This document shows positions 1-51,014 of a stretch of 51,014 nt of DNA, in pieces; position 1 is the first letter of the stretch, and every line of letters begins with the position of its first letter. The stretch spans positions 1-51,014 of the forward strand of contig DATIZR010000042.1 in the NCBI GenBank assembly GCA_035516965.1. The letters run 5' to 3'. The position numbers were made by a program, and so were the translations under genes. Origin of the DNA: Nitrospirota bacterium (GTDB lineage: Bacteria > Nitrospirota > UBA9217). The notes under the pieces are model-generated. The model was given only the letters and a program-made list of their open reading frames with translations. It had not been told where the DNA came from and did no database searches.

Positions 1-232
1 AACCTTCAACGGTATTCGTGGTAGCCGTTCTCCCGGTTTTCTTGTTGTGACGCACATACTCTTCGGCAGAGTGGTTGACAGTCTCGTGAGAAGCGAAGTC
101 TTTGCCGAGCTTCGTATATAAGGGCGATTCGTCAGTATTGAGGTGAGCTGCTGGCATTATATGCTGTTTAAGCAAGTTGTCAAGAGCCTCTCCTAGTATC
201 CCGGTTACTGCCCGAGTACTGCCCTTTTTATT
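1..232 (-). pseudogene. IS1595-family (ISXO2-like) transposase, truncated remnant
   Basis: Read on the minus strand, this stretch is open from the window edge to about 232, where an in-frame stop (TAA, 233-235) closes it upstream. The translation contains NTDESPLYTKLGKDF, then HETVNHSAEEYV and TNTVEG. This is the spacing of the DDE domain of IS1595/ISXO2-type transposases, in which the D-E stretch and the VNHS..EYV and TNT.EG motifs are family signatures. The N-terminal zinc-ribbon and first catalytic Asp region is absent upstream of the in-frame stop, so the gene is 5'-truncated. The 3' end lies outside the window, so its integrity there is unknown. No terminal inverted repeat is visible on this side. 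The remnant ends about 40 bp from the 3' end of the tRNA-Sec gene. Confidence 0.75.
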
Positions 233-274
233 TTACGAAAAAAGCGTGGATGTTACTGAAAAGCAAATAAAGAT

Positions 275-373
275 TGGCGGGAGAGCATGAGAATCGAACT
301 CACCTCACCGTACTCACGCACGGTGACAACGGCTTTGAAGGCCGGGACGGGCACCAGCTCCGTAACCTCTCCC
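275..373 (-). tRNA. selC: tRNA-Sec (anticodon UCA), CCA encoded
   Basis: On the minus strand the RNA begins GGGAGAGG and ends CTCTCCC-G-CCA, giving a seven-pair acceptor with an encoded CCA. The anticodon arm is CGGC-CTTCAAA-GCCG, which places UCA as the anticodon. The D-arm pairs ACGG with CCGT. A long variable arm pairs TCACCGT with ACGGTGA around an 8-nt loop, and the T-arm is GTGAG-TTCGATT-CTCAT. The long variable arm, the UCA anticodon and the length of 99 nt together are diagnostic for tRNA-Sec. It delivers selenocysteine at UGA codons with SelB. The window contains both its partner enzymes (selB, selA) and a selenoprotein target (fdnG). Confidence 0.96.
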
Positions 374-491
374 TTTAGAGTGAACGTGAAGAATGAAGAT
401 CGAAGAATGACAATGGGAACGCGGATGAAGAAGCCGCTTGCTGAACCTGATTATACGTGAGGCCCTGCCCGTTCGCAACTCATTTTTCATC

Positions 492-2474
492 TCACGCTTT
501 TCCCCTCGTCAGCAGCTTGGCCGCCCCGTCCAGATCCTTGTGCGCGCCCATGAGCACAACTATGTCGTCGGCCTGGAGCGTGAAGTCCGGGCCTGGGTTT
601 GTGATTGCCTCCCCGCTTCGCGCGATGGCGATGACCGTTGCGCCGGTGTTCTTCCTGAGGTCGAGGTCCTTGAGCGACCGTCCGACGGAGGGCGCCGCGG
701 GGTCGAGCTGGATGTTGTCCACGGTTGCGCCGGCGAAGAGGGCGGCGATGCGGCCGAGGTTCTCCTGGTCCAGCGACTGGCCGCGCAGCATCTTGTACCC
801 CCCGAACCGCACGAGCTGGATCTGGTTCGCGATGATGTTGCCCGGGACGTGGTACTCGTGCAGCACGCGCGAGAAGATCTCGATGGAGGTCTCGAACTCC
901 TCGGGGATCACCTGGTCGGCGCCGAGCTTGTAGAGCTCTTCCACGTCGGCGGCGTAGCGCGTACGGATGAGGATGAAGATCGCGGGGTTCAGCTCCCGGG
1001 CGGTCCTGACGGCGATCTGGGTGGCCCGGTTGTCCGAGATCGCGAACACGATGATCTTGGCGCAGTCCACGCCCGCCCGCTGCAGCACGTCCCTCCGGGT
1101 GATGTCTCCGTAGATGATGGGCTCGCCCTCTGCCCTCGCCTTCCGGATCGTGTCCGCGTTCACCTCGAGCACCACATAGGGGAGGTGAGTGGCCTTCAGC
1201 GTTCTGGCCAGGTTCTGGCCGTTCAGGCCGTAGCCCGCGATGACCGTATGGCCTTTGAGGGAGCAGTATTCCGCCTTTTCCCTGCGCTCGCCGGGCGCTT
1301 CCGCGAGCCGCGAAGTGAGCCAGGGCCCGGCCTGGATCACGAAGGGAGTGGCGAGCATGCTCAGGATCGAGGCATTGATGAACACCTGGAAGCTTTCCGT
1401 CCCGATCAGTCCGTGGAGGTGACCCTGCTGGGCGAGGAGGAACGCGAACTCGCCGATCTGGGCAAGTCCCAGCCCGGCAAGGAGGGCGGACCGGATGGGG
1501 TAGCGCAGGGCCTTTGCCGTGGCGAAGACGAGGATCGTCTTGAGCAGCACCAGGCCCAGCGTCATCAGGAGCAGGACCGGCCAGTGACTGCCGAAGAAGC
1601 TGGTGTGAAGCAGCATCCCGATGGAGATGAAGAAGATGCTGGCGAAGTAATCGCGGAAGGGCATGATCTCAGACACGATGTGGTGGCTGTACTCGGACTC
1701 GGAGATGATGAGCCCGGCGAGGAATGCGCCCAAGGCCAGTGATAAATGGAGCCGGTACGTGATCCATGCCGTGCCGAGGCAGAGCAGCACGATGAGCAGG
1801 AAGAACATCTCGCGGTTCCTGAGCCTGATCACCTGGTGGAGCAGGAAGGGGACCACCTGGCGGGCGGCGACGTAGACGCCGACGAGGCCGAGCACTGCCT
1901 TGCCCAGGGAGACGAGCACGGACAGGGTTGTGACCGAGCCGCCGGCTCCTGCCTCGCCCAGGACCGGAAGGAGGAGCATCATGGGTACTACCGCGATGTC
2001 CTGGAACAGCAGGATGCCCGTGGCGAGCCTGCCGTGGGCCGAGTCGAGCTCTGCGCGGTCGGAGTACATCTTGAGCACGATGGCTGTGCTGCTGAGCGAG
2101 GCGAGGAACCCGAAGAACAGGGCCTGGGCGGGGGGATAGCCGAAGCCCATGGCAATGGCCGCGACAGCGCCGATGGTCAGGAGAACCTGGGTGCCGCCGC
2201 CAATCAGGAGCTGCCGGCCCGACCGCATGATGTCCTCGATCGAGAACTCCAGCCCCACGGTGAAGAGCAGGAGCACCACGCCGATGTCAGCGAGACGCTC
2301 GACCATGCGGGTCTCGGTGATGATGGCCGAGCCATAGGGTCCGATCAGGACGCCCGTGATCAGGAATCCCACGAGTGCGGGCAACTTGGCGCGGTGGAAG
2401 AGATAGGTGATGGGGAGCGAGACCGCGAGGATGATGATCAGCTCGCGGAGTATGGTGATTTCCTGGTCCTGCAT
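492..2474 (-). CDS. CPA2-family monovalent cation:proton antiporter with TrkA-N and TrkA-C domains (Kef/YbaL-like)
   Basis: The product is 660 aa. The first ~390 residues form a polytopic Na+/H+-exchanger domain with about 12-13 hydrophobic segments; motifs such as GFLITGVLIGPYG and GLEFSIEDI are typical of Kef-type CPA2 transporters. A TrkA-N (RCK) domain follows, with the Rossmann loop GYGLNGQNLA and GDITRRDVL, and then a C-terminal TrkA-C domain of ~80 residues. This layout matches KefB/YbaL/RosB proteins, inner-membrane K+ or Na+/H+ antiporters gated by nucleotide binding. I start it at MQDQEIT. The frame is open for a further 82 codons, but that part reads through a dispersed inverted repeat and shows no membrane or family features. 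The substrate cation cannot be told from sequence. Confidence 0.88.
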   Translation of the reverse strand: MQDQEITILRELIIILAVSLPITYLFHRAKLPALVGFLITGVLIGPYGSAIITETRMVERLADIGVVLLLFTVGLEFSIEDIMRSGRQLLIGGGTQVLLTIGAVAAIAMGFGYPPAQALFFGFLASLSSTAIVLKMYSDRAELDSAHGRLATGILLFQDIAVVPMMLLLPVLGEAGAGGSVTTLSVLVSLGKAVLGLVGVYVAARQVVPFLLHQVIRLRNREMFFLLIVLLCLGTAWITYRLHLSLALGAFLAGLIISESEYSHHIVSEIMPFRDYFASIFFISIGMLLHTSFFGSHWPVLLLMTLGLVLLKTILVFATAKALRYPIRSALLAGLGLAQIGEFAFLLAQQGHLHGLIGTESFQVFINASILSMLATPFVIQAGPWLTSRLAEAPGERREKAEYCSLKGHTVIAGYGLNGQNLARTLKATHLPYVVLEVNADTIRKARAEGEPIIYGDITRRDVLQRAGVDCAKIIVFAISDNRATQIAVRTARELNPAIFILIRTRYAADVEELYKLGADQVIPEEFETSIEIFSRVLHEYHVPGNIIANQIQLVRFGGYKMLRGQSLDQENLGRIAALFAGATVDNIQLDPAAPSVGRSLKDLDLRKNTGATVIAIARSGEAITNPGPDFTLQADDIVVLMGAHKDLDGAAKLLTRGKA

Positions 2475-2616
2475 GGTATGGATATCATAGCATAATTTGA
2501 TGGAGACCTGTGCCGTAAATCCCTTTGTATCCGGAAGAGGATGCGTTGCTTTGTAACTGCTGAGCTCCTTCCGTGAAGCATATAGTAACCGGTGAATCAA
2601 GATCATCTCAAATCGT

Positions 2617-2790
2617 TCGTCATTCCTGCGGAAGCAGGAATCCATAGAATATAACAAAAAGACCACACCCTGCACTCGCGCTGTGCATGGCCCGTATTCG
2701 CGCAACGCGCTCATAAGCACTGGCCACAGGCTCGTAAATGCTGAGTGCAGGCTGGATTCCGGGTCAAGCCCTGAATGACCACGTTGGAGG
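2617..2790. repeat. MITE-like dispersed inverted-repeat element, empty
   Basis: The left arm carries the perfect palindrome ATTCCTGC-GGAA-GCAGGAAT (2622-2641), flanked by CGTC and CCA. The right arm (about 2753-2783) reads GGATTCCGGGTCAAGCCCTG followed by AATGACC, in inverted orientation relative to the left arm. Elements with GGATTCC...GGAATGAC ends are widespread in environmental proteobacterial and related genomes. The interior has no convincing gene. Most of the gene-free stretch 2475-3079 is this element and the next one; otherwise I see nothing in it. Confidence 0.6.
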
Positions 2791-2849
2791 ATAGTAAAGA
2801 CGATCGGTAGATGCCTATTCTATTGTGAGACTGTTAATAACGTTTCTTG

Positions 2850-2925
2850 CCACAGAGTGCTCAGTGAACACAGAGGAACGCCTTCATCTGAGCTTTTACA
2901 TCTCTCCCCTGTGTCCTCTGTGGTG
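2850..2925. repeat. CACAGAG-family inverted-repeat hairpin, empty
   Basis: The left arm CCACAGAGTGCTCAGTGAAC continues with ACAGAGG (2850-2876), and the right arm CCCTGTGTCCTCTGTGGTG lies at 2907-2925. The two arms are inverted, imperfect copies of each other separated by about 30 nt. The same CACAGAG repeat family bounds the GxxExxY gene at 29465-29897, so this is an empty version of that element. Confidence 0.6.
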
Positions 2926-3079
2926 CAGAGGTTTTAGTTTCCACTCGTCCGGGTTAGATTGGGGAAATTGATTGAAAAAGCATTTCAGGCATGCTATAGT
3001 TATTTGTAATATTCGCATACGACATAGATCGACGAAGGAACAACTGCACGTTATTCCCCGGCGAGGAGGACAGCGCGAT

Positions 3080-3301
3080 ATGATTCTTAAGGACTCGCAA
3101 GGCAGCGATGAGAAGGGCATGAAGCCAGAAGGAGCGCCATGCGGGAGCGATGAGAACCAGCTGTCGGGGTTTTCGGCCCTGATGCTCACGCTTCCCCTGT
3201 CGATGTCGACCGAGGCAACTTCCGGAGATCGCCGTACCGGGCATGAGCGTCGCAGCGGCGACCGCCGTGCGCTTTCCCGCGAGGCCCCGGCGCCGAAATA
3301 A
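3080..3301 (+). CDS. small hypothetical protein with RRxGxERRxGxRR basic motif
   Basis: This is a short gene of 73 codons that I do not recognise. An ATG at 3080 is preceded by a good ribosome binding site (GAGGAGG at 3063-3069, 10-nt gap), and a strong intrinsic terminator starts 20 nt after the stop. The two signals together make it more likely real than a chance frame. The product is hydrophilic, with a short hydrophobic stretch (SALMLTLPLSM) near the middle and an arginine-rich C-terminal part, GDRRTGHERRSGDRR. Similar DRRxGxERR repeats occur in many short uncharacterised bacterial proteins. A structured non-coding RNA ending at the same terminator is the alternative. Confidence 0.5.
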   Translation: MILKDSQGSDEKGMKPEGAPCGSDENQLSGFSALMLTLPLSMSTEATSGDRRTGHERRSGDRRALSREAPAPK

Positions 3302-3320
3302 AGCGAATCAGTCAGATCAA

Positions 3321-3358
3321 GAGCCTGCATCGGCAAAAGCGATGCAGGTTCTTTTTTT
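3321..3358 (+). terminator. intrinsic terminator
   Basis: A 12-bp stem, GAGCCTGCATCG / CGATGCAGGTTC (with one G-T pair), closes a 7-nt loop and is followed by seven T residues. It lies 20 nt after the stop of the small gene at 3080-3301. Confidence 0.85.
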
Positions 3359-3590
3359 GCCTCATCCTCGTGAGGAAGCCCGCCTTTCCGGTTCGTGGTG
3401 ATCATCAGAAGACAGCCAGCTGTTGCGATACCACAGTCTCCCTGCATCGTCATTGTCATACCTAAGGTGGATTGACCGGCCTTGCCTGCAGTGCTAGCAT
3501 ATCATCGTGGGACATACTTCTATCATTCGTCCCGGGAAGTCAAAGATTGCTCGTCAGTTTCTTCCGGGCGAGGAAAGGAAGTGATACGCT

Positions 3591-4634
3591 ATGAAAGCGC
3601 TGGTTTATCACGGTCCGGGCAAGCGGGTCTGGGAAGAAAAGCCCAAGCCGGTTGTCAAGGACCCGACCGATGCCATCGTCAGGATCGTCAAGACCACCAT
3701 CTGCGGGACCGACCTCCACATCCTGAAAGGCGATGTTCCCGCGGTGACGGACGGCCGTATCCTCGGCCACGAGGGGGTCGGGATCATCGACGATCAGGGG
3801 CCGGGGGTGACGAATTTCAAGAAGGGCGACCGGGTGCTGATCTCGTGCATCACCTCCTGCGGCAAGTGCGACGCCTGCAAGAAAGGCATGTACTCGCACT
3901 GCGAGAAGGGCGGCGGGTGGATCCTCGGACATACCATCGACGGCACCCAGGCGGAGTACGTCCGGATCCCCTATGCCGACACGAGCCTGTACCGCGTGCC
4001 GAAGGATGCCGACGAGGATGCGCTCGTGATGCTGAGCGACATTCTGCCGACGGGCTATGAATGCGGCGTCTTGAACGGCCAGATCAAGCCGGGAGACACT
4101 GTGGCGATCGTCGGCGCGGGGCCCGTGGGGCTCGCGGCGCTTTTGACGTCGCAGTTCTACGCGCCGGCGGAGCTCATCATGATCGACATGGATGACAACC
4201 GGCTCGAGGTGGCGAAAAAGTTCGGCGCGACGAAGACCGTCAACAGCAGGGACGGAAAGGCTAAAGACACGGTCATGGAACTGACGGGCGGCCGGGGAGT
4301 TGACGTGGCGATCGAGGCGGTGGGCATTCCCGCCACGTTCGAGCTCTGCGAGGACATCGTTTCCGCGGGCGGACACATCGCGAATATCGGCGTGCACGGC
4401 AAGAGCGTTGAACTGCACCTCGAGAGGCTGTGGGCGCAGAACATCACGATCACGACCAGGCTCGTGGACACCGTGACCACGCCCATGCTGCTCAAGAACG
4501 TCATGTCGGGGAAGCTGCAGCCGAAGAAGCTCATCACCCACACGTTCACGCTCGACGAAGTGATGAAGGCATATGATACCTTCGGCAACGCAGGCAAGGA
4601 AAAGGCGCTGAAGGTCCTGATGAAGGCCGCTTAG
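3591..4634 (+). CDS. zinc-dependent alcohol dehydrogenase (MDR superfamily)
   Basis: The product is 347 aa, the usual length for medium-chain zinc alcohol dehydrogenases. The N-terminal catalytic domain carries TTICGTDLH with the first zinc-ligand Cys and GHEGVG with the Glu/His ligand region. The structural zinc lobe follows (CGKC-DAC-KKGMYSHC, about residues 95-108). The Rossmann domain has the NAD(P) loop GAGPVG near residue 175 and an acidic residue at the end of beta-2 (MIDMDDNR), which suggests NAD rather than NADP. It would oxidise an alcohol or polyol, or reduce an aldehyde, in the cytosol; the substrate is not readable. The start is the ATG after AGGAAAGGAAG. It is a single gene closed by its own terminator. 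Confidence 0.9.
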   Translation: MKALVYHGPGKRVWEEKPKPVVKDPTDAIVRIVKTTICGTDLHILKGDVPAVTDGRILGHEGVGIIDDQGPGVTNFKKGDRVLISCITSCGKCDACKKGMYSHCEKGGGWILGHTIDGTQAEYVRIPYADTSLYRVPKDADEDALVMLSDILPTGYECGVLNGQIKPGDTVAIVGAGPVGLAALLTSQFYAPAELIMIDMDDNRLEVAKKFGATKTVNSRDGKAKDTVMELTGGRGVDVAIEAVGIPATFELCEDIVSAGGHIANIGVHGKSVELHLERLWAQNITITTRLVDTVTTPMLLKNVMSGKLQPKKLITHTFTLDEVMKAYDTFGNAGKEKALKVLMKAA

Positions 4635-4652
4635 AAGGCCCCTCTCCACTCA

Positions 4653-4686
4653 AGGCCCGCAGGGAGTGCTGACTGCGGGCCTTTTT
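4653..4686 (+). terminator. intrinsic terminator of the alcohol dehydrogenase gene
   Basis: A 10-bp perfect stem, AGGCCCGCAG / CTGCGGGCCT, with a 10-nt loop is followed by TTTTTG. It begins 19 nt after the stop codon. Confidence 0.88.
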
Positions 4687-4762
4687 GCATGTCCGATACC
4701 GGAACGTTTTGCTTACGCGCCGTGCCGCCGTTCTGATCAATCCCCCTCCCTAGGGAGGGCGG

Positions 4763-6001
4763 CTACAGGTCGCTGCCCCAGGCTTCGAACTTCCGCCATT
4801 TCAGGATCACCACGAAGAACACGATGCCGCAGACCAGCCCGCCGACGGCGAAGGTGAGGGGGGCCTTGATCCAGTGGGCGACCGTGCCGGCGAACATGCT
4901 GCCGAAGGGCGTGAGCCCGCCGAAGGACAGGGTATACAGGCTCATGACCCGGCCGCGCAAACGGTCCTCGGTGTTCAGCTGGACCGTGGTATTCGCCATG
5001 CCGAAGAAGGTGACCATGGACCAGCCGGACAGGGCAAGCAGCAGCGCGGTCAGGCTGTAAGAGCGCTGGAGCCCGATCAGCATCAGGAAGATCGAGAGGC
5101 TCATGCCGCCGCCGAGGAGGATCACCGGCCGCGGCCCCCAGGGGCTCATAAGGGCCAGGGACATGGCCCCGATCAGGGCTCCGGCGCCGAACGAGGACAT
5201 GAGGAACCCGAAGGCGGCCGCGTCGCGATGCAGCTCCATCTTGGAGAAGACGGGAACGAGGACGGTGAAATTCGTCCCGAAGACGCTGACCACGGATACG
5301 AGCAGGATGGTCATCATCACCACGGGCGTCGTCTTGACGTATCGGATGGCCTCCCCGATGTCCCGCAGGACGTGATAGGACGACTTCTCCCGCCGCGGGG
5401 AAGAGGACGCGGTCATGAACAGGAGTCCCGCCAGCACCGCGAGAAAGCTGAGGCCGTTCAGGAAGAAACAGGCCGCGGTGCCCGCCGCGGCGATCAGCAT
5501 GCCGGCGATCGCCGGTCCTACCGCCCGGGCTGCGTTGAAGATGGAAGAGTTCATGGCGATCGCATTCATCAGGTCGTCCTTCCCGACCATTTCTATGATG
5601 AACGCCTGGCGGGCAGGCATGTCGATCGTGTTCACGATGCCGAGGAGCGTGGCGAGCACGATGATGTGCCAGTAGTGGACGGTCCCGGTCCAGACCAGGA
5701 ACGACAGCACGAACGCCTGTGCCATGAGCACGGCCTGGGTCCCGATGATGATCTTCCGCTTGTCGAGATAATCGATGAACGGTCCCGTGAAGAACGACAG
5801 GAACAGCATGGGCAGGAACTGGAGCGCCGAGACCACGCCGAGCTTGAAGGACGAATGGGTAAGCTCCAGCACCAGCCAGGCCTGCCCGATGTTCTGCATC
5901 CAGGTGCCGATGAGGGAAACGAGCTGGCCCGAGAAGAAGAGGCGGAAGTTCCGGTGGCGCAGGGAACGGAAGAGCGTTCTTATCATGGATGTTTCTTGCA
6001 T
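4763..6001 (-). CDS. MFS transporter, EntS-like exporter family (MFS_3)
   Basis: The product is 412 aa with about 12 hydrophobic segments. The N-terminus (LRHRNFRLFFSGQLVSLIGTW) is the hallmark start of the EntS/MFS_3 branch of the major facilitator superfamily, and a D..DKRK loop between helices 2 and 3 matches the MFS motif A region. Members export small molecules, drugs or siderophores across the inner membrane using the proton gradient. No substrate gene lies beside it. A second possible start, MIRTLF five codons downstream at 5986, is equally good; neither has a clear Shine-Dalgarno sequence. The gene faces the opposite way from the alcohol dehydrogenase. Confidence 0.85.
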   Translation of the reverse strand: MQETSMIRTLFRSLRHRNFRLFFSGQLVSLIGTWMQNIGQAWLVLELTHSSFKLGVVSALQFLPMLFLSFFTGPFIDYLDKRKIIIGTQAVLMAQAFVLSFLVWTGTVHYWHIIVLATLLGIVNTIDMPARQAFIIEMVGKDDLMNAIAMNSSIFNAARAVGPAIAGMLIAAAGTAACFFLNGLSFLAVLAGLLFMTASSSPRREKSSYHVLRDIGEAIRYVKTTPVVMMTILLVSVVSVFGTNFTVLVPVFSKMELHRDAAAFGFLMSSFGAGALIGAMSLALMSPWGPRPVILLGGGMSLSIFLMLIGLQRSYSLTALLLALSGWSMVTFFGMANTTVQLNTEDRLRGRVMSLYTLSFGGLTPFGSMFAGTVAHWIKAPLTFAVGGLVCGIVFFVVILKWRKFEAWGSDL

Positions 6002-6075
6002 GTCAGTGTTGCATCCCGCTATTACACTATAACACCGCGGGCGCCCCGGGTGAAGGGAACTCTTTTGATCACCGG

Positions 6076-6111
6076 AAAAAGCACGACCTCCGGTCGGCCG
6101 CCCCGGAGGTC
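6076..6111 (-). terminator. intrinsic terminator of the PEBP-family gene
   Basis: Reading the minus strand, GACCTCCGG pairs with CCGGAGGTC around a 9-nt loop and is followed by GTGCTTTTT. It lies 40 nt after the stop of the PEBP gene. Confidence 0.75.
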
Positions 6112-6150
6112 ATCGTGAGAACAGAGGGTACGTTCAAGCCCGATGCGATC

Positions 6151-6699
6151 TTACCGTCCGTAGTAGGAGATCAGGGACGCCTTTGCGATCGTATGGGAGT
6201 TCAGCATATATCCCACGAGCGCGGCGCCGGCCTTTTCATCAAGGTCCAGCTTCGGGACATCCAGCGCGAAGACCGTGAAAATATAGCGGTGCGGCTTGTC
6301 GCCCGCGGGCGGGCAGGCGCCGCCGAAACCCGGCTTCCCGAAGTCCGTCATGCTCTGGATGCTGCCTGCGGGCGCGAGCTTCTTCTGAGGATTCCCGGCG
6401 TCGGTCTTGAGGTCCGTGACGTCGGCGGGGATGTTGAAGATGACCCAATGCCACCAGCCGCTGCCGGTCGGTGCATCGGGGTCATAGACCGTGAGCGCGA
6501 AGCTTTTTGCCGCCTTCGGCGCGTTCATCCATTTCAGGGAGGGAGAGATGTTCTTGCCCGTACAGCCGAACCCCGAAAAGACCTCATCGATGGTCAGCTG
6601 CCCCCCGATCTGGTCGCTCTTTAACGTGAAATCCTGGGCGCCGGCAAGGGCCGCGCTCAACAATACTGCAAGGCCGGTTATGAATAGCGTCTTTTTCAT
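6151..6699 (-). CDS. secreted PEBP/YbhB-YbcL family protein
   Basis: The product is 182 aa. A Sec signal peptide (MKKTLFITGLAVLLSAALAGA, cleavage after AGA) precedes a phosphatidylethanolamine-binding-protein-like domain. The domain has the family signatures DPDAPTGSGWWHWVIFNIP and CPPAGDKPHRY, which form the anion pocket. Bacterial YbhB/YbcL proteins are of uncertain function, and this one should be periplasmic. I chose the start at MKKTLF because AGAGGAGG sits 6-8 nt upstream; an upstream ATG in the same frame has no ribosome site and would bury the signal peptide. It has its own promoter-like sequence and terminator, so it looks monocistronic. Confidence 0.88.
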   Translation of the reverse strand: MKKTLFITGLAVLLSAALAGAQDFTLKSDQIGGQLTIDEVFSGFGCTGKNISPSLKWMNAPKAAKSFALTVYDPDAPTGSGWWHWVIFNIPADVTDLKTDAGNPQKKLAPAGSIQSMTDFGKPGFGGACPPAGDKPHRYIFTVFALDVPKLDLDEKAGAALVGYMLNSHTIAKASLISYYGR

Positions 6700-6773
6700 G
6701 GTGTTCCTCCTCTCAGTAGTCATCGTTCAGGAAACGAGCTGTTGGCAGGACGACGTGAAAGTATCCTGGCTCC

Positions 6774-6782
6774 ATTATAGCA
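6774..6782 (-). promoter_or_regulatory. extended -10 promoter for the PEBP-family gene
   Basis: On the minus strand this reads TGCTATAAT, a perfect -10 hexamer with the TGn extension, about 75 nt upstream of the start codon. No good -35 hexamer is seen, which is normal for extended -10 promoters. Confidence 0.5.
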
Positions 6783-6852
6783 CGGGTGACAGGCCGGAAA
6801 GAACGATGAGCCAGGTCATGCCCGAGGTCACCTGCGGTCAGCCACGGCATTT

Positions 6853-7041
6853 TCAGATGTTTTTTTTCTTCATGGACTTGCTTTTCGTCTTTTTTGAATA
6901 ACAGGTTTCACAGTAAATGCCTTTGTCATCAACCTCGCTGGGCTGCCACTGGATGTTCCCCGAGGGATCCTTTGTGCTCAAGCGCCTGCCGCAAACAATG
7001 CAATGGGATTGCCGCCTGTTGGTGTCCATCATCTCCTGCAT
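6853..7041 (-). CDS. small zinc-ribbon protein, unknown function
   Basis: The product is 62 aa and has two CxxC pairs: CIVC near residues 14-17 and CETC near 44-47. They are about 26 residues apart, the arrangement of a small zinc ribbon. The tail is very lysine-rich (KKTKSKSMKKKNI), which could bind nucleic acid. GGAG lies 5 nt before the ATG. It sits 37 nt downstream of selB on the same strand and may be read through from it. Function unknown. Confidence 0.6.
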   Translation of the reverse strand: MQEMMDTNRRQSHCIVCGRRLSTKDPSGNIQWQPSEVDDKGIYCETCYSKKTKSKSMKKKNI

Positions 7042-7078
7042 CCTATCTCCGAGGTAATTACGGGAAGGTCCGCATGCT

Positions 7079-8980
7079 CTATCCCCGCAACACCCGTTTG
7101 TCGCCGATCCGCTGCGTCAGCTTCTGGGAATCGAAATATTCCATGATGGGCACGGCGTACTTGCGGGAGGTCCTGGCCAGGTCGCGGAACTCGGCCATGG
7201 TGATCTCTTTCTTCTCCTGGAGGTGCCTGGTGAGGTCCCTCCTGATCGTCTCGACCACATCCTTATCGAGGTGGAGCGAGTCGTTGATCCGGATCGTCCT
7301 GCCCTCGTCCGCCAGGAGCCTGAGCAGGTCCTTCGCGTCCTTTTCCGTGATGCCGAAAAGGGAAGGAAGCTCTTCCCGCACCGGCGGCTGGGTGCCGCCT
7401 TTCCTGATGGCATCGACGATCCTGTTCTTGACCTCGTCCTGCACTTTGCCGCCTGCCGCCTTGAATCCGGGGGTCCTCAACTTGGAGCCGTCCGCCTCGA
7501 TCTGCTTTTTTTTCGCAAGGCCGTCGATGACCATGTTCAGGACCTTGGCTGAAATCCTCATCTTGAGCGCGCCTTTCAGCTCTTCCTTGTCCAGGCCCGG
7601 CTTGAGCGGGTTGTCCTTGTGGTATTGTTTTACGAGTTCGAGGGTCTTCGCCTCGAGTGATGTCAGGTGCAGCGTATGGACATAGAGGTTGTCTACGCGG
7701 AGCACGGTCTTTTTCTGCGCAAGCGATGCAAGCGCCGCTGCTATGGCCTGCTTGTCGGCCGCGACGGTCCCGATGAGATCGTTCTCTGCCATTCCGGCAA
7801 GACCTTTTCCCGATATAAAGAGCGCAAGCTGTTCTTCCATCGCACCTTGTGCAAGGATGCCGAGGCTCTTGTGGGATTCCTGCATGGTCGACTGCTTGTG
7901 CCGGCGGGGATGGGGGTCCAGGACCATGCCGCCTCCCAGGGTCTCCATGGGAGAGTAGAAGCGCAGGATAAAGCGGTCGCCGTGCTGGATGATCACGGGC
8001 CGGTCGAGCCTCATCTGGACGAAGGCTTCCTGGCCGGGCGCCAGCTCGTGAGCACCGAGGAGGGCGATCCTGCCGATGGCCTCCTGTGTCGTGTTGTAGA
8101 ACCGGATGCGAGAGCCCGTCCTGAGCCCCCGCGGGGCCTGCTTCAGCAGCTCAAGCTTCGCATCAAGCGTCCTGGTCGGTGTAAAAAAGCCGGCGCTCAC
8201 GATGATGTCGCCGCGCGAGAGCTGGTCCTTTTCGACGCCCTGGAGGTTCACCGCCGTGCGCTGGCCCGCCACGGAGCGCTGGACCGCCTGGCTGTGGGAC
8301 TGGATGCCGCGCACCTTCGTCGTAATCCCCTTCGGCAGGACCTCGACCTCCTGTTCAATGCTGATCGTCCCCGAATGCAGGGTGCCGGTGATGACCGTGC
8401 CGAAGCCCTTCATGGTGAACACCCGGTCGATGGGCAGCCGCAGGATGCCGTTCGACGACTTCGGAGATACTTCCGCCGCGAGCCTTGCCAGCTCCTGAAC
8501 CAGCAGCGGCAGCTGTTCTCCGGTCCTGGACGAGACGGAAAGCATGGGCGCCTTCTCGAGAAAGGTGCCCTTGACGAACTGCCGGACCTCATCCTGCACG
8601 AGCAAGAGCCAGTCCTTCTCAACCATGTCCATCTTGGTAAGAACGATCAGGCCTTTTTTCACATGCAGGAGGTCGCAGATGGCGAGGTGCTCCCGGGTCT
8701 GGGGCATGATGCCTTCGTCCGCGGCGATGACGAGCATCACGATGTCCATGCCGCCCACGCCGGCGAGCATGTTCTTGATCAGGCCTTCATGGCCGGGGAC
8801 ATCGACGATGCCGAGCCGGTTCCCGCCGGGCAGGTCCAGGGACGCGAATCCCAGGTCGAGCGTGATGCCGCGCTCCTTTTCCTCCTTGAGTCGGTCGGGG
8901 TCGGTCCCGGTGAGGGCCTTGACGAGGCTTGATTTGCCGTGGTCGATATGTCCGGCGGTGCCGAGGATGATGTATTTCAT
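7079..8980 (-). CDS. selB: selenocysteine-specific translation elongation factor SelB
   Basis: The product is 633 aa, the normal SelB size. The N-terminal GTPase domain has G1 GHIDHGKS (residues 10-17), G2 in [10 protein letters not shown]3 DVPGHE and G4 TKMD. Two beta-barrel domains follow, and then a ~250-residue C-terminal winged-helix region that in SelB reads the SECIS hairpin. It carries Sec-tRNA to UGA codons marked by a SECIS. selB is transcribed in the same direction as selA, which lies 282 bp upstream behind a block of dispersed repeats, so it may or may not share a transcript with it. Its expected client in the window is fdnG. Confidence 0.96.
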
Positions 8981-8991
8981 GGACGATGATT

Positions 8992-9262
8992 AATAACCAC
9001 GGATGAACAGGGTTAGAGACGTACAACGGGATGCAGCCACGGATGAACAAAGATAGATGCGGCTTCTAACCACAGATGAACACAGATGAACACGGATGAA
9101 ACCGGGAAAGGATCTTTTGAATTTCGTTTTTATGATCTGGAATTATTGTTTTAATATGCGCCATCTGTGATCATCTGTGGTTAAACCGGACTTGGTTATT
9201 TCGCATTACCGTGTTCATCCGCGGTTAACCTAATTCTTGTCTCTAGCCGTCCTGATCCGTGG
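8992..9262. repeat. cluster of ACGGATGAACAC-family inverted repeats
   Basis: The spacer between selB and selA is almost entirely repeat. Forward copies (ACCACGGATGAACAGG, GCCACGGATGAACAAAG, ACCACAGATGAACACAGATG) occupy about 8996-9100. Inverted copies (CATCTGTGATCATCTGTGG, GTGTTCATCCGCGGTTAA, GATCCGTGGTCAC) occupy about 9161-9265. The arms could fold into one large hairpin. The same family recurs at 37572-37651, and a relative is at 19811-19865. There is no gene inside. Confidence 0.75.
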
Positions 9263-10678
9263 TCACATTTTCTGTAGTTGTTTTAGGGCTTCCACGATCT
9301 TCCCGATCTCCTCATCGTTCAGCGTCCTCGGATCGAGCACGACCATGCCTTCTTTGATCCGGGAGATGACGTGAGGCTTGTTGATCCGCAGTGCCGACTC
9401 GATCTTGTTGGCGCTCAGCCGCTCGTGCCGGAGGCAGACCGTCCTCGTGGGGAAGACGCCCGTGGGCAGGGCGCCGCCGCCGCTCTGGGACGTGTCGTCC
9501 TGGATGATCGTGGTCAGCTCCCGGTCCCCGAGCTCCCTGATGCGCGAGGACAGCAGCACGGCCTTCCGCTCGATCTCCGACAGCGGCTGGGTAAGCATCC
9601 AGAGCGTCGGAATATCCCGCACGGCCTTTTCCAGGTCCAGGTACTGCCCGAGCGTGGCGTCGAGCGCTGCCAGGGTGAGCTTGTCGATGCGGAGCGCCCG
9701 GGCGAGGGGATTGGAGCGGATCTGATCGAGCCATACTTTCTTGCCGAGGATCATCCCGGCCTGCGGTCCGCCGAGCAGCTTGTCTCCGCTGAAGGTGAGC
9801 ACATCCACCCCGGAATGCACGGCCTGCTGGACCGTGGGCTCGCTTCCGGCGCCGTAGGTCGACAGGTCCACGAAGCTCCCGCTCCCCAGGTCCCACATAA
9901 CGGGCAGGTTGTGTTTTTTGCCGAGCTTCACCAGATCCTCAGGCGAGACCTCCCGGGTGAAGCCGACGATCTTGTAATTGCTCGTGTGCACCTTGAGGAG
10001 AAGTCCGGTATTCTCGTTGATCGCCTTCTCGTAATCCTTGAGATGGGTCTTGTTCGTGGCCCCGACCTCGCGCAGCTTTGCTCCGCTCCGCTCCATCACT
10101 TCGGGAACCCGGAAGGATCCGCCGATCTCGACGAGCTCTCCCCGGGAAACGATGACCTCTTTGCCGCGGGCGATGGTGTTCAGGCAGAGCAGTACCGCGG
10201 CGGCGTTGTTGTTCACGGCGGTTGCGGCCTCGACGCCGGTCAGGCGCTTCAGGATCCCCTCGACATGGACGTGACGCTTGCCGCGCTCGCCCGCGGGTAT
10301 GTCGTACTCAAGGTTCGAATAGCTCCGGGCGGCCTCGGCGACGCGCTGGATAGACTTCTCGGACAGGACCGATCGCCCGAGGTTGGTGTGCACGACAACG
10401 CCCGTGGCGTTGATGACGCCCTTCAGGCTCGGTTCCGACAGCTCCGCAAGGAGGGACTCGGCGTGATTCAGGACGCCCGGAAGCGAAACGAGCGCGTCGT
10501 CGATCCGCGCGGCGGCGTCCTTTTCCGCGGCCCGGAGGATCGCTTTCCGCCTCGCGTCGATGGCGGATCTGACCGCATCGAGCACGAGCACGCGCGGAAA
10601 GCGCTCCATCCACGCTTTTGCTCTGCCTTCCTTCAGGACTTCGTCAACAGAGGGAAGTTTTTTGAGCAGCCCTTTCAT
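9263..10678 (-). CDS. selA: L-seryl-tRNA(Sec) selenium transferase
   Basis: The product is 471 aa, the usual SelA length. This PLP enzyme converts Ser-tRNA(Sec) to Sec-tRNA(Sec) using selenophosphate. The N-terminus (KKLPSVDEVL) matches the tRNA-binding domain start of SelA. GVVVHTNLGRS and SNLEYDIPAGERGKR are family signatures. The PLP lysine is in SGDKLLGGPQAG, at residue 300. I start at MKGLLKK because it aligns with the family N-terminus; the frame is open for another 120 codons upstream with no family features. Selenophosphate synthetase (selD) is not in the window, so the pathway must be completed elsewhere. A Tat-exported metallophosphoesterase gene diverges from it 169 bp away. Confidence 0.96.
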   Translation of the reverse strand: MKGLLKKLPSVDEVLKEGRAKAWMERFPRVLVLDAVRSAIDARRKAILRAAEKDAAARIDDALVSLPGVLNHAESLLAELSEPSLKGVINATGVVVHTNLGRSVLSEKSIQRVAEAARSYSNLEYDIPAGERGKRHVHVEGILKRLTGVEAATAVNNNAAAVLLCLNTIARGKEVIVSRGELVEIGGSFRVPEVMERSGAKLREVGATNKTHLKDYEKAINENTGLLLKVHTSNYKIVGFTREVSPEDLVKLGKKHNLPVMWDLGSGSFVDLSTYGAGSEPTVQQAVHSGVDVLTFSGDKLLGGPQAGMILGKKVWLDQIRSNPLARALRIDKLTLAALDATLGQYLDLEKAVRDIPTLWMLTQPLSEIERKAVLLSSRIRELGDRELTTIIQDDTSQSGGGALPTGVFPTRTVCLRHERLSANKIESALRINKPHVISRIKEGMVVLDPRTLNDEEIGKIVEALKQLQKM

Positions 10679-10847
10679 GGAGAGTACCATAGCACAGGAA
10701 TGCCGCAAATTCAACTGGACATTTCCCCGCGCTGTGCCGGCGTCATCCTTTTTACCCTTGACATCATGCCGGGAATATGTCACTTTTGTTTCACCACCGT
10801 CGCGATGCGGCAGCGGAGAAAACAGATGCTCAGGGGGAAGGTGTGCA

Positions 10848-11861
10848 ATGTCGATGAACAGGCGTAATTTTCTGAAAGGGGCCGCGGCCGCCGGCGTCGC
10901 GCTCGCAGCGGGAGAGCTCTTCATTCCCTTCGCGGAAGCGGTGGACGTGCCCTCGTTCAATTTTGCCCATATCACGGACCTACATCTCGACGTGAACGGC
11001 GAAAGCAACTGGCAATACCGCGAAAAGAGCATCCCGCTTTTCATCGATGCCCTCCGCCAGCTGCAGCGCCTCCCGAAACTGAATTTCGTCGTCTTCGGCG
11101 GGGACCAGATCCATTACGGCCCGAACGACAAGGAGTCCCTGGACGTGTTCCAGAAGTGGACGGCCCACCTGAACATGCCGTACTACGTCCTTCTCGGCAA
11201 TACCGAGGTCTCGCCGGTCGCGGGCGTCTCCAAATTGAACAAGGAAGACTTTATCCGGGCATGGACAAGCAGGGGGCTGCGGCCCGGTCATACGTCATGG
11301 GCCTTCGAACCCGTGAAGAACGTGCGGGTCATCGGCTTCGATGTGACCGTCGAAGGAAAGCCCTACGGCGAGGCCGGCCTGCTTGAGCTGAAGTGGCTCG
11401 AGGGAGAGCTCAAGGAGAACAAGTCCAAGAAGCTGATCATCCTGTTCACGCACCAGCTGCTCATGCCCGCATCGCCGAGGGACAAGTCGCCCGAATGGTC
11501 TTTCTGGATGGTCAAAAACCACACGCGCGTGACCGAGATCATCGAGAAATACCCGAACGTCAGGCTTGTCGTCTCCGGTCACCACCACGCATCGAAGGTC
11601 GAGACCGCGGGCAAGATCACCTATGTCTGCGATCCGGCCGTGGTCACCTATCCCTGCTCCTTCCGGTCCTTCTCGGTCACGAGGCAGGGTATCCACTTGA
11701 GGAATGTCACCCTGGACGACAAAGCCGCCGTGAACCGGGCAAAGGAGCTCCTCGAGTCGGACCCGTTCGCGAAGATGTACGATCCCGCCGCGCCCGCGAG
11801 AGCCTCAGCGTTCTGCAACGGGCTTACCGAACAAGACCGGGAGACGATGATCAAGCTGTAA
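10848..11861 (+). CDS. Tat-exported metallophosphoesterase-like protein with altered GNHD motif
   Basis: The product is 337 aa. A twin-arginine signal (NRRNFLKG, then an alanine-rich core) is followed by a calcineurin-like fold: D44-L-H46 in ITDLHLD, GGD86, a LFTHQ histidine, and SGHHH near the C-terminus. In this superfamily the GNH[DE] motif supplies a metal-binding Asn and a catalytic His. Here it reads GNTE (118-121), so the His is Thr. The metal site is otherwise intact, so the protein may have reduced or different phosphoesterase activity. It should be periplasmic and folded before export. The start is the ATG at 10848 behind CAGGGGGAAGG. It is divergent from selA. Confidence 0.82.
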   Translation: MSMNRRNFLKGAAAAGVALAAGELFIPFAEAVDVPSFNFAHITDLHLDVNGESNWQYREKSIPLFIDALRQLQRLPKLNFVVFGGDQIHYGPNDKESLDVFQKWTAHLNMPYYVLLGNTEVSPVAGVSKLNKEDFIRAWTSRGLRPGHTSWAFEPVKNVRVIGFDVTVEGKPYGEAGLLELKWLEGELKENKSKKLIILFTHQLLMPASPRDKSPEWSFWMVKNHTRVTEIIEKYPNVRLVVSGHHHASKVETAGKITYVCDPAVVTYPCSFRSFSVTRQGIHLRNVTLDDKAAVNRAKELLESDPFAKMYDPAAPARASAFCNGLTEQDRETMIKL

Positions 11862-11867
11862 GGCAGG

Positions 11868-11925
11868 AATTGGGAATTACGAATGAGGAGTTGGAAACTA
11901 AGAATGTGGCATTAGAAATGAGAAG
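11868..11925. repeat. A/G-biased dispersed repeat between convergent genes
   Basis: GAATTGGGAATTACGAATGAGGAG and a run of similar GAAxTAxGAATG-like units fill the space between the convergent phosphoesterase and rnr genes. It is related in style to the repeats at 374-430 and 14070-14150. No stem or gene is evident. Confidence 0.4.
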
Positions 11926-14067
11926 TTACTCTCCCGCCAGAGAAAAATCGATCTTCTTCCTGACCGGGTCAACGCGGTCCAGGCGCACGGTTACGGTATC
12001 GCCGATCCGGTAGGTGCGTTTTTTCCGCTCACCCCGCAGGCAGTGCATCTTCTCGACATAGTGGTAGTAATCGTCGGCCAGGGTCGAGACATGCACCAGC
12101 CCCTCCACGAAGAACTCCCTGAGCTGCACGAAAAACCCGAACTGCACCACGCCGGTGATGATTCCCCCGAACACCTCGCCGAGCTTGTCCTTCATGAACT
12201 CGAGCTTCAGCATGGCGACCACGTCGCGCTCCGCCTCCATGGCCGTCCGCTCCCGCTGCGAGCAGTGCACCGCAGCCTCGGGGAGATATCCGGCAAGCTT
12301 TGCCACGTACGCCGCATCCGTGAGCCTGGCTTTCATGTCGGCCTTCAGGATCCGGTGCACGATCAGGTCCGGGTAGCGCCGGATGGGGGAGGTGAAGTGC
12401 GTGTAGGTCTCCGCAGCGAGCCCGAAGTGGCCCACGTTCTCTTCGGAGTACCGTGCCTGCTTCATGGTCCTGAGCAGCACCGTGTTGATGAGAGTCTCCT
12501 CGGGCGTGCCCTTGGCGCGGCCGAGCGCCTTCTGGAGATGGACCGGCTTCAGTTTTTTCACGGCGGGCAGGGTGATGCCGAGCGTGGCCAGGAATTCGAT
12601 CAGGTCGCTCAGCTTGTCCTCGGCCGGCTCCTCATGGATCCGGTAGAGGAAGGGCTTCTCCTTCTTCTCGATGTGGGCGGCCACGGTCTCGTTGGCCGCC
12701 AGCATGAACTCCTCGATGAGTTGGTGCGCCATGTTGCGTTCGGCCCTGATGATGTCGGTCATGCGGCCCTGCAGGTCGAGCACGATCTCGGGCTCGGGCA
12801 GGTCGAAATCGATGCTACCCCGTTTGGCCCGCTTTGCCCGAAGGACCTCCATGAGCTCGGCCATGAGCTGGAACTCGTTCAGGAGGCGTTCATAGCGCCG
12901 CCGCTGGGCCGGATCGCGGTCCACAAGGATCTCGCGCACGGCTGTGTAGGTCATGCGCTCATCGCTGTTGATCACGCTTTCGTAGATATCGTGCCTCAGG
13001 ATTGCGCCGGCGGGCGATACGTCCATCTCGCAGGTGAGGGTGAGCCGGTCCACCTGCGGGTTCAGGCTGCAGATGCCGTTCGAGAGCGCTTCGGGCAGCA
13101 TGGGGATCGCCCGGTCAGGAAGGTAGACGCTGGTGCCCCGCTGGTACGCCTCCTCGTCGAGGAACGTCCGTTCCCGCACGTACTGGGCAACGTCGGCGAT
13201 GTGGACCCAGAGACGGTAGCCGGTCCTGATTCTTTCGATGGAGATGGCGTCATCGAAATCGCGGGCCTTCTCCCCGTCGATGGTGACCGTGGGCAGGGCG
13301 CGAAGGTCCCGGCGCCCCTTGCGCATGGCCGGGGTGACCTCCTGCGGGATCGCGTCGGCCTCCGCCTGGGCGGCGGAGGAGAACCGGACCGGTATCTCGT
13401 ACTGTTCGATGATCAGCTCCGAGTCGATGCCGGGATCGCCCGGCCTGCCGATGACCCGTACGATCCTTCCTTCCGCCGGCCTGCCTCCCAGGGGATAGGC
13501 GATGAGCTCCGCCGCCACAATATCGCCCGGCTTCGCTCCGCTGCTGTTCTCCGCGTGGATGAATACATCCTGGCCGATCTTCGGGTCCGAGGGCGTTACG
13601 TAGCCATGGGTAAGCGTCCGCGATTCAGGCAGCTCGAAGGTGCCGACGATCCTGGTGTGGGCGCGCTCCAAAACACGGATGATCGCTCCTTCCCGCTTAC
13701 CGGCAGCCTTCCTTCCCGTGGGAGGCGAGACCCGGACCATCACCTTGTCGCCGTGCATGGCGTCGAGCCTGCTCCTGAATCCGATGTACACATCGGACTT
13801 GCCTTTTTTCTCCGGGATCACGAACCCGTAGCCCGTCGGGTGCGCCTGGAAGATGCCTGTTTCGAGGTCCATCTTGTCCGGCAGGCCATAGCGGTTCCCG
13901 CGCGTCTTGACGATATCGCCGGCCAGGACGAGCTCGTTCAGCGCATGCTTGAGGTCGCGGCGGTCGTCGGCCTTGAGCCTGAGCACGCGCATCAGCTCCC
14001 GGACCATCAGGGGCTTGCCAGCCCGGGTCCTTATCGCTTCGATCAGTTGTTTATGGGTGTAGTTCAT
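11926..14067 (-). CDS. rnr: ribonuclease R
   Basis: The product is 713 aa. The order is an N-terminal winged-helix segment (about residues 1-60), two cold-shock/OB domains, the RNB catalytic domain with GEKARDFDDAISIE (the Asp cluster that binds Mg), and a C-terminal S1 domain (IITGVVQFGFFVQL...GLVHVSTLADDYY). RNase R is a 3'-5' exoribonuclease that degrades structured RNA and rRNA and takes part in trans-translation. The protein ends shortly after the S1 domain (KKIDFSLAGE) and lacks the long Lys-rich tail of the enterobacterial enzyme. The start at MNYTHKQ was chosen over an upstream frame extension that reads through a repeat. Confidence 0.94.
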   Translation of the reverse strand: MNYTHKQLIEAIRTRAGKPLMVRELMRVLRLKADDRRDLKHALNELVLAGDIVKTRGNRYGLPDKMDLETGIFQAHPTGYGFVIPEKKGKSDVYIGFRSRLDAMHGDKVMVRVSPPTGRKAAGKREGAIIRVLERAHTRIVGTFELPESRTLTHGYVTPSDPKIGQDVFIHAENSSGAKPGDIVAAELIAYPLGGRPAEGRIVRVIGRPGDPGIDSELIIEQYEIPVRFSSAAQAEADAIPQEVTPAMRKGRRDLRALPTVTIDGEKARDFDDAISIERIRTGYRLWVHIADVAQYVRERTFLDEEAYQRGTSVYLPDRAIPMLPEALSNGICSLNPQVDRLTLTCEMDVSPAGAILRHDIYESVINSDERMTYTAVREILVDRDPAQRRRYERLLNEFQLMAELMEVLRAKRAKRGSIDFDLPEPEIVLDLQGRMTDIIRAERNMAHQLIEEFMLAANETVAAHIEKKEKPFLYRIHEEPAEDKLSDLIEFLATLGITLPAVKKLKPVHLQKALGRAKGTPEETLINTVLLRTMKQARYSEENVGHFGLAAETYTHFTSPIRRYPDLIVHRILKADMKARLTDAAYVAKLAGYLPEAAVHCSQRERTAMEAERDVVAMLKLEFMKDKLGEVFGGIITGVVQFGFFVQLREFFVEGLVHVSTLADDYYHYVEKMHCLRGERKKRTYRIGDTVTVRLDRVDPVRKKIDFSLAGE

Positions 14068-14150
14068 AATAAGTTCGGAGTGAGAAGTGCGAAGTCCGGA
14101 GTAAGATGTCTGTGAGAGAACGCTTTTACACAAGACACCGGACTAAGAGC

Positions 14151-14552
14151 TCATAACTGGATTCTGAGCAGTTTCCCCGTCGCCTCCGCGATCACGACTG
14201 GTCCCCGATCGATCCTCGCTTCGGCCAGGACCAGCCGGCGCGTTTCCTGCACGAGCCTGCCTGATACGGTCAGCTCATCGCCGGGAGCGGCTGCCGTCTT
14301 GAATTTGACAACGATCTCGGCGGTCACTGCCGGCATGCCGAGGCTGAAGGCCAGCTTTGCCATGGCCTCGTCGAGCAGGGAGGACAGGATGCCGCCGTGC
14401 ACGATCCCCTCATAGCCCTGATGCGCATCCCGGGGAATGAACCCGGCCGTGATGGACCTGTCATCCCTGTTGATCGAGAAGTCCACCGCGAGCCCGTGCG
14501 GGTTCTTTTTCCCGCATACGTAGCACTGCTCGTTGTCACGGAGCTCTTTCAT
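14151..14552 (-). CDS. PaaI/YbgC-type hot-dog fold thioesterase
   Basis: The product is 133 aa. It carries HGGILSSLLDEAMAKLAF, the central-helix signature of PaaI-type acyl-CoA thioesterases, where the Asp/Glu of the DE pair is near-catalytic. KFKTAAAPGDELTVSGRL matches the second strand region. An N-terminal CYVCGKKNPHGL motif is common in the DUF4442/PaaI-like subgroup. It probably hydrolyses an acyl-CoA in the cytosol; the substrate is unknown. The start at MKELRD fits the family; the upstream ATG in the same frame overlaps the glnE promoter. It diverges from glnE with 86 bp between the start codons. Confidence 0.85.
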   Translation of the reverse strand: MKELRDNEQCYVCGKKNPHGLAVDFSINRDDRSITAGFIPRDAHQGYEGIVHGGILSSLLDEAMAKLAFSLGMPAVTAEIVVKFKTAAAPGDELTVSGRLVQETRRLVLAEARIDRGPVVIAEATGKLLRIQL

Positions 14553-14602
14553 AGGATATGCGCCCCGAATACTCCGGGCAACGTTCTTCTGATTTCTTCG
14601 TC

Positions 14603-14631
14603 TTGTGTCAGCCTGATGTTGCCAGTATAAT
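14603..14631 (+). promoter_or_regulatory. sigma-70-type promoter of glnE, implying a leaderless mRNA
   Basis: TTGTGT (14603-14608), exactly 17 nt, then a perfect TATAAT (14626-14631). Transcription would start about 7-8 nt downstream, at or beside the A of the glnE ATG (14639). There is no Shine-Dalgarno sequence before that ATG. Confidence 0.65.
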
Positions 14632-14638
14632 AGAAAAA

Positions 14639-17600
14639 ATGCCATTTGACAATGATATAACGATCACCGACGAGCGCCTGTTGTCCTGCGGCATCGTGGA
14701 CCTCCCCCAGGCTCGAAAGAACCTTGAACTGCTGCGGAAGACGCTTGGCGCAGAACAGTTCTCCACGCTTGTCTCTCCGCTCGCTGCATGCCTCTCCACC
14801 GCGGCCGACCCTGACCTTGCGCTGAACAATTTCGAGCGGTTTGTCAGCGCGTTGACCGAAGCCGCGTCCTTTCCCCCGCTGTGCGGGAAAGAGCCCGGTC
14901 TTCTGACGTCCCTGATCACGGTCTTCGGAGCCAGCCGGTTCCTTGCGACCTTCCTCCTGAGCGATACCGACCGGAGCCTCTCCCTCCTTGCGGACCGGGG
15001 TTTTCTGGCGCCTTCCCCGGGGAAACCGCTCCTCGCGAAACAGCTCGCGGACCTCGTCGGCGGCGACGATGAGAAAGACTTCTTCCGGTCCCTCCGGCTC
15101 TTCCGGAAGCGGGAAATGCTCAGGATCGGCCTTCGCGATCTTCTGAACAGGGCGGACCTCCGTGAGACCGTCGAGGACCTGTCCGACCTTGCCGAGGTTG
15201 TTCTCCAGGCTGCCTATGCGTGGGCCGATGCGGCGCTCCGTGACCGGCACGGAAGTCCGATGCTCGAACTCCCGGATGGCACGGCGGCCCCGGCCCGATT
15301 CGCGGTCATTGCCATGGGCAAACTGGGAGGACGGGAGCTGAACTTCAGCTCCGACGTGGACCTCATGTATGTCTACACGGGGGACGGCGAGACGGAAGGA
15401 GCATCCCGGGCCGACGGGACCGCGCCGGGCAGGATCACGAACCACCAGTACTTCATCAGGCTAGCGGAAAAGCTGAGCGCCGCCATCGGCCAGAAGACCG
15501 AAGATGGATTCGTGTTCCGCGTCGACCTTCGTCTCCGGCCCGAGGGACAGCGGGGTCCGCTCGCGCAGAGCCTGGGAGGCTACGAGATCTACTATGAGTC
15601 CTGGGGCCAGACCTGGGAGCGGGCGGCGCTCATCAAGGCCCGTCCCGTGGCAGGGGACGAGGCCCTGGGCAGGGAGTTTCTGGAGCGCATCACGCCCTTC
15701 GTGTTCCGGAAATACCTCGATTTCAGCGCCATTGCCGAGATCAGGGACATGAAACAAAAGATCAACAAGGACGTGGAGCAGAAGGGCAGGTCCCACCGCG
15801 ACGTGAAGCTCGGCTACGGCGGGATCCGCGAGATCGAGTTCGTGGTCCAGGCGCTCCAGCTCATCTATGCGGGGCGCGACCGGTCGCTGCGCGAGAAGAA
15901 CGCGCTCCGGGCCCTGCATGCGCTCTCCCAGAAGGGTCTGGTCACGTACCGCGAGCAGGACGCGCTCGCGAGGGCATACGTGTTCCTGCGCACCGTCGAG
16001 CACCGCATCCAGATACTCGACGATCTCCAGACGCAGACCATGCCTTCCGATGAGCGCGAGGTCCGCGCCCTCGCGCGGCGGGCCGGCTACTTCGAGCATG
16101 GCCGCGAGGCGGATCTCCTGCTTCGCGACTATGCGGAGCACACGCGGAAGGTCCGGGCGATCTATGACGACCTGTTCGCGTTCACCGGAGAGGAGCGGGT
16201 GCAGGACGGTTTGCCGCGGGAGTACGCATTGCTGCTGGACCGGGAGACCCCGGAACAGGATGCTCTTGACCTGTTCGAGCGGTACGGGTTCCGCGATCCC
16301 GCAAAGGCCCATCGCGACCTGATCCTGCTCCGGGAGGGCGAGGCCTTCGTCCATCAGACGCCGCGCAGCCGCAGGCTGTTCAATGAGATATTCCCGGCGC
16401 TGTTCCAGGAGATGGTCACGTCTCCGGACCCCGACATGGCCCTGAACCACCTGGAGTCCTTTCTTGCCGCGCAGGGATCCTGGGAGTCCTTTCAGGCGCT
16501 ACTGAGGCTCGATGCCGCGGCAGGCAGGCTCCTGATCTCGATCTTTGCGAACAGCGAATATTTTTCAAGGATGCTGATCAACAGGCCGGCACTGCTCCAG
16601 AACCTGCTCGAATCGAGAAGGTCCTACGGCACCGGGACCTGCGCCGTCTTCGCACGCGGGCTCGCGGAAGCGCTGGAACGAGCGCCCGACCTTTCCGAGA
16701 AGCTGGACGCCCTGCGCCGGTTCAAGCACCAGGAAGAGATACGGCTCGGCCTGGCGGACCTGCTGTCGGGCATGGGCCTCCGGGCGGTTTCCCGCGACCT
16801 CTCGAAACTCGCCGAGGTCTGCCTCGATGCCGCGCTTAAGCTGGCTGCCGCCGAGGTCGGCCGCCGGTTCCATGCATCGGTCTCCGTGGCGGGCCTCGCG
16901 ATCATCGGCGTGGGCAAATTGGGCGGAAGGGAACTCACCTATGGGTCGGACCTTGACATCCTGTTCGTCTATTCCGAGCAGCGCGCCCGGTCGCTGCCGG
17001 ACGGCGTCTCCGCCTTCGAACTTTTCAGCAAGGTCGCTGAAAAAACGATCTCCTATCTTTCGACACTCACCCGCGAGGGGTTCGCGTTCCGCATCGATAC
17101 GAGGCTCCGGCCGACCGGGTCGAAGGGTCCTTTGGTCCAGAGCATCGAGGCTTTCAGGAGCTACTATGCCGGGGAGGCAGAGACCTGGGAGCGCCAGGCA
17201 CTGCTCCGGGCGCGTCCCGTTGCAGGCGACAGCACGGTGGGCGGAGAGTTCCGGAGCGGGATCCGGAGCCTGATCTATCGCGATCCGGACCGGGAGGCGC
17301 TTGCCCAGGACGTTCGCGCGATGCGCAGGAGGATGGAGGAAGAAATCGGCAGGGAAGACAGGACGTCCTACAACATCAAGCAGGGGAGCGGCGGGCTCGT
17401 GGACATCGAGTTCATTGTCCAGTATCTTCAGCTCCTGCACGGAAAGCGGCATCTGAGGCTTCAGGTCCCGGGGACCGAGAACGCGCTGCACGTGCTCGGC
17501 CGTGAGGGGCTCCTGACGCGGGAACAGCACGACCGGCTGCAGACGTCCTACCGGTTCCTCAGGCGGCTCGAGAGCAGGATGCGGATCGTGTCGAACCAGG

Positions 17601-17782
17601 CGTCCAGCGATCTGTCGAAGGACGCTCTCACCCTGCATGCGCTGGCGCTCAGAATGGGATACGAGGACGGAGACTCGCCTGCCGGTCGAAAAATGCTGGA
17701 CGAATACCTTGCGGTGAGCAGGCAGGTCCGGGAACTGTTCGGAGCTGTCCTGGGCGCGCGGGGAACGCCGGGGAGCGGCTGA
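14639..17782 (+). CDS. glnE: glutamine synthetase adenylyltransferase / deadenylase
   Basis: The product is 1047 aa. It carries two nucleotidyltransferase halves, each with the GGRE...SDxDL signature: MGKLGGRELNFSSDVDLMYV near residue 225 and GVGKLGGRELTYGSDLDILF near 757. Each is followed by the GYGGIREIEF or GSGGLVDIEF segment and a helical domain. The N-terminal half removes AMP from glutamine synthetase and the C-terminal half adds it, under PII control, which adjusts nitrogen assimilation. Both catalytic Asp pairs are intact, so it should be bifunctional. The length is slightly above the E. coli enzyme. A consensus promoter ends directly at the start codon. There is no neighbouring glnA or glnB. 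Confidence 0.95.
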   Translation: MPFDNDITITDERLLSCGIVDLPQARKNLELLRKTLGAEQFSTLVSPLAACLSTAADPDLALNNFERFVSALTEAASFPPLCGKEPGLLTSLITVFGASRFLATFLLSDTDRSLSLLADRGFLAPSPGKPLLAKQLADLVGGDDEKDFFRSLRLFRKREMLRIGLRDLLNRADLRETVEDLSDLAEVVLQAAYAWADAALRDRHGSPMLELPDGTAAPARFAVIAMGKLGGRELNFSSDVDLMYVYTGDGETEGASRADGTAPGRITNHQYFIRLAEKLSAAIGQKTEDGFVFRVDLRLRPEGQRGPLAQSLGGYEIYYESWGQTWERAALIKARPVAGDEALGREFLERITPFVFRKYLDFSAIAEIRDMKQKINKDVEQKGRSHRDVKLGYGGIREIEFVVQALQLIYAGRDRSLREKNALRALHALSQKGLVTYREQDALARAYVFLRTVEHRIQILDDLQTQTMPSDEREVRALARRAGYFEHGREADLLLRDYAEHTRKVRAIYDDLFAFTGEERVQDGLPREYALLLDRETPEQDALDLFERYGFRDPAKAHRDLILLREGEAFVHQTPRSRRLFNEIFPALFQEMVTSPDPDMALNHLESFLAAQGSWESFQALLRLDAAAGRLLISIFANSEYFSRMLINRPALLQNLLESRRSYGTGTCAVFARGLAEALERAPDLSEKLDALRRFKHQEEIRLGLADLLSGMGLRAVSRDLSKLAEVCLDAALKLAAAEVGRRFHASVSVAGLAIIGVGKLGGRELTYGSDLDILFVYSEQRARSLPDGVSAFELFSKVAEKTISYLSTLTREGFAFRIDTRLRPTGSKGPLVQSIEAFRSYYAGEAETWERQALLRARPVAGDSTVGGEFRSGIRSLIYRDPDREALAQDVRAMRRRMEEEIGREDRTSYNIKQGSGGLVDIEFIVQYLQLLHGKRHLRLQVPGTENALHVLGREGLLTREQHDRLQTSYRFLRRLESRMRIVSNQASSDLSKDALTLHALALRMGYEDGDSPAGRKMLDEYLAVSRQVRELFGAVLGARGTPGSG

Positions 17783-17911
17783 AAATGACCTTGACAAGTT
17801 ACGCCTGCTGTACTACCATTTTGCCTCGGACGAACCAGGCCTGTCCGCTGCCGGCTTCTCCCCGAGACGTTGCATCGTGAACGGATTCCCGTGGCATCGC
17901 AAGGAGGTTCC

Positions 17912-18427
17912 ATGATCCGCATCTTCCGCACGAGCTGCCTCTTGCTACTCTTCCTGGCGCCCTTCGCCGCCTCGGCGGAAAACAGCGTTCTCTCGTTGCA
18001 GAAATCCGCGCACTTCAGCGGTGATCTGAGCGTGCCCGCAGCAGTCAGGAACGATTGCCAGCTGGAAACAAAGGTGATCGATTATATCGAGTCCTTTGCC
18101 GGCGACGAATTCGGCAAGGTGGCCCTGGTCGAGACGGCATCCTCCGCCACGGTCGGCAAGGCGCTCGCAATAACCATCACCGGTCTTTCCGGCGAGGCGG
18201 GCGGCGCATGGAGCGGCCCCAAGCATCTTTCGATCGCTGGCACCCTGTGGCAGGACGGCACGGTGATCGGCACCTTCACGGCGAACCGCGTGACCGGAGG
18301 CGGGGCCTGGGGCATGTACCGCGGAACCTGCAGCCTGCTGGGCAGATGCGCGAGAGCGCTGGGCAAGGACGTCGCCGGCTGGCTCAAAACGCCGACACTG
18401 GATGCAAAGCTGGGCGACGTGAACTAG
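17912..18427 (+). CDS. secreted hypothetical protein
   Basis: The product is 171 aa with a clear Sec signal peptide (MIRIFRTSCLLLLFLAPFAASA). The mature part is about 150 residues, rich in Gly/Ala/Thr, with alternating hydrophobic residues (KALAITITGLSGEAGG, VIGTFTANRVTGGGAWG) that suggest beta structure. Four cysteines could form disulfides. I do not recognise the family. The start is well supported by AAGGAGG 5 nt upstream; an alternative start 14 codons earlier has no ribosome site. It follows glnE by 129 bp on the same strand. Confidence 0.7.
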   Translation: MIRIFRTSCLLLLFLAPFAASAENSVLSLQKSAHFSGDLSVPAAVRNDCQLETKVIDYIESFAGDEFGKVALVETASSATVGKALAITITGLSGEAGGAWSGPKHLSIAGTLWQDGTVIGTFTANRVTGGGAWGMYRGTCSLLGRCARALGKDVAGWLKTPTLDAKLGDVN

Positions 18428-26376: not shown

Positions 26377-27867
26377 GTGATAGCGATTCTTATAATACCC
26401 ATTGTCACCGCGATCGTCTGCTATCTGCTGAAGCGTCCGCGACTGATCGGCTACGCGAGCCTCGCCGGCGCCGTCAGCCTCGCGCTCTATGCCTTGCCGA
26501 CGATAACGGAATCGGTGTCCGCGCCGGTCGCGGCCATGGACGGCGCGTTCTCCCTGGACGCGCTCTCGGGCTACATCATGGCGCTCGTCATCTTCCTGAG
26601 CCTCGCCTCGGCGATCTACTCCATCAGCTATCTCGAACATGAGCTGGAAACGGGGCTCATAGAGCTCCGGGGGGTCCGGCGGTACTACGGCCTGCTGCAC
26701 CTCTTCATCTTCACCATGCTCCTCGTGACCATGGCGAACAACCTCGCCATCATGTGGATCGGCATCGAGGCCACGACCATCGTATCAGCGCTCCTCATCG
26801 GGCTGGGATTCCACAAGAGGCCGCTGGCGGTCGAGGCCGCGTGGAAGTACATCATCCTCTGCACCGTGGGCATCACCTTCGCGCTCCTCGGCACGTTCAT
26901 CACGTACTACGCCTCGACGGCGGTCATGGGCACCGAGGGAGCGCTCAACTGGACGGTGCTCAAACAGGTGGCCCCCCGGCTCAATCCCGAGACCATGAAG
27001 CTCGCGTTCATTTTTGTGCTCGTCGGTTACGGCACCAAGGCCGGCCTTGCGCCGGTGCACAACTGGCTGCCTGACGCGCACAGCCAGGCGCCGAGCCCCA
27101 TCAGCGCACTGCTCTCGGGCATCCTGCTCAATACCGCTTTCTACGGCATCATGCGTTTCGTCTCGATCGTCCAACCGTCGACCGGCGAGGTCTTTACCGG
27201 CAACCTGCTGATCATCTTCGGCCTCATCTCCATGGGCATCTCGGCCATCTTCATCCTGGTCCAGGAGAACTACAAGCGTCTCCTGGCCTACAGCAGCATC
27301 GAGCACATGGGCATCATCTCGCTCGGCGTCGGCATCGGCGGACCCATAGGCATCTACGGCTCGCTCCTTCATATTCTGAACCACGCGCTGGCAAAGCCGC
27401 TCATGTTCTTCGCCTCGGGCAGGATCCAGTCGCGCTTCGGCTCCACGAACATTGCGAACGTGAGCGGCGTGCTCTCCTCCATGCCGCTTCTCGGCACGCT
27501 GACCTTCATCGGCGCCCTGTCGCTCTCGGGCACGCCGCCCTTTAATATTTTTGTGAGCGAGTTCACGGTGCTGAAGGCGGGCGTAGACAAGGGACTCTGG
27601 CCTGTGGTGGCCATCTTCCTGCTCTTTGTGGTCATCGTGTTCTACGGCGTGCTGTCCGGGTTCGGGAAAATGCTGTTCGGAAGGCCGGACACCGCGAACC
27701 GTTCGGCAGAGCGGCATCACCCTGCTGCGGGCTTGAACGCGGGAAACGTGCTGAGCACCGGCATCATGATCGTGATGGCGATATTGGTCATTGTCATGGG
27801 CTTCAACGTGCCGGCCTTTATCGACGCTACGATCAGGACCTGCGTTCAGGTCGTGGGAGTGAAGTAA
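26377..27867 (+). CDS. Ehr complex 1 antiporter-like subunit, HyfF type (NuoM/N-like)
   Basis: The product is 496 aa with about 14 helices. The helix-5 Glu is in MWIGIEATTIVSALL, and the Lys and His of helices 7-8 in GYGTKAGLAPVHNWLPDAH. LKAGVDKGLW near the C-terminus is HyfF-like. It is the second ion-pump subunit of the complex. GTG start at 26377 just behind a repeat element. Its stop codon TAA shares one base with the ATG of the large subunit, so the two are translationally coupled. Confidence 0.87.
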   Translation: MIAILIIPIVTAIVCYLLKRPRLIGYASLAGAVSLALYALPTITESVSAPVAAMDGAFSLDALSGYIMALVIFLSLASAIYSISYLEHELETGLIELRGVRRYYGLLHLFIFTMLLVTMANNLAIMWIGIEATTIVSALLIGLGFHKRPLAVEAAWKYIILCTVGITFALLGTFITYYASTAVMGTEGALNWTVLKQVAPRLNPETMKLAFIFVLVGYGTKAGLAPVHNWLPDAHSQAPSPISALLSGILLNTAFYGIMRFVSIVQPSTGEVFTGNLLIIFGLISMGISAIFILVQENYKRLLAYSSIEHMGIISLGVGIGGPIGIYGSLLHILNHALAKPLMFFASGRIQSRFGSTNIANVSGVLSSMPLLGTLTFIGALSLSGTPPFNIFVSEFTVLKAGVDKGLWPVVAIFLLFVVIVFYGVLSGFGKMLFGRPDTANRSAERHHPAAGLNAGNVLSTGIMIVMAILVIVMGFNVPAFIDATIRTCVQVVGVK

Positions 27868-29435
27868 TGGATAGGGTCCTTAAGAAAGCGGTCACGGTCG
27901 TTGAGCATCTGAATGAGACCTATCTCGAGGTCAAACCGGATGATTTCAGGGACGTCTGCCGGTACCTGTCCGAAGAGCTGCATGGCCTGCTTCGGCTGAT
28001 GTTCGCGACCGACGAGCGGGAGCGGGACGGCGTGTTCAGGGTCTATGCCGTGTTCTCCGTTCCCGGCGTTGACCGGTTCTTTATCATTGTCCGTTCCGTG
28101 AGCGGGGACGATCCCCGGTTCTCTTCGTTGACCCCTCATGTTCCCGCGGCTCACTGGTACGAACGCGAGATCTACGATATGCTCGGCCTCGCTCCCGAAG
28201 GGCATCCGGACCAGCGCAGGCTCGTTTTCCACGAAGCATTCCCGGCAAATTCACATCCGCTCAGGAAAGACTGGAAGATCGGGCCGTCGGACATCAGGGA
28301 ATGGGGCGAGGGGATCATGGTGAAAGTCCCCCACCCTTTCATGGAAGTGGAAGGCGAGGGTATCGTCGAGATCCCCGTGGGCCCCGTGCATGCCGGCATC
28401 ATCGAGCCGGGACACTTCCGGTTCAGCGCCGTGGGCGAGACCATCTTCTTCCTGGAACCTCGGCTGTTCTATACGCACAAGGGGACGGAGAAGCAGTTCG
28501 AGACGCTCGGATTTATTGAAGGCGTCAAGCTGGCGGAGCGCGTTTCCGGCACCTCATCTTTCTCCCACGGTGCGGCGTACTGCATGGCGGTGGAGCGGAT
28601 GACCGGTACGGAGATCACGGAGAAGGCCTCGGCCGTGCGAACGCTCCTGCTCGAGCTCGAGCGGCTCTATAACCATATCGGCGATATCGGGAACATGTGC
28701 GCGGGGACGGCGCTCGCCGTGGGATACATGAAGGGCGCGGTCATCAAGGAACAGCTCATGCAGCTCAATGAGCGGCTCACCGGGAGCAGGTATCTTCGCA
28801 GCGCGAACATCATCGGCGGCGTCACGAAAGATGTGTTCGCCCGGGCCGACGATATCCTCAAGACGGTTGACGAAGCCACGAAGGATATTAAGGGGCTTAT
28901 GCAGCTGCTGCTCGGCTCGGTCTCGCACCGGGAGCGGTTGGAGAACACCGGACGTCTCTCAAAGGACATCGCGTTGAAGTTGGGCGTGACCGGTGTTGCC
29001 GCGCGGGCGTCGGGCCTGAACGACGATATGAGGAAGTCCCATCCGCACCTCCTGTACGACAGGATGATCTTCGAAGCCCATACCCATGAAAAAGGGGACG
29101 TGTTCGCCCGCATGATGGTCAGGTCTGAAGAGGCCGAGTGCTCCATCTCTATGATCCAGGCGCTCATTGAAAGCGGTTACAAAGGCGATCTGGCCGTTCC
29201 CGTGAAACGGGCGCTTCCCTATGCGTCTGCACTGGGCTATGCCGAGACCCCGCGCGGTTCGCTGTTCTACTGGGTGATGGCGGACAGGAACGGCAGACCG
29301 CTCAGGGTGAAGCTCCGCTCGCCGTCGTACTGCAACTGGCCCGCCGTGCCCTTCGCCGTGCACGGGAACATCGTGCCCGACTTCCCGCTCTGCAACAAGA
29401 GCTTTAATCTGTCGTACTCCGGGACGGATATGTGA
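27867..29435 (+). CDS. Ehr complex 1 large subunit (NuoC-NuoD fusion, HyfG/HycE-like) lacking all four Ni-ligand cysteines
   Basis: The product is 522 aa. Residues 1-140 are a NuoC-like domain ending with YEREIYDMLGLAPEGHPDQR. The rest is NuoD/hydrogenase-large-subunit-like (IPVGPVHAGIIEPGHFRF at 169-186). In true hydrogenases the first nickel motif is RxCGxCxxxH; here it is RVSGTSSFSH (225-234), so both Cys are Ser. The second motif DPCxxCTDR is NLSYSGTDM (514-522), with Ser516 and Gly519 in place of Cys, and the protein ends there with no cleavable tail. It therefore cannot hold a NiFe centre and is not a hydrogenase. The nearest described class is Ehr (energy-converting hydrogenase-related). 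Substrate unknown. Confidence 0.9.
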   Translation: MDRVLKKAVTVVEHLNETYLEVKPDDFRDVCRYLSEELHGLLRLMFATDERERDGVFRVYAVFSVPGVDRFFIIVRSVSGDDPRFSSLTPHVPAAHWYEREIYDMLGLAPEGHPDQRRLVFHEAFPANSHPLRKDWKIGPSDIREWGEGIMVKVPHPFMEVEGEGIVEIPVGPVHAGIIEPGHFRFSAVGETIFFLEPRLFYTHKGTEKQFETLGFIEGVKLAERVSGTSSFSHGAAYCMAVERMTGTEITEKASAVRTLLLELERLYNHIGDIGNMCAGTALAVGYMKGAVIKEQLMQLNERLTGSRYLRSANIIGGVTKDVFARADDILKTVDEATKDIKGLMQLLLGSVSHRERLENTGRLSKDIALKLGVTGVAARASGLNDDMRKSHPHLLYDRMIFEAHTHEKGDVFARMMVRSEEAECSISMIQALIESGYKGDLAVPVKRALPYASALGYAETPRGSLFYWVMADRNGRPLRVKLRSPSYCNWPAVPFAVHGNIVPDFPLCNKSFNLSYSGTDM

Positions 29436-29452
29436 CCAATCGCTCCGAGGAT

Positions 29453-29869
29453 ATGATGCAAAATCCACCACAGAGACGCAGAGACACGGAGAATACATAT
29501 TATTATGAAGGGCTGACGGAGAAGATCATTGCCTGCGCTATTGAGGTACATCGCCATCTTGGGCCTGGCCTGCTCGAATCAATATATGAAGAGTGCTTTT
29601 GTAAAGAATTACAACTCCAGGGCATGGTCTTCGATAACCAGGTGACGCTTCCCGTTGAATATAAAGGACTCCAGCTTGATTGCAGTTATCGGATGGATGT
29701 TGTGGTAGATAGAAAAGTGGTGGTGGAAATCAAATGCGTTGAAAAAATACTTCCAGTTCACGAAGCGCAGTTGTTGACCTATTTAAAACTATCCGGTTTG
29801 AAAGTGGGGCTGATGGTAAACTTTAACTCTGCCTTGCTGAAAGACGGAATCAAAAGACTCGTACGATAA
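29453..29869 (+). CDS. GxxExxY protein (PD-(D/E)xK-like, PDDEXK_3 family)
   Basis: The product is about 138 aa. The family core GLTEKIIACAIEVHRHLGPG then LLESIYEECF gives the GxxExxY motif, and MDVVVDRKVVVEIKCVEKI fits the D...ExK active-site pattern of this nuclease-like fold. Function is unknown; the family is scattered in many genomes as single inserted genes. The first codons (PPQRRRDTE) are read from the left repeat arm, and the stop lies one base before the right arm. ATG at 29453 or 29456; a GTG at 29432 overlapping the large-subunit stop is less likely. It interrupts hyfG and hyfI and is likely cargo. Confidence 0.85.
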   Translation: MMQNPPQRRRDTENTYYYEGLTEKIIACAIEVHRHLGPGLLESIYEECFCKELQLQGMVFDNQVTLPVEYKGLQLDCSYRMDVVVDRKVVVEIKCVEKILPVHEAQLLTYLKLSGLKVGLMVNFNSALLKDGIKRLVR

Positions 29870-29897
29870 CCTCTGTGTCTCTGAGACTCTGTGGTTG
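29465..29897. repeat. CACAGAG-family inverted-repeat element carrying the GxxExxY gene
   Basis: The left arm CCACCACAGAGACGCAGAGA continues with CACGGAGA (29465-29492). The right arm CCTCTGTGTCTCTGAGACTC continues with TGTGGTTG (29870-29897). Inverted, the arms match at most positions. The only gene between them is the GxxExxY protein. An empty relative is at 2850-2925. Confidence 0.75.
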
Positions 29898-29929
29898 TCT
29901 TCCGTACGTGTTATGCTGACGGAGCAGTC

Positions 29930-30463
29930 ATGTTTGAAGAAATACTAAAGAACGTGCTATCCAAGAAGAAGGTCATCCCGTTCCCGGAAGGCTTCACCAT
30001 CGCTCCCGAGCAGGAGGCGAAGATTGTTGACTTTCAGGAAAAGATTGATAGAATCTTCCATAGGTCGCTCCGGATCAGGCAGATCGATGCGGGATCATGC
30101 AACGCCTGCGAATGGGAATGTACGGCGCTCACGAACCCCATCTACGACATCCAGCGCTTCGGCGTCGATTTCGTGGCTTCTCCCCGGCATGCCGACGTGC
30201 TGCTCGTGACCGGGCCGGTATCGCGCCAAATGGAGCTTGCGCTGAAGCGGACCTATATCGCGACCCCGGAACCGAAGCTCGTTGTGGCCTGCGGCGACTG
30301 CGCAAGGGACGGCGGTATCTATAAAGGAAGCTACGCTGTCACCAACGGCGTCGCGAACGTCATTCCCGTCGACGGCTATATCCCCGGATGTCCACCGACG
30401 CCTGCGGCGATCCTGCTGGGACTTTCACGGATCATAGGCGAACTCATCGATAAACGGGCATGA
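29930..30463 (+). CDS. Ehr complex 1 small subunit (HyfI/HycG/NuoB-like), [4Fe-4S]
   Basis: The product is 177 aa. Cys57 and Cys60 (GSCNAC), Cys124 (GDCARDGG) and Cys154 (PGCPP) are the ligands of the proximal [4Fe-4S] cluster, equivalent to N2 in complex I. They are all kept although the partner large subunit has lost its nickel ligands. Electrons can therefore still reach the cluster, but the donor or acceptor is unknown. The start is MFEEIL with GGAG 6 nt upstream. This gene ends the first hyfBCEFGI set; the second set starts 117 bp later. Confidence 0.9.
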   Translation: MFEEILKNVLSKKKVIPFPEGFTIAPEQEAKIVDFQEKIDRIFHRSLRIRQIDAGSCNACEWECTALTNPIYDIQRFGVDFVASPRHADVLLVTGPVSRQMELALKRTYIATPEPKLVVACGDCARDGGIYKGSYAVTNGVANVIPVDGYIPGCPPTPAAILLGLSRIIGELIDKRA

Positions 30464-30579
30464 GGTCGTGTACGAAGAGTCGCAGAAAGAGCAAGGACCT
30501 GCGAGACCCGTGGCGGCCCTTTTCCCTGAACTGATCGGTTTCGGCTTCACCATGCAAGCATAGCCAGGAAGGTAGGGAC

Positions 30580-32622
30580 GTGCTTCTTACACCTGTCAGT
30601 ATCCTATTCGTGTCCTTTGCGGCGCTTCTGCTCCTTCTTGCGCTCATCCCCTTCCTGCGTCGGAACCAGCGTCTCCTCATAACCACCGGTTTTTCCCTTG
30701 CGGCCGTCGCCGCGTTCTTTGCCGCGATCGCCGGCGTTTGGACCGTGGCCGCCAACATCGTGGAGAAGGTCATCATACCCATCGGCCTGCCGGACCTTCC
30801 CTTTCACTTGAGGCTCGACCTGCTGTCCGGCTATTTTCTCGTCGTCGTCGGAGCGCTGGCCTTCTTCGTCTCCCTTTACTCCATCGGCTATGTCAAAGGC
30901 TTCCTGGGCCACCGGCCGGTGACCAGTCTCGTCGTCTTTTATGCCCTGTTCCTCGCGGGAATGTTTCTTGTGGTCCTCGCGGATGACGCCTTGTTCTTCC
31001 TGATCGCCTGGGAAATGATGGCCGCGGCATCGTATTTCCTCGTCCTCTTCGAGGATGAGAAGATCGAGAACAGGAGGGCCGCATTCCTCTATCTCGTCGT
31101 TGCCCACGTGGGCGCGATCGCGATCCTCCTGTCCTTCGGCATCCTGGCAGGCCTCGCCACCGGCTTCAAGGGATTTGAAGGCTATACCTTCGACAGCATG
31201 CGCGAGGCGGAACTTCCCGCCGGCTGGGCTTCCCTGGCATTCCTGCTCGCTTTTTTCGGTTTTTCGGCAAAGGCGGGCGTGATCCCGCTCCACGTGTGGC
31301 TGCCCGAGGCGCATCCCGTGGCGCCGTCGAACGTGTCGGCGTTGATGAGCGGCGTGATGCTCAAGACCGCCATCTACGGGATCATCCGGGTCGTCTTCGA
31401 CCTCATCGGCGTGTTCCCCTGGTGGTGGGGCGCGGTCGTTCTGGTCTTCGGTCTCATCTCCGCGGTCATGGGCGTCCTCTATGCCCTGATGCAGCACGAT
31501 CTGAAAAGGCTCCTGGCGTACCACTCGGTCGAGAACATCGGCATCATCCTCATCGGCGTCGGCCTTGCCATGATCTTTTATTCCTTCGACATGTCCCTGC
31601 TCGCCGCGCTCGCGCTGATAGCCGGCCTCTATCACACGTTGAACCATGCTATGTTCAAGGGACTGCTCTTCATGGGTGCCGGGGCCGTGCTCCATGCCTC
31701 CCATGAGCGGAACATGGAGGAGATGGGCGGTCTCATCCGCTTCATGCCCTGGACGGCCGTCCTCTTTCTGGTCGGCTGCATCTCCATCTCGGCGCTCCCG
31801 CCCTTCAACGGGTTCGTGTCGGAATGGCTGACCTACCAGGCGTTCCTGCTTTCCCCGTCGCTTCCCAGCCCGCTCCTGAACCTGCTCATCCCGCTGGGCG
31901 CCGCGCTGCTGGCGCTCACCAGCGCCCTCGCCGCCGCCTGTTTCGTGAAGGCCTTCGGCGTCACGTTTCTGGGGCAGCCGCGCGGGCATCATCACGGAGG
32001 CGTGCATGAGGTCCGCTGGTCCATGCGCATCGGCATGCTGCTGGCGGCGCTCACCTGCCTGGGCCTCGGCGTTCTGCCCACCGTCATGCTCAGGTGGATG
32101 GACCCCCTGGCCGAAGAACTGGTAGACGGGACCGTCGCCGCCTCGGCATCCGGTTTCGGCTGGATGTGGCTCACGCCCATCGCGGCGGAGCGGGCCTCCT
32201 ATTCGGCGCCGATCGCGTTCCTGGGCATCCTGTCCGTGGTGGTCGTGACCTACCTGCTGCTCCATTCGCGCCGCAGCGCCATCCACCGGGCGCCGCTCTG
32301 GGACTGCGGGTTCGAGAAGGTGACGAACCGGATGCAATATACGGCCACGTCCTTTTCCATGCCGCTCAGGCGTATCTTCGGTTTTCTCTTCAGCATCAAG
32401 GAAAAAGTGAGCCAGCTCCCGCCCGCGACCCATCCCGCTTTCCCCGAGCGGCTGCAGTATCATCTCCGGGTCAGGGACCGCTTCTGGGGTTGGATGTACC
32501 AGCCGGTGGTCGACGCGAGCTTCTGGCTGTCGCGCAGGATCGGCAGGATGCAGCATGGCCGGATCCAGATCTATCTCATCTATTCGTTCGTGACGATCCT
32601 GGTGCTGCTTATATTTTCGTGA
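30580..32622 (+). CDS. Ehr complex 2 antiporter-like subunit, HyfB/NuoL type
   Basis: The product is 680 aa and parallels the protein at 21942-23933 over its length. It has the helix-5 Glu in AWEMMAAASYFLVLF, the Lys in GFSAKAGVIPLHVWLPEAH, and HTLNHAMFKGLLFMGAG. The C-terminal region is longer and has a different loop (QPRGHHHGGVHEV). Sequence divergence from copy 1 is large throughout, so the duplication is old or the sets have separate origins. GTG start at 30580 behind AGGAAGGTAGGG. It opens the second six-gene set. Confidence 0.87.
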   Translation: MLLTPVSILFVSFAALLLLLALIPFLRRNQRLLITTGFSLAAVAAFFAAIAGVWTVAANIVEKVIIPIGLPDLPFHLRLDLLSGYFLVVVGALAFFVSLYSIGYVKGFLGHRPVTSLVVFYALFLAGMFLVVLADDALFFLIAWEMMAAASYFLVLFEDEKIENRRAAFLYLVVAHVGAIAILLSFGILAGLATGFKGFEGYTFDSMREAELPAGWASLAFLLAFFGFSAKAGVIPLHVWLPEAHPVAPSNVSALMSGVMLKTAIYGIIRVVFDLIGVFPWWWGAVVLVFGLISAVMGVLYALMQHDLKRLLAYHSVENIGIILIGVGLAMIFYSFDMSLLAALALIAGLYHTLNHAMFKGLLFMGAGAVLHASHERNMEEMGGLIRFMPWTAVLFLVGCISISALPPFNGFVSEWLTYQAFLLSPSLPSPLLNLLIPLGAALLALTSALAAACFVKAFGVTFLGQPRGHHHGGVHEVRWSMRIGMLLAALTCLGLGVLPTVMLRWMDPLAEELVDGTVAASASGFGWMWLTPIAAERASYSAPIAFLGILSVVVVTYLLLHSRRSAIHRAPLWDCGFEKVTNRMQYTATSFSMPLRRIFGFLFSIKEKVSQLPPATHPAFPERLQYHLRVRDRFWGWMYQPVVDASFWLSRRIGRMQHGRIQIYLIYSFVTILVLLIFS

Positions 32623-32635
32623 TAAGGACTGTCCG

Positions 32636-33580
32636 TTGAACATCAATCCGTTCCTCATAGAGCTGGTTCAGATCGCCGTTCTCCTCGCACTTGCTCCGGC
32701 CTTTGCCGGCTGGGTAAAGATGGTGAAGTGCTGGTTCCAGGGCCGCACGTCGCCGAGCCTGTTCCAGCCCTACCGGGACATCATGAAGTTGTTCGCCAAG
32801 GACGTGACGCTGGCGGAGAACGCCTCGTGGATATTCCGATTCACGCCGTACCTCGTGTTCGGCGTTTCGGTCCTGGCCGGCGGGATCATCCCGATCCTTT
32901 CCGCGGACCTGCCGCTCTCCGCCACGGCCGATGTCATAGCCCTGGTGGCGCTCTTTGCCATAGCCCGGTTCTTTACGGCGCTGGCGGGCATGGACATCGG
33001 CACGGCCTTCGGCGGAATGGGGTCGAGCCGCGAGATGACCATTGCGTCGCTTGCCGAGCCTGCCATGCTGATGGCCGTGTTCGCCGTTTCCCTCGTGAGC
33101 AAATCCACGTCGCTCTCCCAGATAACCCATGTCATCTCCCAGGGACACGCGATGCTGAGGCCGTCGCTGGTTTTCGCGCTCCTGGCGTTCGTCCTGATCG
33201 CCCTGGCAGAAACGGGCAGAGTGCCGGTGGACAATCCCGCCACCCACCTGGAGCTGACCATGATCCATGAGGCGATGATCCTCGAGTATTCGGGGAGACA
33301 CCTCGCGCTTATCGAGTGGGCGGGAATGATGAAGCTGTTCCTCTTCGTCGTCCTGGGGATTGCCTCGTTCTTTCCCTGGGGGATCGCGATGGACGACGAT
33401 GCGACCGCACTTCTTGCAGCCTTGCCGGTGCTACTGCTCAAGCTCGCCGTCGTGGGGGTCGGCCTGGTCATGATCGAGACCGGCCTGGCGAAGATGCGGA
33501 TCTTCCGGATTACCGAGTTCCTGGGGAGCGCCTTCCTGTTCGCAACGCTCGGCATGTTGTCGTACTTCATGCTGGAGTAG
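32636..33580 (+). CDS. Ehr complex 2 membrane subunit, HyfC/HycD/NuoH type
   Basis: The product is 314 aa with about 8 helices. It has SPSLFQPYRDIMKLF in place of the GPGVLQPYYDLI loop of copy 1, MGSSREMTIASLAEP, and ETGRVPVDNPATHLEL. It begins with TTG at 32636, supported by AAGGA 7 nt upstream; no ATG or GTG is suitably placed. The gap to hyfB is 13 bp, so the two are co-translated. Confidence 0.87.
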   Translation: MNINPFLIELVQIAVLLALAPAFAGWVKMVKCWFQGRTSPSLFQPYRDIMKLFAKDVTLAENASWIFRFTPYLVFGVSVLAGGIIPILSADLPLSATADVIALVALFAIARFFTALAGMDIGTAFGGMGSSREMTIASLAEPAMLMAVFAVSLVSKSTSLSQITHVISQGHAMLRPSLVFALLAFVLIALAETGRVPVDNPATHLELTMIHEAMILEYSGRHLALIEWAGMMKLFLFVVLGIASFFPWGIAMDDDATALLAALPVLLLKLAVVGVGLVMIETGLAKMRIFRITEFLGSAFLFATLGMLSYFMLE

Positions 33581-33664
33581 ATAGGTAAAATACCGAAAGG
33601 GGACTCGAACCCGGGATTTTCCCCGGGCGATCATGCTTTGTTCATGCACTGAAAGAGGAATGAT

Positions 33665-34330
33665 ATGAATGTACAGCTTGCCTCACAGCTCAACAGCCTC
33701 CTGGCGGCACTGATCCTGCTGACGACGTTCGGCCTTCTGGTGCAGAAGAGGATGAACGCCCTCTTGCATCTCTTCGCGCTGCAGGGCTTCCTGCTCGCCG
33801 TGAGCACCGCCATGGTTGGTTTCGTCGGCGGGGCCCATGATCTGTATATTTCATCCATCCTGACCCTGGCGACGAAGGTCGTGGTCCTGCCCTATATCCT
33901 TCATGTGCTTATCCAGAAATTAAGGATCCACAAAGAAGTGGAAACGGTCGTGAAGATCCCCACGACCATGCTGATGGGGATCGTGCTGGTGATATTCTCC
34001 TATCACCTGACCGCGCCCATCCGGGAGCTTTCAACGCTCGTGACCAAATCGACGCTCGCCGTAGCCCTCGCCACCGTCATGCTCGGCTTCTTGATGATGA
34101 TCACCCGCAAGCACGCGGTCACGCAGATCATCGGGTTCCTCGCCATGGAGAACGGGCTGCTGTTCGCCGCCACGAGCGCGACCTACGGCATGCCCCTCGT
34201 CGTGGAGCTCGGCGTGGCCCTGGACCTGTTGATCGCCGCGTTCATCTTCGGGATGTTCTTCTTCCATATCAGCACGGCCTTCGACAGCCTTGATGTCGAC
34301 CAGATGGCGAGGCTGAAGGAAGAGGATTGA
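33665..34330 (+). CDS. Ehr complex 2 membrane subunit, HyfE type
   Basis: The product is 221 aa with 6-7 helices. It has the HyfE core MITRKHAVTQIIGFLAMENGL, matching copy 1 in the same place, and it ends with a short acidic tail. The start is ATG behind GAAAGAGGAA. The 84-bp spacer before it contains a short tRNA T-arm-like sequence but no repeat element of the copy 1 type. Confidence 0.85.
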   Translation: MNVQLASQLNSLLAALILLTTFGLLVQKRMNALLHLFALQGFLLAVSTAMVGFVGGAHDLYISSILTLATKVVVLPYILHVLIQKLRIHKEVETVVKIPTTMLMGIVLVIFSYHLTAPIRELSTLVTKSTLAVALATVMLGFLMMITRKHAVTQIIGFLAMENGLLFAATSATYGMPLVVELGVALDLLIAAFIFGMFFFHISTAFDSLDVDQMARLKEED

Positions 34331-34405
34331 CGCTGCCGTAAAGGTAAAATGCAAATTGAATCTTTTACTTCTGACTTTAAACGTTGAACTTGATATGAGG
34401 TCCTG

Positions 34406-35854
34406 ATGGCCCTTCTGATTCTCCTCTGCGTTCCGCTCTTCGCTGCCATGGCGCTGGGCTTCATCGGCGACCGGAAGATCGCGGCCGAAATGAACATCGT
34501 CGGCTCCGGGGCCACCTTTGTCGCGAGCGTCGGGCTGGCGTTCCAGGTCTATGAGCAGGGACCGATGCTGGCCTGGGACAACTTCTTCTTTGTCGATGCC
34601 TTCAGCGTCTACCTCACGGTCCTCACCGCCTTCGTCTCCATGACCACGGCGATCTTCAGCAGGCGCTACATGCGCCGCGAACGCGAACACGGCACGCTCG
34701 GGCCACGGAGGATGCGCTTCTACCACGCCATGTTCCAGCTCTTCATCTTTGCCATGCTGCTCTGCCTCCTGACGAACAATGTCGGCATCCTCTGGATCGC
34801 CATGGAACTGGCGACGCTGTCCACGGTCCTGCTCGTGTCCCTCTACCGCACCCCGGCCGCGATCGAGGCGGCATGGAAATACTTCATCCTCTGCGGCGTC
34901 GGCATCGCGCTCGCGCTGTTCGGGACGGTGCTGCTGTACTTTGCCGCTGAAAAGGTGCTGGGCGCCGGCGGCGCGGCGCTTCACTGGACGAATCTCGCCC
35001 AGGTGAGCGACAAACTGGAACCGACCATCCTGTCCCTGGCCTTTGTGTTCCTCATGGTCGGGTACGGCACCAAGGTCGGTCTCGTGCCGGTCCACAACTG
35101 GCTTCCCGATGCGCACAGCGAAGGCCCGACCCCGATCTCGGCCGTTCTCTCCGGCCTTCTGCTCAATATCGCGCTCTACGCGCTCGTCCGCTGCAAGGTC
35201 CTTGTAGACGGGTCCACGGGCACGCACCATTCGGGCAGCATCATGATGGGCTTCGGCATCCTGTCGATCATCGTGGCCTCCTTTTCCCTCCTGCGGCAGA
35301 AGGACATCAAAAGGCTGTTCGCGTACTCGTCCATCGAGCACATGGGCATCGCCACGTTCGCCTTCGGTCTCGGCGGCCCGGTGGCGACCTTCGGCGCACT
35401 CCTGCACATGCTGGTCCACAGCCTGACCAAATCATCCATATTCTTCACCGTGGGCCATGCCTCCCAGATGCACAGGACGCAGGACATGGAGAAGATCAAG
35501 GGACTGATCAGGGGCAATCCCCTGGTCGGGTGGGGCATGGCGCTCGGCGTCATGGCGATCGTCGGGATGCCTCCCTTTGGCGTGTTCACCAGCGAATTCC
35601 TGATCCTCACGGCCACGATCAAGGACGCGCCGCTCATGGCGCCGTTCCTTCTGCTGGGGCTCGGGGTCTCCTTTGCAGCGCTCTTCAGGAGAGTGCAGCC
35701 CATGGTGGCGGGAAGCATACCGGGCTACCAGCACCGAATCAAGGCGGCGCATATTCCCGTTCTGCTGCACATGGCGGTGGTTCTTTGTCTCGGGCTGTAT
35801 ATGCCGAAATTCCTTGCCGGGTGGTTCCATACGGCGGTTGGACTCTTGAAGTGA
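34406..35854 (+). CDS. Ehr complex 2 antiporter-like subunit, HyfF type
   Basis: The product is 482 aa with about 14 helices. The helix-5 Glu is in LWIAMELATLSTVLLV, and the Lys/His pair in GYGTKVGLVPVHNWLPDAH. There is a HMGIATFAFGLGG segment as in other HyfF proteins. GAGGT lies before the ATG. Together with HyfB it gives two pump subunits per complex, fewer than complex I, which has three. Confidence 0.87.
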   Translation: MALLILLCVPLFAAMALGFIGDRKIAAEMNIVGSGATFVASVGLAFQVYEQGPMLAWDNFFFVDAFSVYLTVLTAFVSMTTAIFSRRYMRREREHGTLGPRRMRFYHAMFQLFIFAMLLCLLTNNVGILWIAMELATLSTVLLVSLYRTPAAIEAAWKYFILCGVGIALALFGTVLLYFAAEKVLGAGGAALHWTNLAQVSDKLEPTILSLAFVFLMVGYGTKVGLVPVHNWLPDAHSEGPTPISAVLSGLLLNIALYALVRCKVLVDGSTGTHHSGSIMMGFGILSIIVASFSLLRQKDIKRLFAYSSIEHMGIATFAFGLGGPVATFGALLHMLVHSLTKSSIFFTVGHASQMHRTQDMEKIKGLIRGNPLVGWGMALGVMAIVGMPPFGVFTSEFLILTATIKDAPLMAPFLLLGLGVSFAALFRRVQPMVAGSIPGYQHRIKAAHIPVLLHMAVVLCLGLYMPKFLAGWFHTAVGLLK

Positions 35855-35896
35855 AAACCTTTTTCGACACGGAGACACGGTGAGATAGTATAGTGT

Positions 35897-35964
35897 CTTG
35901 ACACTGATTTGCACTGATGACCTATGACCTTACTGTGGAAATCATAGGCTATCACAGTGTCAAG
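35897..35964. repeat. nested perfect inverted repeat before the second large-subunit gene
   Basis: An outer stem CTTGACACTG / CAGTGTCAAG (10 bp, perfect) encloses an inner stem CCTATGA / TCATAGG. The structure ends 26 nt before the hyfG start and could act on the mRNA or be another small repeat element. Confidence 0.6.
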
Positions 35965-35990
35965 GAATCACGTTTCGAAGTGAGTTTGAC

Positions 35991-37562
35991 ATGGGCAGGC
36001 TGAAAGAAACCATACAAAAAGCACTCGGCGAAGAGGCAAAGCTGCTTGAAGACCAGCAGCCCTCCTCCGTTGCCGCCTTTCTCGTGCCGAGGAACCGGTT
36101 CGCGGAAGCGGCAAAGGCGCTCAAGAAGGAATACGCGCTGCTCGCGGCAGAGTGGGCGACTGACGAGACCCCGTTCGGGAGGGGGTTCGGGGTATTCGCC
36201 TGCTTTCGCAAGGAGTCGGAATATCTCCTGGTGAAGACCTTCGCGCCGGTTGATGACCCAACCTTTCCGAGCCTCACGAAAAAATTTGTCCCAGCCTACC
36301 GGTTCGAACGACAGATGAAAAGCCTCATGGGGGTAACGCCAATCGGTCATCCTGACATGAGGCCCTGGATCAAGCACGAGGACTGGCCGGAGGACGCCTG
36401 GCCGCTCAGGAAGTCCTTCGACGCGTCACAGCGCCTGCCGAGGGTCTACGGAGAGTACCGCTGGGTCCGGGCGGAGGGCGAGGGGGTCTATGAAATTCCC
36501 GTGGGCCCGGTACATGCCGGCATTATCGAGCCCGGGCATTTCCGGTTCCAGGCCATGGGCGAGGATATCCTCAACCTCGAGGAAAAGCTCGGCTATGTGC
36601 ATAAGGGGATCGAAAAAAGGTTCGAGTCCCTCTCCTGGCGCGATGCGTCGCGCCTTGCCGGCAGGGTTTCGGGCGACACTACCGTTGCGCACGCTCTGGC
36701 GTACTGCCGGGCGGTGGAGGCCCTGACCGGGAGTACTCCTCCGGACCGCGCGCTGTGGCTCCGGGCGCTGTTCCTCGAGCGGGAGCGCATAGCGAACCAC
36801 CTCGGTGATCTGGGCGCCATCTGCAACGACGTCGCCTTCGCAATCCTCTGGTACCATTTCATGCGGATCAAGGAAGCGATCCTGCGCACGAACCTCAAGC
36901 TCTTTGGCCATCGCTTTATGATGGACAGGATCGTTCCCGGCGGCGTGTCCGTTGATGTCGGGGAGGACGGCGTTCAGGCCATTCTCTCCGAAATGGATTG
37001 GCTCGCACCGGAGTTCGAGCGCCTCGTCCGGATCTACGATGAAAATTCTTCCGTCGAGGACCGGGTGAGGGACACCGGCGTTCTCTCATCGGAAAAGGCG
37101 CGGGACCTCGGCATGGTGGGCTTCGTGGCAAGGGCAAGCGGGTTGAACCTCGACTGCCGCATCCACAATCCCTTTCCTCCCTACGACCGCATCAGCGTGG
37201 CAGTCTCCGTGCTTGTCTCCGGCGATGTGCATGCCCGGGCATGGGCCCGCGTGGAAGAGGTCCGTGACTCGATCCGGATCATCCGCGAGATCCTGAAGTC
37301 CATGCCCGCCGGAGCCACGGAGGTCCCATCCGGTACGCCGCTTCCGGACCGGGCAGGGTTCTCGGCTGTCGAGGGCTGGCGGGGGGAGATCCTGTACTGG
37401 GTCCAGTCAGGGCCGAAGGGGGAGATCAACCGCTGCATGGTCAGGGACCCGTCGAGCGTAAACTGGCTGGGTCTGGAGCAGTGCATCCACGGGAACATCG
37501 TGCCCGACTTCCCGCTGTGCAACAAGAGCTTCAACCAGTCGTACTCGGGGAACGACCTGTAA
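35991..37562 (+). CDS. Ehr complex 2 large subunit (NuoC-NuoD fusion) lacking all four Ni-ligand cysteines
   Basis: The product is 523 aa. IPVGPVHAGIIEPGHFRF is at residues 169-186, as in copy 1. The first nickel motif reads RVSGDTTVAH (225-234), with Ser227 and Thr230 in place of Cys. The second reads NQSYSGNDL (515-523), with Ser517 and Gly520. The loss of ligands is therefore shared with copy 1 at the same positions but not identical. The NuoC-like domain is more worn than in copy 1: the EREIYDMLG motif is ERQMKSLMG. ATG start. No hydrogenase maturation genes are nearby. Confidence 0.9.
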   Translation: MGRLKETIQKALGEEAKLLEDQQPSSVAAFLVPRNRFAEAAKALKKEYALLAAEWATDETPFGRGFGVFACFRKESEYLLVKTFAPVDDPTFPSLTKKFVPAYRFERQMKSLMGVTPIGHPDMRPWIKHEDWPEDAWPLRKSFDASQRLPRVYGEYRWVRAEGEGVYEIPVGPVHAGIIEPGHFRFQAMGEDILNLEEKLGYVHKGIEKRFESLSWRDASRLAGRVSGDTTVAHALAYCRAVEALTGSTPPDRALWLRALFLERERIANHLGDLGAICNDVAFAILWYHFMRIKEAILRTNLKLFGHRFMMDRIVPGGVSVDVGEDGVQAILSEMDWLAPEFERLVRIYDENSSVEDRVRDTGVLSSEKARDLGMVGFVARASGLNLDCRIHNPFPPYDRISVAVSVLVSGDVHARAWARVEEVRDSIRIIREILKSMPAGATEVPSGTPLPDRAGFSAVEGWRGEILYWVQSGPKGEINRCMVRDPSSVNWLGLEQCIHGNIVPDFPLCNKSFNQSYSGNDL

Positions 37563-37571
37563 AACGATTAT

Positions 37572-37651
37572 GGTAACCACGGGCGCTTCGCGCACACAGA
37601 TGAACACAGGTCAAGACTAAACGGTTCTATCCGTGTTCATCCGTGGTTACC
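37572..37651. repeat. ACGGATGAACAC-family hairpin element, empty
   Basis: GGTAACCACGG (37572-37582) and GATGAACACAGG (about 37599-37610) pair with CCGTGTTCATCCGTGGTTAC at 37631-37650. The arms are a near-perfect inversion, with a small GGGCGCTTCGCGC hairpin inserted in the left arm. It lies between the large and small subunit genes of set 2. Confidence 0.72.
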
Positions 37652-37673
37652 GTTGTGTTCGGTTTGGAGTCTT

Positions 37674-38246
37674 ATGATCCGCATTCTCAAACAGATATTC
37701 CGCACCGGCGTCGTCACCGAGCCGCTCCCAGCCGTCATTGATCCGGAGATCGAGAAGATCGGCGTGCAACTGGAGGAAGCCGTCCGGAGGCGCTTCAAGC
37801 GAAGCCTCACGATCCGCCAGGTGGATCCCGGCTCCTGCAACGGCTGCGAGCTCGAGATCCATGCCATCAACAACCCCATTTACAACTGCGAGCGCTTCGG
37901 CATCCACTTCACCGCTTCGCCCCGGTTCGCCGACCTGCTGCTCGTCACGGGTCCGGTCTCGCATAACATGGAAATAGCGCTCACGCGGACCTACAACGCG
38001 ACGCCGACTCCGAAGATCGTCATCGCCGTGGGAGACTGCGGGTGCACGGGCGGCGTGTTCGGAGAGAGCTATGCGTCGCTGGGCCCGGTCAACAAGGTCA
38101 TCCCCGTGGACGCATGCATTCCCGGGTGCCCGCCGACGCCGACGGCTCTGCTGCAGGGCATCCTGAAAGCGCTCGAGGGCAGGGGAGCGCCAGGGGTCAT
38201 GAAAGACGCCGCGGGAAGCACCGACAGCCGGGAGGGGAGCAAATAA
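37674..38246 (+). CDS. Ehr complex 2 small subunit (HyfI/HycG/NuoB-like), [4Fe-4S]
   Basis: The product is 190 aa. Cluster ligands are Cys55 and Cys58 (GSCNGCELE), Cys122 (GDCGCTGG) and Cys152 (PGCPP), all kept. CNGCELE is the classical form of the motif, while copy 1 has CNACEWE. The C-terminus carries a hydrophilic extension (RGAPGVMKDAAGSTD). The start is MIRILK behind GGAG. It is the last gene of the second set. Confidence 0.9.
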   Translation: MIRILKQIFRTGVVTEPLPAVIDPEIEKIGVQLEEAVRRRFKRSLTIRQVDPGSCNGCELEIHAINNPIYNCERFGIHFTASPRFADLLLVTGPVSHNMEIALTRTYNATPTPKIVIAVGDCGCTGGVFGESYASLGPVNKVIPVDACIPGCPPTPTALLQGILKALEGRGAPGVMKDAAGSTDSREGSK

Positions 38247-38269
38247 TCGGACACTGAGACCGGCGAATT

Positions 38270-38278
38270 TGTTATAAT
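38270..38278 (+). promoter_or_regulatory. possible extended -10 promoter upstream of the cytochrome gene
   Basis: TGTTATAAT is a perfect -10 with TGn extension, 217 nt before the cytochrome start. Just downstream, GTTATGA...TCATAAC (38294-38319) forms a small palindrome. No good -35 is seen. Confidence 0.35.
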
Positions 38279-38494
38279 AAAAGGCGATTAGTTGTTATGA
38301 ATCAAATTCATCTCATAACGGCAAAAAAATTTCCTGCAGAGTCGCAGGGCTCGCAGAGGAAGGATCAATATCTTGGGTTAGAATCAAGACTTGAAGGTTT
38401 TGATTTAACGCTGCGTTCTCCGCATGCTCTGCGAGAGACGCCTTTTGTTTCCGGCCTGTCCGGGTTATGACATAATCTGAAGAGGGGGTTGAGA

Positions 38495-38818
38495 ATGAAG
38501 AAAATATCTGCTCTTGGACTTGCTGTTCTGTTCTGCCTGTGCATGCCTTTCGTCGCTGCTGCAGAAAAGGTAGGGGGGGGTGATCTGACCTTCAAACCGA
38601 AGGGAGCGGCGCCGGTCGTCTTCAGTCATGAATACCATGTCAACGCCAAAGGGCTGAAATGCACGGGCTGCCATTACCAGGTGTTCCAGATGACCCAGGG
38701 GTCCTACAAGATGGACATGAGCAAACTGACCAAGGGCGACTTCTGCGGGAAATGCCACAACGGCCAGAAGTCCTTCGACGTGAAGGATACGAAGAACTGC
38801 ACGAAATGTCATAAATGA
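38495..38818 (+). CDS. periplasmic triheme c-type cytochrome (cytochrome c7 family)
   Basis: The product is 107 aa. A signal peptide (MKKISALGLAVLFCLCMPFVAAA) is followed by a small domain with three CxxCH haem sites: CTGCH (56-60), CGKCH (84-88) and CTKCH (102-106). VVFSHEYHV supplies the distal histidines of the c3/c7 fold. Such proteins shuttle low-potential electrons in the periplasm. It lies between the second Ehr set and the formate dehydrogenase operon, so it may link periplasmic formate oxidation to other carriers; that is inference. ATG at 38495, preceded by AGAGGGGG. Confidence 0.9.
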   Translation: MKKISALGLAVLFCLCMPFVAAAEKVGGGDLTFKPKGAAPVVFSHEYHVNAKGLKCTGCHYQVFQMTQGSYKMDMSKLTKGDFCGKCHNGQKSFDVKDTKNCTKCHK

Positions 38819-38856
38819 GCTCGAAATTCCTTTGACCCTGCACGGGAGCGGCGACC

Positions 38857-39690
38857 ATGAACTGCATGAGGATCGCGCGTATCGCATCCATATCATTTGC
38901 CCCGCTTCTGTGCCTTCTCCTCGCCTTCGGGTGCTATCCTGCAACGAAGGTTCCTCTCGATACGCTCCGCTACGACGCGCCGGACGGCGACCACCGGCTT
39001 CTCTTTGTTTTTCTTCCCGGAAACGGCGACGCTATTACGACCTTCGAAAAGCACGGCCTCGTCCAGGCGGTGCGCACGAAAAAGATCGAGGCTGACATGA
39101 TCGCTGTTTATGCCCACCTCGGATACTATGCAAAGGGCACGATATTCACCCGGCTCAAGGAGGACGTTATCGATCCGGCCAAGGCCAGGGGCTACAAGAG
39201 CATCTGGCTGATCGGGAACTCTCTCGGCGGCTACGGCTCGATATCCTATGCGCTGCGGCATCCCGATGACATCGCTGGCATCGTGCTTCTGGGACCGTTC
39301 CTCGGCGACAAGAAACTGATCCAGGAGATCAGGGACGCCGGCGGATTGCAGAAATGGGAGCCCGGCGATACCTCGGATAAGACGGCGGCAGGCTGGGAAA
39401 GGCAGATATGGCAGTGGTTGAAGGCCGGGGACCGTCAGAACAGCTTCCAGGCCTGGATTGGGAAGTGCGATGACGGCAACCGGGGCTGCGCTTCGCGGGT
39501 CTACCTCGGCTATGGGAAGCGGGACCGGTTCTCCGCAGGGCAGGAACTGATGGCGGAATACCTGCCTCCCGGGGACGTGTTTGCCATTAAGGGCGGCCAC
39601 GACTGGGGCACCTGGGAAAAGCTGTGGGGCCTGATCCTCGACCGGATGACCGCGACGGGTTCCGTGGTCCCCGCGGAAATTTCTCAGTGA
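38857..39690 (+). CDS. lipoprotein alpha/beta hydrolase
   Basis: The product is 277 aa. The lipobox-type N-terminus (LLCLLLAFGC) predicts a lipid-anchored protein. The body is an alpha/beta hydrolase: LFVFLPGNGDAITTF gives the oxyanion region, GNSLGGYGS the nucleophile Ser, and GGHDWGTW near the C-terminus the catalytic His. The acid may be the Asp in YGKRDRFS. It would be an esterase or lipase-type enzyme facing the periplasm; the substrate is unknown. It lies 38 bp after the cytochrome gene. Confidence 0.82.
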   Translation: MNCMRIARIASISFAPLLCLLLAFGCYPATKVPLDTLRYDAPDGDHRLLFVFLPGNGDAITTFEKHGLVQAVRTKKIEADMIAVYAHLGYYAKGTIFTRLKEDVIDPAKARGYKSIWLIGNSLGGYGSISYALRHPDDIAGIVLLGPFLGDKKLIQEIRDAGGLQKWEPGDTSDKTAAGWERQIWQWLKAGDRQNSFQAWIGKCDDGNRGCASRVYLGYGKRDRFSAGQELMAEYLPPGDVFAIKGGHDWGTWEKLWGLILDRMTATGSVVPAEISQ

Positions 39691-39755
39691 TGACGGAACG
39701 GCTGCTTCCGGCTCATCCTTGACGTGAACAGCTTTTTTCAGTACACTTCTCTCCT

Positions 39756-40283
39756 ATGACCGCATCCCGCATCAGAGGAATGCTCGCGGCTTTGTGGGGC
39801 GTTGGCGGCGTTGCCCTGCTTCTCGGCAGCGCTGTTTACCGGCTCACGCCCCTTGCCGTCGAGGCCTTGACGTCCCGGATGGAACTGCGCCACTGGCTGT
39901 TCCTCATCCTGGTCCTTGCCTTCATGGCCTATGCCGAGGGATACCGCGCCTTCCAGCAGGCATTCTCTCCCCGCGTAGCGGCGCGGGCCCGGTACCTCAT
40001 CACCCGCCCGACGCTGCTGCATTCGGTCCTCGCCCCGCTGTTCTGCATGGCCTACTTCCACGCACCGAAGAGGCGGCGGATCACCTCTCTCTCGGTCACA
40101 GCGGGCATCATCGTACTGATCATCCTCGTCCGGCTGCTGCCCCAGCCATGGCGGGGGATCGTGGATGCCGGCGTCGTGGTCGGCCTTGCCTGGGGCCTGG
40201 TCTCGCTGGTCCTGTTCAGCATTCAGGCATTCGCGTCAGATACTTTTGACCACTCGCCCGAAGTGCCGGAGCAGCATCCCTGA
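39756..40283 (+). CDS. integral membrane protein, unknown function
   Basis: The product is 175 aa with about four hydrophobic segments (residues 10-30, 45-65, 90-100 and 112-160), with RRWxx-type charged loops and an acidic soluble tail (DTFDHSPEVPEQHP). I do not recognise a named family with confidence. The ATG at 39756 lacks an obvious ribosome site. Confidence 0.62.
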   Translation: MTASRIRGMLAALWGVGGVALLLGSAVYRLTPLAVEALTSRMELRHWLFLILVLAFMAYAEGYRAFQQAFSPRVAARARYLITRPTLLHSVLAPLFCMAYFHAPKRRRITSLSVTAGIIVLIILVRLLPQPWRGIVDAGVVVGLAWGLVSLVLFSIQAFASDTFDHSPEVPEQHP

Positions 40284-40302
40284 GCGCGGCGATGCTTCCT
40301 TG

Positions 40303-40512
40303 ATGACGTTCCCGGCGCCCCGGTCCTTTCCGCTTCTCGACAGCGGGAAGACCGAGATCAAGGAAAAGCTCGATACCCTCGAGGACGTCTATACCATGGC
40401 CACGGAAAACTTCGGCGTTTCCTACCGCGCGACCCTGGAGTTCGTCATCCTCGGCGGCTGGTTCGTGCTGCTGCTCATGTATGTAGCTGAATTCCTGCTG
40501 ACGAAAAAATAA
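40303..40512 (+). CDS. short protein resembling the C-terminal tail of DUF155/RMD1 proteins
   Basis: The product is 69 aa. The sequence KLDTLEDVYTMATENFG then a helix FVILGGWFVLLLMYVAEFLL resembles the last ~50 residues of RMD1/DUF155 (YagE-like) proteins, which end in a membrane helix. The large N-terminal domain is missing and is not found upstream in any frame. It may be a real mini-protein or the surviving end of a deleted gene. No clear ribosome site precedes the ATG. It lies 20 bp after the preceding gene. Confidence 0.45.
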   Translation: MTFPAPRSFPLLDSGKTEIKEKLDTLEDVYTMATENFGVSYRATLEFVILGGWFVLLLMYVAEFLLTKK

Positions 40513-40761
40513 TGCATCCCTGCCCCCCTTGACTTTCCTTTTGCTATACTGATTTCATCGGCAGTATAGGCTATTTCCGTCCTGGTCCGGACTTTACTCC
40601 TTGTACGACTAAAATTATACAATCTACGGTTTGCGAGAAATCGCAGCTGAGGGGGATAGTACGTCGATTCAGACAGGCACCCGGAACATTCAGATCAAGA
40701 TGGGCAAATACACCGAAGGCTGCATTATATTGCAATCTGAGCATGCCAGGGAGGGATAAAC

Positions 40762-43700
40762 ATGCAGGTAACACGAAGACAGTTTTTCAAGATTTCTGCA
40801 GCTGGACTGGGGGCTTCCAGTGTTGCGGCGCTCGGTTTTGCGCCGGATAATGCGCTGGCAGAAGTGCGGGAGTTCAAGCTCTCCCGCAGCACCGAGACCC
40901 GCAATACCTGTCCTTACTGTTCGGTGAGCTGCGGCTTGATCATGCACAGCATGGGGGACAAGGCAAAAAACGCCGAGCTGTCCATCTTCCACATCGAAGG
41001 CGACCCCGACCATCCGGTGAACCGCGGCACCCTCTGCCCGAAGGGCGCGGGGCTGGTGGATTTCGTCCACAGTCCGAACAGGCTCAAGTACCCGGAATAC
41101 CGCGCCCCCGGGACGAATGAATGGAAACGCATTTCCTGGGACGAGGCGTTTACCAAGATCGCACGGCTGATGAAAGACGACCGGGACAAGAACTTCATTG
41201 CAAAGAACGCAGACGGCGCCGTGGTCAACCGCTGGCTGACCACGGGATTCCTTGCAGCCTCCGCTTCCAGCAACGAAACCGGTTACATCACTCACAAGGC
41301 GGTCCGCAGCACCGGCATCCTTGCATTCGACAATCAGGCGCGAGTTTGACACGGCCCCACGGTGGCCAGTTTGGCCCCTACGTTCGGCCGCGGCGCGATG
41401 ACCAACCACTGGGTTGACATCAAGAACGCCAATGTCGTCATCGTCATGGGTGGAAACGCTGCCGAAGCCCACCCCTGCGGATTCAAATGGGTGACCGAGG
41501 CTAAAGCGCATAATCACGCCACGCTCATCGTGATCGATCCCCGCTTCACCCGTTCGGCCTCGGTGGCGGACCTCTATGCCCCGCTTCGCACCGGCACGGA
41601 CATCGCTTTCCTTGGAGGGCTGGTCAACTATCTGCTCTCTGCCGACAAGATCCAGCACGAATACGTCAAGGCCTACACGGACGCAAGTTTCATCGTGCGC
41701 GAGGACTTCAATTTCGATGACGGCCTGTTCTCCGGATACGACTCTGCCAAACGCTTGTACGAAAAAACCAGCTGGATGTACGAAATGGGGAAGGACGGCT
41801 TTGCCAAGGTAGACCCCACCCTGAAACATCCCCGATGCGTGTTCCAAATGCTGAAGAAGCACTATGCCCGGTACACGCCGGAAGCGGTGAGCAATATCTG
41901 CGGTACGCCCAAAGACACGTTCCTCAAGGTCTGCGAGATCGTCGCCACCACGTCTGTGCCGGACAGGACGCTCACCATCATGTACGCCCTGGGCTGGACC
42001 CAGCACTCCGTCGGTTCGCAGATGATCCGCACCGCAGCCATGATGCAGCTCCTCCTGGGCAACATAGGCATGGCAGGCGGCGGCATGAACGCCTTGCGCG
42101 GCCACTCCAATATCCAGGGCCTCACCGACCTGGGCCTTTTGTCCAACCTTCTGCCCGGTTACCTCACCCTGCCGGGGGACAAGGAGACGGATTACCAGGC
42201 ATACATCAACAAGCGGGCGCTCAAGCCCCTGCGGCCCGGCCAGCTGTCCTATTGGCAGAACTACACCAAGTTCCATGTCAGCCTGATGAAGGCCTGGTTC
42301 GGCGATGCCGCAACGAAAAAGAACAACTGGTGCTTCGACTGGCTGCCCAAGCTGGACAAGGTATACGACGTGCTCCAGACGTTCGAGCTAATGAACCAGG
42401 GCAAGCTGAACGGCTACTTCTGCCAAGGCTTTAACCCGCTCGCCGCCTTCCCCAACAAAGCGAAAATCGGCGGGGCCCTGGCCAAGCTCAAATATCTGGT
42501 CGTGATCGACCCCCTGGCCACGGAAACCTCATGCTTCTGGGAAAACCACGGCGACCACAACGACGTGGACCCCGCGAAGATCCAGACCGAGGTCTTCCGT
42601 CTTCCCTCCACCTGCTTCGCCGAGGAGAACGGGTCGCTCACCAACAGCGGCCGATGGCTGCAATGGCACTACAAGGGCGCCAACCCGCCCGAAGAAGCCA
42701 GGCCCGACGCCGACATCGTTGCCGGCATCTTTCTGAAGCTGCGCGAGCTGTACAAAAAGGAGGGCGGCGCGTTCCCTGACCCGATCCTGAACCTTACCTG
42801 GAACCATAAGATCCCGCTTGAGCCGGCCCCTGAGGAACTGGCGATGGAGTATAGCGGCAAGGCGCTGGAGGACGTGACCGACCCCAAGGACAAGACCAAG
42901 GTCCTGGTGAAGAAAGGCCAGCAGCTGGACGGGTTCGGCCAGCTGAAGGACGACGGCACCACGAGCTGCGGGTGCTGGCTATTCTCCGGCTCCTGGACCG
43001 AGAAGGGCAACCTGATGGCTCGGCGGGATAATTCCGATCCCTCCGGCCTGGGCAACACGCTCAACTGGGCGTTCTCCTGGCCTGCCAACCGGCGCATCCT
43101 GTACAACCGCGCTTCCAACGATCCGTCGGGAAAACCGTGGGACCCGAAGCGCAAGTTGATCGGCTGGAACGGCGCCGCATGGACCGGCGTGGATGTTCCT
43201 GACTTCAAGCCGGACGTGCCGCCGGGCGATCCTATGAACCCCTTCATCATGAACCCCGAAGGAGTGGCGCGGCTGTTCGCCGTGGACAAGATGGCGGAAG
43301 GCCCGTTCCCCGAGCACTACGAGCCCTTCGAGACGCCTATAGACACCAATCCGCTTCACCCCAAAGTTGTCAGCAACCCGGCTGCGCGGGTGTTCAAGAA
43401 CGATTTTGATGCTTTCGGCAAGAGCAAGGATTTCCCTTATGCCGGCACCACGTACCGCCTGACCGAGCACTTCCACTTCTGGACCAAGCACACAAAGCTT
43501 TCATCCATCGTGCAGCCCGAGCAGTTCGTGGAGATCGGCGAGGAACTGGCCAAAGAAAAAGGCATCAAGGCCGGCGACTGGGTCAAGGTGTGGTCCAACC
43601 GCGGCTTCATCAAGGCGAAGGCGTTGGTGACCAAACGCATCATACCGCTCCAGGTGAACGGCAAGACCGTGCATCACGTGGGCATCCCGATCCACTGGGG

Positions 43701-43818
43701 CTTTAAAGGCGTCGCCAAGAACGGCTACATCGCCAACACCCTGACCCCGTACGTGGGCGATGCCAACGTGCAGACGCCGGAGTTCAAATCCTTCCTCGTC
43801 AACATCGAAAAGGCATAG
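40762..43818 (+). CDS. fdnG: formate dehydrogenase-N catalytic subunit, selenoprotein (UGA at 41347-41349 = Sec196)
   Basis: The product is 1018 aa when the in-frame TGA at codon 196 is read as selenocysteine; without this the gene would look like two frames. A Tat signal (TRRQFFK) targets it to the periplasm. Cys50, 53, 57 and 92 bind a [4Fe-4S] cluster. Sec196 sits in [20 protein letters not shown], which matches E. coli FdnG including the Sec position. The C-terminal molybdopterin-binding domain is complete ([20 protein letters not shown]). It oxidises formate to CO2 and passes electrons through FdnH and FdnI to menaquinone. The ATG follows GGGAGGG. Confidence 0.97.
41361..41378 (+). promoter_or_regulatory. 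bacterial SECIS element
   Basis: GG-T-GGCC-AGTTT-GGCC-CC: a stem with a single bulged U and a loop containing GU. It begins 11 nt after the UGA. In E. coli fdhF the equivalent hairpin also begins 11 nt after UGA and has the same bulged U and a GU loop, which SelB recognises. Confidence 0.9.
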
Positions 43819-43828
43819 GAGGTGGAGT

Positions 43829-44710
43829 ATGGCACTTCAATCGCTTGATATCATCCGTCGTTCCGCCACAACCACCCCTTCGCCTGGCCAGCGCCAAACC
43901 CAGGAAGTGGTGAAGCTGATCGACGTCTCGAAATGCATCGGCTGCAAGGCCTGCCAGGTGGCGTGCATGGAGTGGAACGACACCCGCGACGCCATTGGAA
44001 CGAACCACGGCGTATATGACAACCCGGCGGACCTCACGGAGAACTCCTGGACCGTGATGCGCTACAGCGAAGTGAAAACCGAGCGCGGCCTGGAGTGGCT
44101 GATCCGCAAGGACGGCTGCATGCACTGCGCCGATCCGGGCTGCCTCAAGGCCTGCCCTGCGCCGGGCGCCATCGTGCAGTACAGCAACGGCATCGTGGAT
44201 TTCCACGAGGAGAACTGCATCGGCTGCGGCTACTGCATCACCGGCTGCCCGTTCAACATCCCCCGCCTGTCGAAAAAGGACAGCAAGGTCTACAAGTGCA
44301 CTCTTTGCTCCGACCGGGTGGCGGTGGGGCTGGAGCCGGCCTGCGTCAAGACCTGTCCCACGGGTGCGATCGTGTTCGGTACCAAGGATGACATGCTCCA
44401 TCACGCCGAGGAACGGATCACTGACCTCAAAAGCCGGGGGTTTGACAAGGCGGGGATCTACAACCCGCAAGGGGTCGGAGGCACCCATGTCATGTATGTG
44501 CTCCAGCACGCCGACAGGCCGGAGATCTATAACAGTCTTCCCAGGAACCCCTCTATCAGTGCGATGGTCTCCCTGTGGAAAGATGGCGCCAAGCCGCTGG
44601 CCACACTGGCACTCGGCCTGGGTGTGCTCGGTGCTGCTCTTCATTATGTAACCAAGGGTCCCAATGAGGTCTCGGACGAGATCGAGAAGGAGTTCAAAGA
44701 TGAAAAATGA
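43829..44710 (+). CDS. fdnH: formate dehydrogenase-N iron-sulfur subunit
   Basis: The product is 293 aa. Four [4Fe-4S] clusters are predicted from [15 protein letters not shown]...[14 protein letters not shown] and CTLC...C.KTC. A C-terminal membrane helix (residues ~250-275, [18 protein letters not shown]) anchors it, as in E. coli FdnH. It carries electrons from FdnG across to the cytochrome b. AGGAGG precedes the ATG, 10 bp after fdnG. Confidence 0.95.
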
Positions 44711-45332
44711 CCCGAAAAAAATACTCAGATATACGCAATCAGAGCGTGCGAACCATTGGATCACGGCAATAACCTTTATTCTTCTGGCGTTGTCCGGGCT
44801 CTCGTTTTTTCATCCCGCCTTCTTTCCCTTGAGTCAGCTGTTCGGAGGCGGCGTCTGGACGCGCATCCTGCATCCTTTCATCGGGGTGTTGATGGTAATT
44901 TCTTTCGGCATCGAGTACGCCAATTACCGCAAGCTGAATGTCATGAATCCGGCTGACTGGGAATGGCTGAACCATGTCCGCGATCTGGTGGGCGGCGATG
45001 ACCGGAACATGCCGGAAGCGGGCAAGTTCAACGGCGGCCAGAAACTCCTGTTTTGGGCGTTGTCCATCTGCATGGCCTTGCTCATCCTGACGGGCATCGT
45101 CATGTGGCGCGCGTATTTCTCGTTCCTGTTCCCGATCAGCCTGATCCGCTTCGCTTCAGTCTTGCACGCGGCGGCAGGGGCGATCATGATCGGCCTGATC
45201 ATCTTCCACATCTATGCCGCCATCTGGATGAAGGAGAGTATCGCTGCCATGTTGTACGGCTACGTCAGGCGGCCCTGGGCGAAGCAGCATCATCCTGCAT
45301 GGTACCGGGAGATGACCGGGGGAGGAAAATGA
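44700..45332 (+). CDS. fdnI: formate dehydrogenase-N cytochrome b556 subunit
   Basis: The product is 210 aa with four membrane helices. Likely haem ligands are the His in [10 protein letters not shown] (first helix) and those in the [17 protein letters not shown] and [12 protein letters not shown] regions. It passes electrons to menaquinone on the cytoplasmic side, which makes the enzyme electrogenic. The start overlaps the end of fdnH by 11 nt, and the stop overlaps the start of fdhE (ATGA), so all are translationally coupled. Confidence 0.94.
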
Positions 45333-46255
45333 ACACTGAGACGCGCATCCTTGAGCCGGGCCAGTTGGAAACGCCCCCGGCAGAGATCCGGTTCCTCTTT
45401 CTTCCGAAGCGCGATGTATTTAAGCGTCGCGCCGAGCGCCTTCGGTTGCTGTCAGGAAATCACACACTTGGGGATTATCTGAACTTTCTGGCAATGCTCG
45501 CGGATGCACAGCAGGTTGCCCTGGATAAACTTCCCGCGCCGTCTTTGCCAGATTCCGGAGAACAGATGCGGTGCCGCGAGCACGGCATACCGCCTTTGAA
45601 TGCCGCATCCCGGCGACGGGACCCGGCCTGGCGACAGGGGCTCACCGTGGTCCTTAAACAGATGCACGGGGCTGCTCTTCCGTCAGCTGCTCGAGATAGC
45701 GTGAACAGCCTGATGCAGATGAGTGAAGCGGTATTGGAAGGAATGGCGGATAACATCCTGACCGGAAAACTGTCTGATATTTCTCCTCAGGAGCTTCCGT
45801 TCGTAGCCGCCGGCCTGCAGGTCTCCTGGGTCGCCATGGCGTCCTCGTTGAAAGAGGACGCCGTCGGCAGGCTGGAACACGGCGGCTTGTGTCCGGTGTG
45901 CGGTTCACACCCGGGCGTTGGCATCGTGCGCATCAACGGTCAGGAGCAGGGATTGCGTTACCTGTCCTGCTCACTTTGCTCCTCACAGTGGCACATGGTG
46001 CGGCTCAAGTGCAGCATCTGCGAGTCCACCGAGGGAATCGACTACCACACTCTGGAAGGCTCGAAGGTCGCAGTCAAGACCGAGAGTTGTGACAAATGCA
46101 ATTATTATCTGAAACTGTTGTACCTGGAAAAAGACCCTCATATGGAAGCGACGGCGGACGACCTGGCCACCCTGGCACTGGACATGCTGATGGACAAAGA
46201 GGGAAAGGCGCGCGGAGGTCCAAACCTTTATTTTCACCCCGGGAAGCCGCACTGA
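45329..46255 (+). CDS. fdhE: formate dehydrogenase accessory protein FdhE
   Basis: The product is 308 aa. A helical N-terminal half is followed by a rubredoxin-like C-terminal half with four CxxC motifs: CPVCGSHP, CSLCSSQW, CSICEST and CDKCNYY. FdhE is required for maturation of Tat-exported formate dehydrogenases in E. coli, acting on the catalytic subunit before export. The ATGA overlap with fdnI and GGAGG 4 nt upstream support the start. fdhD, the sulfurtransferase partner, is not in the window. Confidence 0.93.
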   Translation: MNTETRILEPGQLETPPAEIRFLFLPKRDVFKRRAERLRLLSGNHTLGDYLNFLAMLADAQQVALDKLPAPSLPDSGEQMRCREHGIPPLNAASRRRDPAWRQGLTVVLKQMHGAALPSAARDSVNSLMQMSEAVLEGMADNILTGKLSDISPQELPFVAAGLQVSWVAMASSLKEDAVGRLEHGGLCPVCGSHPGVGIVRINGQEQGLRYLSCSLCSSQWHMVRLKCSICESTEGIDYHTLEGSKVAVKTESCDKCNYYLKLLYLEKDPHMEATADDLATLALDMLMDKEGKARGGPNLYFHPGKPH

Positions 46256-46281
46256 CAGTGATGTTAATATTGGAGGAAAGT

Positions 46282-46905
46282 ATGGCCCTGTCGAATTTTG
46301 AAACCCTTCTGCAGGAATCGGTAAAGATGCATGGACATCTTTGCCCGGGGCAGGTACTCGGCGTGCGCATGTCCATGCTTGGACTCCGGGAGATCGGCAT
46401 TCTCGACCCAAAAGGGACCGACAGAAAGAAGCTTATCGTATTCGTGGAGATGGACAGGTGCGCGACCGATGCAGTCCAGTCGGTCACCGGTTGCAGTCTC
46501 GGCCACAGGACCATGAAATTCATGGACTACGGCAAGATGGCGGCGACATACATGAATCTCAAAACAGGCAAGTCAATCAGGATTGCTGCCAGGGAGGAAT
46601 CGCGGGAGAAAGCGAAGGAATACTTCTCCGGCGTTGAGACCAAATACGCGGGACAACTCGAGGCGTACAAGGTCATGGCCGACGCAGAACTTTTCGACAT
46701 GATGGAGGTTGCTGTTGACGTGCGTCCCGAGGACATGCCGGGCAGGCCCATGCGAAGAGTGCAGTGTGACTCCTGCGGCGAACAGGTTCAGGATATGAGA
46801 GAAGTCTGCAAGGATGGAAGGGTCCTGTGTGCTCCCTGTGCGCTGGGCGGCTATTATGCTGTGAAAGATAATTTTTTGGCGGTGCGCTATGCAAAAAAGT
46901 CATAA
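46282..46905 (+). CDS. FmdE-family protein with C-terminal zinc ribbon
   Basis: The product is 207 aa. The N-terminal FmdE domain (HGHLCPGQVLGVRMSMLGL and DRCATDAVQSVTGCSLG) is followed by a CDSCGEQV...CKDGRVLCAPC zinc ribbon. FmdE is named after a subunit of archaeal formylmethanofuran dehydrogenase, but bacterial homologues often occur beside formate dehydrogenase or molybdenum cofactor genes and have no fixed function. Here it is fused to a zinc ribbon and lies directly after fdhE, so a role in cofactor handling or maturation is likely. GGAGG precedes the ATG. Confidence 0.85.
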   Translation: MALSNFETLLQESVKMHGHLCPGQVLGVRMSMLGLREIGILDPKGTDRKKLIVFVEMDRCATDAVQSVTGCSLGHRTMKFMDYGKMAATYMNLKTGKSIRIAAREESREKAKEYFSGVETKYAGQLEAYKVMADAELFDMMEVAVDVRPEDMPGRPMRRVQCDSCGEQVQDMREVCKDGRVLCAPCALGGYYAVKDNFLAVRYAKKS

Positions 46906-47254
46906 CGGTATGGATATCAGGTCAAAGATATGGATCGAGGTAGACGGCGAACCCGTGTTCGGACGGGGACGCCGCTTCCTGCTCGAAGCGATCGACGCTC
47001 ACGGGTCGATCAACCGCGCTGCGAAGGAAGTCGATATATCCTTCCGCAAGGCGTGGGGCCACATCAAGGCCATGGAAGAACGCCTGGGGGTGAAGCTTGT
47101 CGAGCGGCAAACAGGAGGCAGGAATGGCGGTGGCGCAACGTTGACAGACGACGCACGAAAGTTCCTCGAGAAGTACGAAGCGCTTGAAAAAGGCATACAA
47201 GAGATCGTTGATACGAGATTCAGGTCAATATTCGGGGGAGGCGCCCATGTGTGA
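46889..47254 (+). CDS. ModE-like winged-helix regulator (N-terminal domain only)
   Basis: The product is 121 aa. FLLEAIDAHGSINRAAKEVDIS then FRKAWGHIKAMEERLG is the ModE/LysR-type winged helix. There is no TOBE/molbindin domain, so it cannot sense molybdate in the way of full-length ModE. Short forms of this kind regulate molybdenum enzymes or transport by unknown input. The start overlaps the FmdE gene by 17 nt; a second ATG at 46910 is possible. It probably controls this operon. Confidence 0.82.
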   Translation: MQKSHNGMDIRSKIWIEVDGEPVFGRGRRFLLEAIDAHGSINRAAKEVDISFRKAWGHIKAMEERLGVKLVERQTGGRNGGGATLTDDARKFLEKYEALEKGIQEIVDTRFRSIFGGGAHV

Positions 47255-48311
47255 CGATGCGCATGAAACCAATGGTTCGGCGATGAAAGCTATTCCGGTG
47301 ACACAGGCAGTCGGCACGGTACTCGCGCACGATATAACCGAGATCAGGCCGGGTGAATTCAAGGGCCGCGCCTTCAAAAAAGGCCACCTTATTCGCGAAG
47401 AAGATGTCTGTCATCTCCAGCGACTCGGCAAGGAGCATCTCTACGTGCTTCAGGTCGCCAGGGACGAGATGCACGAGAATGATGCGGCATATGCGCTCGC
47501 CGCTGCGCTCAGGGGAGAAGGGGTCGCGATAAAAGGCGAGCCCAGGGAGGGCAAGATCAGTCTCGTTGCCGAGCGCGACGGCCTCCTCGCGATAGATCGT
47601 GACGCGCTGCTTGCATTCAACATGCTGGGCGAGGTCATGGCTGCAACGCTTCATACAAACACGCTTGTTAAAAAAGGCCAGACCGTCGCGGGGACGAGGG
47701 CCATTCCTCTTGTTGTCAAGAAAGCTGTCGTGGATACGGCGGTCACTATCGGGGAAAGGGCCGGAAAGATCATCCGGGTACGGGAAATCAGAAAGCCGAA
47801 GGCCGGCGTCGTGATAACGGGGAATGAAGTATACAACGGCAAAATCAAAGACGCCTTCGCGCCGGTCATTACGAAGAAGATGGGGGATATCGGCGGGGAA
47901 ATTGTCGGCGTCTATTATGCGCCGGATGATAAGGCGTTCATCGTGGACAGGCTGCGGGAGCTGCTGAAAGCCGGGGCCGACCTGCTGATCACGACGGGAG
48001 GCATGTCCGTGGACCCTGATGACGTCACGCGGTTCGCGATCCGGGAACTGGGCGCAACGGACATCACCTATGGTTCGGCGGTCCTTCCCGGTGCAATGTT
48101 CCTTATCGCATATCTTGGAGCTGTTCCCATCATCGGCATCCCGGCCTGCGGCATGTACGCAAAGACCACGATATTCGATCTTATCCTTCCCCGTGTGCTT
48201 GCCGGAGACCGGATAGGACGCAACGAGGTGGCGGCCCTTGGACACGGCGGACTCTGCATGAAATGCGACGTCTGCAGGTACCCTGCATGTCCCTTCGGGA
48301 AGTTGGGATAG
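47247..48311 (+). CDS. MoeA/MogA-fold molybdopterin-binding protein with C-terminal Cys cluster
   Basis: The product is 354 aa. The C-terminal half has the MoCF-biosynthesis fold (GVVITGNEVYNGKIKD and LLITTGGMSVDPDDVT). The N-terminal half (VTQAVGTVLAHDIT) resembles the MoeA start. The very C-terminus is cysteine-rich: CMKCDVCRYPACPFGKLG. It is shorter and differs from canonical MoeA, and belongs with the molybdopterin-binding proteins often found near formate dehydrogenases. It may insert or check the Mo/W cofactor. Its start overlaps the regulator by 8 nt and has GGGGGAGG upstream. It is the last gene of the operon. Confidence 0.83.
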   Translation: MCDDAHETNGSAMKAIPVTQAVGTVLAHDITEIRPGEFKGRAFKKGHLIREEDVCHLQRLGKEHLYVLQVARDEMHENDAAYALAAALRGEGVAIKGEPREGKISLVAERDGLLAIDRDALLAFNMLGEVMAATLHTNTLVKKGQTVAGTRAIPLVVKKAVVDTAVTIGERAGKIIRVREIRKPKAGVVITGNEVYNGKIKDAFAPVITKKMGDIGGEIVGVYYAPDDKAFIVDRLRELLKAGADLLITTGGMSVDPDDVTRFAIRELGATDITYGSAVLPGAMFLIAYLGAVPIIGIPACGMYAKTTIFDLILPRVLAGDRIGRNEVAALGHGGLCMKCDVCRYPACPFGKLG

Positions 48312-48395
48312 CCTCTGCTTAGGCTACACTATGAGCGTACAACGTGTACCGTTTTATTGCTGCAGTGTCTAACAGAGGTAAAAATCAAGATGTAA

Positions 48396-48653
48396 ATGAT
48401 AAAGTGTCCAAGACATAGAAAATCTGTTGGATCTCCACGTATGGTTCATCTGCATGCTTCAGTTTACCGCAAAGCCGCAATGAGCGCGAAGACGGTCCCG
48501 GACCTCGGGGGGCTTCGGCTCACCATTGAACCGGGAAAGGCCAACAGAGTTACCATCCTGGCGCCCAAGGCCGGCACCTACGAATTTCATTGTGATCTCT
48601 TCTGCGGAGACGGCCACGAGGGAATGATGGGAACGATCATCGCGGAAGATTGA
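48396..48653 (+). pseudogene. CuA-type cupredoxin, 5'-truncated fragment
   Basis: From about residue 30 it reads VPDLGGLRLTIEPGKANRVT then APKAGTYEFHC, and ends with CDLFCGDGHEGM. That is the C-x3-C-x3-H-x2-M copper-binding loop of cytochrome oxidase subunit II/CuA cupredoxins. The first part of the domain, with the upstream His and beta strands, is missing, and the leading 28 codons are unlike the family. No ribosome site is seen. It is probably a remnant of a larger gene. Confidence 0.6.
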
Positions 48654-49145
48654 GGCTGTACCGATTCTCCAGTGCTCCCGGAACGCAATCACGCAGGATT
48701 GTCCATTTGAAAAATCCTGCGTGAGTTTCCATGCCGAACGGAATTGCTGATAGCACGGATCCCCTTGTCAAGCGTTTGCGCCAGCTGTCCGGGAAGCGCC
48801 GGACCTGAAGGATGCCGTACATTCGAAAAAGCAATAGACGCACCCTCTCATCTTCTCTTGTCATTTCTCATTCCTGCCACAAGCGCGACTAATTCCTAAC
48901 CTGCGCCAATATCATCCACTCCTGGGCGATTACGCCGGTTTTGGAACGTCCGTAACGCCTCTTCGCGCGCGAAGCGCGTCAAAGGTGGACCGCCTTGTCC
49001 GTCATAGCTGTGTGCAGTTGTATCATAGCGGGAAAGTCGTGGGTTGCAGGGCTGCACTTTACGGGATCGGTTGCAGGCAAATATCGGGGCCTGCTCACTG
49101 CGTTTGCCGGATATGCTGATGAAGTATCCAGCACTCCCTTGCCGA
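48654..49145. other. gene-free spacer with one inverted repeat
   Basis: I see no gene in these 492 bases. AATCACGCAGGATT and AAATCCTGCGTGAG (about 48688-48726) form an inverted repeat without a T-run, and GCGCGCGAAGCGCGTC near 48966 is a small palindrome. The rest is featureless. Confidence 0.5.
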
Positions 49146-49733
49146 TCAATGAAAGAACGGCACCCGGAAGATCAGGAAATACCCGTTCAGCATGAAGGCC
49201 GTTCCGAGCGACGCGCTTGCGATCGCAAAATAGTAGAGCGGACCTGACAGGGAAAGGATCGCTATGGACGCCATGACGATGGATATCTGGAGCAGGACCT
49301 CGGCATAGTCGAAGTAGGGGTCTTTGGTGCGGTTGCGGTCGCGATGGCCTTCCAGTTCCTTTGCCTCCTCTTCTATCTTTTTTTTCTCCTCCTGGTATCT
49401 CGCCTGTTCGGACCGCATTTCATTCATCAGCGCTTCATACCGCTTCCTGGCCTCAGGCTTCATGGAGGGTCCCCGCTCAATGAGCTCGGCCTCCATGAGA
49501 AGGCTGTTCGTCCTGTAGATGAGCTCCCGGATGTTCTTGGATTGGTAGAAAGCCCACTGGTCCGAGGCCTGCTGCTGAGAAAGCAGCATCTCCTTCATCG
49601 CGTTGTTCCCGCCCAGGGACGTGATGGCGAGGAGTACGGCGAAGACCGCCGTGGTGAGGGCAACCCGCCGCGTGAAGGCCTTGTCCCTGAGCTCCTTAAG
49701 TTCATCGGGCTTCGGAAGTTCGATCTCTGCCAT
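49146..49733 (-). CDS. DUF4337-family membrane protein
   Basis: The product is 195 aa. One helix lies near the N-terminus (residues 24-42, VALTTAVFAVLLAITSLGG), then a long charged helical region likely to be a coiled coil (about 85-135, ARYQEEKKKIEEEAKELEG), and two C-terminal helices (about 148-190). This is the DUF4337 layout; function unknown. GAGGAGG precedes the ATG by 7 nt. It is divergent from the porin gene. Confidence 0.8.
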   Translation of the reverse strand: MAEIELPKPDELKELRDKAFTRRVALTTAVFAVLLAITSLGGNNAMKEMLLSQQQASDQWAFYQSKNIRELIYRTNSLLMEAELIERGPSMKPEARKRYEALMNEMRSEQARYQEEKKKIEEEAKELEGHRDRNRTKDPYFDYAEVLLQISIVMASIAILSLSGPLYYFAIASASLGTAFMLNGYFLIFRVPFFH

Positions 49734-50014
49734 TGTTCTTCCTCCTCATCCGCCCGGTGCCCTGTCCGGCCAGGAATCAGCCGGGCTCGAACAGATTACT
49801 TTCAACCGCACACTCTTAAAAGGGGTTGCCGGTGACACTACCGTATCAGATGCAAGCCGCAAAATCAAGCAGGGAGAATACTGTGCAGAATATAAGCATT
49901 TGCTTAAAACGCGGGACGACGTTATTTCTCCACAAGTCGTGTACAGGGCCAGCGGGCATGAAAGGCGACCATGAAATCATGAACTTATGGTGATGCTGAC
50001 TGCCTTTGAGGGAA

Positions 50015-50030
50015 TGGCACAGCCATTGCT
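50015..50030 (+). promoter_or_regulatory. sigma-54 (-24/-12) promoter of the porin gene
   Basis: TGGCAC-AGCCA-TTGCT is a full match to the sigma-54 consensus (TGGCAC, N5, TTGCW). Transcription would start near 50042, about 90 nt before the porin ATG. The rest of the 49734-50134 spacer shows no other gene or signal I can name; an enhancer-binding protein site is expected upstream but was not identified. Confidence 0.85.
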
Positions 50031-50134
50031 ATATCTCTATGCAAGCTCGTTGATCCAAGTGAGAAGAGAAGGCTCCGGAGGCTTTCTGGCGGCAAACTAT
50101 CCTGGGTGGAAGATCAAATAAGGAGGGGGAAATC

Positions 50135-51014
50135 ATGAAAACAGCATCAAAGAAAGGCATTCTGTATTTCTGCCTGGCGCTTCTCGGCGTGGCGGCAGCA
50201 GCAGTAGCAGCACCGGCATTCGCCGAGGACGCGAAGTCGGCAGGCCTGAACCCGGATGACCTCAAGAAGGCACTCGGCCTGAGCATTTATCTGCAGGGCG
50301 GATATACCTACAACGGCAATGCAAGCGACAGCGGTCCCTTCGATGATACGGCGAAGGGCGAACAGAACGACCTCAGGATTTTCGATCACAAGGCGAACAG
50401 CTTCATGCTGGACCTGGCGCAGATCGTTTTCGCGAAGGACCCGGCGGTAGGCAACATCGGCTACAAGGTGAAGTTCTCCGCCGGAGAGACGGCAAAGCTC
50501 ATCCATGCGGCGGGAATGGGCTCAGCGGGAGAATCCTTTGACGTGACCGAGGCATATGTGAGCTATGTCGCGCCGGTGGGCAAGGGGCTGCGGCTGGACT
50601 TCGGGAAGATGGCGACCTTCTTCGGCGCCGAAGTGATCGAAGCGATCGACAACCCGAACTACTCGCGCTCGTTCCTGTTCAACTACGCCATTCCCTTCAC
50701 GCACACGGGTCTTAAGGCGGGCTACGCTTTCACCGATTCGCTGAATGCCGCGGTCTACGTTGTCAACGGCTGGGACAACGCCACTGACAACAACCGCGGA
50801 AAGAGCTACGGCGTGAGCGTTGGCTATGCCCCGGCAGAGATGTTCTCGCTGCTCGTGAACGGAATGACGGGGCCGGAGCAGGATGCGAACGGTCCGGGAG
50901 CGCCTACCGTCGGCTCCAGCAGCAGCAACAAGCGAAGTCTGCTCGATCTGGTGGCAACGGTGAAACCCATGAAGAAGCTCTCCCTCATCCTGAACACGGA
51001 CAACGGCAGGGAGC
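50135..51014 (+). CDS. outer-membrane beta-barrel porin-like protein, partial (runs off window)
   Basis: 293 codons are visible and the stop lies beyond the window. A signal peptide (GILYFCLALLGVAAAAVAAP, cleaved near AFAED) precedes alternating strand-like sequence with aromatic girdles: YLQGGYTYNGN, GYKVKFSAG, YVSYVAPVG, LDFGKMATFFGAE and VYVVNGWDN. This pattern, and phrases such as FNYAIPFTHTGLKAGY, fit the BBP2/OmpL-like barrel family of uncharacterised porins. It would sit in the outer membrane and pass small solutes. AGGAGGGGG precedes the ATG, and a sigma-54 promoter drives it, so expression depends on an activator. Confidence 0.82.
   Translation, partial: MKTASKKGILYFCLALLGVAAAAVAAPAFAEDAKSAGLNPDDLKKALGLSIYLQGGYTYNGNASDSGPFDDTAKGEQNDLRIFDHKANSFMLDLAQIVFAKDPAVGNIGYKVKFSAGETAKLIHAAGMGSAGESFDVTEAYVSYVAPVGKGLRLDFGKMATFFGAEVIEAIDNPNYSRSFLFNYAIPFTHTGLKAGYAFTDSLNAAVYVVNGWDNATDNNRGKSYGVSVGYAPAEMFSLLVNGMTGPEQDANGPGAPTVGSSSSNKRSLLDLVATVKPMKKLSLILNTDNGRE

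Follow-up and report, generated by a model that had tools for sequence, protein, structure and literature searches.

Do the two hydrogenase-like large subunits encoded in tandem in this Nitrospirota genome still act on hydrogen and, if not, what drives the complexes to which they belong? The window, a 51,014-nucleotide stretch of contig DATIZR010000042.1, contains two complete six-gene Ehr (Ech-hydrogenase-related) operons in tandem. Each specifies NuoL-, NuoH-, HyfE- and NuoN-like membrane subunits together with a large subunit, EhrL, and a small subunit, EhrS (Table 1). Profile and cluster comparison identified none of the operon genes as part of an NADH module. Two ORFs associated with inverted repeats interrupt operon A, and both were taken as lying outside the Ehr complex proper.

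Table 1. Features of the two Ehr operons (window coordinates).
Feature	Position	Strand	Basis
Ehr-A NuoL/HyfB-like antiporter-type membrane subunit, 663 aa	21942..23933	+	NCBIfam hydrogenase 4 subunit B, 675.7 bits, over cut-off
Ehr-A NuoH/HyfC-like membrane anchor, 305 aa	24121..25038	+	Pfam NADHdh, 151.5 bits
Insert in operon A, four-helix-bundle/IVP ORF (25078-25458) between inverted repeats	25063..25506	+	TIGR02436; repeats
Ehr-A HyfE-like membrane subunit, 224 aa	25505..26179	+	NCBIfam hydrogenase 4 membrane subunit, 88.1 bits, below cut-off (136)
Ehr-A HyfF/NuoN-like antiporter-type subunit, 496 aa	26377..27867	+	Pfam Proton_antipo_M, 191.1 bits; hydrogenase 4 subunit F model, 462 bits, below cut-off
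Ehr-A large subunit EhrL (NuoC+NuoD/HycE-like), 522 aa, without Ni ligands	27867..29435	+	Alignment; AlphaFold model
Copy A RVSGTS, residues 225-230, at CGxC site	28539..28556	+	HMMER alignment to HycE
Copy A SYSG, residues 516-519, at CxxC site	29412..29423	+	HMMER alignment to HycE
Insert in operon A, GxxExxY (PD-(D/E)XK) ORF (29432-29869); inverted repeats 29467-29491 and 29871-29895	29432..29895	+	TIGR04256; repeats
Ehr-A small subunit EhrS (NuoB/HycG-like), four proximal [4Fe-4S] Cys	29891..30463	+	Pfam Oxidored_q6; ligand columns CCCC
Ehr-B NuoL/HyfB-like subunit, 680 aa	30580..32622	+	NCBIfam hydrogenase 4 subunit B, 831 bits, over cut-off
Ehr-B NuoH/HyfC-like subunit	32636..33580	+	Blast cluster common to A copy (58 loci including window)
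Ehr-B HyfE-like subunit	33665..34330	+	Blast cluster common to A copy
Ehr-B HyfF-like antiporter-type subunit	34406..35854	+	Cluster common to A copy; E144/K234/E407 equivalents
Ehr-B large subunit EhrL, 523 aa, without Ni ligands	35991..37562	+	40% identity to copy A
Copy B RVSGDT, residues 225-230	36663..36680	+	Sequence reading
Copy B SYSG, residues 517-520	37539..37550	+	Sequence reading
Ehr-B small subunit EhrS, four [4Fe-4S] Cys	37653..38246	+	Oxidored_q6; CCCC; listed start TTG, ATG at 37674

A sequence-only reading of this DNA had proposed that both large subunits have lost every nickel ligand, and inspection of the ORFs and HMMER alignment to E. coli HycE (7z0s) bore this out. In both copies, RVSG takes the place of CGxC and SYSG that of the C-terminal CxxC, the chain ending three residues further on with no tail to be cleaved. 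In the alignment, RVSGTSSFSH of copy A faces RVCGICGFAH of HycE, and FNLSYSGTD faces LDPCYSCTD. The cysteines of the two proteins (positions 31, 239, 278, 425, 489 and 509 in copy A; 71, 239, 278, 389, 482, 498 and 510 in copy B) form no CxxC pair, so that neither carries an intact motif elsewhere. The same state prevails in the family: in an alignment of 110 Ehr-type rows, 108 of which span all four ligand columns, 106 of these 108 have no Cys at any ligand column, two (L025 and L040) have one, and none has a C-terminal tail. Therefore, the substitution seen in the window is not due to chance.

The pocket that replaces the nickel site is strongly conserved. Across the Ehr rows, S227 (96%), G228 (100%), S516 (99%), Y517 (100%) and G519 (98%) hardly vary, nor do H175 (100%) and H183 (98%); position 230 is looser (Ser 42%, Thr 32%). 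The dN/dS ratio lay between 0.07 and 0.15 in 13 of 14 pairs with ORFs that stop close to the gene and was 0.22 in the fourteenth (L089/L090, dS 0.11), three further pairs having been left out as unusable. These values indicate that the substituted, ligand-free pocket is, at the sequence level, conserved under purifying selection rather than decaying. An AlphaFold model of copy A EhrL (mean pLDDT 90.9) found its best fold match in HycE (7z0s, TM 0.93), complex I coming next; the low-confidence part of the model is the loop with H175 (residues 173-180). Two candidate features of the pocket were discarded: a metal site formed by C239, C278 and C509, as all three occur together in only 28 of the 110 rows (of 10 copy-B relatives from that family, 5 have Ala or Ser in place of C239), and N510/K511/S512 as a mark of the nickel-free state, as four-Cys forms carry these residues too.

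The two EhrL copies are 40% identical and sit in separate clades, which rules out a recent tandem duplication; to judge from their sequences, they are deep paralogs. The A-then-B order recurs in three related genomes. Alignment and tree building against HycE, HyfG and Nuo proteins set the EhrL group apart: Ehr, the four-Cys forms and four further Bacillota-class rows make up a 61-row group with support of 100/100, HycE/HyfG and NuoCD falling outside. This tree includes a Geobacteraceae MAG row (L085) and is without any experimentally named Geobacter EhrL. The suggestion that the ligands were lost at the same sites stands as to position, all four being substituted in both copies, but the tree does not decide between one shared loss and parallel loss. 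AU tests on an alignment whose ligand columns had been masked rejected neither the union of the A clade with main Ehr (p 0.38) nor that of the four-Cys forms with main Ehr (p 0.23). Ehr is widespread: the rows of a quick first tree bear 22 phylum labels. This tree, in which the ligand columns were kept, placed the four-Cys L076 outside all 108 Cys-less rows (SH-aLRT 96), a placement that these columns favour. The ligand cysteines may have disappeared in a single event or independently in lineages A and B.

Excerpts of four papers already describe Ehr as lacking the [NiFe] ligands (PMC12342949, PMC10284858, PMC10432482, PMC13194489), and Ehr function is called unknown in excerpts of papers of 2023 and 2025 (PMC10284858, PMC10432482, PMC12342949). 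As far as the excerpts go, the complexes of Geobacter sulfurreducens (GSU0739-45), Nitrospirales and ammonia-oxidising archaea have like kinds of subunits and a like ligand loss. The window operons add a new pair to this described family, not a new kind; they differ in that the genome has two deeply diverged copies in tandem, copy A with Thr instead of Asp at residue 229 and in a Nitrospirota clade of its own. A four-Cys Ehr-like complex, Desru_3260-3265 of Desulfotomaculum ruminis, is noted in an excerpt of another paper (PMC3569383). The four-Cys Bacillota forms in our set (L076 and L194-L200, the latter with only the last two genes visible) resemble the window in the six-gene order, seen in L076, in the DFPLINKSF backbone and in the lack of a C-terminal tail, but have both Cys pairs intact and an EhrS with ferredoxin-type Cys motifs. 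E. coli formate hydrogenlyase and hydrogenase 4 offer the closest solved fold and homologous subunits; HycE and HyfG, however, have the four cysteines and a 32-aa C-terminal extension, and EhrL neither. Moreover, the hyc and hyf operons hold an extra Fe-S subunit, HycF/HyfH, which we take to be of the ferredoxin type, and hyc also a maturation protease. Complex I shares homologous modules (NuoCD, NuoB, NuoH, NuoL/M/N) and pump residues with Ehr, whose operons are without a NuoI-like Fe-S subunit. The membrane-bound sulfane-sulfur reductase (MBS) of Pyrococcus has a group-4-like large subunit (6u8y_L) that matches copy A with an E value of 5.8e-32; it retains two of the four cysteines, whereas the EhrL copies keep none.

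What redox equipment do the complexes retain? Both window EhrS proteins have all four cysteines of the proximal [4Fe-4S] cluster, with the hydrogenase-type CxxC spacing, unlike the CC of NuoB. The four are kept in 86 of 96 EhrS rows, one of the 86 (L076) being from the four-Cys group. Among the 12 window subunits, CxxC pairs are confined to EhrS and CxxCH occurs in none; neither operon has an ORF of at least 40 aa with a CxxCxxCxxxC motif. In the absence of a ferredoxin-type relay from both operons, the one [4Fe-4S] site is therefore the only recognisable redox centre. Many Ehr have fused ferredoxin domains with incomplete Cys motifs, and some (L020, L071, L054, L029) keep two complete ones.

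The membrane arm was compared with E. coli proteins at positions that we take to be those of the pump residues: E144, K234, K265 and E407 of NuoM; E157, D213, E216, E220 and E228 of NuoH. Equivalents of NuoM E144, K234 and E407 are present in both antiporter-type subunits of both copies; that of K265 is kept in both operons except in the HyfF-like subunit, which has Asn, as does E. coli HyfF. All the NuoH positions are matched in both operons except E216, which is Asp in one copy and Ala in the other and varies across the family. This pattern supports a predicted ion-pumping competence of both complexes.

In a Patescibacteria-rich set of relatives and one Bathyarchaeota (L077), the EhrS cluster ligands are lost, a change for which we found no mention in the literature searched. 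The ligand sets read T/C/D/D, D/C/D/D, T/E/G/D, S/E/G/D and D/T/D/N and, in further genomes, T/E/D/D, D/C/D/N and D/A/D/N; one EhrS (L033, PCCC) was judged a local shift and left out of the count. Comparison of nine cluster-less with 19 cluster-bearing EhrS, at columns at least 85% conserved among the latter, revealed consensus differences at only five sites, three of which are ligand cysteines. The EhrL pocket is the same in these relatives and most pump residues are kept. As these relatives dispense with the cluster ligands yet retain pocket and pump residues, electron transfer would not be required by every Ehr member. ATP synthase genes flank four of the 12 loci of this set and none of 69 others (Fisher p 0.0003, relatedness ignored); EhrS is on the contig in nine of the 12, among them three of the four with ATP synthase genes. 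Ten of the 12 have no ferredoxin-motif ORF, the exceptions being L056 and L065.

That the window pair are Ehr-type complexes and not hydrogenases, as the sequence-only reading held, is almost certain, given the loss at all four ligand positions, the six-gene operons and the published Ehr descriptions; H2 chemistry by Ehr is very unlikely. A hydrogenase using alternative ligands (Ser, or the three non-motif Cys sites that both copies share) would find some encouragement in the genome's HypD and one true [NiFe] large subunit encoded elsewhere, but is highly improbable: the three cysteines are not a conserved trio, 10 of 29 good Ehr-bearing genomes are without HypD, and the C-terminal tail is missing, though four-Cys forms are without one too. 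According to an excerpt, Ehr expression in N. moscoviensis is not raised by H2 (PMC12342949). In 41 good genomes Ehr and HypD showed no significant association (Fisher p 0.18); the window's own genome is uninformative by itself on HypD dependence because it has both HypD and a true hydrogenase. Still harder to credit is a non-functional relic drifting after loss of its catalytic site, as one paper calls the Geobacter Ehr, reporting that adapted strains carry missense changes in two of the ehr genes (PMC13194489). The missing catalytic metal site would suit such a relic, as would a relative (G008) in whose assembly the copy-A EhrL is broken into two reading frames; against it are the low dN/dS ratios, near-invariant pocket columns and six-gene operons across many phyla, and an excerpt reports that Ehr proteins are detected in G. 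sulfurreducens, at higher levels on formate than with hydrogen (PMC7894505). Somewhat less improbable, yet still unlikely, is a complex-I-like reductase passing electrons from a soluble donor to menaquinone at the EhrL/EhrS interface. EhrL and EhrS match NuoD and NuoB models, the fold also matches complex I, and H175 and H183 are conserved; however, the Tyr of the first motif of complex I (DRIEY in E. coli NuoCD), which we take to bind the quinone head group, is replaced by Gly in every one of the 110 Ehr rows, and the cluster-less relatives could not perform such chemistry.

Of the earlier proposal that ions are pumped by a redox reaction other than that of H2, the departure from hydrogenase stands and a competence for ion pumping is supported by residue conservation; the redox drive is plausible but unproven. 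A soluble low-potential donor might dock directly on EhrS, whose lone [4Fe-4S] cluster would hand the electron on to a small acceptor in the pocket of EhrL; where EhrL meets NuoH, the ensuing change in charge or conformation would then move H+ (or Na+) through the antiporter-type subunits, H2 being neither produced nor consumed. For this pump as a whole, the case seems to us evenly balanced. It is favoured by the ligand loss at all four positions, by the conserved pocket with its signs of purifying selection, by the HycE-like fold, by the complete proximal cysteines in the window and most EhrS, by the NuoM-type residues, and by the four-Cys forms, with their shared gene order (L076) and ferredoxin-type EhrS motifs. 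Against it, neither operon has a donor-side subunit, no candidate partner gene is common to most loci (the largest cluster outside the core covers 11 of 81), the fused ferredoxin domains are often incomplete, the formate dehydrogenase downstream in the window is beside Ehr in 0 of 29 relative loci, and the cluster-less relatives keep pocket and pump residues. Because of these relatives and the missing relay subunit, a redox-driven pump is one of two live readings. The other, which we hold possible but rather unlikely, makes Ehr an ion transporter (one that exchanges H+ for Na+, say, or links a gradient to non-redox chemistry in the EhrL pocket) with an inherited hydrogenase-shaped arm, the window cluster being structural or regulatory. 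The substituted ligand sets in an otherwise little-changed EhrS, the persisting pocket and pump residues, the flanking ATP synthase genes (relatedness ignored) and the scarcity of ferredoxin-motif ORFs in that set all speak for it; the four EhrS cysteines in the window and 86 of 96 rows and the complete ferredoxin motifs of four relatives speak against it, and the relatives without cluster ligands may be no more than a derived offshoot.

More speculatively, and a shade less probably, the whole family may be a complex-I-type machine that left redox chemistry, losing first the nickel site, next the ferredoxin relay and finally, in two of its lineages, the remaining [4Fe-4S] ligands, with EhrL pocket and membrane pump preserved throughout. 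If so, the window's twin complexes would be ion transporters or gradient-linked non-redox enzymes whose remaining cluster is structural or regulatory. Four-Cys and Cys-less EhrL, and cluster-bearing and cluster-less EhrS, form a natural series within one protein family, on which the need of complex-I-type pumps for electrons can be tested; such a test is relevant both to the coupling between chemistry and ion transport in complex I and to the relationship of complex I to hydrogenases. The cluster-less relatives make the question whether Ehr is a redox enzyme directly testable.

A fusion of EhrL and antiporter genes, suggested by open frames of about 1000 aa (L109-L111), was rejected: in two of the three genomes (L134, L135; all but that of L109) the frames overlap neighbour genes in other frames and were therefore read as open frame upstream of the start. 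A selenocysteine FdnGHI formate dehydrogenase begins 2.5 kb downstream of operon B. As a dedicated Ehr partner it was discarded on the strength of the 29 relative loci (L124 and L125 lie on a single contig, and L137 and L139 come from the same genome), a null result that is weak because several loci stop near the operon. One of them, L139, retains relatives of the two ORFs immediately before fdnG.

Both large-subunit ORFs described in the sequence-only reading are present in the window, and each EhrL is part of a full six-gene operon with the same subunit order in copies A and B. Two small unrelated ORFs interrupt operon A. The A-then-B arrangement is found whole in the related genome G003, and also in G005 and G008, whose contigs stop within the first B gene.

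Coordinates of Ehr genes and neighbouring features (window positions unless a locus is named)
Feature	Position	Strand
Operon A NuoL/HyfB-like	start 21942	+
Operon A NuoH/HyfC-like	start 24121	+
Operon A HyfE-like	start 25505	+
Operon A HyfF-like	start 26377	+
Operon A EhrL	start 27867	+
Operon A EhrS	start 29891	+
Operon B NuoL/HyfB-like	start 30580	+
Operon B NuoH/HyfC-like	start 32636	+
Operon B HyfE-like	start 33665	+
Operon B HyfF-like	start 34406	+
Operon B EhrL	start 35991	+
Operon B EhrS	start 37653	+
Cluster-less EhrS in Ehr operon, L027	4290-4880	
Cluster-less EhrS in Ehr operons, L028, L046, L052, L056, L065, L068, L077, L078		
tRNA-Sec	279-373	-
TauE/SafE-type exporter	18762-19793	
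Four-helix-bundle/IVP ORF with its inverted repeats	25063-25506	
GxxExxY ORF with its inverted repeats	29432-29895	
CCGTGTTCATCCGTGG repeat	37630-37648; 8995-9226	
c7-type triheme cytochrome	38489-38818	
FdnG	40762-43818	
SECIS_3 match	41344-41402	

Alignment with E. coli HycE bore out the reported substitution of the nickel ligands, RVCGIC lying opposite RVSGTS and DPCYSC opposite NLSYSG, and a whole-protein scan found no CxxC in either window EhrL. The C-terminal tail is likewise absent: E. coli HycE and HyfG carry a 32-aa extension, whereas both window proteins stop 3 residues past SYSG. The Ehr-type set has 110 rows: from 114 matches above 150 bits, among which the window counts once, L076, one other hydrogenase-like row and two complex I proteins were removed. 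All four ligand columns are covered by 108 of them; 106 have no Cys there and two (L025, L040) have one.

A passage of PMC13194489 calls Ehr non-functional. In the 110 rows (about 89 effective), the first motif shows S227 at 96%, G228 at 100% and D229 at 89%, whereas position 230 varies (S 42%, T 32%); in and before the second, N510, K511, S512, Y517 and D521 stand at 100%, S516 at 99% and G519 at 98%. Simple dN/dS estimates were 0.07-0.15 in 13 of 14 pairs with ORFs ending near the gene, 0.22 in the fourteenth, and 0.26-0.40 in three L109-L111 pairs, whose frames overrun the gene by about 330-490 codons; dS exceeded 1 in 7 of these 17 pairs. Pocket conservation and low dN/dS thus argue against that passage; the copy-A EhrL of G008, broken across two frames in its assembly, counts toward it.

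In a tree of 69 EhrL rows (ligand columns masked, L198 omitted), Ehr, the four-Cys forms of Bacillota and L201, L202, L204 and L208 make one group (100/100), with HycE/HyfG and NuoCD outside. It contains a copy-A clade (6 rows, 100/100), a four-Cys clade (7 rows, 100/98) and main Ehr (44 rows, 84/17); neither the tree nor AU tests settled the branching among these three and the four further rows. Copy B nests in main Ehr beside Nitrospirota and a Geobacteraceae MAG (100/98). Since A sits in a clade of its own and B within main Ehr, the copies are, judged from the tree, old paralogs. Of the window's own genome and 60 relatives, presumed to be Nitrospirota because the closest loci with a name are, the copy-B query hit 42 at E 1e-60 and the copy-A query 10 at E 1e-140.

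The four-Cys forms comprise L076 (Peptococcaceae BRH_c4a) and, from the same class, the seven loci L194-L200. All keep CxxC at both sites (CAAC at the first in L200) in a VPDFPLINKSF or IPDFPLINKSF backbone, without a tail; within that class, matches came from 14 of 113 genomes. Of the positions that 85% or more of Ehr conserve, L076 differs from the consensus at 11, among them ligand sites 227, 516 and 519 and position 229 between two ligand sites. Such a form is noted for Desulfotomaculum ruminis in a passage of PMC3569383. In five other loci of this class (L201, L202, L204, L206, L208) the nickel ligands are partly or wholly gone and tails differ (e.g., FAESDR, VADCDR); L206 was not placed in the tree, and the other four form a separate group.

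The window pair belongs to a family already known, whose founding papers are those of Coppi and of Marreiros (2013). The literature drawn on here comprises PMC7894505, PMC6349859, PMC10284858, PMC3578206, PMC10432482, PMC12342949, PMC5037454, PMC6688271, PMC13194489, PMC8542988, PMC3569383 and PMC5220378. The strongest new point lies in relatives rather than in the window complexes. EhrS ligand columns read CCCC in 86 of 96 rows and PCCC in L033; in nine, most ligands are gone (TCDD in five; DCDD, TEGD, SEGD and DTDN once each). The nine are labelled Daviesbacteria, Levybacteria, Staskawiczbacteria, Patescibacteria, "bacterium", Thermoleophilia (L065, possibly misbinned) and Bathyarchaeota (L077). 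Cluster Cys are also replaced in L181, L182, L184, L185, L188 and L189; replacements are mostly Thr or Asp, also Glu, Gly, Asn, Ser or Ala. The L027 EhrS found a match at E 1e-15 in 13 of 379 genomes of its phylum: ligands are missing where visible in 11 (one partial, four already among the nine), and the two CCCC matches (L190, L191) are distant. In the 69-row tree seven Patescibacteria-type rows cluster together (89/99) and L077 lies next to Nitrososphaerota (95/74); being apart, they suggest two losses of the cluster ligands as the simplest reading. The predicted L027 EhrS keeps the NuoB-type fold (mean pLDDT 90.1; TM 0.88 by target length to the MBH small subunit 6cfw_J). Cluster-less bacterial operons, where complete, are ordered S-N-H-E-N-L. 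Over 12 loci of this set, equivalents of E144 and K234 (NuoM numbering) are kept in 9/9 NuoL-like and 11/11 NuoN-like rows, whereas three of the 11 have Lys at the E407 equivalent. Among the matches listed from open-licence literature, none mentions an Ehr or other hydrogenase-like complex whose small subunit lacks the cluster. ATP synthase genes lie close to Ehr in L027, L046, L052 and L036, the last belonging to the same large-subunit clade, with its EhrS not on the contig.

These relatives bear on what drives the complexes, which the sequence-only reading took to be a redox reaction other than that of H2. The assignment to Ehr and the exclusion of H2 held up: of 29 genomes with Ehr that are at least 90% complete and at most 5% contaminated, 10 have no HypD (incompleteness could mask it in some), and together with the missing ligands this makes hydrogenase activity very unlikely. 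Redox drive became only one reading, owing to the cluster-less relatives. Somewhere in the family the relay, and even the last cluster, can be done without, and Ehr has no widely shared companion gene for a redox partner, the largest non-core cluster occurring at 11 of 81 loci; for these reasons a non-redox role deserves weight, even if we consider it rather unlikely. Against it, both window EhrS retain all four [4Fe-4S] Cys, and because the cluster is kept, redox drive is the single most likely reading for the window complexes, held with moderate confidence. Among their twelve subunits CxxC pairs are confined to EhrS and CxxCH was found in none; the CxxCxxCxxxC motif is absent from all ORFs of at least 40 aa in the two operons, and the sole ORF found to carry it across 18-50 kb of the window is FdnH.

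Between operon B and the formate dehydrogenase genes lies a c7-type triheme cytochrome (nanowire_3heme domain). FdnG is a selenocysteine formate dehydrogenase with an in-frame TGA, and the window also carries tRNA-Sec. The TauE/SafE-type exporter gene recurs near both Ehr operon types (L007, L012, L066, L126, L129); in each of the first three, genes of clusters c15 and c9 come after it. Within operon A, the IVP ORF, between A+T-rich inverted repeats, is shared with G005 (L136:200-850) and is not at that place in G003. The GxxExxY (PD-(D/E)XK) ORF, also in operon A, is flanked by inverted repeats; of four more places in the genome, the three examined (L209, L210, L211) each have long flanking repeats, spaced by about 380-550 nt and with a sequence of their own at every place, which gives the ensemble the look of a small family of mobile elements. 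The repeat CCGTGTTCATCCGTGG, which also forms the inverted repeats at L211, has 47 places in the genome at no more than one mismatch, against 0 for a reversed control.
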